DNA of 64,000 bases from Bradyrhizobium sp. AZCC 2262 (GTDB lineage Bacteria > Pseudomonadota > Alphaproteobacteria > Rhizobiales > Xanthobacteraceae). Below, piece by piece: positions 1 to 64,000 of this stretch (the first letter of the stretch is position 1; each line of letters starts with the position of its first letter). The stretch lies in contig NZ_JAZHRT010000001.1 of assembly GCF_036924535.1 (NCBI RefSeq), positions 1,488,001 through 1,552,000 of the forward strand, written 5' to 3'. The notes beneath the pieces are model-generated. The model was not told the DNA's origin. It searched no databases and saw only the letters and a list, made by a program, of their open reading frames with translations. The position numbers were made by a program, and so were the translations under genes.

Positions 1-165
1 CTTCGCAATTATCGCACCGCGCGGCACCGCAGCAAGCCAAGGTATTATGGACGGCACACGTCAGTACGGTTACCGTTTCGCCAGCGCGTCGATGACAGAA
101 TCATGTCGCGTTGAAGCGGGGCCATTGCCATTGCACCCTGAAGGGGCTTGGGGGAAGGAACCAAA

Positions 166-1083
166 TTGAGGTTTGTGAGGTCGTTGAAATTTCGCGGCTG
201 GGCGCTGATCGGCGCCACCGCCCTCTGTCTCGCATTGCCTGGCGCGATCACGACGCTGGGAAATTCGGCGCACGCCGGAGGCACCCTCGAAGAACGCAAG
301 CAGCCGATGCATTTCAAGTGGAATGCGTGTCAGGCGGATTGCAGGGGCTGGGTTTCGGCCGTCGGCATCGTCACATCAGACAGCCCGAAGGAATTCGAGG
401 AATTCGCCAGGGGCCGCCAGCTTGCCGGCGCGACCATCGTGCTGGATTCCAGCGGCGGCTCGGTCAACGATTCCATCGCGCTCGGCCGCAAGTTTCGTGG
501 TCTTGGCGCGCTGACCACGGTCGGCTCGACAGTGCGGACGCAGACCGCGAACGGCGAGCGCGCGAGCGTGACGCCGGAAGCCTATTGCGAATCGATGTGC
601 GTGTTTCTGCTTCTGTCAGGCAAGGCCCGTTACGTGCCGCCGGTTGCGCATGTCCGCGTGCACCAGATCTGGATGGGCGATCGCGCCGACGACGCCAAGG
701 CCGCCAGCTACACTGCGCAGGACCTGATGATCGTGCAGCGCGACATCGGCCGGCTCACGAAATACACCTTCGACATGGGTGGCACCGGCGATTTGCTGTC
801 ACTCGCGCTCAGCGTGCCGCCGTGGGAAGATCTGCACGAATTGTCGCGCGGTGAACTGCGGCTGACCAATCTCGTCACGACCGATGCGCTCGCCGACGTG
901 TTCCTGCAGGACAATGCGACGCCGATGGCCGCGGCGAAGCCTTCCAAGCCGCAGGATCGCTTCGTCAGTTCCGCCGCCGTCGAGGGCGACGCGCAACAAG
1001 CGCCGGGCAAGTCCACCAAGACCGCCGAAGCCGCGGTTCCGACGGGCGGCGCTGCGACGGCACCGGCTCAGCCGCAGAAGTAA
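166..1083 (+). CDS. Exported ClpP-like (COG3904-type) protein
   Basis: Predicted exported protein of about 305 residues. A basic N-terminus and hydrophobic segment (residues 8-35, ending near SAHA) look like a signal peptide. The body has the layout of periplasmic ClpP-like proteins: VLDSSGGSVNDSIALG, then a Ser in ESMCVFLLLSG and a His in VRVHQIW, in the spacing of the crotonase/ClpP fold. Residues after about 245 are a low-complexity Pro/Ala/Lys tail. The TTG at 166 is preferred because GGAAGGAA lies 7 bases upstream; a longer TTG start at 148 has no comparable site. The gene stands alone. Protease activity is inference; the family is poorly characterised. Confidence 0.75.
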   Translation: MRFVRSLKFRGWALIGATALCLALPGAITTLGNSAHAGGTLEERKQPMHFKWNACQADCRGWVSAVGIVTSDSPKEFEEFARGRQLAGATIVLDSSGGSVNDSIALGRKFRGLGALTTVGSTVRTQTANGERASVTPEAYCESMCVFLLLSGKARYVPPVAHVRVHQIWMGDRADDAKAASYTAQDLMIVQRDIGRLTKYTFDMGGTGDLLSLALSVPPWEDLHELSRGELRLTNLVTTDALADVFLQDNATPMAAAKPSKPQDRFVSSAAVEGDAQQAPGKSTKTAEAAVPTGGAATAPAQPQK

Positions 1084-1106
1084 CCTGCACCCCAACAGAC
1101 GGTGTC

Positions 1107-1236
1107 ATCATCCGCGAAAGCGGATGATCCAGTACGCTGCGGCGTTGGTGATTGAACGAGAATTCCCGGCGTACTGGATGCCCGCCGGAGCCTGCCATCG
1201 GGCTCGCCGAAGGCGAGACCCGTTGGCGGGCATGAC
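1107..1236. repeat. Composite palindromic intergenic repeat
   Basis: Three nested inverted repeats are visible: TCATCCGC-GAAA-GCGGATGA (1108-1127), ATCCAGTACGC (1127-1137) against GCGTACTGGAT (1169-1179), and ATGCCCGCC against GGCGGGCAT (near 1179-1187 and 1225-1233). It lies between convergent genes and looks like the mosaic elements common in Bradyrhizobium intergenic space. It may also act as a transcript end. Confidence 0.7.
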
Positions 1237-1264
1237 GGGATTGGTTTTGGGCGGGACTTACCCC

Positions 1265-1714
1265 TTAAGCCTGCGCCGTCTGCTTCGTCCGGGCCTCGAT
1301 CTGGCCGATGGCGTCGACCACGGCGTCGAAGGTCAGCATGGTCGAGGCATGACGGGCCTTGTAGTCGCGTACGGGTTCGAGCAGGGCGATGTCGGCCCAT
1401 TTGCCTTGCGGGGGAGTACCGTTTTCCTTCAGCATCTTGCGGACGGTTTCTCGCAATTCACGTAACTCGCTGGCCGTCGAGCCGACCACATGGCTTGCCA
1501 TGATCGAGGAGGAGGCTTGTCCTAGCGCGCAGGCCTTCACGTCATGGGCGAAGTCGGTGACCACGGGCCCTTCCATCTTGAGATCGATCTTGACGGTCGA
1601 GCCGCACAGTTTGGAGTGGGCGGTGGCGCTGGCGTGGGGGTCGGGGAGGCGGCCGAGGCGGGGGATATTGCCCGCCAGTTCGATGATCCGCTTGTTGTAG
1701 ATGTCGTTCAGCAT
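1265..1714 (-). CDS. NifU/IscU-like iron-sulfur scaffold-type protein
   Basis: A 149-residue protein with the NifU N-terminal/SufU fold signature: MLNDIYNKRIIELAGNIP at the start, HSKLCGST (Cys37) and VKACALGQASSSIMAS (Cys62). Such proteins assemble Fe-S clusters on three conserved cysteines. The third one, expected near residue 122 in an RxxCAxL context, is not present; the sequence there reads YKARHASTMLT, so His122 or Ser124 occupies the region. In Rhizobiales a relative of this gene commonly sits beside folE and hisI, as here (divergent from folE). Cluster-scaffold function is therefore uncertain; the family assignment is firm. Confidence 0.85.
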   Translation of the reverse strand: MLNDIYNKRIIELAGNIPRLGRLPDPHASATAHSKLCGSTVKIDLKMEGPVVTDFAHDVKACALGQASSSIMASHVVGSTASELRELRETVRKMLKENGTPPQGKWADIALLEPVRDYKARHASTMLTFDAVVDAIGQIEARTKQTAQA

Positions 1715-1947
1715 GAGATTAGGTGTCCCGGGCGGCGGTCTGAGCGCCCTTGGCGGCTGGGTTTCATCGTCCTATATATGGACAGGAACGGCGGAAAAAC
1801 AGCCCGGCCGTTTCGCCGAAGGCGCGCCGGGATTGAAACCAGTGCGGCCGCCGGCGTTTTGTGGATGGGACTCAGGCGCCCGGCGGCGAAACCGCCCCGT
1901 CTGCCCGGTGACACTCCGGTCTTTCGGACCGGTCGAACGGAGAAGAC

Positions 1948-2670
1948 ATGGACGCATTGATCAAATCCCTCCGCCCGGGCAAGGCTCCTGACTTGAAGCC
2001 TTCCGAAGTCAAATCGCCCGATGTGACCCCGGAGACCCGCCCGACCGAGCTCGATCCGGCCGAGTTCCTGGCGGCTGCCGTCCGCGCCGACCTGCCGCGC
2101 CCCTCGCGCGCGGAGGCCGAACAGGCCGTGCACACGCTCTTGAGCTATATCGGCGAGAACACCGACCGCGAGGGCTTGCTGGATACGCCGCGCCGAGTGG
2201 TCGAAGCTTTTGACGAACTCTATCAGGGCTACCACCAGTGCCCGGCCGAGGTGCTGGACCGCACCTTTGGCGAAACCGCCGGCTATGACGATTTCGTCCT
2301 GATCCGGGACATCGAATTCACCTCGCAATGCGAGCATCACATGATGCCGTTCTACGGCAGGGCGCATATCGCCTATACGCCGGTCGAGCGGGTGGTGGGA
2401 TTGTCCAAGCTGGCGCGGCTCACAGATATCTTCGCCCGCCGCCTGCAGACCCAGGAACACCTGACCGCCCAGATCGCGGCCGCGATCGACGAGGTGTTGA
2501 AACCCCGTGGCGTTGCCGTGCTGATCGAGGCGGAGCATACCTGCATGTCGGTGCGCGGCGTCGCCAAGCATGGCGCGACGACGTTCACCAGCCGGTTCAC
2601 CGGCATGTTCCGCGACAATCCGGCGGAGCAGCAGCGTTTCCTGTCCCTGGTGCGAGGACCGAGCCGGTAA
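1948..2670 (+). CDS. folE: GTP cyclohydrolase I
   Basis: Converts GTP to 7,8-dihydroneopterin triphosphate, the first step of tetrahydrofolate synthesis in the cytoplasm. The zinc and active-site signatures are clear: [12 protein letters not shown] (Cys and His), [11 protein letters not shown], and [12 protein letters not shown] with the second zinc Cys, followed by [11 protein letters not shown]. At 240 residues it is slightly long because of an extra Pro/Lys-rich N-terminal stretch of about 45 residues before the conserved region. The ATG at 1948 follows GGAGAAGAC. hisI follows 28 bases downstream and probably shares the transcript. Confidence 0.97.
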
Positions 2671-2698
2671 CCTCGCCGGAATTTCCGCGAGGACTGCC

Positions 2699-3127
2699 GT
2701 GTCCAAATCCGCAGATGCCAACGAGCGTGAGGAGGGGCTGGTCTTCCAGCCCAAATTCGACGCGTCCGGTCTCGTAACCTGCGTTGCGACTGATACCGCC
2801 ACGGGCGACGTGCTGATGGTCGCGCACATGAACGACGAAGCCCTGCGCAAGACGATCGCGAGCGGTGAGGCCTGGTATTTCAGCCGGTCTCGCAACGCGT
2901 TGTGGCGAAAGGGTGAGACTTCGGGTCACACCCAGCGCGTGGTCGAGATGCGCATGGATTGCGATCAGGATGCAGTCTGGATTCGCGTCGAGCAGCACGG
3001 CGCGGCGTGTCACACCGGGCGGCATTCGTGCTTCTATCGCAAGATCGACGCGGCCGACGGTGACACGCGGTTGTCATTCGTCGATGCGGACAGGCAATTC
3101 GATCCGAACAAAGTCTATCGCAAATAA
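2699..3127 (+). CDS. hisI: Phosphoribosyl-AMP cyclohydrolase
   Basis: Third step of histidine biosynthesis, opening the adenine ring of phosphoribosyl-AMP. The 142-residue protein has the HisI signatures: VAHMNDEAL, AWYFSRSRNALWRKGETSGH, MDCDQDAVW with the Mg-binding acidic residues, and the zinc cysteines in CHTGRHSCFY. The frame is open further upstream into folE, but the GTG at 2699 is preferred: GCGAGGA lies 5 bases before it and the encoded N-terminus starts just ahead of the family core. It is separate from hisE, as usual in alphaproteobacteria. Confidence 0.95.
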   Translation: MSKSADANEREEGLVFQPKFDASGLVTCVATDTATGDVLMVAHMNDEALRKTIASGEAWYFSRSRNALWRKGETSGHTQRVVEMRMDCDQDAVWIRVEQHGAACHTGRHSCFYRKIDAADGDTRLSFVDADRQFDPNKVYRK

Positions 3128-3228
3128 ATTCAATTGATCCATGTCAAACGGAGGTGCGAAGCGGCCGGGCTTCGTTGCCTCCGTGTGCGTGATATGCAAA
3201 AGTTCCATCTCGTCGTCGCGATGGGGTA

Positions 3229-3957
3229 ATGACGGTGCTGCTTCGAACTTTACCGATATTCCCCCTTCTTGTTTCGATCGCGCTTCCGGTCGGGCTCGCG
3301 CAAGCGCAGACCCAGGCGCCACCGCCTGAGCGCGCCCCCGACACCATGGCCGCGCGCGTGCTCGCCTGCGCCTCGTGTCACGGCGCGGAGGGTGAGGGCA
3401 CCAGCGACGTGTATTTTCCGCGGCTGGCGGGCAAGCCCGCGGGCTATCTCTACAATCAGCTCGTGGCATTCAGGGACGGTCGCCGCAAATATCCGCCGAT
3501 GAACTATCTGCTGGATTTTCTGCCTGACGCCTACCTCAAGCAGATGGCCGACCATTTTGCCTCGTTGCGGCCGCCATTTCCGGCGCCCGCCGTTCCCACC
3601 GTCAGCAATGACGTCCTCGCCCGTGGCGAAGCACTGGTGAAGGAGGGGGATCCGAAAAACGGCGTCCCGCCGTGCTCCGCTTGCCATGGCCCAAGCCTCG
3701 GCGGCATGGAGCCCGCGATACCCGGTCTGCTTGGCTTGCGCGCCAATTACATCAGTGCCCAGCTCGGCGGCTGGCGCTACGGCACGCGCACCGCAGCCGC
3801 ACCGGACTGCATGCAGATCGTCGCGGGTCTCCTGACCGAGGACGACGTCAAGGCCGTCGCGGCCTTCCTGTCATCGCGTCCCGCGCCGACGGACCCGTCG
3901 TTTGCCAGGCGCGGCAGCCTGCCGATGCCGCTTGCCTGCGGCAGCCAGCCGAACTGA
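3229..3957 (+). CDS. Exported diheme cytochrome c (c4-like)
   Basis: First gene of a six-gene terminal oxidase operon. A signal peptide (residues 1-27, cut near AQAQT) is followed by two class I cytochrome c domains, each with one heme-binding motif: CASCH at residues 47-51 and CSACH at 149-153. Two-domain proteins of this size (242 residues) resemble cytochrome c4, a periplasmic electron carrier. By context it should pass electrons toward the oxidase encoded downstream. The next gene starts within 20 bases. Substrate partners cannot be read from the sequence. Confidence 0.88.
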   Translation: MTVLLRTLPIFPLLVSIALPVGLAQAQTQAPPPERAPDTMAARVLACASCHGAEGEGTSDVYFPRLAGKPAGYLYNQLVAFRDGRRKYPPMNYLLDFLPDAYLKQMADHFASLRPPFPAPAVPTVSNDVLARGEALVKEGDPKNGVPPCSACHGPSLGGMEPAIPGLLGLRANYISAQLGGWRYGTRTAAAPDCMQIVAGLLTEDDVKAVAAFLSSRPAPTDPSFARRGSLPMPLACGSQPN

Positions 3958-3973
3958 AGGGGAGATCGTGCAC

Positions 3974-5221
3974 ATGCCGAGAACCTTGAAAGCTCTGCTC
4001 CCGGCTTTCCTCGTATCGTTGCTGTTGGCTGGCACCTCGCCTGCGCCGGCGCAGGACGCGGCCTTGCTTGCCAAGGGTGAATATCTCGCCCGTGCCGGCG
4101 ATTGCATCGCCTGTCATACCGCGCGCGAGGGCAAGACCTTTGCTGGTGGCCTGCCGATGAAGACGCCGTTCGGCACGCTCTACACCTCCAACATCACGCC
4201 CGACCCGCAAACCGGTATCGGCATGTGGACGTCCGACCAGTTCTACCAGATGATGCACAACGGACGTTTCCCCGATGGCGGGCTGGTCTATCCGGCGATG
4301 CCATTTGCCTCCTACACCAAGGTGACGCGCGAGGACAGCGACGCGATCTACGCCTATTTGCGCTCGATCCCGCCGGTGAAGCAGCGTAACCGCGAGCACG
4401 ATCTGAAATTTCCCTTCAACAACCGCTCGCTGATCCTCGGATGGCGCACGCTGTTCTTCAACGAGGGCGTGTACAAGCCCGATCCGACCAAATCGGCGGA
4501 GTGGAACAGGGGCGCCTATCTGGTCGAAGGCCTCGGCCATTGCGGGATGTGCCACACCGCGATCAATGCGCTGGGCGGCAGTTCGGAATCGCAGGCCTTC
4601 GAGGGCGGCTTGATTCCGATGCAGAACTGGTACGCCCCGTCGCTGACCTCGAACAAGGAAGCCGGCCTCGGCGACTGGACCATCGAGGAGATATCCGACT
4701 ATCTGCGCAAGGGCGTTTCCGCTCGCGGTGCGGTTTATGGACCGATGGCCGAAGTCGTCTACAACAGCCTGCAATATCTCAACGACGACGACACCCGCGC
4801 GATGGCGATCTATCTGAAGTCTCTCGCGCAGGGGACGTCGCCGGATAAGCCGACAGCGCCGCTGCCTTCGGCGGAAAGCAGCCTGCTGCTGTCATTGGGC
4901 AAGCAGATCTACGACCGCGAATGCGCCAGCTGCCATGGCGCGCAGGGACTCGGCATGCCGCCGCATTATCCGCCGCTCGCCGGCAACCAGTCGATCCAGA
5001 TGGTCTCGGCCGTCAACGCGATCCGGATGGTGCTCAATGGCGGCTATCCGCCGGGGACGGCGGGAAATCCGATGCCCTATGGCATGCCGCCGTTCGCGCA
5101 TCGGATGTCCGACGACGAGGTCGCGGCCGTCGTGACCTACATCCGCACCTCCTGGGGCAATCGCGGCGCAGCCGTCTCGGCGCGACAGGCCAATGAACTT
5201 CGCGCGGCAACGCTGAACTGA
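3974..5221 (+). CDS. Triheme cytochrome c (dehydrogenase cytochrome-subunit type)
   Basis: Exported protein of 415 residues with a signal peptide (residues 1-27, AQDAA) and three heme motifs: CIACH (44-48), CGMCH (190-194) and CASCH (317-321). This three-domain plan matches the cytochrome subunits of membrane alcohol, gluconate and aldehyde dehydrogenases, which feed electrons from a periplasmic dehydrogenase into the chain. No dehydrogenase subunit is encoded nearby; the gene sits inside an oxidase operon, so it may work as part of a large cytochrome module there. GTG at 3968 is an alternative start; both follow AAGGGGAG. Confidence 0.88.
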   Translation: MPRTLKALLPAFLVSLLLAGTSPAPAQDAALLAKGEYLARAGDCIACHTAREGKTFAGGLPMKTPFGTLYTSNITPDPQTGIGMWTSDQFYQMMHNGRFPDGGLVYPAMPFASYTKVTREDSDAIYAYLRSIPPVKQRNREHDLKFPFNNRSLILGWRTLFFNEGVYKPDPTKSAEWNRGAYLVEGLGHCGMCHTAINALGGSSESQAFEGGLIPMQNWYAPSLTSNKEAGLGDWTIEEISDYLRKGVSARGAVYGPMAEVVYNSLQYLNDDDTRAMAIYLKSLAQGTSPDKPTAPLPSAESSLLLSLGKQIYDRECASCHGAQGLGMPPHYPPLAGNQSIQMVSAVNAIRMVLNGGYPPGTAGNPMPYGMPPFAHRMSDDEVAAVVTYIRTSWGNRGAAVSARQANELRAATLN

Positions 5222-5228
5222 GGGGCTC

Positions 5229-5405
5229 ATGATCAATTCAACCCCGCCGCAATCGTCCACGCTGGGCTCCGAAGAGGAGCGCGTCGATGCCATCGTCCGC
5301 TCCGGTCCAGGCGGCGCAATTGCAGTTGCCGGCATCGCGACCGCGATCGTGATCGCGCTGTGGTTTGCATTCTACCTCCTGGTATTCCTGCCCAGGAGCG
5401 TTTGA
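5229..5405 (+). CDS. Small single-helix oxidase-operon protein
   Basis: A 58-residue ORF that fills the space between the triheme cytochrome and subunit II. GAGGGG lies just before the ATG. It has a polar N-terminus (about 25 residues) followed by one hydrophobic helix, GGAIAVAGIATAIVIALWF, and ends in LVFLPRSV. Size, topology and position match the small accessory helix (subunit IIa-like) of ba3-type cytochrome oxidases. The assignment is by context and topology; no sequence motif proves it. Confidence 0.7.
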   Translation: MINSTPPQSSTLGSEEERVDAIVRSGPGGAIAVAGIATAIVIALWFAFYLLVFLPRSV

Positions 5406-5424
5406 ACATGATGAGCGCCCGAGC

Positions 5425-5988
5425 ATGACGACAGAGACGGATCACGACGTCGGCGAGGCGGTCGCAGCCCGCATCGAACGGCGATGGGCTATCCTTTCGA
5501 TCGTGATCGTCGGCATGCTGGTCGGCATGGCGACTTTCATCGGCATCCATCAGGCGACCATGCCGCAGGGTCATGTCGAAACCTCCGACCCCAAGACGCT
5601 GCATCTTTCCGGCGAATTCGTCGAAAGCAACCTTGGCAGCGTGCCCGAGGCCGACGGCTCGGTCACCGTGCGCGCGGTCGGACAGCAATATTCATTCACG
5701 CCGCAATGCATCGTGGTGCCCGCGGAAACCCCGATCACCCTGCGCACGACAAGCGCGGATGTGGTGCACGGCCTTTTGATCGAGGGCACCAACATCAACA
5801 CCATGCTGGTGCCCGGCTACGTCGCCGTGCTGCCGATCCGCTTCAAGGCGCCGGGCGATCACGTGATGCCGTGCCAGGAATTCTGCGGCATCGGGCATCA
5901 GGGCATGTGGGGCAAGGTCAAGGTGGTGGACAAGGATGCCTTTGCCAAGCTTGCCGCAGCGCGACGGAGGCTGACCTGTGTTGATTAA
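5425..5988 (+). CDS. Cytochrome c oxidase subunit II (ba3-like)
   Basis: Carries the CuA centre that accepts electrons from cytochrome c. One N-terminal membrane helix (about residues 20-42) is followed by a cupredoxin domain with the full CuA ligand set: His in VVHGL and CQEFCGIGHQGMWG (two Cys, His, Met). At 187 residues with a single helix it resembles the short type B subunit II, not the two-helix aa3 form. ATG 5425 is chosen because the encoded N-terminus (MTTETDHD) leads directly into the helix. It overlaps subunit I by 11 bases, implying translational coupling. Confidence 0.93.
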   Translation: MTTETDHDVGEAVAARIERRWAILSIVIVGMLVGMATFIGIHQATMPQGHVETSDPKTLHLSGEFVESNLGSVPEADGSVTVRAVGQQYSFTPQCIVVPAETPITLRTTSADVVHGLLIEGTNINTMLVPGYVAVLPIRFKAPGDHVMPCQEFCGIGHQGMWGKVKVVDKDAFAKLAAARRRLTCVD

Positions 5989-7603
5989 CAAGCGCCTCAT
6001 CCTCGCCCATTTCTGGCTCGCCTTCGTCGTGTTCGGCGCGGCGCTGGTGCTCGGCGCCTGGCAGATGTTTGTCCGCAGTCCGCTCAACGCCTGGCACTTC
6101 AATCCGGAATTCTATTATCGCTCGGTCACTGCGCACGGCTCGGCGATGGGCTATGTATTCCCGACCCTGATCGCGATGGGGTTCGGCTATGCGATCACGG
6201 AAGCGGCGCTGGAAAGACCGCTGGTCGGCCGCCGCTGGGCCTGGGCGGGCTTTTTCCTGATCGCGGTCGGTGCCGTGGTGGCGATGATTCCGGTCTCGCT
6301 GGGGCTCGCCTCGGTGCTCTACACCTTCTACCCGCCGATGGTCGGAAATCCCTTCTATTACATCGGCGTCGTGATGGTAGTGGTCGGCTCATGGATATGG
6401 GTCGCGCTGATGCCGATCAATCTGGCGATCTGGAAGCGGGAAAATCCCGACAAGCCGGTGCCGCTGGCGATGTTCGCCAATGTCGCAGGCGCCTATCTCT
6501 GGGGCTGGACGGCGGTCGGTGCGGCGCTTGAGATCATTTTCCAGATATTGCCGGTGGCGCTCGGCCTGAGGTCGACCATCGACGCCGGGCTGGCGCGCGT
6601 GTTCTTCTCCTGGACGCTGCATGCGATCGTCTATTTCTGGCTGATGCCGACCTATATCGCCTATTACACGATTTTCCCGCGCGCGATCGGCAGCAGGCTC
6701 TACAGCGACCCGATGGGGCGGATTGCCTTTATCCTGTTCGTCGTGGTGGCGATGCCGATCGGCGTGCATCACCTGTTTGCCGACCCGCAGGTCGGCGCCG
6801 GCTTCAAGTTCATGCATTCGGTGTTCACCGGGCTGGTCGCGCTGCCGACGCTGCTGACGGTGTTCACCATCTGCGCCTCCGCCGAGATCGCCAGCCGGTT
6901 GCGCGGTGGCCGCGGCGCGTTCGGATGGGTCAGCGCGTTGCCCTGGCAAAATCCGATCATGCTGGCGACCGCGCTATCGCTGGTCATGCTCGGCTTCGGC
7001 GGCGCCGGCGGGCTGATCAACATGAGCTATCAGCTCGACGCCTCCGTCCACAACACGCAATGGATCACAGGCCACTTTCACCTGATCTTCGGCGGCGCCA
7101 TCGTGATCATGTATTTCGCGATCGCCTATGATCTGTGGCCGCATCTCACCGGCCGCGCGCTGGAAAGTTTCGGCCTGATGCGAACCCAGCTCTGGCTGTG
7201 GTTCATCGGCATGATCGTGACGACGTTCCCGTGGCACTATGTCGGCATCCTCGGCATGCCGCGCCGCATGGCGTTCTACGACTATGCCAATCCGGCGATC
7301 TCGCCGCAGGCGTTTTCGGTGTCGATGTCGGCGATCGGCGGCTTCATTTTGCTGGTCTCGGGAATCCTGTTTCTCACCGTGTTGATCCGCGGCCAGCGTT
7401 CGCCAGCCAGCGAAGCGGGTGCCTACCGGTTCGCCGTGCCCTTGCACATGCCGGCGCGACTTCCGGCCGCGCTGAACAGCTTTGGGCTCTGGCTCGCCCT
7501 GATGGTCGGGCTCACCATCGTCAATTACGGCTATCCGATCGCGCAATTGATGGTTCTGAAGGAAACCAACGTGCCCGCGGTCTATGTCGGAGCGAGCCGA
7601 TGA
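5978..7603 (+). CDS. Cytochrome c oxidase subunit I (ba3-like, type B)
   Basis: Catalytic heme-copper subunit of 541 residues with about 13 membrane helices. Key residues are visible: the low-spin heme His in TAHGSAMGYVF, the CuB His/Tyr region LHAIVYFWLMPTY, the CuB pair GVHHLFADP, and the two heme ligands in TGHFHLIFGGA. Replacement of the usual HPEVY by HAIVY and the lack of the D-channel motif typical of aa3 oxidases point to the b(o/a)3 branch, which is usually a high-affinity oxidase. GTG start within the end of subunit II; the stop overlaps the next ATG. Confidence 0.94.
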   Translation: MLINKRLILAHFWLAFVVFGAALVLGAWQMFVRSPLNAWHFNPEFYYRSVTAHGSAMGYVFPTLIAMGFGYAITEAALERPLVGRRWAWAGFFLIAVGAVVAMIPVSLGLASVLYTFYPPMVGNPFYYIGVVMVVVGSWIWVALMPINLAIWKRENPDKPVPLAMFANVAGAYLWGWTAVGAALEIIFQILPVALGLRSTIDAGLARVFFSWTLHAIVYFWLMPTYIAYYTIFPRAIGSRLYSDPMGRIAFILFVVVAMPIGVHHLFADPQVGAGFKFMHSVFTGLVALPTLLTVFTICASAEIASRLRGGRGAFGWVSALPWQNPIMLATALSLVMLGFGGAGGLINMSYQLDASVHNTQWITGHFHLIFGGAIVIMYFAIAYDLWPHLTGRALESFGLMRTQLWLWFIGMIVTTFPWHYVGILGMPRRMAFYDYANPAISPQAFSVSMSAIGGFILLVSGILFLTVLIRGQRSPASEAGAYRFAVPLHMPARLPAALNSFGLWLALMVGLTIVNYGYPIAQLMVLKETNVPAVYVGASR

Positions 7604-8391
7604 GCGAGCAGCCGCTGTTCTCGTTGCGCAATCCGTGGTTCAGCGCGAGCGTCGGCGTGACGGCCGCCATCGCGGTGCTTGCCGCCTTCGCCGGCCTGAT
7701 CTGGCTGCCGCTGGCGCAGCCGGATCTGAAACTGAGCGGCATGTGGGATGCGATCTGCAGCGCCGCGGGCGTGCCGCGCGTGTCGCAGCAGGGCGCCGCC
7801 ATTCAGCCCGATTTCAAGACCTCGAACGTGGTGATGACCTCGGAGATGCTCACGCGGCACGATCAGGTCTCGATCGGCCGCGGCGCGACGCTGGCGCAGC
7901 GCTGCGCGATCTGCCACGGGCCGCAGGGCGTCAGCGACGCCAATTCGCCGAATCTGGCCGGGCAGTTCGCCGCCGTCACCTGGAAGGAACTGAACGATTT
8001 CAAGACCGGCGCGCGGGTCAACGTCATCATGAGTCCGTTCGCGGCCAATCTGAGCAATCAGGACATGCTGGATATCGCGGCCTATTATGCCTATCTGCCG
8101 CGCGTGCCGTCGAACAAGCTCGATCCGACAATGGCAGCCCCTGCGATCGTCACGATCGGTGCGCCGATGCGCAACATCGCGCCGTGCGGCTCCTGCCATG
8201 GCGACGTCGATAACAAGGCCGGCAGCCCCTGGCTCGGCGGCCAGTCGGCCGTCTACATCAAGGCGCAACTGCAGGCCTTCGCAGCCGGCACCCGCCGCAA
8301 CGACATCAGCCAGCAGATGCGCAATATCGCCCGTCAGATGACCGCGGAAGAGATCGACCAGGTCGCCCGCTATTACGAAGCTCAGCCGTGA
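7600..8391 (+). CDS. Membrane-anchored diheme cytochrome c
   Basis: Last gene of the oxidase operon, starting inside the subunit I stop (ATGA). The 263-residue protein has an uncleaved-looking N-terminal helix (SVGVTAAIAVLAAFAGLIWL) and two cytochrome c domains with CAICH and CGSCH motifs, again c4-like. Its anchoring next to subunit I suggests it is the immediate electron donor, or a fixed cytochrome subunit of the complex. A short spacer with TTAACG/TTAACC follows, then an unrelated gene. Confidence 0.88.
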   Translation: MSEQPLFSLRNPWFSASVGVTAAIAVLAAFAGLIWLPLAQPDLKLSGMWDAICSAAGVPRVSQQGAAIQPDFKTSNVVMTSEMLTRHDQVSIGRGATLAQRCAICHGPQGVSDANSPNLAGQFAAVTWKELNDFKTGARVNVIMSPFAANLSNQDMLDIAAYYAYLPRVPSNKLDPTMAAPAIVTIGAPMRNIAPCGSCHGDVDNKAGSPWLGGQSAVYIKAQLQAFAAGTRRNDISQQMRNIARQMTAEEIDQVARYYEAQP

Positions 8392-8523
8392 ACGGTGGGC
8401 AAGGAACGATTTCTTAACGCGCCATTAACCATAATTGCGGCAGTCTCGCCCGTGTATAGGCGCTGATTGCCAGGGCCTTGAGCGCCCGCGCGGTCGTTTC
8501 GCGAGGAGCGGGGCACCAGAGAC

Positions 8524-9543
8524 ATGTCGGTCGACACAACAAGCGCCACAGCTGCGGCAGGTGTCGATCCCACGCGCGCGAGAATCGCGGGCTCGATCAA
8601 GCAGGCCGCCTCGGCCACCGGCGCCAGCTTCGAATACCTGCTCGCCACCGCGAAGATGGAATCCAACTTCAATCCGAAGGCCGCCGCCAGCACCTCGTCG
8701 GCGCGCGGGCTGTTTCAGTTCATCGACCAGACCTGGCTCGGCACGGTGAAGGAGGCGGGTGACCATCTCGGCTACGGCAAATACGCCGACGCGATCACCA
8801 AAAATCCTTCCGGCAGCTATTCGGTCGATGATCCCACCGCGCGCGCCACGATCATGAAACTGCGCGACGATCCGGATGCCGCCTCGTCGATGGCGGCGGT
8901 GCTGACCCAGTCCAACAGTTTCAAGCTGACCGGCACGATTGGCCGCCGCCCGACCGACGCCGAACTCTATATGGCGCATTTCATGGGCGTCGGCGGCGCC
9001 GGCAAGCTGATCCAGAACGCCGAGGACAATCCGAACGCATCCGCCGCACAGATGTTTCCGAACGCGGCGGCGGCCAACCAGTCAATCTTCTACGACCGAT
9101 CGGGCAACGCGCGCAGCGTCTCGCAGGTCTATTCGGTGCTGAGCACGCGCTACGCGGCCGCCGCCAACTCGCCGGTGACGCGCACCGCCATGGCGGCTGC
9201 CGGCGGCGATCTGCCGAGGCGCGTCACGGTCGCGAGCAGCGCCGCGCCGGCGGCGACGGCGATCGACAACGCCGCCTATCTGTCGAGCTTTCCGGATCAG
9301 CGCAGCGTAACGCCGGTTGCCGCAACGTCGCAGGTTGCTGCAGCGTCATCGGAGCCGATCTTCCGCTCGCTGTTCCAGGCCGGCGAACGCGCGCAGCCGA
9401 TTTCGCCGGCGGTGCAGGAGTTGTGGGGCAGCAATTCGTCGCTTACCTCGGCGAGCACCGCGCTGTCAGGACATACGCCCGAGGTTCGCGCTCCCGGCCG
9501 ACTCGATCTCTTCAGCGACCGCGAAGGCACATTCAGCAGCTGA
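8524..9543 (+). CDS. Lytic transglycosylase-like protein
   Basis: A 339-residue protein with an SLT/lysozyme-like domain in residues 20-170. The likely catalytic Glu is in LATAKMESNFNPKA, followed by STSSARGLFQFIDQTWL, the typical transglycosylase core. The C-terminal half is Ala/Ser/Thr-rich and probably disordered. Such enzymes cleave peptidoglycan glycan strands, often to open space for envelope machines. No classical signal peptide is seen, as in flagellum- or secretion-associated muramidases exported by other routes; no flagellar gene is in the window. Confidence 0.82.
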   Translation: MSVDTTSATAAAGVDPTRARIAGSIKQAASATGASFEYLLATAKMESNFNPKAAASTSSARGLFQFIDQTWLGTVKEAGDHLGYGKYADAITKNPSGSYSVDDPTARATIMKLRDDPDAASSMAAVLTQSNSFKLTGTIGRRPTDAELYMAHFMGVGGAGKLIQNAEDNPNASAAQMFPNAAAANQSIFYDRSGNARSVSQVYSVLSTRYAAAANSPVTRTAMAAAGGDLPRRVTVASSAAPAATAIDNAAYLSSFPDQRSVTPVAATSQVAAASSEPIFRSLFQAGERAQPISPAVQELWGSNSSLTSASTALSGHTPEVRAPGRLDLFSDREGTFSS

Positions 9544-9811
9544 CATGCGGCAGCATGTTCGGTGAGGCGCTGCGAAGCGACGTCTCGAACCATGCGGCCC
9601 GAGTAGTGTGCGTGGCCATCTCTGCGAGACGCCGCGCGATGCACGGCTCCTTGGGGATAAGGGCGGTGCCTGTGCCGGGTTACCTCGCACCCTTAACAAA
9701 ACGTCAATAAAACCAGCCGTTTATGGTGAACCCTTTGTTAAGCGTCATGGTTTATTTTTTCTAATAGTGGCACCGCGTCACGGTGTCGTCTCACGTTGCG
9801 TAGCCAGGACC

Positions 9812-10987
9812 ATGATCGTTCGGCAGTTCATCAGTTGGATTCGTACCGCTCCGGCAGGCGAGCGGGCAGAGGCGACGCGGGCTTTGGCGCGGGCCTGGTT
9901 GATTTCAGATCTCACCGAGGACGATCGCATCGCCGCCGAAGGCGCGCTGCTGATGCTGCTCGACGATCCGTCGCCGCTGGTCCGCCAGGCCATGGCGGAA
10001 GTATTTTCGCGAAGCCCTGACGCGCCGGCCACGATCGTGCGAGCGCTTGCGGCCGACCAGCCGTCGATCGCGCTGCCGGTGCTCGAACATTCGCCGCTCC
10101 TGATCGACGCCGACCTCGTCGATATCGTCGCGACCGGTACCAGCGACACGCAATGCGCGATCGCTCGCCGCATCAATTTGCCGTCGTCGGTTTCCGCCGC
10201 GATTGCCGAAGTAGGTTCGGCGGCGGCAGCGCTCGAATTGATCGAAAACGCCTACGCCGAGCTTGCGCCATTTTCCTGGGACCGCATTGTCGAACGGCAT
10301 GGCCATCTCGCCGCCATCAGGGAAGCGATGCTGGTACTGGAAGGCTTGCCGGCCGCCACCCGCGCGGCGCTGGTCGCAAAACTGACCAACACGCTCGCGC
10401 AGCTCGCTGCCGCCCGCTACTGGCTGAGCCCCGAAAGGGCGGGGCGGCTGGCGGACGAGTCCCGCGAACGCTCGACCATCAGCATCGCGGCGCGCTCGCG
10501 CGGCGAAGACATGCAGGGCCTGGTCCAGCATCTGCGCGCAACGGGGCAGCTCAACGCCGGCCTGATCCTGCGCGCGCTGTTGTCGGGCAATCTCGAACTG
10601 TTCGAGGCCGCGCTTGCCGAACTGGCCGACCTGCCGCTGGCCCGCGTTACCGCGCTCGTGCATGACCGCGGCAACGCCAGCCTGCAGGCGCTGCTGGTTC
10701 GCGCCGGCCTTCCGGAATCGACCTTTGCGGCGTTCCGCGTCGCGCTCGAGGCCAGCCGCGAGACCGGCTATGTCGATACGACCGGCGGGGCGGAGAGACT
10801 GCGCCGCCGCATGGTCGAGCGCGTTCTGACCCACTGCGAAACCGACGGCAAATCCGCCGAGCCGCTGTTGATCCTGCTGCGGCGCTTCGCGACCGAGTCC
10901 GCGCGCGAGGAAGCCCGCATGTTCTGCGAGGAACTGGTCGCCGACGAAGCGCACGTGCCGCCCGTGCGCGATCTGATCGCGGCGTAG
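9812..10987 (+). CDS. DUF2336 domain protein
   Basis: A 391-residue, largely alpha-helical protein starting MIVRQFISWIRTAPAGERAEAT. Helical repeats such as LLDDPSPLVRQAMAEVFS and AQCAIARRINLP-like segments match the alphaproteobacterial DUF2336 family, whose members are thought to be HEAT-like scaffolds, some linked to cell-cycle signalling. The frame is open 200 bases further upstream, but the conserved start is at ATG 9812. It stands alone, converging on the Hpt gene across a pair of palindromes. Molecular role unknown. Confidence 0.85.
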   Translation: MIVRQFISWIRTAPAGERAEATRALARAWLISDLTEDDRIAAEGALLMLLDDPSPLVRQAMAEVFSRSPDAPATIVRALAADQPSIALPVLEHSPLLIDADLVDIVATGTSDTQCAIARRINLPSSVSAAIAEVGSAAAALELIENAYAELAPFSWDRIVERHGHLAAIREAMLVLEGLPAATRAALVAKLTNTLAQLAAARYWLSPERAGRLADESRERSTISIAARSRGEDMQGLVQHLRATGQLNAGLILRALLSGNLELFEAALAELADLPLARVTALVHDRGNASLQALLVRAGLPESTFAAFRVALEASRETGYVDTTGGAERLRRRMVERVLTHCETDGKSAEPLLILLRRFATESAREEARMFCEELVADEAHVPPVRDLIAA

Positions 10988-11013
10988 GCCAGCATTGTAA
11001 CCACACATTCGAT

Positions 11014-11131
11014 GTCGTCCCTGCGAACGCAGGGACCCATAACCACCGACGCTGATTGTTTCAGAAGATGGTCGCTCCATCGCTCCACGGATAAGCCGCG
11101 GCGTATGGGTCCCTGCGTTCGCAGGGACGAC
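11014..11131. repeat. 28-bp inverted repeat pair between convergent genes
   Basis: The 28-bp block at 11014-11041 (GTCGTCCCTGCGAACGCAGG plus GACCCATA) recurs as its exact reverse complement at 11104-11131. Each copy is also an internal hairpin, CCCTGCGAACGCAGGG. This is a familiar Bradyrhizobium-type mosaic repeat; here it separates the ends of the DUF2336 and Hpt genes and could terminate both. Confidence 0.85.
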
Positions 11132-11155
11132 CTGTGGCGATAGCCGCGCCAGATC

Positions 11156-11734
11156 CTATTCCGCCGGAACGATGCTCGGCGCCAGGATCGCTTCGAGATG
11201 TTCGGGGCGGTCGCGGTTGACCTTGAGCAGGAATTCGTCCGCGACGCCGCGCAGCTGCTTGCTCAGCTTGCTGGCCATTGTGACGGTGTCGAGCTTGGTG
11301 CGTTCGCGCACGATCGCCTGAATGGCGTTGATGTGGTGGGTGATCAGCTCGGCCGGGACCTGGTCGAGGTCGGGCGCGTGTTCGATGATGCGGCAGAGGC
11401 TTTCGGCGGCGGCGCCTGCGGAAGGGAAGCCGAAAGTGGCGGCGTCGCCCTTGATGTCATGGGCGGCGCGAAACAGCTCTTCGCGGTTGTCGGTGGTGAA
11501 GGCGTCGCGGAGAACGACCGCATGCGCCGCCGAGAGCCGGTCGGCCTCGATCGTCATCCAGTTCTTGAATTCACCGGACAGTCCGGCGAGCGCCTTTTCC
11601 GCGCGCCCGACGGGATCGTCGAGGTCGGATTCGGGAACGCGCAGCAATACCTTGCGCAAGGGATTGGGCTGCGTGATTACGTGGTGATCGCCAAACGACT
11701 TGACCTGTATCGTCCCGGGCTTCTGTTTCGTCAT
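11156..11734 (-). CDS. Hpt-domain phosphotransfer protein
   Basis: A 192-residue cytoplasmic protein with a histidine phosphotransfer core: FRAAHDIKGDAATFG places the phosphorylatable His at residue 92 in the canonical HxxKG context, inside a helical bundle (about 75-150). The N-terminal 50 residues and the C-terminal LSKQLRGVADEFLLK helix lie outside the domain. It is encoded 21 bases downstream of a response regulator on the same strand, so the two very likely exchange phosphate. No cognate histidine kinase is in the window. Confidence 0.85.
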   Translation of the reverse strand: MTKQKPGTIQVKSFGDHHVITQPNPLRKVLLRVPESDLDDPVGRAEKALAGLSGEFKNWMTIEADRLSAAHAVVLRDAFTTDNREELFRAAHDIKGDAATFGFPSAGAAAESLCRIIEHAPDLDQVPAELITHHINAIQAIVRERTKLDTVTMASKLSKQLRGVADEFLLKVNRDRPEHLEAILAPSIVPAE

Positions 11735-11755
11735 CAGGGTCTCTCCGGGCCGGCG

Positions 11756-12301
11756 CTAGACGGCCGAGCGCGCCTTGTCGAGCAGCGACGGCTGTTGCAT
11801 GACTTCCACCTCGCCGCCCACGCGGCGCTCGGGGCCGATATAGGCGTTGTTGGTATTGCGCCGGCGGTCGGGGCCGAAATAGGTCTTGGTCTTGATGAAG
11901 GGGCGCGGGTTGGCGACGACGTTGAGAATGCGCTGGTAGAGTCCCTTGGCCGAGATCGGCTTCGCCAGAAACTCGGTGACGCCGGCATCGCGTGCGACGG
12001 TGACGCGGCGTTTCTCCGAATGCCCGGTCAGCATGATGATCGGCGCGTAGGGGTTGCCCTTCGATTCCGGCTGCCGGATCATCTGCGCCAGTTCGAGACC
12101 GTCAAAGATCGGCATCGACCAGTCGGTGATGACGATATCGGGCACGTAGTGGCTGTACATTTCCAGCGCAGTGGCGCCGTCCTCGGCCTCATAGGCCTCG
12201 CGCGCGCCGAACGAATGCAACAGCGTCCGCAGGATGCGGCGCATGTGCGGATTGTCGTCGCAAATCAGAAATCGCAGCTTGTTGAAGTCGATGCGATACA
12301 T
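11756..12301 (-). CDS. Single-domain response regulator
   Basis: A receiver domain protein of 181 residues. Acidic pocket Asp15/Asp16 (FLICDDNPHMRR), phosphoacceptor Asp60 (IVITDWSMPIFDG), the Thr of MLTGHSE and the Lys of FLAKPIS are all present. No output domain is seen; the C-terminal 60 residues (FGPDRRRNTNNAYIGPERR) hold the short basic FGPDRRR/IGPERR motifs often found at the end of alphaproteobacterial receivers. The start is ATG 12301 (MYRIDFNKLRFL); upstream codons belong to no domain. Probably co-transcribed with the Hpt gene. Confidence 0.92.
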   Translation of the reverse strand: MYRIDFNKLRFLICDDNPHMRRILRTLLHSFGAREAYEAEDGATALEMYSHYVPDIVITDWSMPIFDGLELAQMIRQPESKGNPYAPIIMLTGHSEKRRVTVARDAGVTEFLAKPISAKGLYQRILNVVANPRPFIKTKTYFGPDRRRNTNNAYIGPERRVGGEVEVMQQPSLLDKARSAV

Positions 12302-12468
12302 GGTCCGGCCCGGCCAAGCTAAACGGTATACTGGTGTTAACCATATCGCGGTGCTCGTTAAGGAATGGTTGCGAAGCCGGTCTATTCGGCACGCGCCGAT
12401 AGCGAATGGCGCCACTTTTTCAGGACAGGAACCCGGTTCAAGGTCACCAGGCGGTCACCAGGTGGGCG

Positions 12469-13248
12469 TCAGGATCCGAATTGCTCGCGCAGGATGCGTT
12501 CCTCGAGGCTGTGACCGGGATCGAACAGCATCCGCATCGAGATCGTCTTGTCGGACAGCACCTCGACGCGGCGGACATCGCGCACGTCGTCATGGTCGGC
12601 GGCGGCCGCAACCGGACGCTTTTCGCCTTCGAGCACCTCGATGACAACGAAAGCGGAGTTGGGGAGGAGCGCGCCGCGCCAGCGCCTGGGCCGGAACGCG
12701 CTAATCGGGGTCAGCGCCAGAAGCGCGGCATTGATCGGCAGGATAGGCCCCTGCGCCGAGAGGTTATAGGCGGTGGAGCCGGCCGGCGTCGCCACCAGGA
12801 TGCCGTCGGCGATCAATTCCGCCATCCGCTCGTGCTCGTCGATCAGGATGCGCAGACGTGCGGCCTGGTTGGTCTGGCGAAACAGCGCGACCTCGTTGAT
12901 GGCGTGATGCAGATGCACCGCGCCATGGATGTCGGTGGCGCGCATCAGGAGCGGATTGATCAGCGATTCCCGCGCCGCCGCCAGCCGCGTCTGCAAATCG
13001 TGCGTGGTGAATTCGTTCATCAGGAAGCCGACGGTGCCGCGATGCATGCCGTAGATCGGCTTGCCCGAGCGCATATGCCGGTGCAGCGTCTGCAGCATCA
13101 ATCCGTCGCCGCCGAGCGCCACCACGACGTCGGCGTCGTCGGCATCGTGATTGCCGTAGAGCTTGACGAGCTGCGCCAGCGCGGTCTGCGCTTCGGTGCT
13201 TGCGCTCGCCACAAAGGCGATCCGGTCGTATCGCTTGGGGGTGGCCAT
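12469..13248 (-). CDS. nadK: NAD kinase
   Basis: Phosphorylates NAD to NADP with ATP or polyphosphate. The 259-residue protein has the diagnostic GGDG at residues 46-49 ([16 protein letters not shown]), [12 protein letters not shown], and the second conserved block [21 protein letters not shown]. Length and motif order match the alphaproteobacterial enzyme. It lies upstream of, and in the same direction as, the response regulator, but a 167-base gap argues for a separate transcript. Confidence 0.96.
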
Positions 13249-13388
13249 CGGACGACGAACTCTTGGGTAGCACCAGGATCGGGTGGCGCCGGATTGCGCC
13301 GCGCTCGTCTATACACCTTAGGCAGGCTTGTCGAGATAGCCAGCCCGCTCTTTCGCGCCGGTAACGTAAACCGCTGGTCATCGGAACG

Positions 13389-15548
13389 TCATTTTTCCTG
13401 CAACGTCCGGATCGGGTCCCAGTCCTCGCCCGGCGGGTTTTGGGCCAATTCCCGGGCCCGCGCCGCAAACAGCGACGCCGGCCGGTCGATGTCGGCCGAA
13501 CGGCCGAAACACTGCGCGGCGCGATCGAATTCGCGGGCCCGCCACTGCGCCAGCCCGTCGGCGTAGTTGGCGATCAATGTCGCTTGCGCGGACGTCAGCT
13601 CGGCCGACAGCGCCAGCAATTGGTAGATTTTCAGCGCCTGGGTTCGTCCCTTGACCCTGATGGCGTCGAGTTCGCGCCAGGCGAAGGCCTCGCCGGTGAG
13701 GGCTACGGTGGTCTCGGAAGCGATGACCGTGGTGCCATAGAATTTGTTGGCGCCCTCCAGCCGCGATGCCAGGTTCACGGCGTCGCTCATCACGGAGTAG
13801 TTGAAGCGCCGCCGTGATCCGAAATTGCCGACCAGCGCCTCGCCGGAATTGATGCCGATCCGCTGCGCCAGCTTGCATTCCTGGAACAGGGCGGAAGAAG
13901 CGTTGAGTTCGGTCAGTTGCGTGCAGCAATCCAGCGCGGCGCGCGCCGCGTTGGCGGCATGATCAGGGTCGTCGGCCGGCGCGCCGAACACCGCCACGAT
14001 GGAGTCGCCGATATATTTGTCGACGTATCCGCCGTGACGCTCGATGACGTCGGTCATCGCCGACAGATATTCGTTCATCAGCTCCATCAGGTTGTCGGGC
14101 GACATCTTTTCCGCGATCAGCGAAAATCCCTCGATGTCGGAGAAGAACACCGTCACGTTGCGGGTTTCGCCGCCGAGTTCAGGCAATTTGTTCGACGACA
14201 GCATGCGGTTGATGACGTGCGGGGCAAGGTAGAGCGCAAAGCTCTTCTGCAGCAGGCGGCGGTCCTTGTCGGCGACGACGAAGCGGAAGCCGATGGTGGC
14301 GGCGAGCGCGAAAAGGCTCGCCAGGAACGGCTCGGCGATCGGCAGCGCCAGCGCGTGGTTGAACGCGATCGTGGCGCCGGCAATGCTGGCCCCGATCACG
14401 GCCATCCAGGCCATTGCTGCGCTGAGCGGCCGAAACCGCCACGCGGCGACTGCCGCCAGCGCCGCAAACAGGGCAGAGATCAGAAAGCGCACCAGCGGGC
14501 CGGGTTCGACCACCGCGTTGCGCGAGATCAGATTGTTGACCGCCGTTGCATGGATATAGACGCCGGCGATTGTGCTGATCCGAAAGCCGGCCGTGACCGG
14601 CGTACTCTCACCCGCGCAGCGCGGTACGCGCGCGCCTTCGATTCCGGTCGCAAAACGCTTGGAGGTCTGGCGGCGGTCCTCGATATCGAGAACGCTGCCG
14701 AAAATGACGACCTTTCCGGCGAACCACCGCCGAAAGTAATCCTTGTCGTTCTTGACGGCGCACGCGCGCAGGTCGGCAAACGAGAAGGTCGGAATGTCGT
14801 CGGCACCGCCTTCGAAATTCAGCGTCATGGTGTTAGGCACGCGGCCGGGGACGCGGTAGCCGGCAAGCGTCAGCCTGCCGCGTTCATCGAACTCGGGTGC
14901 GGCGCCCAGCGCCCGCGAGGCCAGCTCGACCGCCATCGAGGGCACCGTCGTCCCGTTGACGGTGAAGTCCAGCGGCAGGCGCCGCACGATATCGTCGCTG
15001 TCGACATGAACGTTGAGCGGGCGGATGTTCTGCTGCTGGCGCACCGCGACGCGCTGTCCCGGCGATGGCCTGACCGGCTGGTTGCCGCCCAGGATCTCTC
15101 CCAGCACCACCTTGCCGTTCGTCGCCGCGCCGGCCAGCGCGCGAAGGAAGTCGCGGTCGAAGCCGCGGACTTTCTCGCCGAGCGTGCCCTCGCCGAACGG
15201 TATCTCCGACTGCTCGATCGATTTCGGAATCACCATGTCGAAGCCGGCGACCTTGGCGCCGCCTTCGAGCGTCGCACTCAGCACGCGGCCGATCTCCCCG
15301 GTCCAGGTCAGCATTGGCGCGTCCATGAACGGGGCGGTGCGCAGGCTTTCCTCGTCGATCGCGACGACGACCGCCGGCGAAGCGGCCGGATCCTGCCCGT
15401 GGCCGAACATTTCCCAGCGCAGCGCGGTGAGGAGGTCGAGGGACAGCCCGCGGATCGGTCTGGCGGCGGGGGAAACCGAAGCCGCCGCGCAGACCAGCAC
15501 GATGGCGGCAACCACCATCCTGTTGCGCGTGCTGCGCCGGATTCTCAA
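13389..15548 (-). CDS. CHASE2-domain adenylate/guanylate cyclase
   Basis: Membrane sensor cyclase of 719 residues. An N-terminal helix is followed by a periplasmic CHASE2 domain (about 40-335), three membrane helices (about 350-425) and a class III cyclase domain (about 460-650). Metal-binding Asp471 (VFFSDIEGFS) and Asp515 (YIGDSIVAVFG) are present, as is SDAVNLASRLEG near the substrate site. It should make cyclic AMP, or less likely GMP, in response to an unknown periplasmic cue. A FecR-type gene lies 19 bases upstream on the same strand, a recurrent partner of CHASE2 cyclases. Confidence 0.93.
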   Translation of the reverse strand: MRIRRSTRNRMVVAAIVLVCAAASVSPAARPIRGLSLDLLTALRWEMFGHGQDPAASPAVVVAIDEESLRTAPFMDAPMLTWTGEIGRVLSATLEGGAKVAGFDMVIPKSIEQSEIPFGEGTLGEKVRGFDRDFLRALAGAATNGKVVLGEILGGNQPVRPSPGQRVAVRQQQNIRPLNVHVDSDDIVRRLPLDFTVNGTTVPSMAVELASRALGAAPEFDERGRLTLAGYRVPGRVPNTMTLNFEGGADDIPTFSFADLRACAVKNDKDYFRRWFAGKVVIFGSVLDIEDRRQTSKRFATGIEGARVPRCAGESTPVTAGFRISTIAGVYIHATAVNNLISRNAVVEPGPLVRFLISALFAALAAVAAWRFRPLSAAMAWMAVIGASIAGATIAFNHALALPIAEPFLASLFALAATIGFRFVVADKDRRLLQKSFALYLAPHVINRMLSSNKLPELGGETRNVTVFFSDIEGFSLIAEKMSPDNLMELMNEYLSAMTDVIERHGGYVDKYIGDSIVAVFGAPADDPDHAANAARAALDCCTQLTELNASSALFQECKLAQRIGINSGEALVGNFGSRRRFNYSVMSDAVNLASRLEGANKFYGTTVIASETTVALTGEAFAWRELDAIRVKGRTQALKIYQLLALSAELTSAQATLIANYADGLAQWRAREFDRAAQCFGRSADIDRPASLFAARARELAQNPPGEDWDPIRTLQEK

Positions 15549-15567
15549 GCGGGGTGGCCCGTCACGC

Positions 15568-16230
15568 CTATTCCATCCGCAGCAACCGGCCGACGATCGG
15601 CGTCGCGCCGGGCTTGGCCTGCGGGTCTACCTTGAAGACGATATGCGATGTTTTGAACGTGGCGGTGTAGAGGCCGCCGGGAGCCAGGGCGACGTTCTCG
15701 CTGGCGAAATCCAGGAACCGTCCCTTGAGCTGGGTGCCGCCGAGACTGATCTCCTGACGCTCGCCCGGCACGTCGAGGCGCCGGATCACCAGTTTGCCGC
15801 GGCCTTTGGCCTCCACCAGCGGCGATGCGCCGTAAAGGGTGAGCTGCGGCTGCGGTAGGGAAGCGGCTTCGACGCTGCGCAGCACGGTGGCGGCGACGCC
15901 GCTGGTCTCGCGCGTGGTCGCGTTGGCCTGGTTGGGATCGCAATTCGTCTTCTCGGCCTTGACGTCGGCGAGGTGAACCGCGCTCTCCTCGGTGCCGACG
16001 ATGATGGTGCCGGCACCACTGATCGTCTCGCGCCGGCATGACTTCAGGTAGCTGAGAATGACGGAGCCGCCGTCGCCGATCTTGATGACCGCTTTGGGCG
16101 TCACATAGTCCATGAATTCCGCGCCGGTGACCTTGCCCTGAACGTCCTCGACCACCGCGACCGGCGAATCTGCGGCCGCCGGAGAGGCCACCGCCATCAG
16201 GCCGAGACAAACAGCAATCGAACGTTTCAT
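15568..16230 (-). CDS. FecR-domain exported protein
   Basis: A 220-residue protein with a clear signal peptide (MKRSIAVCLGLMAVASPAAA) and a FecR-like beta-rich region: VAVVEDVQGKVTGAEFMDY followed by VIKIGDGGSVILSYLKSC. Similar small FecR proteins are encoded with CHASE2 cyclases and may supply or shape the periplasmic signal. It is the first gene of a probable two-gene transcript with the cyclase. Two Cys (near 63 and 97) could form a disulfide. Function inferred from context. Confidence 0.78.
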   Translation of the reverse strand: MKRSIAVCLGLMAVASPAAADSPVAVVEDVQGKVTGAEFMDYVTPKAVIKIGDGGSVILSYLKSCRRETISGAGTIIVGTEESAVHLADVKAEKTNCDPNQANATTRETSGVAATVLRSVEAASLPQPQLTLYGASPLVEAKGRGKLVIRRLDVPGERQEISLGGTQLKGRFLDFASENVALAPGGLYTATFKTSHIVFKVDPQAKPGATPIVGRLLRME

Positions 16231-16519
16231 GTTGAGTCCCCATCGGAAAGCGCAGGTTCGTTAGTCGCGCCAGCGCCCGGTTGGTTTCATGAATGGATCA
16301 AAAATACCCGTCGGTGCGTCGACGGAACCGACCGATAGCACCTGACGGCCGGCGTGGACAACCACCGGACGCATTGACCGCTTTCTCACGCGATGCTGTC
16401 GGGATTGTGATTTTCGAGAAAGTTTCTCCTTGTTGTGCACCACGGCCTCATTGTCGCACTGTTGCGGCAGAATCCGCAGAGCGCGCGGCTGGATCGCGGG
16501 TGCACAGGGAGCAAACGGC

Positions 16520-18094
16520 ATGGCTTTTCGTTTCACGGCGACGCGCCCCATGTGCCTTGCCGCCACGCTCCTGGTCGTGTGTTGGGTGAGCGGGGCGCGC
16601 GCCGAGGAGGCAAGTTCGCCGGCCTCGCAGCAGCAACCTGCGGCCACGCCGTCGCCGTCGCCATCGGGCCAGAAGGGCGGAGCAGGGCGGGCCGGCGCCA
16701 CAACCCAGCCGCCCGCGGCCGAACAACATCGCCTGCCGCCGGATTCCACCACCAGGCAGACCCTGGCGCTGCCCGGCCGCACGCTCGACTTCACCGCCAC
16801 CGCAGGCTCGATCCGGCTGTTCGACGACAAGGGCGAGCCCCAGGCCGAAATCGCCTACACCTCCTACCAGCTCGAGGGCGTCGATCGCGCAAGCCGGCCG
16901 GTGACGTTTCTGTTCAACGGCGGTCCGGGCGCGTCCTCGGCCTGGCTGCAGTTCGGCGACGCCGGCCCCTGGCGCGTGTCGATCACAGGCGAGGGCGCCG
17001 TGTCGTCAGCGACGCCTGAGCTGTTGCCCAACGCCGAGACCTGGCTCGACTTCACCGATCTCGTCTTCATCGATCCCGTCGGCACCGGCTACAGCCGCTT
17101 CGTCGCGTCCGGCGACGATACGCGCAAGCGCCTCTACTCCGTCGACGGCGACGTCAGCGCCATCGCGCTCGTGATCCGGCGCTGGCTGGAAAAATACGAC
17201 CGCCTGCTGTCGCCGAAATTCGTCACCGGCGAGAGCTATGGCGGCATCCGCGGACCGAAGATCGTGCGCAATCTGCAGACCCAGCAGGGCGTCGGCGTGC
17301 GCGGCGTGATCATGATCTCACCGCTGTTCGACTATCGCGACTTTAGCGGCTCGAGCCTCCTGCAATACATGTACACGCTGCCGAGCATGGCGGCGGTCGC
17401 GCGCGAAGCCAAGGGAGCGGTGACGCGCGCCGATCTCGCCGATGTCGAACGCTACGCGCAGGGCGAATATCTCACCGATCTTATCAAGGGACAGGCCGAC
17501 AAAGAGGCGACGACCCGCCTTGCCGACAAGGTGGCCGCGTTGACCGGCATCGATCAGGCGGTGAGCCGCAGGCTGGCCGGGCGTTTCGAGGTCGGCGAAT
17601 TCCGCAGGGAGTTCGACCGCCGCAACGGCCGCGTGACGGGACGCTACGACGCCTCGGTGTCGGGCTTCGATCCCTATCCGGATTCCAGCTACTTTCTTTT
17701 CGGCGATCCCTCCGGCGATTCCCTGATGGCGCCGCTGACGAGCGCGGCCGTCGACCTTACCACGCGCAAACTCAATTGGCGCCCCGACGGCTCGTACCAA
17801 TTGCTCAATGAAGCCGTGAACAGAGCCTGGGATTTCGGCCGTGGTCCGGCCGAGTCGGTTTCGCAGTTGCGCCAGATTCTCGCGCTCGACCCGAAAATGA
17901 AATTGCTGGTCGGCCACGGGCTGTTCGATCTCGCCACACCTTATTTTGGCTCGAAGGTGATTCTCGACCAGTTGCCGGCCTATGCGCGATCGGACCGGGT
18001 GAAACTCGTGGTCTATCCCGGCGGCCACATGTTCTATTCGCGCGACGCCGCACGTCAAGCATTTCGTGCGGAGGTCGAGAAGGCGATGAAGTGA
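16520..18094 (+). CDS. S10 family serine carboxypeptidase-like protein
   Basis: Exported peptidase of 524 residues. Signal peptide to about residue 30 (SGARAEEAS), then a Pro/Gln-rich linker and an alpha/beta-hydrolase fold. NGGPGASSAWLQFGDAGP is the S10 oxyanion region, VTGESYGGIRGPKI holds the nucleophile Ser, and the Asp and His are in GLFDLATPYFG and PGGHMFYSRD. Such enzymes remove C-terminal residues from peptides. ATG 16520 is supported by GGGAG 8 bases upstream; an in-frame extension upstream has no signal peptide. Divergent from fecR across 289 bases. Confidence 0.92.
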   Translation: MAFRFTATRPMCLAATLLVVCWVSGARAEEASSPASQQQPAATPSPSPSGQKGGAGRAGATTQPPAAEQHRLPPDSTTRQTLALPGRTLDFTATAGSIRLFDDKGEPQAEIAYTSYQLEGVDRASRPVTFLFNGGPGASSAWLQFGDAGPWRVSITGEGAVSSATPELLPNAETWLDFTDLVFIDPVGTGYSRFVASGDDTRKRLYSVDGDVSAIALVIRRWLEKYDRLLSPKFVTGESYGGIRGPKIVRNLQTQQGVGVRGVIMISPLFDYRDFSGSSLLQYMYTLPSMAAVAREAKGAVTRADLADVERYAQGEYLTDLIKGQADKEATTRLADKVAALTGIDQAVSRRLAGRFEVGEFRREFDRRNGRVTGRYDASVSGFDPYPDSSYFLFGDPSGDSLMAPLTSAAVDLTTRKLNWRPDGSYQLLNEAVNRAWDFGRGPAESVSQLRQILALDPKMKLLVGHGLFDLATPYFGSKVILDQLPAYARSDRVKLVVYPGGHMFYSRDAARQAFRAEVEKAMK

Positions 18095-18110
18095 ACTCGC
18101 AACAATAAAA

Positions 18111-18142
18111 AACCGGCGCAGTGATCATGCACTGCGCCGGTT
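18111..18142 (-). terminator. Rho-independent terminator of the TPR gene
   Basis: Perfect 13-bp arms AACCGGCGCAGTG and CACTGCGCCGGTT around a 6-base loop. Six A residues on the left give a T-run on the minus strand, so it best ends the leftward TPR gene; the rightward peptidase transcript could stop here as well. Confidence 0.8.
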
Positions 18143-18150
18143 CTCATTGT

Positions 18151-18234
18151 GTCGTCATTGCGAGGAGCGGAGCGACGAAGCAATCCAGACTTCCGTCGTG
18201 ATGTGGATTGCTTCGCTTCGCTCGCAATGACGAC
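18151..18234. repeat. REP-like palindromic element
   Basis: Starts GTCGTCATTGCGAGGAGCGG and ends with its near-complement (TTCGCTCGCAATGACGAC), with internal GAAGCAATCC/GGATTGCTTC arms. This repeat type is widespread in Bradyrhizobium and other alphaproteobacteria. It lies between convergent genes. Confidence 0.85.
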
Positions 18235-18248
18235 GAGAGGCTAGTGCC

Positions 18249-18800
18249 TCAGTAAACCAACCCGGTGCCCGGCGGCTTTTCCAGCGCGGCGGCGAGCGAG
18301 CGATATTCCTCGCTTGTCGTGCCGGTGAGCTGGGCGATGCGGTTCAGGTGGTACTGCGCCTGGTCGCGATTACCCTGTTCGACCTGCCACAGGCCGTAAT
18401 ACTGCCAGGTCTTGACGTGGTTCGGATCGGCCTTGAGCGCGCGCTCGTACCAGATCTGCGAGACCTTGTAGTCGCCGAGCTTGCGATAGGAATAGCCGAT
18501 CAGGTTGGCGACGGCGGCTGAGTCGTCACGGCCGAGCGCCTTGAGCTGCGTGATTGCCGAGGAATAGTCGTGGCGGTCGTAGATCGCGGCGTAGGCGGCG
18601 CGATAGCCGTCAGCGAATGCGTTTTGGGCGAATGCGGTCTGCTCGTTGCCCGGGCGGGCTTCGCTGGATTTCTTTTTCTTCTTGTCCGGCGGCGGGGGAT
18701 CGTTGTCGGGCGCTGCGTAGACGACGCTAACGACAGGGGCGGCCGCGAGCGTGAGCGACAGCATTGCAAGAGTCAAAATCCTGATCGCAAGTCTATTCAT
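18249..18800 (-). CDS. Exported tetratricopeptide-repeat protein
   Basis: A 183-residue protein with a signal peptide (residues 1-29) and a charged linker PPPPDKKKKKSSEAR. Residues 65-170 form about three TPR-like helix pairs: YDRHDYSSAITQLKALGRDD, NLIGYSYRKLGDYKVSQIWYERALKADP and YGLWQVEQGNRDQAQYHLNRI. TPRs mediate protein contacts, here probably in the periplasm. It stands alone and no partner is evident. ATG 18800 fits the signal peptide exactly. Confidence 0.82.
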   Translation of the reverse strand: MNRLAIRILTLAMLSLTLAAAPVVSVVYAAPDNDPPPPDKKKKKSSEARPGNEQTAFAQNAFADGYRAAYAAIYDRHDYSSAITQLKALGRDDSAAVANLIGYSYRKLGDYKVSQIWYERALKADPNHVKTWQYYGLWQVEQGNRDQAQYHLNRIAQLTGTTSEEYRSLAAALEKPPGTGLVY

Positions 18801-19081
18801 GCATCTCTCCTGATGGCCGGTTCGGCAATCCTACACCGAAGCCCGCTGAGTTGAACCCCCGACGGCCGAGAACATTTCCGCGCCGCTTCCCTTGATTCCG
18901 CCAATTTTCATCGGCGGTGCGCAGTCAACGGACATGACGAAGATGTCATTCAGATGAACGGAATCCAAAAGTCCGATTCAGGAGGGGTTCAGCGTGGAGC
19001 CGCTAGCTTCGCATGCATGATCGGCGAGCCCGGCCTTTCGACCGGAAATGCCCGCGGGTCCCATGGAAAGAGGAGACAACC

Positions 19082-19390
19082 ATGCTCAAGACCATTTCCG
19101 CAGCGCTCGTTGCCGTTTCCGTTCTCGCCGCGCCTGCGCTTGCCGGCACGCCGGGCAAGACCGCGCAGGCTCCGGTGAACAAGACCACGCAGGCGCCGGT
19201 GAACAAGTCCACGCAGGCACCTGTTATCAAGGCTGAAGGCAAATCGAAGGCGCTGAACGCCAATGCAACGATGGGCCGCCATCACAAGCATTATCGGCAT
19301 CATCGCCACCACAAGCACATCGGCTTGCACAAGACGCATGCGAAGCACATTGCGGTCAAGCACGTGACGCCGGCCGCCAAACGCAGCTGA
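19082..19390 (+). CDS. Small exported His-rich repeat protein
   Basis: A 102-residue protein. Signal peptide MLKTISAALVAVSVLAAPALA is followed by three imperfect TQAPVNK/TQAPVIK repeats and then a His/Lys-rich half (RHHKHYRHHRHHKHIGLHK). The His clusters could bind divalent metals or act as a basic cell-surface linker. GAGGAG lies before ATG 19082. It is not matched to a named family; similar small His/Lys-rich exported proteins occur in rhizobia. No partner gene adjoins it. Confidence 0.7.
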   Translation: MLKTISAALVAVSVLAAPALAGTPGKTAQAPVNKTTQAPVNKSTQAPVIKAEGKSKALNANATMGRHHKHYRHHRHHKHIGLHKTHAKHIAVKHVTPAAKRS

Positions 19391-19592
19391 ACCTGATTCG
19401 CCGGCGCGCATTTCGCCCCCATTGCCCAGCGCCTGCGAATGACAGACCAGCCCACGCGCCATTTGCTTCGCTAATGGCCGTGGGCTGGCGCGCTCAACTT
19501 TTCGAGAGCGAAGTGAGGAGATAACCGAGTTGCGAATTCCATTTCGCTGCCGGGCGGTCTAAGAGACGGCGAAGGGCAGGGGAAGAGTTCGC

Positions 19593-20015
19593 TTGAAACG
19601 TTCGGCCAAATTCGCGGCGATGATGTTGCTGCCGATCATGCTGTCGGCCTGTGCCGCCAGCGATGACGGCAAGCCGATCACCTATACTGACGACCGCGGC
19701 GTCTCCAGCCAGCCTTTTCCCAAAAATTACCGCACCGAGGTGCTGTCGTTCCTGAAGACCTATCTCAACGACCCCGTCGGCGTGCGCGACGCCGTCATGG
19801 CCGAGCCGGTCGAGCGCGTCGTCGGCGGGCGACTGCGCTATGTCGCCTGTCTCCGGTTCAGCGCGCGCGAGTCCGACGGCGGCTACCGCGAGCCACGTGA
19901 ACGCGCCATGCTCTTCGTCGACGGTCGCCTCGACCGCATCATCGAAAACGCCGCAGAGCCCTGTGCGGGGGTGGCGTACGCGCCATTCGCGGACCTGGAA
20001 AAACTGACGCGCTGA
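19593..20015 (+). CDS. Putative outer-membrane lipoprotein
   Basis: A 140-residue protein with a lipoprotein signal, MLLPIMLSACAAS, the lipobox Cys at residue 20. The mature part has no recognised domain; RYVACLRFSARESDGGY and ENAAEPCAGVAY contain two Cys that may pair. The start is TTG at 19593, supported by GGGGAAGAG upstream. It is flanked by unrelated genes and appears monocistronic. Similar short lipoproteins are found across Bradyrhizobium, but a function cannot be given. Confidence 0.75.
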   Translation: MKRSAKFAAMMLLPIMLSACAASDDGKPITYTDDRGVSSQPFPKNYRTEVLSFLKTYLNDPVGVRDAVMAEPVERVVGGRLRYVACLRFSARESDGGYREPRERAMLFVDGRLDRIIENAAEPCAGVAYAPFADLEKLTR

Positions 20016-20166
20016 TTTCGCGCGCGTTTCATTGAAAGTGCGCCAAGCTTGTGGCCCAGCATGGCTTGGATTGGCCGGATCAGCCTTGTCGGAATTCATC
20101 CCGGCCTCCACACGAGAGTGTGATGCCGCGTCGGCCGGAAGGGTTTGACATAAGGTAGCCTGTTAT

Positions 20167-20186
20167 TTAGATCGTATGCGATCTAA
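20167..20186. promoter_or_regulatory. Palindromic operator candidate upstream of hydrolase
   Basis: Perfect 8-bp arms TTAGATCG and CGATCTAA with a 4-base spacer, 30 bases upstream of the hydrolase start. A further ATCGTAT half-like copy follows at 20186-20192. Size and symmetry suit a TetR- or MarR-type repressor; no regulator gene adjoins. Confidence 0.5.
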
Positions 20187-20215
20187 TCGTATCAGATGTA
20201 GCCGGAGTGCAATCC

Positions 20216-21265
20216 ATGCCCCTGTCCACCAATCCTGACCGCCGCCGCTTCCTCGGCACCGCCGCCGTGACACTGGCGGCGGCGCCGTTCGCCATGAGCG
20301 GCGCGCTCTTTGCGCAGTCCGGCGACGCCAGGGTCGGCGCGGGCGCGATCAGGCCGGGCGCCCACACCTCGTTTGCCGCGCTGAAACAGGTCGAGGCCGG
20401 CGTTCTCAATGTCGGTTATGCCGAAGCCGGGCCCGCCGATGGTCCCGTCGTCATCCTCCTGCACGGCTGGCCCTACGACATCTATGCCTTCGTCGATGTA
20501 GCCCCGCTGCTGGCCTCAGCGGGCTTCCGGGTGATCGCGCCCTGGCTGCGCGGCTACGGCACGACGCGCTTCCTCTCGGTCGAAACCCCGCGTAACGGCC
20601 AGCAGGGCGCGCTCGCCACCGACGTCGTCGCCCTGATGGATGCGCTGAAGATCGACAAGGCGGTGGTCGCCGGCTTCGACTGGGGCGCCCGGACCGCCGA
20701 CATCGTCGCGGCGATCTGGCCGGAGCGCGTCAAGGCGCTGGTCTCGGTCAGCGGCTATCTGATCGGCAGCCAGGAGGCCAATAGCAAGCCATTGCCGCCG
20801 ACGGCCGAACTGCAATGGTGGTACCAGTATTACTTTGCGACCGAACGCGGCCGGCTGGGCTACGAAAAATACCGGCGCGAATTTTCAAAACTGATCTGGC
20901 AGCTCGCCTCGCCGAAGTGGAATTTCGATGACGCCACCTTCGAACGCAGCGCGGCGTCCTTCGACAACCCCGACCATGTCGCCATCGTGATCCACAACTA
21001 TCGCTGGCGGCTTGGTCTCGCCCCGGGGGAGGCGAAATACGACGAACTGGAAAAGCGGCTGGCCAAATTACCCGCCATCACGGTGCCCACCGTCACCCTC
21101 GAAGGCGACGCCAACGGTGCTCCGCATCCGGACCCCAAGGTCTATGCCGGGAAGTTTTCCGGCAAATACGTTCACCGCCTGGTCACCGGGGGCATCGGAC
21201 ATAACCTGCCGCAAGAGGCGCCGCAGGCCTTTGCTAATGCGATCATCGAAGTGGCTCGCTCCTGA
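20216..21265 (+). CDS. Epoxide-hydrolase-like alpha/beta hydrolase, Tat-type signal
   Basis: A 349-residue enzyme. The N-terminus NPDRRRFLGTAAVTLAAAP is a twin-arginine-type export signal. The fold shows HGWP (83-86, oxyanion loop), the nucleophile elbow AGFDWGAR with Asp155 in place of Ser, and the catalytic His in GGIGHNLPQE. An Asp nucleophile is the hallmark of epoxide hydrolases and haloalkane dehalogenases. ATG 20216 is 9 bases after CCGGAG; the GTG at 20207 is too close to that site. A perfect palindrome just upstream suggests repressor control. Substrate unknown. Confidence 0.88.
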   Translation: MPLSTNPDRRRFLGTAAVTLAAAPFAMSGALFAQSGDARVGAGAIRPGAHTSFAALKQVEAGVLNVGYAEAGPADGPVVILLHGWPYDIYAFVDVAPLLASAGFRVIAPWLRGYGTTRFLSVETPRNGQQGALATDVVALMDALKIDKAVVAGFDWGARTADIVAAIWPERVKALVSVSGYLIGSQEANSKPLPPTAELQWWYQYYFATERGRLGYEKYRREFSKLIWQLASPKWNFDDATFERSAASFDNPDHVAIVIHNYRWRLGLAPGEAKYDELEKRLAKLPAITVPTVTLEGDANGAPHPDPKVYAGKFSGKYVHRLVTGGIGHNLPQEAPQAFANAIIEVARS

Positions 21266-21585
21266 AGGGAGCTTGGCCGGCCGGCGGGCGAAGAGCCTGC
21301 CGGCGGGGGGGCCGTCTTCCGGGGGGCCTTGGACGGAACCGTGAACGAATTTGGATCACTTTTCGGCGAGGGTTGAACCTTGCCTTAGCCACCCCGGACA
21401 TCAACTAAGCGGGAAACCACCTCCTTAACGGAGGAAAAAGTCTTACGTGCGAGGGAACTAAAGCGCTTTGTTGCTGTGCCGTCACAGTGGCGCGCCATCG
21501 GGTCGCGGGCACTTGCCGCAAAGCAACCTAAATGAAGTCACGTTGTTTGGATTGGTGTCTGCAACGTCCGTAACGGGGAATGATG
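21266..21585. other. Intergenic region before Omp25-like gene
   Basis: No gene seen. It holds a GC-rich inverted repeat (GCCGGC arms near 21290-21305) that may end the hydrolase transcript, and a CCTCC-TTAAC-GGAGG hairpin at 21420-21434 in the presumed 5' leader of the outer-membrane protein gene. Confidence 0.5.
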
Positions 21586-22299
21586 ATGAAGAAGATTTTG
21601 CTCGGCGCTGCCGCGCTGGCCGCCATGGCGGCTCCAGCTTTTGCGGCCGACATGCCGCCGCGGCCCTATACCAAGGCGCCGGCCTATACCGCGCCTCAGG
21701 TCGTCTATAACTGGACCGGATTTTATATCGGTGGCCATGTGGGCGGCGCCTTCGCAGGCAACAACTCCCTGCAGGGCAGCGACGCCCGCTTCCTTGGCGG
21801 CGTGCAGGGCGGCTTCGACTATCAGTTCGCGCCGAACTGGGTCATGGGTGCCGAAGCCCAGTACAGCTGGCTGCCCGCCAGCAATAATAATGGCGTGCTG
21901 TTTCCGGGCGGTACCCTCGTGACCTCCAACACCGACCAGATCGGCTCGGTGACCGGCCGGCTCGGCTACACTTGGGGCCCGGCGCTGCTGTACGCCAAGG
22001 GCGGTTACGCCTGGCGCGACGGCAACAATCTCGGGGTGTCGGTGGCCGGCGTGCCGGCGGCCTTCACCACCAACGGCAGCCACAAGGACGGCTACACCGT
22101 CGGCGGCGGCCTTGAATACATGTTCGCCCCGAACTGGTCGGCCAAGGCCGAATACCAGTATTACAACTTCGGCAACACCACCTTCACGGCAGGCCCTGCC
22201 GACATCGCCGGTCGCAGCTTCCGCAACGACGAACACACCGCCAAGGTCGGCGTGAACTACCGGTTTGGTTGGGGTGGGCCTGCTGCCTCCAGATATTGA
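21586..22299 (+). CDS. Outer-membrane beta-barrel protein (Omp25/31 family)
   Basis: A 237-residue porin-like protein. The signal peptide MKKILLGAAALAAMAAPAFA is followed by ADMPPRPYTKAPAY, a linker typical of rhizobial Omp25/31 proteins, then YNWTGFYIGGHVGGAF and alternating strands ending in the aromatic VGVNYRFGW. Three ATG codons are consecutive (21580, 21583, 21586); only the last has GGGGA at a proper distance. Abundant small barrels of this kind stabilise the outer membrane. A strong terminator follows. Confidence 0.92.
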   Translation: MKKILLGAAALAAMAAPAFAADMPPRPYTKAPAYTAPQVVYNWTGFYIGGHVGGAFAGNNSLQGSDARFLGGVQGGFDYQFAPNWVMGAEAQYSWLPASNNNGVLFPGGTLVTSNTDQIGSVTGRLGYTWGPALLYAKGGYAWRDGNNLGVSVAGVPAAFTTNGSHKDGYTVGGGLEYMFAPNWSAKAEYQYYNFGNTTFTAGPADIAGRSFRNDEHTAKVGVNYRFGWGGPAASRY

Positions 22300-22322
22300 T
22301 ACGGCGCTTCGTATCGAGACCC

Positions 22323-22353
22323 AAAAAGGCCGGCGTCACGCCGGCCTTTTTTT
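22323..22353 (+). terminator. Rho-independent terminator
   Basis: Arms AAAAAGGCCGGCG and CGCCGGCCTTTTT with a TCA loop, followed by more T residues, 24 bases after the outer-membrane protein stop. Confidence 0.92.
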
Positions 22354-22492
22354 GATCGGATGCCGGCGCGGCTGCGCCTCGCGTGGCTTGCCGCGTGCAC
22401 TTTGAGTGCGCCAAAAAAAATTTCGCGCTGCACGCAACTTTTCGTCATGATCCGCTATTATAAATTCCAGCCGGCTGGTTGGACATCAAAAC

Positions 22493-22732
22493 ATGCGTGC
22501 TTTTGCGTTAGGGCTGATCTTTTCCGCAGCGGCGTTTCCGTGCCTTGCTCAAACTGTCCTGAAATCCGAACCGCTTATTCTTGCTCCCTATGAAATCGCC
22601 CTCGTGCAGGATCCGTCGTGCGGGGCCGGCAAGGTGCGCAAGGTAACCGGCGCGATCAGGGGACTGCAGCGGCGCAAGGCCTGTGTCACTCTGGCTTCGG
22701 AACAGGCTTCGCTGGTCTCGGCGACGCCGTAA
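22493..22732 (+). CDS. Small exported protein (DUF6719-like)
   Basis: A 79-residue protein with a signal peptide (MRAFALGLIFSAAAFPCLAQ) and a compact mature part, SEPLILAPYEIALVQDPSCG then GKVRKVTGAIRGLQRRKACV, with two Cys that could pair. Proteins with this exact layout are frequent in Bradyrhizobium and I associate them with DUF6719, from memory. It stands alone. No function is known. Confidence 0.65.
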   Translation: MRAFALGLIFSAAAFPCLAQTVLKSEPLILAPYEIALVQDPSCGAGKVRKVTGAIRGLQRRKACVTLASEQASLVSATP

Positions 22733-22818
22733 AACCGATTTTCTCCCTCGGATGTCGTCCCCGGCGAACGGGACCCATCTGGCGAGAGCCGTTGCTTGCC
22801 CGACCGGCCGCCGTCCCC

Positions 22819-23073
22819 TTACGACGCCAACTGCAATTCCGTCTGCGCTTCGCGCTCGGCCTCGGCCTTGTTGCGAGCGGGGTCTTCATACGGCTCGAGC
22901 TGGCACGGCTTGATCTCGTAGTCGTGGTCCAGCACCGGATGAGGGTGCTCTTTGTCGTCCTCGGAGACGACATCGACCACGAGGCCGCTCTTCTGGGCAA
23001 TCTTCCAGACGTCGGCCGCGGTGGGATAGGCCTTGCTCAGCTTGGCATCGTTTGAGAACAGCGCGTAGGGCAT
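22819..23073 (-). CDS. Conserved small protein, unknown function
   Basis: An 84-residue soluble protein starting MPYALFSNDAKLSKAYPTAADVWKI. The C-terminal third is rich in Glu/Ala/Arg (EDPARNKAEAEREAQTELQ) and likely helical. Only the segment from ATG 23073 is counted; a few upstream codons are open but lack a ribosome site. I recognise the type as a conserved hypothetical of Bradyrhizobium. No partner or role can be inferred. Confidence 0.65.
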   Translation of the reverse strand: MPYALFSNDAKLSKAYPTAADVWKIAQKSGLVVDVVSEDDKEHPHPVLDHDYEIKPCQLEPYEDPARNKAEAEREAQTELQLAS

Positions 23074-23268
23074 TGTCGGCTCCGGCAAAAACGGTCAACG
23101 CGGAAGCGGGGCCCGGGTTTCAGGCTTGGCTGCCATGCCGCCATTCGACAGGCTGTTTCGGGAGCAAATTGGCTCGCTTCGGCCCATTTTTGTGGAGTCT
23201 CTGAGTCTTTAACGAGCCGTAAACGCCCGAAAAAAGAATCCCCGAGACTCGACCGCCAGAATCGCCGG

Positions 23269-23388
23269 ATGTTTCCGGCCATGAGAACGAGCCTCCAGAC
23301 CTCCTGCGAGCGTGTCCAACTCACGCTGACCGTCTGCCTCTTGGTCGCCTGCGCGGCCAACGTGGCACTGGTATGCGCCTGGCTTTAG
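23269..23388 (+). CDS. Possible micro-protein with one membrane helix
   Basis: A 39-codon ORF: a short basic N-terminus followed by LTLTVCLLVACAANVALVCA, a single hydrophobic helix. No clear ribosome-binding site. It lies in an otherwise empty 409-base stretch (23074-23482) in which nothing else is seen. Could be chance. Confidence 0.28.
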   Translation: MFPAMRTSLQTSCERVQLTLTVCLLVACAANVALVCAWL

Positions 23389-23482
23389 CCCAGGCCGATT
23401 GACGCCCGCCTCATTCCGCTGAACATGACTGCCAAAGGGGAGAGCCGCGCGAGCGGCCGGCGGATCAAGGACGGGGCAGGAA

Positions 23483-23848
23483 ATGATCGAAACGCTGCAG
23501 CAGCGGGTCAACGACGACGAGGGCCTGGTCCGGCGCGGCCGGTATCTAACGACCAGTTTCCTTCTGGAAGTTGGCGCAACGCCCTGGCTGATCTCCATCT
23601 TCGAGGGCCGTATCGTCTCGGTGACGGAAGGGCCGTTCGTGATGCCGTCTTCGTCCTTTGCGCTCCGTGCGTCCGAACAGGAATGGCAGAAATTCTGGAG
23701 CAGGCGGCCGCCACCGGGCTCGAATGACCTGATGGCGCTGATCAAGCGGCGCGCGCTGAAGGCCGAAGGCAATCTGCAGATATTCATGTCCCATCTGCGC
23801 TACTTCAAGGAAGCCCTTGCCAAGCTGCGCGAAGGAGCCGCCGCATGA
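23483..23848 (+). CDS. Small protein coupled to alpha/beta hydrolase
   Basis: A 121-residue protein without signal or membrane segment. LLEVGATPWLISIFEGRIVSVTEGPFVMPSSSF followed by WQKFWSRRPPPG has the feel of the SCP2-like sterol-carrier fold, where a small domain binds a hydrophobic ligand, but this is a tentative reading. The stop overlaps the start of the next gene (ATGA), so the two are translated together and probably act on the same compound. No closer assignment is possible. Confidence 0.68.
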   Translation: MIETLQQRVNDDEGLVRRGRYLTTSFLLEVGATPWLISIFEGRIVSVTEGPFVMPSSSFALRASEQEWQKFWSRRPPPGSNDLMALIKRRALKAEGNLQIFMSHLRYFKEALAKLREGAAA

Positions 23849-24693
23849 GCGCGAGATTCGAGCCGATTACCGGCCGCTACATGCATCTCGATCTGTTCGG
23901 CCGGCCGCACCGGATCTATGTCGAGGAAGCCGGCGAGGGGTCACCGTTGCTGTGCCTGCACACCGCGGGCAGTGACGGGCGGCAGTATCGCGGCCTGATG
24001 AACGACACGCGTGTTACCCGAAACCACCGCGTGATCGCCTTCGATATGCCTTGGCACGGCAAATCCTCGCCGCCTGCCGGCTGGCATGAGGAGGAATATC
24101 AGCTCACCTCGGCGCAATATACGACCATGGTGCTGGAGATTTCGGCAGCGCTTGGCCTCGACAAACCGATCCTGATCGGCTGCTCGATCGGCGGCCGCAT
24201 CGCGCTGCATCTGGCGCTCGAGCATCCGGAACGATTTCGCGCCATCATCGGCCTGCAGGCCGGTGCGCATGTCGATCCCTATTATGACCTCAACTTCCTC
24301 CACCGGGCGGACGTGCATGGCGGCGAAGTCTGCGGCGCCATCGTCTCAGGGCTGGTCGGCCCCGATGCGCCGGACAGGGAGCGCTGGGAAACGCTTTGGC
24401 ATTACATGCAGGGCGGTCCCGGCGTCTTCAAGGGCGATCTCTATTTCTACAAGCTGGACGGCGACATCCGCGGTCGGGTCGCGCAGATCGACACAAGGCG
24501 CTGCCCGCTGTTTTTGCTGTCCGGCGAATACGACTATTCCTGCACGCCGGAGGAGACGCTGGCGGTGGCGAAAAGTATTCCCGGCTGCGAGGTCACCATC
24601 ATGAAGGGGCTCGGCCACTTTCCGATGAGCGAAGACCCGCAGGCGTTTCTCACGCATCTGCTGCCGGTGCTGGAGAAGATCGCGGGGAATTAG
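23845..24693 (+). CDS. Alpha/beta hydrolase
   Basis: A 282-residue cytoplasmic hydrolase. CLHTAGSDGRQYRGL is the oxyanion loop, ILIGCSIGGRIALHLAL the nucleophile elbow with catalytic Ser, SGEYDYSCTPEE supplies the Asp and GLGHFPMSEDP the His. The pattern fits the broad family of C-C bond hydrolases, lipases and esterases. It is coupled to the small gene before it. The pair recalls cassettes acting on aromatic or lipid-like substrates, but none can be named. Confidence 0.87.
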   Translation: MSARFEPITGRYMHLDLFGRPHRIYVEEAGEGSPLLCLHTAGSDGRQYRGLMNDTRVTRNHRVIAFDMPWHGKSSPPAGWHEEEYQLTSAQYTTMVLEISAALGLDKPILIGCSIGGRIALHLALEHPERFRAIIGLQAGAHVDPYYDLNFLHRADVHGGEVCGAIVSGLVGPDAPDRERWETLWHYMQGGPGVFKGDLYFYKLDGDIRGRVAQIDTRRCPLFLLSGEYDYSCTPEETLAVAKSIPGCEVTIMKGLGHFPMSEDPQAFLTHLLPVLEKIAGN

Positions 24694-24795
24694 GCTCGCT
24701 CAGAGCGTGGTCCGGACAAAATTGCGAAAACAACCCCAAGCAAAGTAGAATGGTCCTTGGTAGGCAGCGCTTGCGTCCGGGCAAGGGATGTCAGG

Positions 24796-25251
24796 CTATT
24801 TACCCAGCCGCGGCGGCAGTGCGCCTTCCTTCAAGGCGGCGTGGACCTTGGCCATGGTGGCCGTGCAGTAGGCCTCGCGCTCGCGGTTGAATCGCTCTTG
24901 ATGGGCGCGGAAACTGGCGATCCGCGCTTTGATCTCGGACTGGAAATCCTCCCGCACGTCGGGACGGGCAAGGGGGACCGGCCTCGGTATCTCCCGTGCC
25001 GTTTCCCCGGACACTTCTACTGTCGGGACTTGAGCTTCGGTCGGCGCCCGAGCGGCAGGTGGCGTCTCAGCCAGCAGAGCGGAAATGTCGAAGAGGGCTG
25101 CGGTTGGACGGGTGGTTTCGGATGTCTCGACGGAGAGCGGGGCAACCGACGCGCCGACCATCGTCTCGGCTTCCGGCATCTTGCCGGTCACCGATTGGAC
25201 AAACGCCATCGTTTGCGCGATCAGGAGATCGCGTTCCCTCATCCATTTCAT
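24796..25251 (-). CDS. Hypothetical protein with terminal helix
   Basis: A 151-residue soluble protein with a likely helical N-terminus (MKWMRERDLLIAQTMAFVQ), a disordered Pro/Thr/Glu-rich centre and a charged helical C-terminus (FQSEIKARIASFRAHQERFN) that may form a coiled coil. GAGG lies 6 bases before the ATG. No domain recognised; similar proteins are known only as conserved hypotheticals in this group. Confidence 0.6.
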   Translation of the reverse strand: MKWMRERDLLIAQTMAFVQSVTGKMPEAETMVGASVAPLSVETSETTRPTAALFDISALLAETPPAARAPTEAQVPTVEVSGETAREIPRPVPLARPDVREDFQSEIKARIASFRAHQERFNREREAYCTATMAKVHAALKEGALPPRLGK

Positions 25252-25420
25252 GAAACACCTCGGCCCAAGTCACTCCATCAAACGGTTTTTGTGGAATCAA
25301 GCGGGTGGGGAGGGTGGCTGGGGATAACTGCCACGCTTTTGCGCGCGAGGTGACAAAACGGTGACAGTTCGTGACTGGCAACGTGCACATGGCGCGAGAT
25401 CCGCGGCTCGTGGCGTGGCC

Positions 25421-25663
25421 TTAGCGTTCGCGGGGATTTGTGTTCGGGACAAATGGCGCGCCGACCACGCGTACCGGCGGCTGGTCGCTGACATAGATGA
25501 TTCGCTTGTCGGGTGAGGGGGCCTGCTCGACGCGGCCGGTCGTCCGGTCGGCGAACGGCACCGGCTTGTTACCCAACAGCGTTGCGCCGCCCGCAATGGC
25601 TACGCTGAAAGACGCGACAACGGCCAGCAGGACCATGTTGCAATTTTCTTCGCGAATCCTCAT
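25421..25663 (-). CDS. Small membrane-anchored protein
   Basis: An 80-residue ORF beginning MRIREENCNMVLLAVVASFS, with one hydrophobic helix (about 10-30) and a short exported tail containing RIIYVSDQPPVRVVGAPFVP. The ORF extends upstream in frame but the shorter start fits an N-terminal anchor. No family recognised. Its Pro-rich tail suggests a periplasmic location. Confidence 0.5.
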   Translation of the reverse strand: MRIREENCNMVLLAVVASFSVAIAGGATLLGNKPVPFADRTTGRVEQAPSPDKRIIYVSDQPPVRVVGAPFVPNTNPRER

Positions 25664-25990
25664 GCGAGAAAAACGCGGAAGGGAAGGAGTGGTTCCAGCC
25701 AGCAAGGCGGGGGAGGCGGACATCCGCGACAGGCGGCTCCCCCTTGAATAAGACAGAAACGGATTCAGAACGTGACCGATTGAGGCGACATCGGCACATG
25801 CATTCGACGATGAGGGCATATGACGGTTTGATGTTCGAAACTACCTAGGGCTGCATCCGTCGCACCACGCAAAGGAGCCGTGGCGATGGCAGCTATGTCG
25901 GAATGCCAATGCAGCTCTCGCAAAGTTGTCCGCGAACGACATTGAATCTGTAGTAGACAGCTGACGTAATCAATTAAGCTGCGCCGGTAG
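25664..25990. other. Intergenic, no gene seen
   Basis: Separates a leftward small gene from the rightward hydrolase at 25991. I see no clear RNA, repeat or operator; promoters for both directions are expected here. Confidence 0.5.
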
Positions 25991-27100
25991 ATGACAATTC
26001 ACTTTGATCCAGAAAGCCAGGTTCAATGGCTGGACACCGACGAGTTCTCGACCGAATTCCTGAGGCTGCTAGGGGCGGCTCAGGAAGGCGGCTCGATGGT
26101 TTCCGAATGCTACCTTGCCGCGAGTCGGATCGACTCGAATGATCGCGGAAATTCCTGGTATCGGGAATGGATCAGGATTGCCGACCTTAATCATGAGCGC
26201 GCCAACGCTGCCTTCGAGCGCGGTCATGTGTTGACCGCGCAAAGTAACTGGCTTCGGGCCATCAACTACTATCAGGCATCCACGTTCGCACTGGACGCTG
26301 CGGACAAGAAGCGGCAGGACGCGCTGAGCATCATGCGCGCCTGCACCCGCCGCTACATCGCGCATCTGACTCCGGCCGGCGAGGTGGTCGAGATTCCCTG
26401 GCTGGAAGGCCACGTGTTGGAAGGTTATTTCTTGCCGTCCTCGGCGGCTTCCGGCCGAGCGCCAGTCGTCGTATGCATGGGCGATCCCGGACATTGGAAG
26501 GAAGAGTATCTTTTCAAGGTGGCGCGTTATGCGCGCGAGCGAGGAATGTCTCTGCTGGCCGTGGATCTCCTCGGTGCCGGCGTCGGCGCCGAATTCGCGG
26601 AGGTGGTCGGCCGGCGCGATCTGGAAACGTCGGTCGGTTGCGTGAGGGATTACCTGACGACGCGGGACGATGTTGACGAACACCGGATAGCCATTCTTGG
26701 CGATGGGGCAGGGTCGTCCTTTGTGGCGCGCGGCGTCGCTCTCGACAATCGCTTCGCCGCCGTGGTCTGCGACGGCGGACTCTGGGATATGCACGAACGT
26801 GCCTTCTTGACGAACCGCCTCTGGCGGGATGGTGGGGGAAGCGCGGGAATTGGAGGAGGCTGGCCTGGGCCAAGATTCCATTGCCCGGTCCTGATCACGG
26901 TGGGCGGCCAGGGCTGGCTGGAAAGCAGCATTGTTACCGATCTGTTCGAACGGCTTAAGTCCTATCATCCCGATATTTCACTGAAGATTTTCGAAAGCTC
27001 GGAAACCGCCGCTGCGCAAGGCCACTATGACAACCCTACGCTGGCCAACGAGTTCATCTTCGACTGGCTTGCCGATCGCCTCGACCAGGTACCAGCCTGA
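25991..27100 (+). CDS. FrsA/DUF1100-like alpha/beta hydrolase lacking the Ser nucleophile
   Basis: A 369-residue protein with an N-terminal helical cap (about 1-120) and an alpha/beta-hydrolase domain, the plan of FrsA-like and 2,6-dihydroxypseudooxynicotine hydrolase-like proteins. The oxyanion region VVVCMGDPGHWKEE and the acid/His candidates (GHYDN near the end) are present, but the nucleophile elbow reads ILGDGAGSSF: the usual GxSxG becomes G237-D-G239-A-G. Either the family uses an altered mechanism (Asp238 or Ser242 nearby) or the protein is non-catalytic. A convergent MarR gene follows 15 bases later. Confidence 0.75.
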   Translation: MTIHFDPESQVQWLDTDEFSTEFLRLLGAAQEGGSMVSECYLAASRIDSNDRGNSWYREWIRIADLNHERANAAFERGHVLTAQSNWLRAINYYQASTFALDAADKKRQDALSIMRACTRRYIAHLTPAGEVVEIPWLEGHVLEGYFLPSSAASGRAPVVVCMGDPGHWKEEYLFKVARYARERGMSLLAVDLLGAGVGAEFAEVVGRRDLETSVGCVRDYLTTRDDVDEHRIAILGDGAGSSFVARGVALDNRFAAVVCDGGLWDMHERAFLTNRLWRDGGGSAGIGGGWPGPRFHCPVLITVGGQGWLESSIVTDLFERLKSYHPDISLKIFESSETAAAQGHYDNPTLANEFIFDWLADRLDQVPA

Positions 27101-27115
27101 CACCGCCGCAAATAA

Positions 27116-27655
27116 TCATATGTCCATCGCAACCTTGAGGCAGGCCTTCTCGAGGCGGATCTTCAGTGCCGCGAGTTTGCCGGTGAACTCGCTGAGTTCG
27201 CGGTCACTGAATTCGGCAAAGATGAAGTTGTTGAGCTCCTCCTGCTGGGAAGCCAGGGCTGCGATGTGCTTGTAGGTCTTGTCCGTCAATGACATCTGCA
27301 CGACCCGGGCGTCGTCCCCTGAGGTCTTTCGGCGCATGAAGCCCTTCTTTTCGAGCATTTTCGATTGGGTCGTTACGAAGGATGGGTCAACATAGAGCAT
27401 CTTTGACACCACCTTCACAGGCACGCCCTCTCCCTGATCCAGATCGGCCAACGCCATCAGGATCATCCATTGCGGGCCGCTGACGCCGAGGGCTTTTGCC
27501 CAGAAGTAACGAATCTCCTGGAGGTGCACGTTGATGGCGGCGATCTCCCAGGCGAATTGCCGGGCGATGTCGTGATTCTTCCCGCCGAGCTCATTCGGTC
27601 CTGCGCGCTTGGCGCGGCTCGACGAGTCCGATCCCTTGCGGGGTTCCTGTCCCAT
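27116..27655 (-). CDS. MarR-family transcriptional regulator
   Basis: A 179-residue DNA-binding protein. The winged helix occupies roughly residues 55-130: VSGPQWMILMALADLDQGEG, VKVVSKMLYVDPSFVTTQSKML (recognition helix) and KKGFMRRKTSGDDARVVQMSLT (wing). Such regulators usually repress genes for aromatic-compound or stress responses and respond to small ligands. ATG 27655 is chosen because the family begins near here and GGGGGAG precedes it; a much longer open frame upstream has no MarR-like sequence. It converges on the hydrolase and is divergent from the porin. Confidence 0.88.
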   Translation of the reverse strand: MGQEPRKGSDSSSRAKRAGPNELGGKNHDIARQFAWEIAAINVHLQEIRYFWAKALGVSGPQWMILMALADLDQGEGVPVKVVSKMLYVDPSFVTTQSKMLEKKGFMRRKTSGDDARVVQMSLTDKTYKHIAALASQQEELNNFIFAEFSDRELSEFTGKLAALKIRLEKACLKVAMDI

Positions 27656-28041
27656 GACTCCCCCCAGATCCGAGTCTGCATCAAGCAGCTTAGCTGATTT
27701 AATAACAAATTCATCCAATTGGGGAGCGTTTAGGTCGCCGCCTGGATGCGATGTTGTGTATTCGGCGGTGTTGCCGCTTCGACACAGTTGGTCGGGATCG
27801 AGATAGCTGAGTTCATAAAGTATTTTGATTAAGTAAAATGCGCATGCATAGTTCCGAAGACGGTCAAGGGGGGTCCTTGATTGTTCCGTTTTGGTGGTTC
27901 GCTTAAGTCCCTCGCGTTCATGCGGGTGTGTCCGAAGGCGCGAAGCGACTAAGCGGTTTTCAAAAGGCGAGGGCGGACGTTCCTCTGGGGGAATAGTCAC
28001 AGGTCCGCCCTTGTCCTGGCAGAGCAACTTGGAGGTTTAAC
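27656..28041. other. Intergenic region between marR-type gene and porin
   Basis: No gene seen. It should contain the divergent promoters. Parts are AT-richer than the surroundings (27800-27850), which suits a strong porin promoter. GGAGG at 28031-28035 is the porin ribosome site. Confidence 0.5.
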
Positions 28042-29637
28042 ATGAATATGATCAAGAGCCTTGTTCTCGGCTCAGCGGCGGGTCTCGTCGCCATGAGCGG
28101 AGCGCAGGCTGCCGATCTTCCCGTCAAGGCCAAAGCGGTCGAGTACGTCAGGATCTGCTCCCTGTATGGCGCGGGTTTCTTCTATATCCCGGGCACCGAC
28201 ACCTGCATCAAGCTGGGTGGTTATCTGCGCGTCGACACCACGTTCAACGGCGGCGTCTACGGCCAGCCGTTCTATTCAGGCGATCCGGGTCAGGGCAATC
28301 GCTACCGCGACTACTTCAACTCCCGTTCCCGTATGGCGCTGACGGTTGATACCCGCACCGCCACCGAATACGGCGTGGTCCGCACCTTCGGTCAGGCCGA
28401 CTTCCAGTTCCAGAACTTCGGAAGCTCCAACCCCTCGCTCGCGGTCGGATCGCAGGCTGGCCTGAACAACGCACTGCTCTCCACCGCTGGCGGCGGCTAT
28501 GTCGCGGTTGAAATGGTGTTCATCCAGTTCGCTGGTTTCACCTTCGGTAAGTCGGCCTCGGCCTACGCAACGCCCTGGAACGGTTATCCGGGCAACAACA
28601 ACTCGTTCTTGATGGGCGGTGCCGACTACGTCACCGGCGTCAACAACATCCAGTACACCGCTCAGTTCGGCAACGGCGTGTCGGGCACCATCGGCCTCGA
28701 TGATCCGACCGTGTTCAACCGCACCGCCGTGCTAAACTTGGGCGTGGCCGCCACAGTCGCAGGGTTTGCAGCGGGTTCTAGCCAAGCCACGGCCGCTGGT
28801 GCCAACGCTTACGGCGGCACGCATGCTCCCGACATCGTCGGCAACATCCGCGTCGACCAGGCTTGGGGTCTGTTCCAGATTTCAGGTATGGCGCACCTCG
28901 TGAACGCTTCCTACAACATCCTCGGCGCTGGCGGCGTTCCGACCGCGCTGTCGGAAATCGGCGGTCACCCCGAAGACAAGTGGGGTGGCGCGGTGATGGC
29001 TGCGTTGCAGATCAAGAACCTCCCGACCGGTGCGGGCGACGACTTCAAGATCGACGTCTCGTACTCCAAGGGTGATACCAAGGCCGTGATCTCCACGAGC
29101 GGTGGCTCGCCGAGCTTCGGGATGTTCGGTAGCACGGGCCGTGCGGGTGCGTATCAGAGCATTGGCTTTGGCCAAACGGCTGATGCGGTTTTCCTGCCCG
29201 GGTTTCTTACCGGCGGTGCTACCGGCGACCTCAAGCTAGTGGATGCATGGGGTGTCCGTGGTGCGTTCAACCACAATTGGGATCCCTACTGGTCGTCCAG
29301 CCTCTGGGGTAGCTACGCCTCGGTGCGCTTTGGTGGCAGCTCAACCGACATCCTCTCCGCCAAGGGTCAGTTCTGCGCGAGCTTCAACTTCAGCAAGGCC
29401 GTGTCTGCAGACTATAGCTGCAACCCGGACTACAACATTGCCCAGGTTGGTCTGACCACCCGCTGGACTCCCGTCAAGAACCTGACGTTCTCGGCTGAAG
29501 TCGGCGCGTTCTTCCTCGACCAGAAGTTCACCGGTGCGGCCACCTTGGCTCCGGCGGCTCCGAAGCCGACCACCGTGTACGAGTTCAAGGATCAAAGCAC
29601 CGTCTTCCTGAACGTTCGCGCTCAGCGCAACTTCTGA
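28042..29637 (+). CDS. Large alphaproteobacterial porin
   Basis: A 531-residue outer-membrane porin of the Omp2b/rhizobial type. Signal peptide MNMIKSLVLGSAAGLVAMSG through AQAADLPVKAK, then ICSLYGAGFFYIPGTDTCIKLGGYLRVD, the conserved first strand with two Cys, and TRTATEYGVVRTFGQADFQF. The C-terminus VFLNVRAQRNF ends in Phe, as required for barrel insertion. Such porins are trimeric general diffusion channels. Codon use is strongly biased, consistent with high expression; a strong terminator follows. Confidence 0.95.
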   Translation: MNMIKSLVLGSAAGLVAMSGAQAADLPVKAKAVEYVRICSLYGAGFFYIPGTDTCIKLGGYLRVDTTFNGGVYGQPFYSGDPGQGNRYRDYFNSRSRMALTVDTRTATEYGVVRTFGQADFQFQNFGSSNPSLAVGSQAGLNNALLSTAGGGYVAVEMVFIQFAGFTFGKSASAYATPWNGYPGNNNSFLMGGADYVTGVNNIQYTAQFGNGVSGTIGLDDPTVFNRTAVLNLGVAATVAGFAAGSSQATAAGANAYGGTHAPDIVGNIRVDQAWGLFQISGMAHLVNASYNILGAGGVPTALSEIGGHPEDKWGGAVMAALQIKNLPTGAGDDFKIDVSYSKGDTKAVISTSGGSPSFGMFGSTGRAGAYQSIGFGQTADAVFLPGFLTGGATGDLKLVDAWGVRGAFNHNWDPYWSSSLWGSYASVRFGGSSTDILSAKGQFCASFNFSKAVSADYSCNPDYNIAQVGLTTRWTPVKNLTFSAEVGAFFLDQKFTGAATLAPAAPKPTTVYEFKDQSTVFLNVRAQRNF

Positions 29638-29667
29638 TCCCGATCGTCTGACACTTTGCAACAAAGG

Positions 29668-29700
29668 CCCCCAGCGGAAAACCGCTGGGGGTTAATTTTT
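29668..29700 (+). terminator. Porin terminator
   Basis: Perfect arms CCCCCAGCGG and CCGCTGGGGG with an AAAA loop, followed by TTAATTTTT, 30 bases after the porin stop. Confidence 0.93.
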
Positions 29701-29839
29701 GAATGCTTACCTTCGCAGGTCCGGTTTCAGAATTGATCGTGCACGATGGGTTGCGCGAGAAGGGGACAGGACCAGCACACAAAAGCTTGAAGACTTCAAA
29801 AAATCTAAAAATGTGATTTACTCATGTAATTACATAATC

Positions 29840-29946
29840 TAATGTGACCTCAAGGTAGCCGACCAATTTTCTTGGCCGCCTCTTTGGTCTCGAACGAGAC
29901 GTAAACCTCCGAAACCTCCGGCAATGCCCTGCCGGAGGTTTTTGAT
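29840..29946 (+). ncRNA. Candidate small RNA with terminator
   Basis: A stretch without a good gene lies between the porin terminator and tRNA-Thr. After an AT-rich segment (29800-29845) there is a small hairpin GTCTC-GAAC-GAGAC and then an ideal terminator: AACCTCCGGC and GCCGGAGGTT arms (29913-29940) with a T-run. No rightward ORF needs this terminator. On the other strand a short open frame ending PEVSEVYVSFETKEAAKKIG is an alternative explanation. Confidence 0.35.
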
Positions 29947-30062
29947 TTTTGCGGCAAGATGTTTTCTGTCTTCCGGCGCTTGGCCCGCACGGCCGGTTCG
30001 AATGCCCAACACGCGAATCGCGGGGAAGATCGAGGAAAAGCCCTGTCCCGACGCTAAGGTCG

Positions 30063-30137
30063 TGGTGCCGGTTGAGAGGATTGAACTCCCGACCTTCGGT
30101 TTACAAAACCGCTGCTCTACCGCTGAGCTAAACCGGC
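30063..30137 (-). tRNA. tRNA-Thr(UGU)
   Basis: The minus strand gives a full cloverleaf with acceptor GCCGGTT/AACCGGC, D-arm GCTCAGCGGTAGAGC, anticodon loop TTTGTAA (anticodon TGT), T-arm GGGAGTTCAATCCTC-like, and encoded CCA. Reads ACA threonine codons. Confidence 0.96.
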
Positions 30138-30262
30138 GAATTGAGGCGATCGGCGAGGGGTGAAATAGCCCGCCACTTGGGTCCGATCTTCGGCGGGTCG
30201 AATATCAGACTTGGCCGCAAAGGGCCAGAACCTCAAGAACCGCTTTCACCGCTCTCGCATGG

Positions 30263-30290
30263 AAAAGGCGGCCTTTCCAGCCGCCTTTTT
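30263..30290 (-). terminator. Terminator of small exported protein gene
   Basis: AAAAGGCGGC and GCCGCCTTTT arms with a 7-base loop; T-runs exist on both strands, so it can end the leftward gene at 30314-30730 in particular. Confidence 0.85.
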
Positions 30291-30313
30291 GGAAACTCGA
30301 TTCGCAAGCCGCC

Positions 30314-30730
30314 TCACTGGCAGAGATGCCGCCGTCCGTCCTCGCCGCGGAACAAGGTGCCGGGGATGCAGACAAATCCGTTCTGTCGGGCATAGGCTTC
30401 GCTCCCGATCGGGGTGGTAGCGATGGCTGCAGCGCTGCCAACCGCGCCGCCGACAACGCCGGCCGCGACGTCGCCCGGCCAGAAGCCGCTGTTGTCGTCG
30501 GAGCGGTTATAGCTGCCCTGCCAGTTGCGATCCCGATAGGCCTGATCGCGATAGGCCTGACGCTGGTAACTGCCGGTGTAGGGGTTTCCCGGTCCCTTGT
30601 TCTGGCAATTGGCGTTTGGATAGAATTGTGCGCAATAGCCGGGATTGTAGATGACCTGCTGCGCCATTGCGGGGCTGGCGAGCGCGGACGCAAGAATCGC
30701 GGCGGCGATGAGAATTCCGGATTTTGTCAT
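30314..30730 (-). CDS. Small exported protein, Gly/Ala-rich C-terminus
   Basis: A 138-residue protein. Signal peptide MTKSGILIAAAILASALASP, cut near AMAQQ. The mature part contains YNPGYCAQFYPNANCQNKGPGN, tandem RQAYRDQAYRD, a glycine-zipper-like hydrophobic run (AAGVVGGAVGSAAAIA) and a Cys-containing end. Glycine-zipper proteins often sit in the outer membrane. ATG 30730 gives the signal peptide directly; longer in-frame starts do not. Function unknown. Confidence 0.72.
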   Translation of the reverse strand: MTKSGILIAAAILASALASPAMAQQVIYNPGYCAQFYPNANCQNKGPGNPYTGSYQRQAYRDQAYRDRNWQGSYNRSDDNSGFWPGDVAAGVVGGAVGSAAAIATTPIGSEAYARQNGFVCIPGTLFRGEDGRRHLCQ

Positions 30731-30921
30731 GGGGACGCTCCGTTGCTGATGGTGGTAGGTAAGCGCGCCTTCAGCCGATCGTTCCGGTGTTCGCATTCCG
30801 GTTGCGTCAAACCGGCGTGATACCGATCAACGGGAAAGCACGGCTTTGCGATTTCGGTTGTGCGGTCTGCAAACCGGTGTGAAGTTCCAGCTTCCTTTCA
30901 TTTGAAGGATCAGGAAATTCG

Positions 30922-31641
30922 ATGCGGGCGCGCGACATCGACTACCGCTGTGACGAGGCCAATCTGCGCGGCTATCTTGCAATGGACGAGAATGCTGCCG
31001 GGCCGCGACCGGGCGTCCTGGTGTTTCACGAAGGGCTCGGGCTCGGCGAATTCGCGATGGAGCGGGCGCGCCGGCTCGCCGGTCTTGGCTATGTCGCGCT
31101 GGCCGCCGACATGTTCGGCGATCGGCGGCAGGCGTCCAATCTGCAGGAAGTCGCAACCCTGGTCGGTGGGCTTCGCGCCGAGCCGGACAAGCTGCGTGCG
31201 CGAGGGCGCGTCGCGCTCGAAACGCTCGCCGCGCTGCCGCAGGTCGATGCCGGCAGGCTGGCGGCGATCGGGTTCTGCTTTGGCGGGTCTGTGGTGCTGG
31301 AGCTGGCGCGCGCGGGCGCTAATCTGAAGGCCGTCGTCAGCTTCCACGGCGTGCTGACGACCAAGTTGCCGGCGCAACCGGGACAGGTAAAGGCCAGCGT
31401 GCTGGTCTGCACCGGCGTCGACGATCCCCTGGCGCCGCCGGAACAGGTCGCTGATTTCGAGAGCGAGATGCGAATCGGCGGCGTGACGGACTGGCAAATC
31501 ATCGCCTATGGCAACACGCTGCACGGTTTCACCAACCCGGCCGCCGACGGCTCGATGATGCGCGCCGCCTTGTACAACGAGCAGGCTGACCGCCGCTCCT
31601 GGGCGTCGATGAAAAGCCTGTTCGATGAAGTCTTGACCTGA
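30922..31641 (+). CDS. Dienelactone hydrolase family protein
   Basis: A 239-residue cytoplasmic alpha/beta hydrolase with a Cys nucleophile: IGFCFGGSVVLEL (Cys119), Asp in CTGVDDPLAPPEQ and His in LHGFTNPAA. LVFHEGLGLGEFAMERARRL is the conserved N-terminal region. Dienelactone hydrolases open the lactone in chlorocatechol degradation, but many chromosomal paralogues have other, unknown substrates. It is not linked to an aromatic pathway here and appears monocistronic. Confidence 0.9.
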   Translation: MRARDIDYRCDEANLRGYLAMDENAAGPRPGVLVFHEGLGLGEFAMERARRLAGLGYVALAADMFGDRRQASNLQEVATLVGGLRAEPDKLRARGRVALETLAALPQVDAGRLAAIGFCFGGSVVLELARAGANLKAVVSFHGVLTTKLPAQPGQVKASVLVCTGVDDPLAPPEQVADFESEMRIGGVTDWQIIAYGNTLHGFTNPAADGSMMRAALYNEQADRRSWASMKSLFDEVLT

Positions 31642-31668
31642 CAAAGTCTTCCGGCTGGTATTTCATGG

Positions 31669-31771
31669 CGTTTTCAAGCGAAGCATGCCCGCGGACTTGA
31701 TCCGTGGGTGGATACCGGTTCGCGTGAAGGAAACGCGTCAAAGACCAAATCGGAAGTTCAACTTGAACTTC
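31669..31771. repeat. Mosaic palindromic repeat, copy A
   Basis: Begins GCGTTTTCAAGCGAAG (31669-31684), is interrupted by about 24 bases, resumes at 31709 with TGGATACCGGTTCGCG, and contains GAAACGC pairing with GCGTTTTC. A second palindrome GAAGTTCAA-C-TTGAACTTC (31753-31771) follows. The same module recurs at 42190-42288. Confidence 0.8.
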
Positions 31772-31796
31772 AACGGATACTGCGGGTAGGGGGCGT

Positions 31797-32492
31797 ATGT
31801 TCGGAATTCTGGGGCTGGGGTTTTTGCTGGGCATGCAGCATGCGCTCGAGGCCGATCATATCGCCGCCGTCTCCAGCATCGCCGCGCGCCGCAGCCATGT
31901 GTCCGATATCGTCAATCACGGCCTGACCTGGGGGCTTGGCCACACGCTCACCTTGTTCACCTTTGCCGGCGCCGCCATCCTGCTCGGTCGCGCGATTCCC
32001 GAAACCATTGCCCGGCCGATCGAGACCGCCGTCGGTGTCATGCTGATCGGGCTCGGGGCGCATGTGCTGTGGCGGCTGTGGCGCGACCGCGTGCATTTCC
32101 ACCAGCACGGCCATGGCGACGGCACGGTGCATTTCCATGCCCACAGCCATGCCGGCGAAACCAGCCCGCATGCGCGGGCGGCGCATGCGCATGCCCATGG
32201 CTTCCGTTGGTGCACGCTGCTGGTCGGCCTGATGCACGGCATGGCGGGCTCGACCGCGCTTTTAGTGCTGACGGTCACACAGGCCTCCAGTCCCGTCGTG
32301 GGCCTCGGATATGTCGCGCTGTTCGGCGCCGGCTCGATGATCGGCATGGGCGCGCTGTCGACGGTGATCGCGGTGCCGCTCGCGGTTTCGGCCCGCTGGC
32401 TCACCTGGGCCAATCGCGGCTTGCAGGGTGCGGTGGGCCTTGTCACCGTCGCGATCGGTGTCATGACCGTGGTCGAGACGGTGCTGGCCTGA
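31797..32492 (+). CDS. NicO/UreH-like metal transporter
   Basis: A 231-residue membrane protein with about six helices. The HALEADH motif (residues 15-21, HX4DH type) is the signature of NiCoT/UreH/RcnA nickel-cobalt transporters, and a cytoplasmic or periplasmic His-rich loop (FHQHGHGDGTVHFHAHSHA, then HAHAHG) probably binds the metal. A second LMHGMAGSTALLVL helix completes the core. UreH-type proteins take up nickel for urease; RcnA-types expel it. No urease gene is in the window, so direction is open. Confidence 0.82.
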   Translation: MFGILGLGFLLGMQHALEADHIAAVSSIAARRSHVSDIVNHGLTWGLGHTLTLFTFAGAAILLGRAIPETIARPIETAVGVMLIGLGAHVLWRLWRDRVHFHQHGHGDGTVHFHAHSHAGETSPHARAAHAHAHGFRWCTLLVGLMHGMAGSTALLVLTVTQASSPVVGLGYVALFGAGSMIGMGALSTVIAVPLAVSARWLTWANRGLQGAVGLVTVAIGVMTVVETVLA

Positions 32493-32553
32493 CACGGGGG
32501 CGCCTCAGCGCTGCGGGCTGATCAACAATCATATTGGGTTCGGAGAGGATGAG

Positions 32554-33528
32554 ATGAAACGCCGAGATTTTCTGGCCGGAAGCGCCGCAACTGCATTGGC
32601 CGCGATGACGGGCAAGGCCTTCGCGCAAGCGGGGCCGCTGACGAAAATCGTCTTTCCCTTTGCGGCCGGCGGCGGCGGCGACGCGCTGTGCCGCTTGCTG
32701 GCGCAGCACATCGGCCCATTGCTCGACCGCAACGTCATCGTCGAGAACCGCACCGGCGGCGACGGGCTGATCGGCATCAAGGCGGTGAAGGGGGCCAATC
32801 CCGACGGCACCACCATTCTCGTCACCACGGGACCGACGATGTATCTGCTGCCGATGGTCGAGACGACACCGAGTTTCGACGCGGCAAAGGATTTCGTTCC
32901 GGTCAGCCAGCTCGCGCGCTTCGAGTTCTGCGTCTTCGTCGGCACGGCCGTCCCGGCCGAGGTCAAGGACTTCAAGCAATTCGTCGCCTGGCTGAAAGCC
33001 AATCCGGACCAGGCCACGTTCGGCGTGCCCAGCAATGGCACCATTCCGCATTTTAGCGGATCGCGGCTCGAGCAGGCGCTGGGCATCAAGCTGACGCGCG
33101 TGGCGTATCGCGGCAGCGCGCCGATCATCAACGATCTTGTCGGCGGCCATATGCCGTTTGCGATTTCCACGTTGACCGATGCCATCCCGCAGCATCGCGC
33201 CGGCAACATCCGGATTCTCGCGGTCGGCAGCGAGACGCGCTCGCCGTTCCTGCCCGATGCCCCGACCTTGAAAGAGAGCGGCGTCGATCTGGTGGCGGAT
33301 GCCTGGTACGGCATGTGGCTGCCGGCGGGCGCGTCATCCGATTTCGCGAAGAAATTGAGCGGGGCGGCCGCCACCGTGCTCGCCAAGCCCGAGGTCAAGG
33401 AGAAGTTGTTGGCGATCGGCCTGATCCCGGTCGGCTCGACGCCCGAAGGCCTGACGCAGGAGCTCGCCGCCAACACCGCCTTCTGGCAGCCGATCGTGAA
33501 GGCGACGGGATACAAGATCACGAATTGA
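32554..33528 (+). CDS. Bug/TctC-type periplasmic solute-binding protein
   Basis: A 324-residue exported binding protein. The N-terminus MKRRDFLAGSAATALAAMTG is a Tat-like signal. IVFPFAAGGGGDALCRLLAQHIG and VIVENRTGGDGLIGIKAVKGA are the Bug-family fingerprints, with the loop that recognises carboxylate ligands. These proteins feed tripartite tricarboxylate transporters, but no TctA/TctB is encoded nearby, as is common for the many orphan Bug proteins of this group. Ligand unknown. Confidence 0.92.
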   Translation: MKRRDFLAGSAATALAAMTGKAFAQAGPLTKIVFPFAAGGGGDALCRLLAQHIGPLLDRNVIVENRTGGDGLIGIKAVKGANPDGTTILVTTGPTMYLLPMVETTPSFDAAKDFVPVSQLARFEFCVFVGTAVPAEVKDFKQFVAWLKANPDQATFGVPSNGTIPHFSGSRLEQALGIKLTRVAYRGSAPIINDLVGGHMPFAISTLTDAIPQHRAGNIRILAVGSETRSPFLPDAPTLKESGVDLVADAWYGMWLPAGASSDFAKKLSGAAATVLAKPEVKEKLLAIGLIPVGSTPEGLTQELAANTAFWQPIVKATGYKITN

Positions 33529-33744
33529 GGATCTTGAACCCTGACGAGCGCCAACGGGTCGCGCGAACGCGCGCCCGGTGACCGGCTCCGCGGCGTCAGC
33601 AATGCAACTTTGATATAGCCGGTTTTCACAGCCGCTAATTCGGCAAAGCCTGCTGATCAACTACGGTAGCCCGCGATTGATTGGCACGACGGCCATCCAT
33701 TCGGTCGCTGCAAACCCATTCACTATCCGATGAGGTCCACCGTG

Positions 33745-34650
33745 ATGCGCCTGCCATTGACCATCCTTGCCGTTGCCCTGATCGCCATCCCCGCGCGCGC
33801 GAGCGAGCTGACCGGGACGCTCCAGAAGATCAAGGAGACCAACAAGATCATCCTCGGCTTCCAGGAAGCCTCGGTGCCCTTCAGCTATCTCGACGGGAAC
33901 CAGAAAGCGATCGGATATGCCGTCGATATCTGCATGAGGATCGTCGACGCGGTGAAGCGTGAAATCAACGTCTCCAATGTTGCCGTCGAAACGCTTCCGG
34001 TCACTTCGTCCAATCGCATCCCACTCATGATGAATGGGACGGTTGATCTCGTATGCTCTTCCACGACCAACAATGTGGACCGGCAGCGGCAGGTGGCGTT
34101 CACGAACTCACATTTTCTGTCGGCCACCCGGTTTGCCACGCGAAAATCCGACAAGATCATCACGATCGATGATCTGAAAGGCAAACCTGTTGTTGCGATA
34201 TCGGGCTCGACCAACATGGTGCAGCTCAATCAGGCCAATGCCGCACGCAATCTCGGCATCACGCCGCTGGCCGCAAAGGATCAGGCGGAAGCGTTTCTCA
34301 TGCTGGAGACTGGCCGCGCTGCTGCCTACGTCCTCGACGACGTGCAGCTCGCCGTCGCAATCGCAAGATCGAAGGATCCGTCTGCCTACAGGATTAGCGA
34401 GGAAGCTTTGTCCAAGGCTGAACCCTACGGGATCATGCTGCGCAAGGACGATGCACCGTTCAAGGCCGTGGCCGACCGTGCGACGGCGGAGCTTTATCGG
34501 GGGCCAGATATCGAAGTGATTTACCGGAAGTGGTTCGAAGCGCCGGTCCCGCCCAACGGCCTCAATTTCAATACGCCCATGTCAGCGGTTCTGCGCAACG
34601 CTTTTGCGCATCCCTCCGACAGCGCGGATCCCGCAAGCTACGAGCGCTGA
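33745..34650 (+). CDS. Amino-acid ABC transporter substrate-binding protein
   Basis: A 301-residue periplasmic binding protein of the glutamate/aspartate (GltI-like) family. Signal peptide MRLPLTILAVALIAIPARA, then the ligand lobe FQEASVPFSYLDGNQKAIGYAVDIC and VDLVCSSTTNNVDRQRQVAF, which carry the residues that hold the alpha-carboxylate and side chain. ATG 33745 follows GAGG by 8 bases; ATG 33730 is an alternative. No permease or ATPase gene adjoins, so it is an orphan component. Confidence 0.9.
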   Translation: MRLPLTILAVALIAIPARASELTGTLQKIKETNKIILGFQEASVPFSYLDGNQKAIGYAVDICMRIVDAVKREINVSNVAVETLPVTSSNRIPLMMNGTVDLVCSSTTNNVDRQRQVAFTNSHFLSATRFATRKSDKIITIDDLKGKPVVAISGSTNMVQLNQANAARNLGITPLAAKDQAEAFLMLETGRAAAYVLDDVQLAVAIARSKDPSAYRISEEALSKAEPYGIMLRKDDAPFKAVADRATAELYRGPDIEVIYRKWFEAPVPPNGLNFNTPMSAVLRNAFAHPSDSADPASYER

Positions 34651-35130
34651 AGGGATCGGCCCGAGGGCAAGGCTCTAGGAAGGCCGGATGTTCGATGAGG
34701 TGTTTCCGGGTTTGTGTGATGGCGCGGGTCGTCTGAGGCTTCATTCCGATCTTCTGCCTGATCGCGGAGTTTGGGCCGTCAGCCTCATTCTGGTCGGAGC
34801 GATTGTGCTGGTGCTTGGGATCGCGGGGTAAACCGTGTACTCACGAGACGAGGTAAACGGCAACCCTGCGGGGAAAACTGTCGCAACGCATGGCGGTTCC
34901 CGAGGTCCCTGTACCATGCTAGTCGCCTGAATTACTGCATGATTTGTCAACACTGGCAGTTCCTTCGCGCGCCCGAGGGCGGCCAAACTGTGGCGAATCC
35001 GCGCTTTGACTTGCTGATGATTCCCAAGTTTAACTACCATTGTGTCTCTTATGGCATCGAAGCAGGTGCGCCGGGTTTTGGTTGACCCGTCTGGCCGCGT
35101 CCTGCCAACAGAACGGGGATAAGCACCCGC
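34651..35130. other. Gene-poor stretch with a sulfatase remnant
   Basis: Apart from the short sulfatase-like fragment at 34734-34795, I see no convincing gene here. The rightward frame at 34771-35085 lacks a ribosome site and family features. Confidence 0.5.
34734..34795 (-). pseudogene. Remnant of a sulfatase 3' end
   Basis: Read on the minus strand, this piece encodes NEADGPNSAIRQKIGMKPQ, matching the last residues of the intact sulfatase at 39424 (DEAELGAIREKIGMKP, stop). The DNA agrees at about 31 of 37 bases by eye. The stop has become CAG and no upstream sulfatase sequence remains. Confidence 0.55.
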
Positions 35131-35643
35131 ATGAGTTCATATTTTCGGCGGCAGCTTGCGGATTACGTTGAGTACCATCGTGACCCCTGGAATTGCGCGA
35201 TGCATGTCTTCGGCATCGTGTTCTTGTTCCTGGCCGCTGTTCTTCCGCTCAGCCTGTGGTCCGTCACCATATTCGAGTTCCAGACCAGCGCGGCGGTCAT
35301 CGCTGTCGTACCGGTGCTCATCTACTGGTTTCTGCTCGACTTCGCGCTCGGAACCGCGATCCTTGGGGCCGCCATCGTGTTGCTCTCAGTCGCTGCCATG
35401 ATCGTCAGTCATGCGACCACTGCCGGCATGTGGTCACTCACGGCCATCCTGATCGTCATTGGGGTCGCATCGCAGATTGTTGGGCACCGCGTGTTCGAGC
35501 AACGGCAGCCTGCGCTGGTCGACAATCCGACCCACCTGTTGCTCGGACCAATGTTTGTCATGGCGAAGTTGTTTATTGCGCTGGGCTTTCGGCGCGATCT
35601 CGCCATCATCATCCAGGGGCATCCGCAAGGTGCTCCATCGTGA
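35131..35643 (+). CDS. Mpo1/DUF962-family membrane protein
   Basis: A 170-residue protein with four or five membrane helices. VEYHRDPWNCAMHVFGI at the start and QIVGHRVFEQRQPAL near the end are the DUF962 signature; their conserved His residues are the iron ligands of yeast Mpo1, a dioxygenase that shortens 2-hydroxy fatty acids by one carbon. A role in membrane-lipid or fatty-acid turnover is therefore plausible. It begins a likely three-gene unit with an epimerase 33 bases on. Confidence 0.85.
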   Translation: MSSYFRRQLADYVEYHRDPWNCAMHVFGIVFLFLAAVLPLSLWSVTIFEFQTSAAVIAVVPVLIYWFLLDFALGTAILGAAIVLLSVAAMIVSHATTAGMWSLTAILIVIGVASQIVGHRVFEQRQPALVDNPTHLLLGPMFVMAKLFIALGFRRDLAIIIQGHPQGAPS

Positions 35644-35676
35644 TCTCAAATAGTTCAGCTTGAGTCCATCGGCAGC

Positions 35677-36726
35677 ATGACGCGCATACTGGTCACAGGC
35701 GGCAGTGGGTTCATCGGAAAGCACCTCGTCTCCGCGTTGAAAGCGCGAGGTGGGCAGGTGAGGGTTCTCGATCTTCAGCCACCGCCCCGCGCCTTGCCGC
35801 AGGTTCAGTATGTCAGGGGATCGGTACTTGATCGCGACCTGGTGGACCAGGCAATGGACGGAGTCCAGGAGGTCTACCACCTGGCCGGCTTGCCGGGGAT
35901 GTGGCTGCCGCGGAAAGATGATTTCCACACCGTCAATTACGGCGGCACCGAGATCGTCATTGGGACAGCGCGCAAGCGCGGCATAAAGCGCTTCCTGCAC
36001 TGCTCGACGGAATCCATTCTGTTCCGTGCATCGCCGTCGATGGTTCCTGTCGCTGACGATGCGTTGCTGCCGGACGACATGCCGGGTCCATATACGCGCT
36101 CGAAAATGCTCGCCGACCGGTTCGCCATGCAGGCGGCCGCATCCGGATATCCGGTGGTTATCGGCTGTCCGACCATGCCCGTCGGGCCTTATGACCACAA
36201 CGTGACCCCTCCGACGGCGATGCTCCGGTATTTTCTCGGCCGACGCCTTCAATTGCATCTTGATTTTGTCGTGAACCTCGTCGATGTGCGTGACGCCGCC
36301 GAAGGGCTGATCCTCGCCATGGAGCGCGGACAGGCCGGACATCGTTACGTTCTCGGCGGCGAAAGCATGCCGCTAAGACAGGTTCTCGCACTCATGGCTG
36401 ATGTCAGCGGCCGCCGCGTCCGGCGTATTCACGTGAACGGCAAGGTCGCCGAAATGGTCACTGCGACGCTGGAGTTCATCGCCGATCACGTGACGCGCCG
36501 GCCTCCGTCCGGTACGGCCGAAGGCGTTCGTATCGCATTGCGTGCAGGGGCCTTGTCGATCGAAAAGGCGCAACGCGAGCTGGGCTATGCGCCAGGCCCC
36601 GTCGAACCTGTGTTGCGGGAAACCATTGCGCATCTGCTTGATGCCGGCCACAATCAAACTGAATGGGGCTCAACGCCGAGTACTCGCCCTCGACCGTCTC
36701 ACGTCGAGCGCCGGTTTGGCGGCTGA
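35677..36726 (+). CDS. NAD-dependent epimerase/dehydratase (3beta-HSD/HpnA-like)
   Basis: A 349-residue short-chain dehydrogenase of the extended type. The N-terminal Rossmann motif is ILVTGGSGFIGKHLV; the active-site YTRSK supplies Tyr and Lys and STESILF the Ser. LVDVRDAAEGLILAMERG matches hopanoid-associated (HpnA-like) and 3beta-hydroxysteroid dehydrogenase-like proteins. Placement between a DUF962 protein and an isoprenylcysteine methyltransferase-like protein suggests lipid or terpenoid modification. The substrate is not known. Confidence 0.88.
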   Translation: MTRILVTGGSGFIGKHLVSALKARGGQVRVLDLQPPPRALPQVQYVRGSVLDRDLVDQAMDGVQEVYHLAGLPGMWLPRKDDFHTVNYGGTEIVIGTARKRGIKRFLHCSTESILFRASPSMVPVADDALLPDDMPGPYTRSKMLADRFAMQAAASGYPVVIGCPTMPVGPYDHNVTPPTAMLRYFLGRRLQLHLDFVVNLVDVRDAAEGLILAMERGQAGHRYVLGGESMPLRQVLALMADVSGRRVRRIHVNGKVAEMVTATLEFIADHVTRRPPSGTAEGVRIALRAGALSIEKAQRELGYAPGPVEPVLRETIAHLLDAGHNQTEWGSTPSTRPRPSHVERRFGG

Positions 36727-36752
36727 TCCAATCGCTTAATACGGTTCTCGAC

Positions 36753-37379
36753 ATGCTGAACGATCTTGGCCAATGGTTGGCTTTCGCCTTGAGTGGCTGG
36801 ACCACTACCTGGCCCACACAGTTGCTCGCGACCATCTGGATTTTGTGGGTCATCAGTTGGGTCGTAGCATCGTTCTGGTCCGGCCAAACCAAGAAGCACG
36901 TGATGACCTGGGAGTCGCTCAAGTACCGCTTCCCGATTCTCGTGGGGGCCGTTCTTTTCTTGCCGTTGACCGGCAGGATCCTCGGGGAAAAGCCGCTCTG
37001 GCAGTTTGGCAACCTTGGCGTCTACGTGCTGGCATGTCTTGTCCTTGCGGGGATCTCGTTCACGTGGTGGGGGAGAATTCATCTCGGACGTTTCTGGTCG
37101 AACGCGATCACGCACAAGGAAGGCCACCAGGTCATTGACACCGGCCCCTACGGGATGGTGCGCCACCCGATCTATACGGGGCTTATCGCGGGGATGTTGG
37201 TGACGGGTATCGCGGTCGGAACCGTGACCGCGATGCTGGGCGCGGTGCTGATCTCGCTCGGGATGGGGTTGAAGGCCCGCATGGAGGAAGGCTTCCTCAC
37301 GGCTGAACTCGGTGCGGATGCCTATGGATCGTATTGCCGTCGCGTTCCGATGCTGATTCCGTTCCTGCCGCCGACCTGA
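36753..37379 (+). CDS. Isoprenylcysteine carboxyl methyltransferase-like membrane protein
   Basis: A 208-residue protein with five or six helices. DTGPYGMVRHPIYTGLI is the SAM-binding motif of the ICMT/NnrU-related superfamily, and the end (EEGFLTAELGADAYGSYCRR, then VPMLIPF) is the typical C-terminal motif. Bacterial members methylate lipids or unknown small molecules, not prenylated proteins. ATG 36753 begins just before the first helix; the frame is open further upstream inside the epimerase. Third in the 35131-37379 unit. Confidence 0.85.
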   Translation: MLNDLGQWLAFALSGWTTTWPTQLLATIWILWVISWVVASFWSGQTKKHVMTWESLKYRFPILVGAVLFLPLTGRILGEKPLWQFGNLGVYVLACLVLAGISFTWWGRIHLGRFWSNAITHKEGHQVIDTGPYGMVRHPIYTGLIAGMLVTGIAVGTVTAMLGAVLISLGMGLKARMEEGFLTAELGADAYGSYCRRVPMLIPFLPPT

Positions 37380-37391
37380 CGCCGCTGCAAG

Positions 37392-38330
37392 CTACGGTTT
37401 CGGGCGCGACGCCACAGATGTTGCAACAGGTGGCGTAAGACGGCGCGGAACCAAAACGCGCTGACCTTGTGACAGCGGTGCACTCTCTGAATACTGATTG
37501 ACCTGGGTAAGTGACCACAGCGGTACATGGTTGAGTGCCGCAAGCCGCTGCAAGGTATCGCCCGAACGGGCGAATTGCGGCGTGCCGCTGTCCCATAGCT
37601 CAAGCGGAGCATCGGAAGGAACGACGTAGCGCAACGGCAGCGCCTCGCCCTTGGCCGGCAAAGGCGTCGTCGCAAGTTGCGCAATTGCCGTCACCAATTG
37701 CTCGTGGATGGAATCCATCTTGTCGATGTTGATGTGGCTGACTTCCTCGTGCTGCTTCAAATCGAAGCTCGCGTAGTGACCCTGGTAACCCGGCTCTGCC
37801 ATCACATCGCCGCCACCCAATACGCTGTCGGACAGGAAAATGTTGATGTAACGTTCGACGTTCAGCGGCACTTTCGGGCTTGCGTGGGCCGGATCGATGG
37901 TGACCACCAGGCTTACCGAGATGTTTTCGGACTTCAGTATCCCGGCGAACGTCAGGGCACACAGTCCGCCCATCGAATGCCCGATCAGGACGATCGGAGC
38001 GGGATTGTCACGGAATTCGCGGATAGCCTGATCCGCGATCAGCCGGCAAATGGTGAATTCGTAGACGTCCGCCCGGATGCCGGCGTCTTCGAGGCGCTTG
38101 GTCAGGTGGTCCATCCCGCGCGAAAAGATCGGACCGAGCGCGCCACGGAACAGGTAGACGCGCGCCTGCGGCTGGGTCGCGGCTGGCGGCGTGTCGGGAG
38201 CGACCGTCGCGACAGCGTTGGTCGTGCGTGCGACCGGGCCGGCGATCGCCAGATTGCAAACGGCCGACCAGATGCAGACGGAAAGGGCTGCACGGATCAC
38301 CGCGGCCGCAACCTGCGTCGGACGTCTCAT
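37392..38330 (-). CDS. Exported lipase-like hydrolase with C-terminal LysM-like segment
   Basis: A 312-residue exported protein. Signal helix to about residue 33. VYLFRGALGPIFSRGMDHLTK begins the hydrolase region and VLIGHSMGGLCALTFAG is a canonical nucleophile elbow (Ser), with DPAH and HINIDKMDSIH as possible Asp/His regions. Residues after about 260, SGDTLQRLAALNHVPLW through QGQRVLVPRRL, look like a LysM peptidoglycan-binding unit. ATG 38330 is used; ATG 38336 is possible. The gene is followed upstream by a paralogue. Confidence 0.78.
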   Translation of the reverse strand: MRRPTQVAAAVIRAALSVCIWSAVCNLAIAGPVARTTNAVATVAPDTPPAATQPQARVYLFRGALGPIFSRGMDHLTKRLEDAGIRADVYEFTICRLIADQAIREFRDNPAPIVLIGHSMGGLCALTFAGILKSENISVSLVVTIDPAHASPKVPLNVERYINIFLSDSVLGGGDVMAEPGYQGHYASFDLKQHEEVSHINIDKMDSIHEQLVTAIAQLATTPLPAKGEALPLRYVVPSDAPLELWDSGTPQFARSGDTLQRLAALNHVPLWSLTQVNQYSESAPLSQGQRVLVPRRLTPPVATSVASRPKP

Positions 38331-38474
38331 GTACATTTCCGCTCGCGATTTAGGCGCAAAGATACGCCAGACCCAAATGCCAGCGGGCGATGCCATCCGC
38401 CGCTCTGCGGGTGATCTATCGTCGAGGAATCGGCAGAATTTGCGGCATTCGTCGTTTCTGTGACGGCGTTCGGA

Positions 38475-39230
38475 CTACTCGCGTACCGCCGCGGCCCTCG
38501 CCGGGCCTGATCTCACCGCGTCCGCCGCTCCAGGCTGACGTGGCCTCTGCGCCCCCGAAGATGGTGCAGATCGGCCAAATACGACGGCGTCGATCTCGCC
38601 GATCACCTTGCGCTGCATGATCTGGTTCTTTTCGATGGACATGTGCCCGACGCCAGGCACGTTCTGCACATTGATATTCTCGAGCTTGCCCTGGAATTGC
38701 GCGGTCTTCGCGACCGGCTCGCCGTTGCCGTTGGCGATGTAGAAGTTTACGTAGCGTCCCACGCGCCCCGAGAGCCTGGTGCGAAACACCGAATCCAGGC
38801 CGATTGCCAGCTTCACGGGAGCGCCAAGCTGATCCAGCTTGGCGACCATGTCGGGCAGGGCGGTCGCTCCAGAGGAATGCCCGACCAGAATGATCGTCTT
38901 GATCCTGCCGCTCCTGTAGCCCACGGCGGCTTCGTCGGCGAGCGACGACCATGAAGCGAAGTTTGCGACCGTAACCGGGATGCCCTGCGCCCGCAGCTGT
39001 GCCGCTATGTCATCGAGTCCCAGAGAAAAGATATTGAGCACGCCGCGGAGCAGGTAGACATGAGCGGTCGAGGCTGCCGACGCGGAATTCGGCGCCGCCA
39101 GCGCCGAACTTGCGCCAATCGGCAGCAGAAGCAACGCCGCCATCGCTATCGCATACAGTCGAGGCAATGACGCCCGGCCGAGAAAGGATAACCAGCCGAC
39201 AGATCCGATATCGCCGCGATATGGCTTCAT
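38475..39230 (-). CDS. Exported lipase-like paralogue, no LysM
   Basis: A 251-residue protein clearly related to its neighbour: VYLLRGVLNIFSLGLDDIAA against VYLFRGALGPIFSRGMDHLT, and IILVGHSSGATALPDMVAKL as nucleophile elbow. It has a signal helix (about 20-45) but ends in a disordered Arg/Pro/Ala tail where the neighbour has LysM. GAGGAG precedes ATG 39230. Conserved GVGHMSIEKNQIM may supply the His. The pair arose by tandem duplication; substrates are unknown. Confidence 0.75.
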   Translation of the reverse strand: MKPYRGDIGSVGWLSFLGRASLPRLYAIAMAALLLLPIGASSALAAPNSASAASTAHVYLLRGVLNIFSLGLDDIAAQLRAQGIPVTVANFASWSSLADEAAVGYRSGRIKTIILVGHSSGATALPDMVAKLDQLGAPVKLAIGLDSVFRTRLSGRVGRYVNFYIANGNGEPVAKTAQFQGKLENINVQNVPGVGHMSIEKNQIMQRKVIGEIDAVVFGRSAPSSGAQRPRQPGAADAVRSGPARAAAVRE

Positions 39231-39423
39231 TGCGCTCCTCGAAGGGCTGCGAAGGTGTTTCGCCGGGCGACCGTAGCGTCCGCGCGCTCGGAACTGCAAT
39301 AAACGTGGCGTGAGCGGTCGCAATTTACCAGCACGACGTGTCTCCGCCGCAACACCGGAACTCCTCGATGGTTTTCGCTGAATGCCAGGGCAGAACAGGG
39401 TTGGCGCGTGTGGGGGTCGGCGC

Positions 39424-41070
39424 CTAAGGCTTCATCCCGATCTTCTCCCTGATCGCCCCGAGCTCGGCCTCATCCCAGATGCCGATCAGCACGCCGTTCT
39501 TCACCTGCAATTGCTGGGCTGCATACGCCGCGATCTTCGCGTTCGGCGTTGTGATGTGCATCTTCGGATGCAGCGCCCAGTCGAACAGTTCCGATTGCAG
39601 CCGCGCCACGATATCGGCGCAGGCGGGGTCGGCGCCGCGATCGACAAATTCCTGCGGATCGCTCTCGAGATCATAGAGCATCGGCCGGAAGCCGGAGGCA
39701 TGGATGTATTTCCAGCGCCCGTCGAACACCATGAACAGCCGGCAGCGCTCGATCGGCTGGTTCAGCATCACGCGGACGTCCTGCATGGCGTAGTCGTATT
39801 CGGAGAACACCACCTTTCGCCAGTCCGCAGGCTGGTCACCGTGCAAGAGCGGCAGCAGCGAACGTCCTTCCAGAATGTGGTCGGGTGGATTGCTGCCGAA
39901 ATAGTCGATGAAGGTCGGCGCCAGGTCGATCGCCTCGACCAGCGCGTCGCTCACCGTGCCGCGCGTGCCGTCGGCGGCCGCCGACGGGTCGATCACGATC
40001 AGCGGGATTTTGGCCGACTGTTCGTGGAAAAGATCCTTCTCGCCCATCCAGTGATCGCCGAGATAGTCGCCATGGTCCGACGTGAACACGATCATGGTGC
40101 TGTCGAGCAGGCCGCGCGCTTCGAGAAAGCGCATCAACACGCCCATCTGGTCGTCGATCTGCTTGATCAGGCCCATATAGGTCGGGATGACTTTTTCGCG
40201 GGCTTCGTTGCGCGACATGTTGCGGGAATAGCGCATGTCCATATAGGCGGCGAATACCGGATGCGCGTTGGCGCGTTCCTCCTGCGAGCGGATCACGGGC
40301 TGCACGTCCTGCGGTCCGTACATGCTGGCGTAGGGCTCCGGCGCGATATAGGGCCAGTGCGGCTTGATGTAGGACAGATGCAGGCACCATGGCCGCCCAT
40401 CGTCCTGGGCCTCCGCAATGAACTCCATCGCGCGCCGCGTCATGTAGGGCGTCTCGGAATGCTCGTCCGGTACGCGCGCAGCCTTGTCGGCATGCACCAG
40501 CAGCCAGCCGTTCTGCAGGGTCCCGTCCTCGGCCGCGCCGGAATTGGCCCAGTGTTCCCAGGGATTGGGCGCGTCATAGCCATGCTGGCGCAGATAATTG
40601 TCGTAGGCCGGGCGCGGCCGTCCCGTCGGATGCAGGCCGTCGTCGCGCTCGTAGGGCTCGAACCCGCATTCCGACGCATGCACGCCGATGATCGAGTCCG
40701 GTGGAATGCCGAGACTCTTCAGGCCCTCAAGATCGGGCGCCATATGCGTCTTGCCGACCAGCACGCTGCGGACGCCGATCTTCTTCAAGTGATCGCCGAG
40801 CGTTGGTTCGCCAATGCGCAGCGGCCAGCCGTTCCAGTGCGAGCCGTGCGAGCGCATGTAGCGGCCGGTATAGAACGACATCCGCGACGGGCCGCAGATC
40901 GGCGACTGCACATAGGCGTTGGAAAACAGCACGCCGCGCCTGGCCATCGCATCGATGTTCGGCGTCTTCAGAACTGGATGCCCGGTGCAGCCGAGATAGT
41001 CGTAGCGAAGCTGGTCGCACATGATCCAGAGCACATTCTTCGCAGGCGTTTTGGTCGTCATTTCAGGCAT
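39424..41070 (-). CDS. Sulfatase / phosphonate monoester hydrolase-like enzyme
   Basis: A 548-residue member of the alkaline-phosphatase superfamily. Cys59 in SPICGPSRMSFYTGR is the CxPxR motif that is converted to formylglycine; metal residues Asp19 and Gln20 (WIMCDQLRYDYLG) and FTSDHGDYLGDHWMGEKD complete the site. The closest layout is that of sulfatases and phosphonate monoester hydrolases of rhizobia. No signal peptide is present, so it is cytoplasmic. ATG 41061 is an alternative. No sulfatase-maturing enzyme is encoded in the window. Confidence 0.92.
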   Translation of the reverse strand: MPEMTTKTPAKNVLWIMCDQLRYDYLGCTGHPVLKTPNIDAMARRGVLFSNAYVQSPICGPSRMSFYTGRYMRSHGSHWNGWPLRIGEPTLGDHLKKIGVRSVLVGKTHMAPDLEGLKSLGIPPDSIIGVHASECGFEPYERDDGLHPTGRPRPAYDNYLRQHGYDAPNPWEHWANSGAAEDGTLQNGWLLVHADKAARVPDEHSETPYMTRRAMEFIAEAQDDGRPWCLHLSYIKPHWPYIAPEPYASMYGPQDVQPVIRSQEERANAHPVFAAYMDMRYSRNMSRNEAREKVIPTYMGLIKQIDDQMGVLMRFLEARGLLDSTMIVFTSDHGDYLGDHWMGEKDLFHEQSAKIPLIVIDPSAAADGTRGTVSDALVEAIDLAPTFIDYFGSNPPDHILEGRSLLPLLHGDQPADWRKVVFSEYDYAMQDVRVMLNQPIERCRLFMVFDGRWKYIHASGFRPMLYDLESDPQEFVDRGADPACADIVARLQSELFDWALHPKMHITTPNAKIAAYAAQQLQVKNGVLIGIWDEAELGAIREKIGMKP

Positions 41071-41330
41071 TTCGGCTGGAGTTCAGAGAGAGCGGAAGAG
41101 GGCGGGATGGTGCGATATTGCCGCGCAAATGACAATCGAGCGGGTAGCGGGGCTTCCGGGGTCGGCCTTCCGATCCCCAGGCGTTAACGTTTGGATAGCG
41201 ACTTTTCTCGCAATTGAATGGCGATCGATGCCTGCGCATTAGCCTTACCGGCAGTTTGGCCGGCTGCCTTAACTCCTGCGATGACGTGTTGGGATTAAAT
41301 TGGGACCTGACGAAACCGGGATTCCCAGCG

Positions 41331-41777
41331 ATGCGTATCGGCGTGGCATTGGCACTTTTCATCGCGACGAATTCGGCCGCTTTTGCCGGCGGCGGCTTCG
41401 AGATCGTGATTCCGGGCCGTCCCGGCGTACCCGTCATCATTAACGGCGTCGACGCATCCTATGCGGTGGTCGAGGGCGATTGGGGGCTGGGCAAGGGCAC
41501 CCATGTCGTGCCGACCGTCTACGGTGGCCGCTATATCGATCCGGTGCCGAACGTCGGCCATTATTATCCGAGCGCCGGCCGCATGCCCGGTTACGGGCGG
41601 CTGGAAATCGAGCCGCCGGCGAACCGCCGGTTGCCGCAGCCGGCCGAGAGCTATCATCAGTCCTGGTCGGCGCAGTCGGCGCCGCTGCCGGCGCAGTCCA
41701 ACGTCCCCGTCGATCCGCCTGCAATCATTTATGCGCCGCAGGAAGACAGGCGGAGGCCGCAACATTTCCCACGCTAA
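41331..41777 (+). CDS. Small exported Pro/Tyr-rich protein
   Basis: A 148-residue protein with a signal peptide (MRIGVALALFIATNSAAFAG) and a mature part that starts GGFEIVIPGRPGVPVIINGVD, then YYPSAGRMPGYGRLE and a Pro/Gln/Arg tail (PAIIYAPQEDRRRPQ). It is of the rhizobial type of secreted, low-complexity proteins with no known function. The ORF is open upstream but the signal peptide fixes ATG 41331. The next gene, 25 bases on, is similar in character and may be co-transcribed. Confidence 0.72.
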   Translation: MRIGVALALFIATNSAAFAGGGFEIVIPGRPGVPVIINGVDASYAVVEGDWGLGKGTHVVPTVYGGRYIDPVPNVGHYYPSAGRMPGYGRLEIEPPANRRLPQPAESYHQSWSAQSAPLPAQSNVPVDPPAIIYAPQEDRRRPQHFPR

Positions 41778-41802
41778 CTAAGAACACTGACAGGAGAGAG
41801 TA

Positions 41803-42180
41803 ATGCGTCATTTGATTACAGGATTGGTCGCCGCAGTCGCCGTGATGGCCGCTGCGCCGGCGATGGCCTGCGGTTACACCGCGTGCGCGCCGCAGGTCTA
41901 TGTCGCGCCCATCGCGGCGTATGGCTATGCTGGCTGCAACCCCTGTGGCGGTTGGGGAGTCCGTGAGCGGCTGCCCGATCCAGAGCAGCAGTACTACTAC
42001 GTCAACCAGGGCCCGACCTATACCGGTCCCGGCAACTGGGCGCCGCGTCGGGTCTATCGCGAAGGCTCGATCTCCGGCTACGGCTATGGCTACAACCGCC
42101 CGCACTACGGTTATCGCGTGCACCGCTACGGGCACGCCGGGCGCTATTACGGCCAGCGCGTGCTGCGCCGCTATTACTGA
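41803..42180 (+). CDS. Small exported Tyr/Gly-rich protein
   Basis: A 125-residue protein: signal peptide MRHLITGLVAAVAVMAAAPA, a CGYTAC/CNPCGG cysteine cluster near residues 23-47, and a Tyr/Gly/Arg-rich end (SGYGYGYNRPHYGYRVHR). GGAGAG is 9 bases before the ATG. Such proteins are often surface-exposed and resemble structural coat material, but no family role is established. Confidence 0.75.
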   Translation: MRHLITGLVAAVAVMAAAPAMACGYTACAPQVYVAPIAAYGYAGCNPCGGWGVRERLPDPEQQYYYVNQGPTYTGPGNWAPRRVYREGSISGYGYGYNRPHYGYRVHRYGHAGRYYGQRVLRRYY

Positions 42181-42189
42181 TCCAAGAAA

Positions 42190-42288
42190 GCGTTTTCAAG
42201 CGAAGTGGATGCCGGTTCGCGTGAAGAAAACGCGTCAAAACAAAAAGCTGGAGCTTCGGTTCTGATTTAATCAGAACCGAAGCTCCAG
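42190..42288. repeat. Mosaic palindromic repeat, copy B
   Basis: The same module as at 31669: GCGTTTTCAAGCGAAGTGGA and onward to 42240, where GAAAACGC pairs with GCGTTTTC. A perfect 19-bp inverted repeat follows: CTGGAGCTTCGGTTCTGAT (42248-42266), loop TTA, and its complement to 42288. Confidence 0.88.
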
Positions 42289-42304
42289 AATCCTGAAAGT
42301 TTTG

Positions 42305-42339
42305 ACGCCCGTTCGCTTCGCGCGAGCGGGCGCTTTTTA
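42305..42339. terminator. Bidirectional terminator
   Basis: GCCCGTTCGC and GCGAGCGGGC arms around a TTCGCGC loop, followed by a T-run on the plus strand. It lies between the rightward secreted-protein gene and the leftward methyltransferase gene, whose stop is at its edge. Confidence 0.78.
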
Positions 42340-43164
42340 TTTCATGAGTCCGAGCCGGGTGGCGCCTATGTAGAGCGCGAGCACCGCGGCGTTCGAGACG
42401 TTCAGGCTCTTGATCTCGCCGGGCATGTCGAGCCGCGCCACCACGCTGCAGGTCTCGCGCGTCAATTGCCGCAGGCCCTTGCCTTCGGCACCCAGCACCA
42501 ACGCCAGCGGCTGCTGCAGCGTGACCGCGCCGAGGTCTTCGGTCCCCTCACTGTCCAGCCCGACCGTCATGAAGCCGCGGTCGTTCAACGCGGTGAGCGC
42601 GCGGGCGAGGTTTTGCACGGTGACCAGCGGCACCAGTTCCAGCGCGCCGGACGCAGATTTCGCCAGCACGCCGGTGGCCTCCGGGCTGTGCCGGGCGGTG
42701 GTGACGATCGCTTTCACCGCAAACGCGGCCGCCGAACGCATGATCGCGCCGACATTGTGCGGATCGGTGATCTGGTCGAGCACCAGCACGATGCCTTCCT
42801 GAGCCAGCGTATCGATGTCAGGCGAGGGCAGGGGCTCGGCTTCCGCCAACAGCCCCTGGTGCACGGCGTCGGGCCCGAGCCGCTGGTCGATCGCGTTCGG
42901 CCGGACGATTTCGGGGGGAACGCGGGTGTCGATATTCTCGTCCGCCAGCCGCCGGGCGGCGTTTTCGGTCAGGAACAGCTTGCGGATCTGCCGTTCCGGG
43001 TTGGCCAGCGCCGCCGAAACGGTGTGCCAGCCATAAAGAATCACCGGTCCGTCGGGGCTCGAATCCCGGTCCCGGTGACCAGGCGGACGGGCGAATTTCC
43101 GCCCTTTTTCGAAGGGTTTGCCGCCGCCACGGCGGAACGGCGGTTTTCGGTCGCGATCGCTCAT
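42337..43164 (-). CDS. rlmB: TrmH/RlmB-family rRNA 2'-O-methyltransferase
   Basis: A 275-residue SpoU-class methyltransferase, with a basic N-terminus (RKPPFRRGGGKPFEKGRKF) and an RNA-binding substrate domain (VILYGWHTVSAALANPER). The knotted catalytic domain shows DQITDPHNVGAIMRSAAAF, LVLGAEGKGLRQLTRETC and DMPGEIKSLNVSNAAVLALY, the three SpoU motifs. RlmB methylates G2251 of 23S rRNA; the exact target of this copy is inferred. It is followed by tRNA-Tyr on the other strand. Confidence 0.9.
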   Translation of the reverse strand: MSDRDRKPPFRRGGGKPFEKGRKFARPPGHRDRDSSPDGPVILYGWHTVSAALANPERQIRKLFLTENAARRLADENIDTRVPPEIVRPNAIDQRLGPDAVHQGLLAEAEPLPSPDIDTLAQEGIVLVLDQITDPHNVGAIMRSAAAFAVKAIVTTARHSPEATGVLAKSASGALELVPLVTVQNLARALTALNDRGFMTVGLDSEGTEDLGAVTLQQPLALVLGAEGKGLRQLTRETCSVVARLDMPGEIKSLNVSNAAVLALYIGATRLGLMK

Positions 43165-43367
43165 GGGGAGCTTGTGTCACGGGTCCCTGATTATGGCAAT
43201 TTGGATGCCTCAAGGGCCGTTTTTAGCGGCTTGCCTTGGTTGACTTTGCCACCCCCCTTCGCCCATAAACGCGCCCGACCGGGAGCGCGCCATCGGCTCA
43301 CGGTATTAACGTCATCCATGGCCTGATCCGCCGCCTCCAAGCGGTTAGGCTTGCGATGGTGTTGGAC

Positions 43368-43453
43368 GGGGGAGTGTCCCGAGTGGCAAAGGGAGCTGAC
43401 TGTAAATCAGCCGTCTTACGACTTCGAAGGTTCGAGTCCTTCTTCCCCCACCA
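43368..43453 (+). tRNA. tRNA-Tyr(GUA)
   Basis: Class II tRNA with a long variable arm: acceptor GGGGGAG, anticodon stem-loop TGACTGTAAATCA (anticodon GTA), variable arm CCGTCTTACGACTTCGAAG-like, T-arm GGTTCGAGTCC and encoded CCA. Confidence 0.96.
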
Positions 43454-43893
43454 ACCTTTATCAATGGCTTAGGCTGCATCCGCTTCCCAGAGCCCAACCA
43501 AGTTGGGAAGCATCGAGAAGGGCGCTACGCGGCACGGCTGGCGATGGCGGTGACGCACTGCATCTTCTTGGTGTTGGTCAATTTATTGGATAGCGCCCTA
43601 AGGTTGTCACCTTTTGCGGCAGCTCTGCCATTTCCTCGTACCCAGCGAGGGGTAGGTTAAGGACGCGTACTGCGAACTCGGCTTGGGCTACCTTCTCGCG
43701 CAGCGAGATCACTTCCGACATTTTTGGAAGAGCCGGTCTCGGGCAAGGGGATGCTGCTTTCTTGGCTGCTTCATAAGCATTCAACGGCACTCCGCAAAAC
43801 CCTGGCAAGTGCAGCGCCGCCATGCGGCGGACTTTGCGCGCAAACAAGGCATTTCCTCGCCTAAAAGCGCAGAAGCCAGCAACGTTCAATGCC
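43454..43893. other. Gene-poor stretch after tRNA-Tyr
   Basis: No convincing gene. It contains one weak leftward ORF (43578-43721). The base composition and broken frames suggest relic sequence at a tRNA-linked site, but no repeat of the tRNA-Tyr end is seen. Confidence 0.4.
43578..43721 (-). pseudogene. Possible relic ORF
   Basis: 47 codons, MSEVISLREKVAQAEFAVRV onward, ending in a stop while another frame stays open for a further 20 codons (NKLTNTKKMQCVTAIASRAA). It reads like the end of a degraded helical protein. Unknown family. Confidence 0.25.
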
Positions 43894-44880
43894 TCATGCG
43901 CGACGGCGGACCAACATTCGCTTAGCCAACCTGGCGGGAGCTGAAATTCTCTCGATGCCCGAGTAAAGCAGCTGTCTTTGTGTCGTTGGTTTCGGATTCG
44001 ACAAAACAGTCAGCGCAGCAATCTTTAGCCGGTCCGCAACTGGTGATGACCCCGGCGAGCGCGGTCGCCATCCCAGCCGCCGAAGACAAGAATTGGCCTG
44101 GTAGATCTTGGCGCGCTTATCCAAGGAGCGGAGCGCGAACCAGATACTCACACTCACGGAGACATTGTCTCCATTGAAAATCAAATGAGGAGCGAGTGGT
44201 GGTTGGTGAACCGCTTTGCCTGGAACCAAACGATACCTGACCCCCAAGTTACGGGTCTCGTCGCGAAGGATTCCCGCAAACGCGCGCCCGCGATAGAAAT
44301 CCTCGATTTCTTGCTCGGTCAGTACGAAGCGATTCTCCTGATCAAAAAGATACACATCCTTGTCGCCCTGGATTTGAAACAAAAAGTTCATATCGTGATC
44401 GAAATGGTACGGTGTCATCATGTTCGGAGAAGCGACAAATATTGATAGACCCGACCAGCTGATTTCATCCTCCAGCCGCAACTTCGTCAGGTCCTCCAAC
44501 TCGGCAATGAAGCTTCTGCGCAGTTGCTCATAGCGCGGGTCCAGTTCGTGCAAGCTGGACATCTTGAGCCATATACCGCCTCGTTCGATGCGCTTGACTA
44601 TCTCGACCAGTTGACCCTCCGCGGCCATCGCTTCGATATCGATCTCCTCGGAGGCACCTGCGCTCTCGAACCTTATGCCGTACTTGTTTGGGTCGCCCCG
44701 CCGAACAACGGATTCGGCTATGCGCGCAAGCTCGGAGATTTCGAAGAGCGGATGGTGTGCGAGTTGATGACTAAAGAGAAACGGGCTGTGACCTACCGTC
44801 GCCCACGACGCGGTTTCCGGTGCCACCGCATCGACGATGTGTGGAGTGTCCAGTTGACCCGTTTGAACCACCAGCGACAT
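43894..44880 (-). CDS. Cupin/JmjC-like oxygenase-type protein
   Basis: A 328-residue cytoplasmic protein. The segment MTPYHFDHDMNFLFQIQGDKDVYLFD contains an HxD pair (His, Asp) and later VHQPPLAPHLIF supplies the second His, the pattern of Fe(II)/2-oxoglutarate JmjC-like cupins. KMSSLHELDPRYEQLRRSF precedes the core. Related proteins hydroxylate proteins or small molecules in secondary metabolism. ATG 44880 is preferred: GGAG lies 11 bases upstream and the longer start has none. It is flanked by non-coding relic DNA and may be an acquired gene. Confidence 0.75.
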   Translation of the reverse strand: MSLVVQTGQLDTPHIVDAVAPETASWATVGHSPFLFSHQLAHHPLFEISELARIAESVVRRGDPNKYGIRFESAGASEEIDIEAMAAEGQLVEIVKRIERGGIWLKMSSLHELDPRYEQLRRSFIAELEDLTKLRLEDEISWSGLSIFVASPNMMTPYHFDHDMNFLFQIQGDKDVYLFDQENRFVLTEQEIEDFYRGRAFAGILRDETRNLGVRYRLVPGKAVHQPPLAPHLIFNGDNVSVSVSIWFALRSLDKRAKIYQANSCLRRLGWRPRSPGSSPVADRLKIAALTVLSNPKPTTQRQLLYSGIERISAPARLAKRMLVRRRA

Positions 44881-45034
44881 AACGCCGCTCCGCTCGCGGG
44901 AACCGTGCATTTCTATGTATATCAGTCACTTAGTAATCCCTTAGTAACGATTTTGTGATTTTGACTGCACGTCGATTCGCTGGCCGTCGGGGACGTGCGC
45001 CCCATGATGTCCGATCTTCAGCATCGGACACCAC

Positions 45035-46255
45035 CTACTTCTGCGCGTTGGAGAAAGCCGTTTCGAGCACGTCGCCGATCGGCTGCCAGGTGCGGCCGTC
45101 GAATTGAATCAGCCGCAGGTGTTTGATCGGCCGGAAGTTCCAGGGGCCGGTGCTGATTTTGATTCCAGGCAGCAACATGGAGCCCTGGTAGTCCTGGAGG
45201 GCCGCTGCCTGCTTCATGACGTTCTCGCGAGACAGGTCGCTGCCGCACTGTTTGAGCACCTGGGCCAATGTCTCGGCGGCGGCGTAGCCGAACACGGCGG
45301 CACTGTCGTCCTTGCCGCCGGCCCGGTTATATTTTTCGATGAATGCCTGCCAGTCCCTGGAGGCTTGTTCGTCCTTCCAGGCCGGATCATTTGGATCTTT
45401 CAAGAAGGCAGCTGTAATTGCGCCCAAGGCGTCTTCCGGCCCGGCAGGCTTTGGCGCCGTCGCAATCGATGAAGCCATATGGTTCAGTATGAACACAGGA
45501 TGCCAATTGAGATCCGCCGCTATTCGGACGACTTTCGCTGCGTTTGCAGGCATCCCTGCAAATACAAAAACGTCCGCTCCCGACCGCTTCAAGACCGATA
45601 CGTGCGTGTCCAGATGCTCATCTGCGATATCGTAGGCGATGTCGACCCTGATCATCCGGGCGATGTTACCGAGCCCGTCTTCCAACCCCTTGAACAGTTC
45701 TCGACCGAAATAATCGTTCTGCCAAAGAGCTACGATCTTTTTTCCGGGGTAGGACGCCTGGATGTAGTTGGCGTAGATGCGCCCCTCTTCCCGAATGGAG
45801 GGCTGCCAGCCCATCGTCCACGGGAACATCGATGGATCGCTCAGATGGTCGTCTCCTGAGGCGACAAAGAGTTGAGGAATTTGCCTTTCATTCAGGTATG
45901 CGCGAACGGCAAAGTTTCCCGGCGTTCCGAACGAACCGAACATCAAGAGGACGTCGTCTTTCTCGATAAGGCCGCGTGTAAGGTTCAGCGCGGTCGACGG
46001 ATCGGATTTGTCATCATATGAGATGAAGCGCACCTTGCGGCCGTTGATCCCGCCGCGCTCGTTGATCATCTCGAAATACGCCGCTTCGGCTTTTCCAATC
46101 GCTCCGAAGACCTCCAAACTGCCGCTATAGGGCATAACGTTCCCGATGCGAATTTCAGTGTCGGTCACGCCGGGGTCGCGCACGCGCTCGGAGATCGCGC
46201 TTAATGACGCAAGCGCCAAGACAATCGCAATCAGCGTTCGGACTCTGGTTTGCAT
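45035..46255 (-). CDS. Branched-chain amino acid-type ABC substrate-binding protein
   Basis: A 406-residue periplasmic type I binding protein (LivK-like). Signal peptide MQTRVRTLIAIVLALASLSA; then VTDTEIRIGNVMPYSGSLEVFG, KAEAAYFEMINERGGINGRK and LFGSFGTPGNFAVRAYLNER, typical of the family. Many orphan copies in Bradyrhizobium bind aromatic acids or urea-like compounds rather than amino acids. No permease or ATPase gene adjoins, so partner and ligand are unknown. Confidence 0.92.
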   Translation of the reverse strand: MQTRVRTLIAIVLALASLSAISERVRDPGVTDTEIRIGNVMPYSGSLEVFGAIGKAEAAYFEMINERGGINGRKVRFISYDDKSDPSTALNLTRGLIEKDDVLLMFGSFGTPGNFAVRAYLNERQIPQLFVASGDDHLSDPSMFPWTMGWQPSIREEGRIYANYIQASYPGKKIVALWQNDYFGRELFKGLEDGLGNIARMIRVDIAYDIADEHLDTHVSVLKRSGADVFVFAGMPANAAKVVRIAADLNWHPVFILNHMASSIATAPKPAGPEDALGAITAAFLKDPNDPAWKDEQASRDWQAFIEKYNRAGGKDDSAAVFGYAAAETLAQVLKQCGSDLSRENVMKQAAALQDYQGSMLLPGIKISTGPWNFRPIKHLRLIQFDGRTWQPIGDVLETAFSNAQK

Positions 46256-46520
46256 CGGATGAACTCAGTTACAAAAAGAGTGCAGCCAGATTTCGAGACA
46301 TATTGAACGCGCTCGGCTTGATTTAGATCAACGCCGAGAGATTGACGGCAGCGTGGTCGTCATTGACAAGAATGGATGAGCCCTTCGTCCCAACCGGCTC
46401 ATGCCGAAACAGGGCGACAACTGGCGGCAGAGGCTGGAGCAAGTTCCCGCAAAACGCGATGCGACAAGCCTACGCCGTCGATCGGTTGTGTCAACGAATT
46501 CGCTTTTGTTCCTCGAAGCC

Positions 46521-46916
46521 TCAGCCCTGACCGCCTTCCTCAGCGGTTTCCGGCAACGATTCTCCGGGGCGATAAAGCCTGATCGGGCGGATCTCGTAGA
46601 CGGCGGACGGATTGACCCGGCGCAGGTCGCGCGCGACATCGAGCGCGGCGTCCGCGTTGTCGCAGTTCACCACATACAAGCCCAATAGCTGCTCCTTGGT
46701 CTCGGCAAACGGCCCGTCGATCACTATTCCGTTGCCCGGTCCGCGCAAGGTGCGGGCCTCCGCCGTGCCACCCAGCCGCGCCGACGGCCCGAGCAGCTTG
46801 TTCACGTTGAGCCGGTCATGCACCGCGAGCAGGCCGGTCATAACGGCCGCATCCTGTTCCGGTGTCCAGGACGTTACCTCGGCTTCGACGTGGTAGGCGA
46901 GAATGGCGTAGAGCAT
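46521..46916 (-). CDS. YciI/DGPF-family protein
   Basis: A 131-residue ferredoxin-like-fold protein with the DGPFAETKEQLLGLYVVNCD motif that defines the YCII/DGPF family, and LYAILAYHVEAEVTSW at the N-terminus. Such proteins are often encoded next to ECF sigma factors, but none is seen here. A catalytic role has been proposed from a conserved His/Asp pair; none is established. It appears monocistronic. Confidence 0.88.
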   Translation of the reverse strand: MLYAILAYHVEAEVTSWTPEQDAAVMTGLLAVHDRLNVNKLLGPSARLGGTAEARTLRGPGNGIVIDGPFAETKEQLLGLYVVNCDNADAALDVARDLRRVNPSAVYEIRPIRLYRPGESLPETAEEGGQG

Positions 46917-47348
46917 CGGGTTCTCCTGGTTGGGCTGGCCGGATTGGCTGCCCCCTCAAAGGACGATCCGGCCCGGATCATCCCGACATATGGGTCGCGA
47001 TGAAACATTCCGGAAACACGATATATCGGATCGCCCTTGAACGCGGGGTGACAGGCTCTCGACTGATGAACAGAACGCGAGCCAACGCGCCCCATTCATG
47101 GAGACGGGTCATGCGACGCCAGCCAGCCACGATCATCTGCGATGCGGCCAGATTGCGTGCACCACAGCCGGCGTCGTCGCAAGCGGGCGATTGGCACGAC
47201 GTCTCCGGCCATCATCGCTACTACGGCAGTTCGGCCGTCAATGGCGGCGAGCGCATCGTCGAAGACCGCCGCGGCCCGCGCCCGCGCGTCAATCTTTGCG
47301 GCTTCTAACTTCTCCGGTAAACCGCTTGGCAAATCACCAAAGCACATG

Positions 47349-47380
47349 AAAAAAGCGCGGCGGGATGGCTCCCGCCGCGC
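47349..47380 (-). terminator. Rho-independent terminator
   Basis: Arms GCGCGGCGGG and CCCGCCGCGC with loop ATGGCT; six A residues on the left give a T-run on the minus strand. Confidence 0.85.
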
Positions 47381-47443
47381 TCCAACCCTTGTACTCGCTG
47401 GTCCAGGCCTGAGAGCGCCCGGAGCCAGGCCTTCAAACGGGGC

Positions 47444-47488
47444 CTAGCGGGCGATCCCAGCGAGGTGACAGCGCTTGGTAAAAGACAC
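47444..47488 (-). CDS. Possible 14-residue leader peptide
   Basis: GTG start directly after AAAGGAGGTGATCCA, encoding (M)SFTKRCHLAGIAR and a TAG stop. The exceptionally strong ribosome site so close to a start codon is the main evidence. It could be a leader peptide or a ribosome-binding decoy in a small RNA. Confidence 0.35.
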   Translation of the reverse strand: MSFTKRCHLAGIAR

Positions 47489-47649
47489 TGGATCACCTCC
47501 TTTCATTGTTGATGGAAACATCGATATAGGCGGCGAATCGGCCCCTGTTAAGGGCCCGGACCGGCCGATGGGGTATCCCCGGGATGTTCGGACGGGACCG
47601 GCGGGGGCGGGTTGAGGCCGCCTGCACGGCGTGTTAGTTCATCGCCAGC

Positions 47650-47723
47650 GCGGGTGTAGCTCAATGGTAGAGCAGCAGCCTTCCAAGCTGAATACGAGGG
47701 TTCGATTCCCTTCACCCGCTCCA
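47650..47723 (+). tRNA. tRNA-Gly(UCC)
   Basis: Acceptor GCGGGTG/CACCCGC, D-arm GCTCAATGGTAGAGC, anticodon loop CTTCCAA (TCC), T-arm GGGTTCGATTCCC, T discriminator and encoded CCA. It is the integration site of two tandem islets: its 3' 44-45 bases recur at 55239 and 58416. Confidence 0.97.
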
Positions 47724-47724
47724 G
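47680..47724 (+). repeat. Attachment-site core in intact tRNA-Gly (copy 1)
   Basis: 45 bases from CTTCCAAGCTG through the CCA end, identical to 55239-55283, and identical over 44 bases to 58416-58459. A TTCTGACA motif follows at 47760-47767. Confidence 0.9.
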
Positions 47725-48086
47725 ATAATTCAATAACTTAGCACGAATTCTCGATCTTATTCTGACAACACGGCTGCTTACCGATCTAAATTCGTCAGTT
47801 TTTCCAGTTTGGCGAAATGACGTTATCACCACGGCAACTGATCGCACTCCTCCGGGCGAGGCCATTCATGCGATCCCGCTCGGAGCGATTTGCCAAAGTT
47901 AGCCCAGATTTGCCCATGATGGATTGGAGCGAGAGATCAAGAAGCGAGAATCGCTCATCTGAACGCGATACCCCTCAATTGATTATCTCGATAGAGCCAC
48001 GTTTTCGCGAATATCTGACGATTGTCTCGTTCAAACGGGCATGACGTCACCCCGATAACAACGAATGAGCGAGAGACAGGCCAAGC

Positions 48087-48803
48087 TTAATCTGTCTGCA
48101 GGAAAAGCTCGACGCCCTCGTTTGCCATCATGCGCTGCACGGCCGGCCTTGCAATGGTACGTGCCGTTAGACGCGTCCAAGCTGGGTAAAGCCCGCGCAT
48201 GTCCAGATCGATGCGTGTGCCCCAATAATAGAATACGAAGAGATATGGATCGACGACAGTATATCCCTCTGGCACGGCCCATTGACGCCCGTCTGAGAGC
48301 AAGCTTTCGATATAAGCATACTGATCCGAAATGTTTTCCTTGCCTCGGATTCTTAGTGCAGGAAATGAATTCTCGTCATTCGTGAATCGCTGGGGTCGCC
48401 AAATTTGCCCGTATGACATCGCATGCACGTTACCGGCCAGCCAGTTCATCCATTCGATACACCTCGCTTCAGCGGCCGGCTCTGCCGGTAGTAGTTTGGC
48501 GGACGGGTTCGTACGTGCCAGATAGATGAGAATAGCGGGCCCCTCTGTGAGAAGGTCTTCGGCGCCGCCGATGCGGCCAGCAACGCCCAGCAACGCGGGT
48601 ACACGCCCTTTTGGGTTCATTGCCTTCCACTCCTGCGTCGCAGTCATCTCGCCCTCCTTGAGTCCTGAGGCTGAGACTAACTTCTGGTCGTATGGTTCGC
48701 CGATCTCCTCCAACACGATATGTACGGCCATCGAGCAACTTCCTGGCGAGTAGTAAAGTCTGTGCTTAGCGATAGTCGGAGCGGAAAGAGCTGAGAAAGT
48801 CAT
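48087..48803 (-). CDS. Glutathione S-transferase
   Basis: A 238-residue cytoplasmic GST. The thioredoxin-like domain starts HRLYYSPGSCSMAVHIVLEE (catalytic Ser/Cys region) and includes GRVPALLG and LLTEGPAILIYLA; the helical domain follows with EARCIEWMNWLAGNVHAM. It probably conjugates glutathione to electrophiles. ATG 48803 follows AGGAGA by 8 bases, and the gene begins 2 bases after the stop of the upstream reductase, so they form one operon with the MFS gene. Confidence 0.9.
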   Translation of the reverse strand: MTFSALSAPTIAKHRLYYSPGSCSMAVHIVLEEIGEPYDQKLVSASGLKEGEMTATQEWKAMNPKGRVPALLGVAGRIGGAEDLLTEGPAILIYLARTNPSAKLLPAEPAAEARCIEWMNWLAGNVHAMSYGQIWRPQRFTNDENSFPALRIRGKENISDQYAYIESLLSDGRQWAVPEGYTVVDPYLFVFYYWGTRIDLDMRGLYPAWTRLTARTIARPAVQRMMANEGVELFLQTD

Positions 48804-48805
48804 GG

Positions 48806-49786
48806 CTATTTCTCCTGAATGCGCCATGAGGGGCGTTGTAGCCAATTCACGGCAGGAAATTCCGGAACGATCCCACGCCGACTCGCTACGGCCCAATCGC
48901 CGTCGTAGTAGTGAGCGAGAATGTGGTCGTAACGGAGCGTCTCGGCGACGCCGGCGAGATCGTGGATACGCCGGACCAGCGCCGACAGACGTGGATAGTC
49001 GATGAGCCGCCTGCGGCTCGCCCGGAACAGCGGATTGTACACGGTATCGAAACGCACAAGCGGCGGATAAACCAGGACATCGGCGAGCGTCGGCTGTTCA
49101 CCCAGGAGAAATCGACGGCCGTCGCAAAGCTGTAAGTCGAGATCATCGAGGAAGCCGAACAGGTCGTCCATCGCAGCGTCGTATTCCTGCTGATGCCTGG
49201 CGTCGGCGACCGAGTAGACGCCGACCGCCAGGCTCCTCGTGATCCGATTGTTCAAATCGTCCATCGCGGACCTCAGGCTTGCTGGGGAAAGGTTGATGCG
49301 GGGATCACTCCCGAACCTGTCGAAAGCATCGTTCAACATCTGCGCGATCTCCAGCGACTCGTTGTTTACGATTCGACGAGAATGCTGGTCCCAGAGGACC
49401 GGGACGGTGACCTTGCCGGTGTAGTCGGGGCGCGACGCGCGATATGCCTCATGCAAGCGAAGGAATCCGTTACCTGCACGATCGACGGTCGACGAGCCGG
49501 TATCCGAGAAAGCCCAGCCATCCATTGTGTCCCAGAGAGGATGCAGGATCGAGAGGTCGACAACGCTTTCGAGGCCCTTGAGTGCATGAACGATAATGAC
49601 GCGATGTGAAAACGGACAGGCAGGCGAAACATAGAGATGGTAGCGCCCAGCCTCCGCAGGGAACCCGGACGTTCCGTCTGCCGTGATGCAGTCGCGAAAA
49701 CTCCCGGCATGGATCATCCGCCGCGCGTCGAGCTCGGGCGTTGCATCAACATCGCCCCGCCAGGTTCCGTTGATCATCAGCTTCAT
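48806..49786 (-). CDS. Glutathionyl-hydroquinone reductase-like (Xi/omega-class) GST
   Basis: A 326-residue protein of the Xi-class. RYHLYVSPACPFSHRVIIVH holds the catalytic Cys (CPW-like motif with Phe in place of Trp), TVPVLWDQHSRRIVNNESLEIAQML the glutathione-binding cis-Pro and ES residues, and the C-terminal domain is helical. Such enzymes remove glutathione from hydroquinone conjugates. ATG 49786 (MKLMINGTWRGD) is chosen; an in-frame extension upstream is not conserved in type. It lies between the MFS and GST genes. Confidence 0.88.
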   Translation of the reverse strand: MKLMINGTWRGDVDATPELDARRMIHAGSFRDCITADGTSGFPAEAGRYHLYVSPACPFSHRVIIVHALKGLESVVDLSILHPLWDTMDGWAFSDTGSSTVDRAGNGFLRLHEAYRASRPDYTGKVTVPVLWDQHSRRIVNNESLEIAQMLNDAFDRFGSDPRINLSPASLRSAMDDLNNRITRSLAVGVYSVADARHQQEYDAAMDDLFGFLDDLDLQLCDGRRFLLGEQPTLADVLVYPPLVRFDTVYNPLFRASRRRLIDYPRLSALVRRIHDLAGVAETLRYDHILAHYYDGDWAVASRRGIVPEFPAVNWLQRPSWRIQEK

Positions 49787-49811
49787 CGTGTCCTCGCCGG
49801 CCCAAACGACC

Positions 49812-51255
49812 TCAGTCTGAGGCTTGCCGCTCGCCGGGCAGCCAGAGTGACAGCACACCGGCCAGCGCAAGTAGCGCTACGTTGCAGCCGAGGGCGAGAA
49901 TGAAGGCGTGCGCATAGGCATCCAGATCCTGGCGCGTCCCAAGGGCGCTGTAGAATACACCGCCGATGATCGCGACGCCGAGCGCCGCGCCGACCTGAAA
50001 GGTCGAGATCATGATCCCCGATGCCAGCCCGGCATGGCGCTGGTCGATGCTGCCGATGACGGCCTTGATGACCGACGGCATGACGATCCCGAAGCCCAAT
50101 CCGCCGCAGGCCAGACCGATCTCCAGACTCTGGGGAAGGACTTTGGCGACCGAGAGCATCACCGCACCGAAGCCGACAACCTGCAGCGCAAAGCCAAGTG
50201 TCAGCGCGCGCACCCCGAGCCACTGCATGACGTAGGACGAGACGAGCGAGCTGACGAAGAAACCGATGGCGAAGGGCAGTGTAGCGAGCCCGGCCGCCAG
50301 CGACGTCTCGTGTAATCCGCTCTGCAGATAGACTGCGAACGTCAGGTAGAACGAGGAGAGCATATAGAAGGCCAAGGCCATCACCAGTCCGATAACGAAA
50401 GCGTTGTTGCGTAAAAGGTCGAGGGCGACCAGCGGGTCGCCGCCACCGGCCGAAAGACGCGCTTCGTAGCGAGCGAATGTCACGAGAGCGAACGGCGACG
50501 CCACGAGCATGGCAATGGTCCACGTGGGCCACCCGGTCTCGCGACCCTCGACCAACGGATAGACCAGCAGGGCTAGGGTCAGTGACAGCAAAACCACGCC
50601 GCCAACGTCGAGCCTTTGAGCCTGGTGCGCACGAGAGTCGCGGAGAAAGAGCAAGCCACCAATGAACGCGGCAACGCCGATCGGTACGTTGATGAGGAAG
50701 ATCGCCTGCCAGGCCAACCCGAAGGGATGAGATGAAACCAAGGCGCCGCCCAGTATCTGACCGCAGATATTGGCCAGGCCGAAGGTAGCGCCATAGAACC
50801 CAAGAGCTCGCCCTTGTTCGGCGGCAGGAAACAGAACGCGGATCGAGGCAAGTACTTGGGGCGCCATCGCTGTAGCCGTCAGACCCTGGAGGATCCGAGC
50901 GGCGACGAGAATAGGGGGCGACCAGGCGATGCCGCATAGCGCGGAGGCGGTCGTGAAGCCGGCCACGCCCAACAAGAACATCCGTCGCCGGCCAAAACAG
51001 GTCGCCCAACCGGCCGCCGGTTATCAGGAACACTGCGTACGTTGCGGCATAGGCCGATATGACGAACTGCACCTCGCTCGAGGTTGCCCCAAGGTCTTGC
51101 CGAATTGCCGGCAGAGCCAGGTTGGCGACATTGAAGTCGAGGATCGGCAGAAATGCACCGGTAAGAAGCACCGGTAGCGCGAGCCAGCGCCGGGGATAAT
51201 CTCCTTCGAGCTCGGCCTGATGGATTTGCGTCGGCTCGGCAATTTGACTGCTCAA
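49812..51255 (-). pseudogene. MFS (DHA2, 14-helix) efflux transporter, frameshifted
   Basis: The N-terminal part (MSSQIAEPTQIHQAELEGDY, TTG start, then LTGAFLPILDFNVANLALPA) runs into GGRLGDLFWPATD, whereas the next frame continues as GRRRMFLLGVAGFTTASALC. Removing one base from the A4 run at 50994-50997 (plus strand) restores the MFS motif GGRLGDLFGRRRMF. The rest is intact to PGERQASD, with about 14 helices in total. Drug:proton antiporters of this type export toxic quinones or drugs. The stop is 25 bases before the reductase start. A sequencing error would make it an intact gene. Confidence 0.82.
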
Positions 51256-51375
51256 CCTCGAACTCCTCTGGCAGATTTTGCGGCGCGCGCCGCCATCGAC
51301 TGGCCTTGAAGCGACTATTTTGCTTATCTATTTGAGAACAGTAATTGTCGATTTCTGCGAAATGAGTTTGCAAAA

Positions 51376-52284
51376 ATGCACATCCCATCCGACTGGAACG
51401 ATCTTCGCGTGGTTCTTGCTGTTTTCCGGGAGGGCTCACTATCGGGAGCTGCGCGAGCGCTCGGTGTGAGGCACTCGACGGTTTTTCGCCGCCTCGACGC
51501 TATCGAGAAAAAGATGGGTGTTCGCCTGTTCGAGCGTTTCCGCGACGGTTATGCACCGACGCCGGCCGGAGAGACCGCGGCTGCGTCGGCGGCCCGCCTC
51601 GAAGACGAGGTGCTAACGCTCGAACGGAAGCTTTCGGGGCAGGATCTAAAGCCGGCCGGTACTGTGCGCGTAACAACAACCGACACACTCAGCGCGATCT
51701 TGATGCGGCATCTGGTCTCGATGCGGGTCTCACATCCGGAAATTCGACTCGAAATCGTCACCTCGAACACGGTTGCCGATCTTACGCGCCGAGAGGCGGA
51801 CGTCGCGATTCGGCCGACGCCAGCGCCTTCCGATCTGCTGGTTGGCCGACGCGTGGCCGATATCGCCCATGCGGTCTATGGTTCAGATGCGTACCTGACG
51901 GGATACGGCGACAAGGACCTGTCTGCTCACGATTGGATCGGACTTGATGACACGCTGGCTAGCACCGTCATCGCACGCTGGATGCGCGAGAACATTCGTA
52001 TGGCGCGTATCTCCTGCCGGGTCGACGCACTTCCTGCTTTGCGGGATGCCGCCGATGCCGGGTTTGGTCTTGCCGTGCTCCCATGCTACGTCGGAGACTC
52101 TGCACCCGGGCTACGCCGATTTGCCGCGAAGGCGCTATCGGAACCTCGCTCGGCTGTCTGGCTGCTCACGCACGATGATCTGAAACACACGGCGCGGATT
52201 CGAGCTTTCATGGATTTTATCGCGAAGGCCCTCGCTTCGGAACGTAATCTTCTGGAAGGGCGGCGCCCGCGCGCCTTACGCTGA
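51376..52284 (+). CDS. LysR-family regulator, divergent from MFS/GST operon
   Basis: A 302-residue LTTR. N-terminal winged helix: WNDLRVVLAVFREGSLSGAA, RALGVRHSTVFRRLDAIEKK; then an effector domain (PAGTVRVTTTDTLSAILMRH onward). HTH residues lie at about 20-45. It is transcribed away from the MFS gene across 120 bases, the classic arrangement for LysR control of a divergent target, so it probably regulates the MFS-reductase-GST operon in response to an electrophile. The ligand is not known. Confidence 0.9.
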   Translation: MHIPSDWNDLRVVLAVFREGSLSGAARALGVRHSTVFRRLDAIEKKMGVRLFERFRDGYAPTPAGETAAASAARLEDEVLTLERKLSGQDLKPAGTVRVTTTDTLSAILMRHLVSMRVSHPEIRLEIVTSNTVADLTRREADVAIRPTPAPSDLLVGRRVADIAHAVYGSDAYLTGYGDKDLSAHDWIGLDDTLASTVIARWMRENIRMARISCRVDALPALRDAADAGFGLAVLPCYVGDSAPGLRRFAAKALSEPRSAVWLLTHDDLKHTARIRAFMDFIAKALASERNLLEGRRPRALR

Positions 52285-52321
52285 GCTCCGAGCTCATGGC
52301 AGGCAACGCCTCTTGCCAAGC

Positions 52322-53194
52322 TTAAGCGCCGTTGCCCGCAGATCCCGCTTGAGGGTGTTCTCGAAAGGCAGTCGCGATCGTTCCAAGCGCCTTGCGAGAC
52401 TTCGTATCGGATAGCGATGAAAGCAGCACAATCTCGGATGAGGGAAGGGGCGGTAGCCCGAACCGGTGGCTGACCTCCACTGTGCCGGGCGGTGCAAGCC
52501 GGAAAGACAATATTGCGGTGGCCAAGCCGGCCGCGACCGCCTCTGAAACGGCAAAGGAGCCACAGCCAAGGAAGACCTCTGTCCACGCTATTCCCGCGTC
52601 GTCGAGCGCACGGGTGGCGATTTCACGCATGTTGCAAGAGGGCGAGGAGGCAGCCAGGCGTAGCGGCTCGCCCGCTCGAAAAATAAAATCTGGAGTCGCA
52701 AACCAACCGAAATGCTCCTGCGTTAGCACTTCGCCGTCTCGTCGGTCCTCTTCGCGGCGGACGATGATCGCATCGATTTCGCCGCGATCGAAAGCGTCGA
52801 GCAGGTCTCGCGAATCGTCGAGCCGCATCTCGATGATGAGGGCCGGATCATATGTATTCAGCCGGGCCAGCAACGTGGGAACCTCCGGTCCGCCGACCTG
52901 GGTCGATATACCTAGCGAGAAACGCCGACGAACCGAGGACAGCCCGGTGAGGGCGCGTTGATGTGCAGCCAGAAAGTCGCGCGCGGAGCCGAGGAACAAT
53001 GCGCCTTGTGCCGACAAGCGCACCCGCCGCGGCGTCCGCTCGATCAATTTCTGGCCTACCCGATCTTCCAGCCGCTTCAGCTTCACACTGATGGCGCCTT
53101 GCGTGGTGCCGAGCGCTTGAGCGGCTCGTGTGAAACTTTGGAGATCTGCGATCGCCACGAAAGCTTCGACGGCATCGACGTCCAACGTAGCCAT
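52322..53194 (-). CDS. LysR-family regulator, divergent from amidase
   Basis: A 290-residue LTTR. MATLDVDAVEAFVAIADLQS, FTRAAQALGTTQGAISVKLK (helix-turn-helix) and KRLEDRVGQKLIERTPRRVR are typical; the effector domain follows (SLGISTQVGGPEVPTLLARL). Start ATG 53194 fits the family; the longer frame adds a non-conserved extension. It is divergent from the amidase across 186 bases, so it likely controls that gene. Confidence 0.9.
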   Translation of the reverse strand: MATLDVDAVEAFVAIADLQSFTRAAQALGTTQGAISVKLKRLEDRVGQKLIERTPRRVRLSAQGALFLGSARDFLAAHQRALTGLSSVRRRFSLGISTQVGGPEVPTLLARLNTYDPALIIEMRLDDSRDLLDAFDRGEIDAIIVRREEDRRDGEVLTQEHFGWFATPDFIFRAGEPLRLAASSPSCNMREIATRALDDAGIAWTEVFLGCGSFAVSEAVAAGLATAILSFRLAPPGTVEVSHRFGLPPLPSSEIVLLSSLSDTKSRKALGTIATAFREHPQAGSAGNGA

Positions 53195-53380
53195 GTCGCT
53201 TATCCGAAATTGTTGTCTCTGAAATATGGATCCATCCGGTTTTTTTATAGTCAACCGACGGCTAGGTTCGCGTCAAGCGCGATCCGCGGCCAAGGCGCGA
53301 GAGTTGAAGAGAAGAGCTCGGGCCGAAATGCGTTGAATGAGGAGACTCCGAATGAACAAGGCGAGCGGGGAAAGAGAGCG

Positions 53381-54877
53381 ATGGATCTATCACGTACAGA
53401 ATTCCTCCGTGGCTTGGCAGCGACGGCAGCGAGCATGACTATGGCCAGCGTACCCACCACGGCCGGATCGGTTACCGGCGTTCACTATGCGACCCTGCTG
53501 GAGACGGCCGATGCTATCAAGTCGCGCAAAATCTCGCCTGTCGAACTGACCAAAGCAATGCTGGACCGCGTCGCAAGGCTTGAACCCTCGCTTCATTCGT
53601 ACGCAACCGTCACATCCGAACTAGCGTTATCGCAAGCCTTTCGGGCTGAAGCCGAAATTGCGGCAGGCCACTATCGTGGGCCACTGCATGGCATTCCCGT
53701 TGCCGTCAAGGATATTTACAACACTGCCGACATCGCGACCACGGCTGGAATGGCGATCTTTGCGGGCCATAAGCCAAATTTTGATGCGACCGTGGTGAAG
53801 CGCTTGGCGGATGCGGGATCCGTGCTGTTGGGCAAGCTCCAGCTAACCGAGGGTGCCTTCGCCAAGCACCACCCGGCGGTAGAAGCACCAAAAAATCCCT
53901 GGAACGCAGACTACTACGCCGGCGCCTCGTCGAGTGGTTCGGGCGTTGCAACGGCGGCGGGGCTCACCTTCGGTTCACTCGGCAGCGACACGGGTGGATC
54001 GATCCGCTATCCCGCCTCCGCCAATGGCGTTACGGGGCTGAAGCCCACCTGGGGACGCGTCAGTAGATATGGCGTATTTCCGCTCGCTCCGAGCATGGAT
54101 CATGTCGGTCCTCTAACCAGATCTGCCGCTGATGCGGGCGCCATGCTTGGCGTGATCGCAGGTCGTGATGCAAATGACCCAACGACGCTGATCGCTCCTG
54201 TGCCTGACTATCTTGCTAATCTCGGCAAGGGAGTGCGCGGACTGCGTATCGGCATCGATCCAGCCTACAATGAGATGGGCGTCGATGCCGATATTGTACA
54301 AGCTCTCCGCGAAACGCGTCGCGTGCTGCAAGGAATCGGCGCGACGATTCAAGAGGTGAAGATGCCAGATTACGAGGCTGTAACAGCGGGATGGGGAGTT
54401 CTCGCTGGAGTCGAGGCAGCTATCGGCCACCATACGACCTATCCATCGCGAGCCTCGGAATATGGCCCCCCGGTGAGCGGCTCGATCTCAGGGTTGATCG
54501 ATTATGGCCGTACCGTCTCGGCCGTGGATCTGATGAAGGTGAACCATGATCGTTTGATTTTCACGGGAGAGCTAACGGCTTTGCTTTCGGATGTCGATTT
54601 ACTGCTGATTCCGACCCAGCCGCTCGCTGATTTTACGATCAAGCAAGAAGCGGAGCTCTTCACGAAGCCGGCCGAACTCAGCGCCTTTTTGCGTTTCGCG
54701 ACCCCGTTCGACATGTCCGGTAACCCGACGCTCACCATGCCAAACGGCTTTACGGCAAAGGGCTTGCCGCTCTCATTCCAATTTGTATGCCGCCACCTCG
54801 ACGAGGGGCTGCTCGTGCGCGCGGGCGACGCATATCAGCAGGCGACGGACTGGCATCGCAGGCACCCCCGGCTTTGA
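53381..54877 (+). CDS. Amidase-signature family enzyme
   Basis: A 498-residue amidase. The Ser-Ser-Lys triad is visible: catalytic Lys in GIPVAVKDIYNTAD, first Ser in YAGASSSGSGVATAAGL and nucleophile Ser in GSLGSDTGGSIRYPA. It hydrolyses an unidentified amide. The N-terminus MDLSRTEFLRGLAATAASMT resembles a Tat signal but lacks the twin Arg, so export is uncertain. A very long in-frame extension upstream (to 52958) overlaps the regulator on the other strand and is not used; ATG 53381 follows AAAGAGAG. Confidence 0.9.
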   Translation: MDLSRTEFLRGLAATAASMTMASVPTTAGSVTGVHYATLLETADAIKSRKISPVELTKAMLDRVARLEPSLHSYATVTSELALSQAFRAEAEIAAGHYRGPLHGIPVAVKDIYNTADIATTAGMAIFAGHKPNFDATVVKRLADAGSVLLGKLQLTEGAFAKHHPAVEAPKNPWNADYYAGASSSGSGVATAAGLTFGSLGSDTGGSIRYPASANGVTGLKPTWGRVSRYGVFPLAPSMDHVGPLTRSAADAGAMLGVIAGRDANDPTTLIAPVPDYLANLGKGVRGLRIGIDPAYNEMGVDADIVQALRETRRVLQGIGATIQEVKMPDYEAVTAGWGVLAGVEAAIGHHTTYPSRASEYGPPVSGSISGLIDYGRTVSAVDLMKVNHDRLIFTGELTALLSDVDLLLIPTQPLADFTIKQEAELFTKPAELSAFLRFATPFDMSGNPTLTMPNGFTAKGLPLSFQFVCRHLDEGLLVRAGDAYQQATDWHRRHPRL

Positions 54878-55143
54878 CGGCGAAGCGCCACCGAAACAAG
54901 AACAGGTCGGCCGCGCCAAGAGATTGACGCAGCAACGACAGCGAGTACGTCATGGGCGCTGACATAGCGGTATTGCCGAGGCCGGTCGTTGCGAAGGTGG
55001 AAGGCGATCTACGAAAAGATGGGAGGCGCTCCCGTCTTGCTGACAGAACATCGTAGCAGCATCTTGGGGGGAGGCGACGCACCAACGTTCCCTGAGCGAC
55101 CAGCGAAACTTCGATCAATAACTTTGTGCAAACACCCCTCTCG

Positions 55144-55283
55144 CCATTCTGACAAAGAGAAACTCCTTAGTGATCTCAATCACTCAGAGATCTACGAAAT
55201 GTCAGAACGGTCTTTGAAAACACTACAGTATTTCCCGACTTCCAAGCTGAATACGAGGGTTCGATTCCCTTCACCCGCTCCAG
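55144..55283 (+). repeat. Attachment site copy 2 with conserved left arm
   Basis: Core 55239-55283 equals the tRNA-Gly 3' end. The 95-base left arm begins CCATTCTGACA (55144) and has TGTCAGAA at 55200-55207. It matches the copy-3 arm at about 68 of 95 bases without gaps. Another TTCTGACA lies 50 bases after the core (55333-55340). The rest of 54878-55238 is non-coding. Confidence 0.85.
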
Positions 55284-55799
55284 CCTTTTCATAGACTTAG
55301 CTCAAGGGACGGCTCTTTTTTTGATGATTTCATTCTGACAAAAGCAGCTTTACATTTTCTGTTGCTCGCTTTTCGACCGACTGTTTTTCGTATCTCGCAT
55401 ATTCCCACACCGCTGTTTTCAGACAGGTGCGAGCTCATCAAGACCGAAGATTTTGGTTTGGCGAAGAGGTGTTGAACGCGCGTGCGGCGATCGGCGGCGA
55501 TGGCGTAAAAATAGGATAGACGGAATATGACGCGCGCGAAGTTTACGCAGATGAAATAGCCAAACGATTGGCCAGTAGTGACGCTTGCGAGGGTGAGCGG
55601 GACTCAGTTCCAAGGTTTCGAGATTGAAGTCGCACGACGACTTGAATGCCATCACCGAAAACGGTTTCGTTCTTCGGTTTCGACGAACTGGTTCGCGTCC
55701 CTTCGGATTATCTCGGCGCCGCCCCGCCTGTCGCGGAGGAGACCCGCAGGGCGCGAATGAGGGCGCCCTCGTCACAGGCTCGCCCTCGAACGTCGCGGT
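55284..55799. other. Non-coding left end of islet 2
   Basis: No supported gene. It holds TTCTGACA at 55333-55340 and otherwise broken frames. It may be degraded mobility sequence. Confidence 0.4.
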
Positions 55800-56672
55800 T
55801 CACGCCGTCACGGCCTTCTGGGCCGCCGCGAATACATCGCGTGCGGACGTTGTACCCACTACGTGCTCCGTGCCGTCGACTCCGAGGTCCATCCATCCTG
55901 CATTCACGGCCTCAAACATTTCTTCGGCAGGTCCGGTGTGGCCCTTCGGGATGCCGAATTGTTCGAACGCTTCCGCCCACCCGGCACGCGGGACTGCAAA
56001 GGCTTTCACGTCGAGATTCAGGACTTCACCCAATTGCTCCGCGATTTCATCCGCGCTGATCATCGAACCAAGCTCGACGACGCGCCGTCCCGACCAGGCT
56101 GGCCCGCTCAAAAGGGTTGCGACTTCCGCGCCGATATCGTTCGTCGCGACCATGGTCGATTTCCGGTTTGTCGGGTTGTAGTAGACCGGTAGCGTTCCGC
56201 TCTGGGCGACCTGCAAGCCGTAGAGGAAGTTTTCGAAGAAGCCGCCTGCGCGCACAAATGCGATTGGGGATGTCAGGTCGCGAAAACCTTGCTCCATGAG
56301 CGACAAGGCCGTGATCATCCCGAGCCCACTGGTTCTGTTCGCGCCCATCGACGAAAGCGCAACCACGCGCGAAGGCGCAGTCTTGGTGAGCGCCTCGACA
56401 TAGTTCGCAATCACGCCCTTGGCTTCTTTGTAATCGGGCGAGGGCGCCCATACAGCCGGCAACATGACGAACGCGCCTTCGACGCCTTTGAGCGCTCGCT
56501 CGATGGCCGCCGAATCATTCCAATCGCCGTCCACCAGTTCCACGCCCTGGTTCGCCCAGCTTAACGCCTTCTCGCGATTGCGGACCAGCGCGCGTACTTT
56601 CTTGCCGTGCGCCAACAGATGTTCCGCCGTTGCGCCGCCCACCTTTCCTGTGATTCCCATTACTAAAAACAT
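55800..56672 (-). CDS. NmrA-like NAD(P)-binding oxidoreductase
   Basis: A 290-residue atypical short-chain dehydrogenase. MFLVMGITGKVGGATAEHLL is the Rossmann GxxGxxG motif, KVRALVRNREKAL the following strand, and FVRAGGFFENFLYGL and MVATNDIGAEVATLL match NmrA/QOR2-type quinone- or redox-sensing reductases. ATG 56672 follows AGGAGA. The DoxX-like gene lies 44 bases upstream on the same strand, so the two form an operon likely controlled by the divergent LysR. Confidence 0.88.
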   Translation of the reverse strand: MFLVMGITGKVGGATAEHLLAHGKKVRALVRNREKALSWANQGVELVDGDWNDSAAIERALKGVEGAFVMLPAVWAPSPDYKEAKGVIANYVEALTKTAPSRVVALSSMGANRTSGLGMITALSLMEQGFRDLTSPIAFVRAGGFFENFLYGLQVAQSGTLPVYYNPTNRKSTMVATNDIGAEVATLLSGPAWSGRRVVELGSMISADEIAEQLGEVLNLDVKAFAVPRAGWAEAFEQFGIPKGHTGPAEEMFEAVNAGWMDLGVDGTEHVVGTTSARDVFAAAQKAVTA

Positions 56673-56716
56673 GTGTTTTCTCCTGATCTTGAGGGACAGA
56701 GCATTGCCCTGTTGGT

Positions 56717-57139
56717 TCAACGGATGAGCGGCAGAAGGGCCCGGATACGGGGATCGCGCGCGTAGAGGCCGCCCCATGTCAGCGCGCCCAGAAGCAGGGA
56801 AATGATTTCCGGCGGCGACCCCAATTCACCGATGCGGACATGGGCGCAGATGGCGCCGCCCAGAAAGCCCGTCACCAGGATCGCGCCGAGGACGGCGGTA
56901 GCCGGGACGGCGTAAAGGATGGCGCAGGCGAGTATGATCGGACCCACGATGCGGGTCAGGTCCATCGCGAACCCGGTTTCCTGCAACATGCCCGCGATCT
57001 GTGCCGGCGCGAAAAGCTGAATAGTGCCATCTGCCACCAGAGCGACGACGACAGCCGCGCTCATGATCAGGCCGGCCCACGGAGCGCGATGCAGGTTCAC
57101 GGCTTCCGGCGCCTGATGAAGGTTCATAGTTTCGGACAT
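56717..57139 (-). CDS. DoxX-like four-helix membrane protein
   Basis: A 140-residue protein with four hydrophobic helices (for example LIMSAAVVVALVADGTIQLF, IVGPIILACAILYAVPATA and VLGAILVTGFLGGAICAHV). This is the DoxX-like layout; members are linked to quinone or thiosulfate redox reactions. FLGGAICAHVRIGE has a conserved-looking His. First gene of the operon with the NmrA-type protein. The specific function is not known. Confidence 0.72.
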   Translation of the reverse strand: MSETMNLHQAPEAVNLHRAPWAGLIMSAAVVVALVADGTIQLFAPAQIAGMLQETGFAMDLTRIVGPIILACAILYAVPATAVLGAILVTGFLGGAICAHVRIGELGSPPEIISLLLGALTWGGLYARDPRIRALLPLIR

Positions 57140-57263
57140 TGGCGTTCTCCGAGAGGGTCATCTGTCTTCGAGGTCTCCTACTTACTGTGTCTCTCAGATG
57201 TGATAAATGTCAGAGAAATGAACCCACTGTTCTCCATAGGATGAACAATGTGGAGGCCCGAAA

Positions 57264-58169
57264 ATGCAGAAGCTTGAGCCCATCCTCATTTTCCTGACGG
57301 TCGCGGAAATGGGGAGCTTTACCCGCGCGGCCGATAGTCTGGGTATTCAAAAGGGAAGAGCCTCAACGGCGGTCCGGAAGCTGGAAGAGGATATCGGTGT
57401 CAGGCTCCTGCACCGGACGACGCGCAGCGTGCAGTTGACGGAGGACGGACGCGCATTTCATGCCCGCGCCCGCGATCTGCTTGCTGAAGTCGATGACCTA
57501 CACTCGATGTTCGCAGGTGATCGCGTGGCGCTCCGCGGGCGTTTGCGGGTCGATCTTCCAACCGAGGTGGCGCGCACAACGATCGTGCCGGCCTTGCCGG
57601 ATTTCATGGCGACTCACCCCGAGTTGGAGCTGGAGGTGTCGAGTACGGATCGGCAAGTTGATCTGGTTCAAGAGGGGTTCGACTGCGTATTACGGCTTGG
57701 TCCCATCAGGGACGAGACGCTGATTGCCCGCTCACTGGGCTTGTTGCGCGTGGTCAACGCCGCCAGTCCCGCCTATCTGGCACGCTACGGCGTCCCTCGA
57801 TCGCTGGAAGATCTCCAGCGTCAGGGACACCGGTCAATTCATTTTTCGACGACGCTGGGCGCGCGACCCTATGGATGGGAATATCCGGACGGCGACAGCT
57901 ACGCGACGCTTCAGTTGCCAGGTGCGCTACACGTCAACAGCGCGCAGACCTACGAAGCCGCTGCCCTCGCCGGTCTTGGTCTGATTCAAGCGCCACTCTT
58001 GGGGATCGGCCGATACTTAGAGAGTGGAGCGCTTGTGGAGATCATGCCCGATTTTCGTCGCCGGGCGCTCGCCGTGTCCCTCGTCGTGGCACACCGGAGC
58101 AATCTGTCGCGCCGAGTCCGCGCATTCATGAAATGGATCGAAGATGTGCTCGCGCCCTATCTAGAGTAG
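57264..58169 (+). CDS. LysR-family regulator of islet 2
   Basis: A 301-residue LTTR of the CrgA-like subgroup: LEPILIFLTVAEMGSFTRAA, DSLGIQKGRASTAVRKLEED (helix-turn-helix) and VRLLHRTTRSVQLTEDGRAF, then an effector domain (RGRLRVDLPTEVARTTIVPA). The subgroup commonly controls adjacent redox enzymes. It is divergent from the DoxX-NmrA operon across 124 bases and probably regulates it. GGAGG near 57250 precedes the ATG. Confidence 0.92.
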   Translation: MQKLEPILIFLTVAEMGSFTRAADSLGIQKGRASTAVRKLEEDIGVRLLHRTTRSVQLTEDGRAFHARARDLLAEVDDLHSMFAGDRVALRGRLRVDLPTEVARTTIVPALPDFMATHPELELEVSSTDRQVDLVQEGFDCVLRLGPIRDETLIARSLGLLRVVNAASPAYLARYGVPRSLEDLQRQGHRSIHFSTTLGARPYGWEYPDGDSYATLQLPGALHVNSAQTYEAAALAGLGLIQAPLLGIGRYLESGALVEIMPDFRRRALAVSLVVAHRSNLSRRVRAFMKWIEDVLAPYLE

Positions 58170-58756
58170 CGTAACGAACCGCTCCGTCCTGCCCTCGAAA
58201 TCACATTCTGAGTTATGTCTGTCGGCGGCGGTTGCACTGTGGGGTGTGTCGTTCTGTCAAACGACCGTTTGCAAGAGTGATACACCGGACGGACACAGCA
58301 ATGCCAAAGGCAGCCCACGACCATTCTGACACTGAGAAATTCTGTAATGATCTCAAGGGATCGAAAAGCTGCAAAATGTCAGAATGGCCTTTGAAAGTGT
58401 TTCAAGATTTTCTGACTTCCAAGCTGAATACGAGGGTTCGATTCCCTTCACCCGCTCCAAATAAAATCAGACACTTAGTAGTGATTTTCGATCCATTTCG
58501 TATGTCGCGAGCTGGTGCAATCGCGGTTTCCGAAAAGCCGAGCATTACCGGACGTTTCCATCCGTGCCGCCGTTTAGTTCGAAGCGTTACGAGTGACTCC
58601 GTGTGACATGGTTCGTGTGCACGCAATGCGGCGCCGCCTGCTCGGTGAACATCACGCCAAATTGGCATGACATGCCGAGTCGATGCTCCCTGTTTTGTAC
58701 GGGCTGGCGTGGATTAGGTTAGAGCGTTTAACAAAGGGTACCCACTGACGCTGCGG
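58170..58756. other. Non-coding right end of islet 2 and flank
   Basis: Contains the copy-3 attachment site (58321-58459). Beyond it no gene is supported up to 58756; the leftward frame through the tRNA-Gly fragment is spurious. Confidence 0.5.
58321..58459 (+). repeat. Attachment site copy 3 with conserved left arm
   Basis: Core 58416-58459 is identical to the tRNA-Gly 3' end over 44 bases. The arm has a perfect 11-bp inverted pair: CCATTCTGACA at 58321-58331 and TGTCAGAATGG at 58377-58387. Both sites are the same distance from the core as in copy 2 (95 and 39 bases). Confidence 0.88.
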
Positions 58757-58969
58757 CTATCCACAGCCTGCACAAGCACTGGGGCCCCTGTCTAACCAAT
58801 ACTCGGTCTGCTCGTCTGTCCAACCCGGGACAGCAAAGTGTGCTCCGGCCGGCAGATCGTGGCTGGGTCGAACGATGACATGTTGGCGCGGTTTGAAATG
58901 ATGCACTCCGACAGCGTCGGCGGAAGCACACAGAGCGATCAACAGGCCCAAGGCAAAAAGAGAACGCAT
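58757..58969 (-). CDS. Small exported protein, unknown function
   Basis: A 70-residue protein. Signal peptide MRSLFALGLLIALCASADA, then VGVHHFKPRQHVIVRPSHDL and FAVPGWTDEQTEYWLDRGPS, ending in a Cys pair CAGCG. A frequent Bradyrhizobium small secreted protein by appearance; I cannot name a family. ATG 58969 fits the signal peptide. Confidence 0.65.
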   Translation of the reverse strand: MRSLFALGLLIALCASADAVGVHHFKPRQHVIVRPSHDLPAGAHFAVPGWTDEQTEYWLDRGPSACAGCG

Positions 58970-59255
58970 CGCAGTTGCTCCGGACGTTGTCAGCTCTTGA
59001 TCATGTGGTTCTGGCGACCGCGGTCCCAAGCTCTTACGACTTCACGATCGATCAAATCGGCGGGATGATGGGGCATGCGGCGCTATGAGTGCCTAATCTG
59101 CGACGATGCCGGTTAAGCGCAGCAATCAAGGGTTTGGGGCGCGCGCATAGCGTCTTGGGTTGCGCCGCCCGCAAAGGAAAATCTCTGAACGATCCGAAAC
59201 TTTTCGGCGAACCACCCGTACCTCACTGATAGCGGCAATCCGGCAGTATTCGACC

Positions 59256-59510
59256 TTGAGCAAAGCGTCTCACGTGGATCGCTTGAGCGATCAAATCAGA
59301 AGACTTCGCGAGAAGGCCGGCGAGCTTCCCGCCGGCGACGAACGAGACGCATTGCTGCGCAAGGCAGAGCAGGACGAAATTGCATTGCGCTTGATCGAGT
59401 GGATTGCTTCTTCGGGTCAACTTGCTCCCCCTGAAGACCTGATTCCGATCCGAAGACACCGATTACGCCGAAATGATACGCGACGGCGCAGCTCCAGCGA
59501 CTCTCGGTGA
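59256..59510 (+). CDS. Conserved small helical protein
   Basis: An 84-residue protein beginning (M)SKASHVDRLSDQIRRLREKA, with TTG start at 59256. A heptad-like helix continues (GELPAGDERDALLRKAEQDE) and then PPEDLIPIRRHRLRR. The N-terminal part is typical of short conserved proteins in Bradyrhizobium. The Arg/Ser-rich end may be a late frameshift. No known role. Confidence 0.6.
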   Translation: MSKASHVDRLSDQIRRLREKAGELPAGDERDALLRKAEQDEIALRLIEWIASSGQLAPPEDLIPIRRHRLRRNDTRRRSSSDSR

Positions 59511-59516
59511 GACGGT

Positions 59517-60176
59517 TCACTCGCTCATGACAGATCGAATACAGCCTCTCAGCTCGTCAACTCCCTTGGCAATTTGATGCGCGCCAGCCGCCATCAATCG
59601 ATCCGCCTTGTGATAACCCCAGGCGACACCGATCGACCGCAACTGGGCGGCCTGAGCCATCTCCATGTCAAAGGTCGTGTCGCCAATAAAGACCGCATTT
59701 TTGGGCGTTACCCCCGTTGCCGTCAGCGCCTGCAGGAGCATCCCGGGGTGCGGTTTGGAGGGCGCCGTGTCGGCGGCCTGAATGGTTCGAAAAAAGCCGT
59801 TCCATTGCAGTGCTTCCAGCGCGGGGGCGACCGTGTCAGACCTGTGCCCGGTGGCGATGCCCAGAGCAATATCCGAAGTAGAGCTCAGCTCATGCAGAAG
59901 GTCGCCAATTCCGTCGAAAGGCCGTTCGGCGAAGGCGGAATCCGCTCTCAGTTGCGGCAGGAGCAGATCGTAGGCCCTGACCATCTCAAGTATCGGGGCT
60001 GTCGGGCCGGCCAGCTCGGTCAGAATGACATCAAGTGACTTTCCGACCAGCGCAAGACTGTCGGCGGGCGAGGGGACCGGCAACTGAAATTCGGCAAATA
60101 CGATTCGATGGCTCTCCAGAATCAGCGAGCGGCTGTCGACCAATGTGCCGTCGAAATCAAAGATGATTAGTTTCAA
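59517..60176 (-). CDS. HAD-superfamily phosphatase (Gph-like)
   Basis: A 219-residue HAD hydrolase. Motif I IIFDFDGTLVDSRSL provides the nucleophile Asp (residue 7) and the general acid Asp (9), GIATGHRSD motif II, SKPHPGMLLQALTATGV motif III (Lys) and VFIGDTTFDMEMAQAA motif IV. The cap is of the phosphoglycolate phosphatase type. Substrate unproven. It is not in an obvious operon; the membrane protein gene lies 133 bases upstream on the same strand. Confidence 0.92.
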   Translation of the reverse strand: MKLIIFDFDGTLVDSRSLILESHRIVFAEFQLPVPSPADSLALVGKSLDVILTELAGPTAPILEMVRAYDLLLPQLRADSAFAERPFDGIGDLLHELSSTSDIALGIATGHRSDTVAPALEALQWNGFFRTIQAADTAPSKPHPGMLLQALTATGVTPKNAVFIGDTTFDMEMAQAAQLRSIGVAWGYHKADRLMAAGAHQIAKGVDELRGCIRSVMSE

Positions 60177-60309
60177 GGTTGTCTCTCAAAACAGCTTTCG
60201 CGCAATTCGTATGAGCGAACTCTGACGCATCATTTTCATCTCGGCGGGTGGTCTCGATGGTATGCCTGATTGTTGGGACATTGGCGATCTCATGGACAGC
60301 GTCCCGGGT

Positions 60310-61752
60310 TTATCGATGCAGGCACGAATAAACCCGGACCAATTCGCGGGTCTGCACCGGGACGGCAAGCTCCGCATCCTTGTTCCTTGTTGCCGTTCCG
60401 CAGGATAGCCAGAAGTAATTTCCAGCGGGATCGATGACCAGCCGGTTTGGCGAGAAGTTCGAGAGAATGATCGACAGATAAGGGATAGTCGAGAACCACG
60501 ACAGGGGTGCGAGAGTTGGCGAAATCCGCTCGGCTGAGACGAAACGTGGGTCACCGAGCGCAGGGTCGGACTTGCTCCCCATCGCCAGCCCCGCAATTGC
60601 ATCGCGATAATCCATCCATGACGCTACGAATTTCCCGGTTTCGATCGCATGAATCAAGTTCACCACGAGAAAGATCGAGACAAGGGCGCACAGCGTCCCG
60701 TCACGGGGCGAGATCAGGGCGTGCCGCAGCCTCGCTGGTCGATTGAGAACGATCCCTTCTCTGGCCATGGCCGTTATGGCCGCCAACGCGCCGAGCAGGG
60801 GTGTGGCGATGACCAGCGCGGTCCGCAAATAGTAGCGGCTGCTCGCATGGATGGAATGATCGAAACGCAGCAAGTAGATGGACAGCAATCCGAGCAAGAG
60901 TCCGAGAGCGAAAATGCAAGCCCCTCTCGGCAGCCATATTGACAACGATATAAGCATCGCGCCGTAGCCGATGACCGCCGTCAGCAATACCAGGACCAGC
61001 CCTACTTTGAAGATTTCGAGATCGAAGAAGTGCAGTGCAGCCCGCGAGAATGCGTCGGCGTAATAATCATCGGGCGGAAGAGCGAGCTTCGCTGCTGCGG
61101 CCAGTGTCACAATGATTGTCAAGTTGATTGCTGCGCGCACGAAAGTTGCGCTCGATAATCCACGCGGCGTCAGCGTTGCTGCGATGACCAGGAGCAACAC
61201 CAGGGCTCCTTCGTGCGTGAACGCCAGCAGGAGCCACGCGGCAAACACCAGCAAGGTCCCGGCACTGGTCGGTTTCGCATAGTGGCTCAGCGCCAGCGCG
61301 GGCCAGAATATCGCGTGGGCGAGCCACATCTCCGTGGGAAAGCCGAAGATCAGCGGGCAGAGCAGGGCTGTCGACCCGCACGCATAGACGAAGATGATGC
61401 GGCCGGGCGAGCGGTCGCTCGCGTAGGTTACGGCCAGCCCCATCAATGGAGATAGATAGAAAAGCAGCCCATAGGCGATGATTCCAGCCCACGGATTGCC
61501 CGTGATTCGGACGAGTGCTTCGGCGGGCAACAGGGTCAACAGGAAGACGGACGTTCGGCCAGAGATGTTATGCCAATGGAAGGCCCAAACATCCCGGACC
61601 GCGACAGCATACGAAAACATCGCGCCGTCGCCATAGAGCTCGAGCTGATGGAAAAGTGCGATGACAGGGAATGCGACGGACCAACCCAGGCCTGCGCCAA
61701 CGATCAGAAATCGCAACGCACGGTCATCGAAGCGCAGTGCGCGGCCGGACAT
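60310..61752 (-). CDS. Polytopic membrane protein, possibly glycosyltransferase-like
   Basis: A 480-residue protein with about ten or eleven hydrophobic helices, for example FLIVGAGLGWSVAFPVIALF, IVFVYACGSTALLCPLIFGF and LVLVLLTAVIGYGAMLISLS. Acidic or aromatic loop motifs (YGDGAMFSYAVAVRDVWAFH) resemble the loops of GT39-like polyprenol-dependent glycosyltransferases, but no catalytic motif is certain. No ortholog name can be given. Next to a relic of GTP cyclohydrolase II. Confidence 0.6.
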   Translation of the reverse strand: MSGRALRFDDRALRFLIVGAGLGWSVAFPVIALFHQLELYGDGAMFSYAVAVRDVWAFHWHNISGRTSVFLLTLLPAEALVRITGNPWAGIIAYGLLFYLSPLMGLAVTYASDRSPGRIIFVYACGSTALLCPLIFGFPTEMWLAHAIFWPALALSHYAKPTSAGTLLVFAAWLLLAFTHEGALVLLLVIAATLTPRGLSSATFVRAAINLTIIVTLAAAAKLALPPDDYYADAFSRAALHFFDLEIFKVGLVLVLLTAVIGYGAMLISLSIWLPRGACIFALGLLLGLLSIYLLRFDHSIHASSRYYLRTALVIATPLLGALAAITAMAREGIVLNRPARLRHALISPRDGTLCALVSIFLVVNLIHAIETGKFVASWMDYRDAIAGLAMGSKSDPALGDPRFVSAERISPTLAPLSWFSTIPYLSIILSNFSPNRLVIDPAGNYFWLSCGTATRNKDAELAVPVQTRELVRVYSCLHR

Positions 61753-61785
61753 GTCAACGACTGTCCATGCCAGCCATGATACAGC

Positions 61786-62158
61786 TCAGCGCAAATAGAA
61801 GCATTGCAGGTTCACGACTTGGCTCCTGGTTTCGCCGTCGGCAGCGAGGGCGAAGATATCGCTCGTACGGGCCTCCGCGGAAAGCGGCAGTGCCATTGGC
61901 GTCGATGACTCAATCCCGATGGCGCGTGCTCGTTGCTGTGTCACGATCAGCTCCGGCGCATTCGGGCCGCACAGCGCCGCAAATTCGCGCAGCCTTCTGG
62001 TCGTCAAGGCCCTCCACGGGCAAAACGAACAATACCTCGCCAGCGGCGTTAACACGAATTGGCCTTCGCGCTTGCAGTTCGCCCAAAGCGCGACTAACGC
62101 TGGGGTGTGCCTCGTTGCCAAACAGGGCAGAGATTACAGGAGAGTGCGCGGCGTTCAT
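61786..62158 (-). pseudogene. Frameshifted, truncated GTP cyclohydrolase II-like N-terminal region
   Basis: The start (MNAAHSPVISALFGNEAHPS) and PIRVNAAGEVLFVLPVEGLDDQ match the N-terminal extension of RibA-like proteins that sit in rhizobial RibD-containing clusters, recalled from memory. The frame is then lost: one extra base in the TT at 61995-61996 would need removal to continue into RLREFAALCGPNAPELIVTQ and RARAIGI. The frame ends at 61786 and the entire zinc-binding cyclohydrolase domain is missing; a membrane protein gene follows 33 bases later. Confidence 0.6.
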
Positions 62159-62246
62159 TGCGGGACTTTCTTTTACTGGGCGCCTTCGTGGAACACCGAA
62201 AGTCCTGAATCATTCCGACAGAAATCAGATGGATTTTTAAGATCGA

Positions 62247-63101
62247 GTGGCCGATAGTATCATTGATAACTCGCGAGAACCGAATTCTGCCGTGCAGCTT
62301 GGCAATTTCCCCACCCGCAAATTTGCCTTTCCCGATACGTGGGAGAGCTTTGTCGAGCGTTTTCGTAGTGGCCAGCAACCCCTGCCGCAAGCCTGGGCGG
62401 ATCTGTTCGGCCCGTTGTGCACCGGGACGGTGGACGATCTCGTGGTTGTTGGGCAGGTCGGCCAATCGCTCGATGGTCGCGTCGCGACGGCGACGGGCCA
62501 CTCAAAGTACATCAACTGTCCGGCCGGCATCGACCATCTGCACCGGCTGCGCGCGCTGGTCGACATTGTCGTGGTCGGAGTTGGAACGGCGCTGGCGGAC
62601 AATCCGCAATTGACGGTCAGACAAGTCGCGGGTCCACAGCCAGCGCGTGCCGTTATCGATCCGAGAGGGCGCCTGGGAGCAAATGCAAAGCTGTTCGCCG
62701 ACGATGGTGTTCGCCGTCTGTTCATTACGGCAGATGGCTCGCGGGCCACACCGCCCCCCGGCGTTGAGGCCATCACCTTGCCTGCGGAGGACGGCAACAT
62801 TGCACCGTCCGCCATCGTCGCGTCGCTGGCCGCCGCAGGGATGCGCCGGATCTTGATTGAGGGCGGTGCTGATACCGTGTCGCGCTTTATCGCGGCACGA
62901 TGTCTCGATCGATTGCATGTCAACGTGGCGCCCGTCATGTTGGGCGCGGGAGGCCCTGGGATCGATTTGCCGCCGCTCGAACGGGCCGATCAGGCCCACC
63001 GGATGCCGGTCCGCGTGCACAAGATCGAGGACGATGTTCTGTTCGATTGCGACTTGTCTGGTCAGCGGGTCGCAATCGGCGTTGCAAAAAGATCGACATG
63101 A
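62247..63101 (+). CDS. RibD C-terminal (pyrimidine reductase)-family protein
   Basis: A 284-residue protein with the RibD reductase fold in residues 65-280: VGQSLDGRVATATGHSKYIN, GIDHLHRLRALVDIVVVGVG, RAVIDPRGRLG, RILIEGGADTVSRFI and APVMLGAGGPGID. These bind NADPH and the pyrimidine ring. It lacks the deaminase domain, so is not a full RibD. Context with a cyclohydrolase II relic, a methyltransferase and a glycosyltransferase end suggests a flavin- or deazaguanine-like side pathway. GTG start at 62247; the end overlaps the methyltransferase by 40 bases. Confidence 0.85.
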   Translation: MADSIIDNSREPNSAVQLGNFPTRKFAFPDTWESFVERFRSGQQPLPQAWADLFGPLCTGTVDDLVVVGQVGQSLDGRVATATGHSKYINCPAGIDHLHRLRALVDIVVVGVGTALADNPQLTVRQVAGPQPARAVIDPRGRLGANAKLFADDGVRRLFITADGSRATPPPGVEAITLPAEDGNIAPSAIVASLAAAGMRRILIEGGADTVSRFIAARCLDRLHVNVAPVMLGAGGPGIDLPPLERADQAHRMPVRVHKIEDDVLFDCDLSGQRVAIGVAKRST

Positions 63102-63871
63102 CCCACGCGCATCGTCGAAGCGCGTGCGCCGACCTCGTCCTTCCGTCTTGCCAGCCAATCGTCGATATCGCAATGCGGTAGCGCTTCGACTTCCCTCGCG
63201 GCAGTAGCCCATCCGGCCAGCAGTTCAAGCTGGATTTCCTGGTCGGCTGTTCCGATCAGCCAATCCGAGCTGCCGTGAACTACCGAATACCCGAGCGCCT
63301 CGAACATGGATACGGCCGCAGCGGCAGCCGAAGGCCCCAGCGCCGGCCCAAAGCCCTTGTCGGTATGCTGATGGGCATTCACCGCGGACGCGATCGTCGC
63401 ATCGAGGGGATCGGCGGGGGAGAGGTCGACGCGGCCGTCATAGGTCAGCGCTGCATAGACCGGCAACGTGCGCGCGACGATAGTGCGGGCAAAGCGATCC
63501 AACCAGGTTTCGGAGACCAGATCGAGCAGTGCCGAGATCGTTATCAACTCTTTCGTGCTGTCGAGCACCGCTTCGAAATTGCCGCTGAGATCGAGTGGAA
63601 CGGCATTCAGCCTGACATCGCCGATTGACTTTCCGCTGCACGCCAAAGTCAGCAGGCGCTGATCGGTGTCCACGAGATCCCAGTGTTGCCGTGCCGGCAA
63701 GTGCGAACTGAGCGCGCGGACGGTGGAGCCGGCGCCGCAGGCGAGATCGACGACGCTTACTGCGTCGTGCGACTTGAACAGGTTGGCCACCGCCTCGAGC
63801 ACGATCGGATTGCGAGCGCGCAAGTCATAGCTTTCGCGCAAGGCCAGCCATTCGGCAGAGAAGCCGCTCAT
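63062..63871 (-). CDS. Class I SAM-dependent methyltransferase-like protein
   Basis: A 269-residue protein. VVDLACGAGSTVRALSSHLP is the SAM-binding motif I and HWDLVDTDQRLLTLA motif II; ELITISALLDLVSETWLDRF sits near motif IV. No target domain is recognised. The start overlaps the stop of the glycosyltransferase gene (ATGA), so they are translated together. Its 3' end overlaps the RibD-like gene in antisense by 40 bases. Confidence 0.88.
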   Translation of the reverse strand: MSGFSAEWLALRESYDLRARNPIVLEAVANLFKSHDAVSVVDLACGAGSTVRALSSHLPARQHWDLVDTDQRLLTLACSGKSIGDVRLNAVPLDLSGNFEAVLDSTKELITISALLDLVSETWLDRFARTIVARTLPVYAALTYDGRVDLSPADPLDATIASAVNAHQHTDKGFGPALGPSAAAAAVSMFEALGYSVVHGSSDWLIGTADQEIQLELLAGWATAAREVEALPHCDIDDWLARRKDEVGARASTMRVGHVDLFATPIATR

Positions 63872-64000
63872 GCAAGCTTCTCCAGTGCGGTCGCAAAGAT
63901 CGCTGCGGATTGCTGCCAGGTGGGCAGCGTCCGCGCCGCCGCCGATGCCGCGTCCGAGAGGCGGCGGCGCAGTTCGGCGTCAGCGATCACCCGGCGCAGG
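63868..64000 (-). CDS. C-terminal end of a probable glycosyltransferase (partial)
   Basis: Only the last 44 codons are in the window: LRRVIADAELRRRLSDAASA then AARTLPTWQQSAAIFATALE. Helical endings like this close GT-B glycosyltransferases (the DxxLRRRLSxAA pattern and TWxxSA). It runs beyond position 64000. Gene order suggests one operon with the methyltransferase. The identification is contextual. Confidence 0.6.
   Translation of the reverse strand, partial: LRRVIADAELRRRLSDAASAAARTLPTWQQSAAIFATALEKLA

Follow-up and report, generated by a model that had tools for sequence, protein, structure and literature searches.

The two islets behind the tRNA-Gly gene of Bradyrhizobium sp. AZCC 2262 are probably the innermost of at least five non-autonomous, CIME-like units, spread by related ICEs through accretion or in trans. 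The units carry the landing marks of a mobile family whose members appear to have passed between species; the cargo segments therefore probably ride on conjugative elements that carry a matching, so far unannotated enzyme. The window analysed is a stretch of 64,000 nucleotides on one contig of this genome (G000), and its features are listed in Table 1.

The tRNA-Gly gene and the chain of units

The original prediction stated that the 3' end of the intact tRNA-Gly recurs exactly at two further sites. This repeat observation was confirmed. In the genome of 9,475,967 bases, the exact 44-nt core occurs three times on the forward strand and never on the reverse strand, and reversed controls gave no match. 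Core copies 1 and 2 share one extra matching base beyond the 44 nt. The repeat-to-repeat lengths are 7,559 bp for unit 1 and 3,177 bp for unit 2, in agreement with the proposed division into 7.6 and 3.2 kb. Just inside the two right cores, 68 of 95 positions are identical between the units, and ATTCTGACA was observed five times in the window, where chance predicts 0.30, always at most 93 bp from a core copy. Thus, the repeats exceed chance. The earlier interpretation was supported in part, and site-specific integration as the source of the repeats is among the points that held. Comparing the whole tRNA–rpoB interval, we found the empty tRNA-Gly(UCC) site that had been proposed as a check: in the relative G028, the far flank lies directly behind the tRNA-Gly. 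The 3' part of the tRNA is unchanged in 255 of the 265 genomes of the genus.

Table 1. Features of the tRNA-Gly locus (window coordinates; arm sites are putative)
Feature	Position	Strand	Evidence
Intact tRNA-Gly, anticodon TCC, integration target	47650..47723	+	tRNA call; Rfam tRNA 72.8 bits
att core copy 1: 3' 44 nt of tRNA-Gly, from the anticodon loop on	47680..47723	+	
Unit 1, 7.5 kb, no recombinase found	47724..55238		
Unit 1 left-arm (P') site ATTCTGACA, +35 after core	47759..47767	+	
GST-like protein (GST_N)	48087..48806	-	
GST-like protein (GST_N_2, GST_C_2)	48806..49792	-	
MFS transporter, frameshift near 50975 splits the gene	49812..51255	-	
LysR-type regulator	51376..52284	+	
LysR-type regulator	52322..53254	-	
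Amidase-signature enzyme (PF01425)	53378..54877	+	
Unit 1 right-arm (P) site ATTCTGACA, -93 from core	55146..55154	+	
Unit 1 right-arm (P) inverted site GTTCTGACA, -39 from core	55200..55208	-	
att core copy 2	55239..55282	+	
Unit 2, 3.1 kb, no recombinase found	55283..58415		
Unit 2 left-arm (P') site ATTCTGACA, +49 after core	55332..55340	+	
NmrA-like NAD(P)-binding protein	55800..56777	-	
DoxX-like membrane protein	56717..57139	-	
LysR-type regulator	57264..58169	+	
Unit 2 right-arm (P) site ATTCTGACA, -93	58323..58331	+	
Unit 2 right-arm (P) inverted site ATTCTGACA, -39	58377..58385	-	
att core copy 3	58416..58459	+	
Unit 3 start, continues to contig 1562281; HAD hydrolase, RibD_C protein, others	58460..64000		

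The chain had been proposed to end at 58459 after two units. This turned out to be too short. Degenerate core copies with arm sites lie outside the window at contig positions 1562282, 1567931 and 1573082 (window 58416 is contig 1546416, and window 64000 is contig 1552000). The chain thus has at least five units and spans about 37 kb, with no recognisable recombinase. Its three inner cores are intact and its three outer cores are decayed. The 21 frames listed for units 3–5 belong to metabolic and regulatory Pfam families, except for four with no match. A tRNA-Pro within unit 3 was discarded for want of Rfam support. The genes at 59400–63200 were tried as a lead to the empty site and abandoned: 23 other genomes match them, and the cargo is not at the tRNA-Gly in any of the nine compared (G018, G019, G023, G025, G064, G075, G102, G120 and G138). 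EF-Tu beside the tRNA-Gly was likewise rejected as the ancestral gene order, as among the loci compared it was seen only in G041, which belongs to another family.

As anticipated, LysR genes lie beside enzymes, two in unit 1 and one in unit 2. Unit 1 has no counterpart in any other locus compared. Relatives of unit 2 sit in the tRNA-Gly chains of G215, G078 and G178, and its left end was found in G158 too; in G078, an integrase-bearing element stands in tandem with the relative of islet 2. Among the matches listed (80 loci), the LysR of the islet-2 operon is 76–95% identical across many genera, and 2 of these 80 listed loci carry the core. Therefore, sharing of the operon alone is no proof of att-mediated transfer.

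Search for an integrase in the islets and the genome

Both units had been described as lacking a recombinase, and neither the domain scan nor the integrase HMM found one. The HMM, built from 29 integrase frames and run on every frame of 30 aa or more, detected neither an integrase nor a remnant in islets 1 and 2. The scan covered 36 units, and its matches fell only in seven others, five of them intact and two broken. The scanned proteins of units 1 and 2 contained no mobility domains and belonged to metabolic and regulatory families only; each one of at least 139 aa has a non-recombinase Pfam match. A search of the rest of the genome for a family integrase gave none. The suggested search for an integrase whose att core matches this tRNA end thus failed within G000, and the matching enzymes start islands elsewhere. 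An integrase of its own, as expected of an IME, was found neither in the islets nor in the genome. Any helper must consequently enter from outside. The searches in G011, G066 and G246 also found no family integrase, so the units are immobile in these four genomes unless a helper enters.

Attachment arms and the integrase family

Exact cores and phage-type arm sites are present at both ends of both islets, so that attL and attR are retained. In the window units, direct ATTC(T/C)GACA-type sites lie 35–60 bp inside the left end, and the right end carries an inverted pair at -93 and -39. The arm sites are read as putative sites for a lambda-Int-like tyrosine recombinase, given their position, their conservation and the recombinase gene that adjoins the same sites in relatives. 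Across Bradyrhizobium, matching arms border elements that encode such a recombinase. The right arms of the islets correspond to those of G035-type islands in sequence (78%) and in spacing. The left arm of integrase-less units mostly has one site, or two about 9–13 bp apart, in contrast to the alternative design with two sites 23–24 bp apart. Two integrase-less units (G121 and G282) carry the arm variants CTTCCGACA and GTTCGGACA.

The Pfam, PHROGs and NCBIfam libraries are blind to this integrase family, judging by the four members scanned, whose matches were weak and unrelated (best Pfam DUF4858, E 0.069; best PHROG, E 0.071). Nearly all named entries among those listed are called "hypothetical protein". 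In an alignment of 63 sequences, R248, R358, H359 and Y390 are invariant and K276 is conserved in at least 90%. We take these residues to be the catalytic Arg...Lys...Arg-His...Tyr of lambda-type tyrosine recombinases. The putative helper integrase has a lambda-type catalytic-domain fold. At its N-terminus, where an arm-binding domain would lie, there are strands at 15–29, and full-length 1z1b aligned from residue 6, with a low global pTM of 0.49. A PDB sequence search with the integrase returned a single irrelevant match (E 0.9). Matches in phage and plasmid records were two and six in number, every one below 60% identity. The clade matching the islets sits at the start of large tRNA-Gly islands in other strains. 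Four of the seven checked islands of this clade carry TraG and relaxase genes (ICEs), and the other three carry neither. In the G135 interval, the far core has no matching right arm.

Units across the genus and their transfer

We surveyed 36 inter-core units in the 33 genomes whose cores were close enough; two boundaries are near-match cores. Unit sizes range from 0.7 to 25 kb across the genus. The arms are absent from 8 of the 36. Among 24 armed units, 5 have an intact integrase, 2 have remnants and 17 have nothing detectable. Of 46 left ends without an integrase, some of which are near-duplicates, 39 have an integrase-less partner at an identity of 0.70 or more, and 36 reach just 0.55–0.66 with their closest integrase-bearing end. 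Since integrase-less ends resemble each other and not integrase-bearing ends, the loss of the integrase is mostly old. The cargo frames are mostly open.

Comparison of genomes indicates that integrase-less units of the family have crossed species. A 6.2-kb unit of this kind is 99.4% identical between G011 and G066, which are two species; their rpoB region is 95.3% identical, and the adjacent flank 77% over 1 kb and 85.6% over 3.4 kb (blastn). The far side is unrelated except for about 50 bp of homology at the far end, and identity switches sharply at the core and att sites. An integrase could have been present during the transfer and lost later, although no remnant was found. Other islets fit vertical descent, such as that of G178 and G268 (94.8%, against 97.1% for the rpoB region).

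Possible mechanism and alternatives

An ICE or phage-like element with the matching integrase would integrate beside the units, and the incoming integrase would recombine their att sites. The units could then exit in trans, by themselves, or in cis, joined to the ICE by accretion; they would transfer together with the ICE, enter the tRNA-Gly of the recipient and remain after the helper departs. Because each newcomer would insert at the tRNA, older units would be pushed outward, as suggested by the intact inner cores and the decayed outer ones. The proposal of satellites moved by a remote integrase agrees with this in that such units have apparently moved between genomes; it fails in that no family integrase was found in the genome. 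More speculatively, the tRNA-Gly of Bradyrhizobium may anchor an integron-like system with kilobase-sized cassettes: a permanent class of non-autonomous regulator-plus-enzyme units with a left-arm design of their own, which selection keeps functional and which visiting ICE or phage-like integrases load in one preferred direction. The altered left arm would favour staying integrated and act as a ratchet, with stacking in order of arrival.

It is possible, although we doubt it, that the units are plain remnants which lost the integrase after arrival, the chain being a graveyard that built up at a tRNA hotspot and no longer moves. The frameshifted MFS gene of unit 1, the decayed outer cores and the failure to find a helper in G000 agree with this. 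Such decay does occur, as broken or partial integrases lie beside the same arms in G027, G130, G015 and G021. Deletion of the integrase could also explain a missing second left-arm site, because this site overlaps the 3' end of the integrase in the ATTCGGACA type. However, integrase-less units seem to have crossed between species and are sharply delimited by their att sites, most armed units hold no detectable trace of an integrase, the left-end similarities place most of the loss far back, and the cargo is mostly open. The term "remnants", which the original prediction had also offered, is only partly true.

The other two explanations are much less probable. It is improbable that the islets are moved by an unrelated recombinase that went unrecognised in the units or elsewhere in the genome. 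Units without these arms indicate that other elements use the same tRNA, a second hidden family is conceivable given that this one escaped three libraries, and four frames of units 3–5 have no Pfam match. Against it stand the non-recombinase Pfam matches of all proteins of at least 139 aa scanned in islets 1 and 2 and the right arms that match those of G035-type islands. Slightly less probable still, and already disfavoured, is homologous recombination between conserved flanks (the tRNA and its neighbours) with passive att repeats. The nearly invariant tRNA 3' part could anchor such an exchange, but the G011/G066 flank is too divergent over the last kilobase, the far side offers almost no homology, and identity changes at the core. 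Arm sites at exact distances are also unneeded if the repeats are passive. Transport by related ICEs remains our preferred reading.

Many genomic islets seem orphaned for want of a nearby recombinase. Here, the arm sequence names the missing partner, and with the integrase named, experiments can address directly whether such units are remnants or satellites. The chain illustrates how metabolic cassettes may pile up at a single tRNA of soil bacteria, in a readable order of arrival. Annotation of the integrase family would expose unrecognised ICEs and islands in Bradyrhizobium.

Comparison with known systems

CIMEs and tandem accretion are defined in PMC5704250, citing Pavlovic 2004 and Bellanger 2011. 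Like CIMEs, the islets are att-flanked units arrayed in tandem at a target gene's 3' end, with attL and attR kept and neither integration nor transfer genes, and one would expect a related ICE in that site to carry them (PMC5704250). Unlike those CIMEs (PMC5704250), the units are diverse and genus-wide, have left-end lineages of their own and appear to pass between species while integrase-less. Decay of an ICE or IME may account for right arms resembling those of G035-type islands, yet no remnants of mobility genes were found.

Tandem modules without machinery had been called unusual, which CIMEs and the ssrA islands of Dehalococcoides qualify. In the latter, 15 islands without an integration module were termed possible CIMEs (PMC3146451). 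Many cargo-rich islands in tandem behind one RNA gene are common to both cases; Dehalococcoides uses the CcrB-like serine recombinase DsiB and tmRNA (PMC3146451), and here there are a tyrosine recombinase, arm sites and tRNA-Gly. For the microcin H47 island of E. coli, excision and integration by functions elsewhere in the cell were shown experimentally (PMC3191183). It is also small, att-flanked and without its own recombinase. It is a single island with long complex repeats, whose helper was not identified (PMC3191183); here we have a chain and, from sequence alone, a family of candidate helpers whose arms match. CALINs, which are cassette arrays without an integrase, and MITEs are regarded as hitchers (PMC11389934), and their cargo likewise depends on a recombinase encoded elsewhere. 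In contrast to the attC sites of CALINs (PMC11389934), the att sites here derive from a tRNA and have arms, and the units are kilobase-sized with their own regulators. In Mesorhizobium, ICEs without symbiosis genes were reported beside a tRNA-Gly gene (PMC8627217); the likeness is one of tRNA-Gly location in a related genus. A literature search of partial coverage, which cannot prove absence, listed no paper whose title deals with such an islet chain at tRNA-Gly in Bradyrhizobium. The chain is a known kind of element, yet it belongs to a family that is large and diverse and in which the left arm departs systematically from the form seen in integrase-bearing relatives.

Extent of the tRNA-Gly chain

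The original prediction placed two tandem cargo units behind a tRNA-Gly of Bradyrhizobium sp. AZCC 2262 (G000). The window spans positions 1488001-1552000 of its contig C1. The last 44 nt of this tRNA (the core) are repeated exactly at both predicted places. The whole G000 genome has only three exact cores on the forward strand, the tRNA copy included, and none on the reverse strand; two or more exact cores were counted by hand in 61 of 265 genus genomes. The repeat identity starts with the anticodon loop, of which it includes even the first base. Thus, strand exchange probably takes place in the anticodon loop region.

Both units are real, but the chain goes on beyond them. We compared the tRNA-rpoB interval of G000 with those of G023 and G028, whose rpoB regions are 96.6% and 96.2% identical to it. 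It turned out that the extra DNA in G000 runs from the tRNA to about contig position 1573125. Three further cores with arm sites, that is, short conserved sites just inside the unit ends, were found there (no matches in 10 shuffles), giving five units of about 7.6, 3.2, 15.9, 5.6 and 5.2 kb. The outer three cores carry 2, 6 and 6 changes and the inner three none; successive insertion at the tRNA would fit this order of decay. The search of related genomes for an empty site was successful. The sequence right after the tRNA in G028 is 79% identical to the G000 sequence past the last core and 52% identical to that past the first core (random mean 49%). This place in G028 is the empty site. In G023, units 1-4 are absent, and the outermost unit is matched (93%) only as far as a partial core. 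The last unit may therefore be split there, giving a possible sixth unit.

Among 14 Bradyrhizobium with both genes placed on one contig, the distance from tRNA-Gly to rpoB is about 34 kb or more. In G041, from another family, EF-Tu lies within about 200 bp after tRNA-Gly.

Features of the tRNA-Gly region in G000
Feature	Position	Description
Caulobacter sRNA CC2171, weak match	window 47354-47511	just 5' of tRNA-Gly; 50.5 bits, below gathering score of 75
tRNA-Gly(TCC)	window 47650-47723	ARAGORN
Unit 1		two GST-like proteins, MFS transporter, two LysR, amidase
MFS transporter of unit 1	window 49812-51255	frameshifted; two pieces match consecutive MFS_1 parts
Exact cores (starts)	window 55239, 58416	44 nt
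Unit 2		NmrA-like, DoxX-like, LysR
Units 3-5		HAD hydrolase, RibD_C, PTPS, glycosyltransferases, FkbM methyltransferase, cytochrome, EamA, TetR
Units 3-5 (continued)		M20 peptidase, NAD-binding protein, aminotransferase, UPF0182, DUF308, patatin, GntP permease, flavin oxidoreductase
tRNA-Pro (CGG)	window 63209-63289	ARAGORN; inside methyltransferase-like frame, no Rfam support at E 0.1; probably false call
Further cores	contig 1562282, 1567931, 1573082
Partial core	contig 1571540	21 nt
Orphan right end	contig 2838861-2838973 (locus L165, about 9860-9975)	arm family, truncated core; 1.3 Mb from chain

All 21 listed frames of units 3-5 were scanned, and 4 gave no match. Other islets carry RND pumps, esterases and an autotransporter-like protein, as judged by eye from translations. 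The orphan right end is perhaps a leftover of rearrangement.

Attachment arms

Comparison of the core flanks revealed that right inner ends have a ATTCTGACA-type site at -93 and an inverted one at -39, and that left inner ends have such sites from +35 to about +60. ATTCTGACA occurs 5 times in the window against 0.30 expected, each time near a core, and the 95-nt stretches inside the two right cores of the window agree at 68 of 95 positions. The right-arm pattern, which joins the two right sites in their exact spacing to the beginning of the core and allows at most two mismatches, is present in 41 of 265 genus genomes; the reversed control gave none. We surveyed 36 inter-core units from 33 genomes. 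In 24 of them a left arm is accompanied by one or both right sites; among these 24, the integrase is undetectable in 17, intact in 5 and a remnant in 2. All three arm features occur in 20 of the 36, 15 of them without integrase. Eight of the 36 (L080, L081, L083, L090/L091, L096, L097, L098, L102) have no arms of ATTCNGACA type. Thus, other elements and integrase families use the same tRNA.

Left arms differ between units with and without an integrase. A pair of sites near +35 and +58 was found in 37 of 40 distinct left ends adjoining an integrase versus 5 of 45 without one (Fisher p 4e-15, descriptive because the sequences are related and thus not independent). Among 46 left ends without integrase, 39 have a similarity of 0.70 or more to another end of this kind. 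For 36 of the 46, the similarity to the closest end with an integrase is 0.55-0.66 (the other ten include L005, G105 and G170). In the ATTCGGACA type the second left-arm site and the end of the integrase gene overlap, and loss of the integrase may take this site with it. The +47 to +52 and the closely spaced left-arm types need more than integrase loss alone.

Candidate helpers and movement of units

Searches of G000 for the integrase family, two with single queries and one with a 63-row profile, detected no member. The chain in G000 is real and ordered, its units are integrase-less, and the negative searches speak against a remote integrase of this family in the same genome. The profile was also negative in G011, G066 and G246, making four of nine islet carriers searched; the other five have family members, and in G078 one of these sits within the chain itself.

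Seven tRNA-Gly islands with the matching integrase clade were searched, among them that of G187, which has a fragmented integrase. Four (G135, G138, G187, G188) encode a DUF3363 relaxase together with a TraG-type coupling protein; neither was found in the G105, G226 and G244 islands. The G188 island also has an intact integrase and a matching right end. The G135 island adds TrbE, TrbL, VirB8/TrbF, TrbG and ParB; no degenerate core was found between its integrase and transfer genes, and its far core is without matching arms. By these transfer genes, integrative conjugative elements (ICEs) are credible helpers of the islets. Phage-like elements of G017 and G078 bear the other integrase clade. 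These 12-kb elements (L035, L079) have the new integrase and share long stretches; phage-like head genes (portal, protease) were judged by eye from translations in G017.

Several comparisons point to transfer of units that lack an integrase. A 6.24-kb unit is 99.4% identical between G011 and G066, whose rpoB regions are 95.3% identical. The last kb upstream is 77% identical (85.6% over 3.4 kb, blastn), and the sequences past the second core are unrelated. The 2.9-kb unit of G167 and G246 is 97.7% identical over 2.67 kb (rpoB region 91.2%). Islet 2 lies behind different neighbours in four genomes. Its G215 and G178 copies share 95.5% identity over 2.35 kb (rpoB region 89.2%), but the G000 copy is only about 91% identical to each of them. 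The islet-2 operon is itself widespread, which counts against transfer as the reading of its sharing: LysR proteins with 76-95% identity to its own were listed at 80 loci of many genera (Mesorhizobium, Rhizobium, Burkholderia, Pseudomonas and others), and the core is present at 2 of these loci and absent from 78. Some islets fit vertical descent, as the G178/G268 islet does (94.8%, rpoB region 97.1%). In G178, the two parts of an islet-2 relative seem to lie far from each other on the chromosome (L100, L166), as if separated by inversion.

Comparison with known systems

Taken together, the sequence comparisons make it quite probable that the chain consists of elements resembling cis-mobilizable elements (CIMEs), on which the integrases of related ICEs or phages would act, either in cis or in trans. 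Precedents are CIMEs and accretion (PMC5704250), the Dehalococcoides ssrA islands, among which 15 units have no integration module (PMC3146451), and the microcin H47 island, which has no integrase and is moved by functions from elsewhere in the cell (PMC3191183). Thus, the G000 chain is an already known kind of arrangement. Passages of two further papers place Bradyrhizobium symbiosis ICEs at tRNA-Val, Ile, Glu, Gln, Pro and Arg (PMC9174649) and Mesorhizobium ICEs at tRNA-Gly (PMC8627217). The new parts are the family size, the candidate integrase with matching arms and the apparent transfer of integrase-less units.
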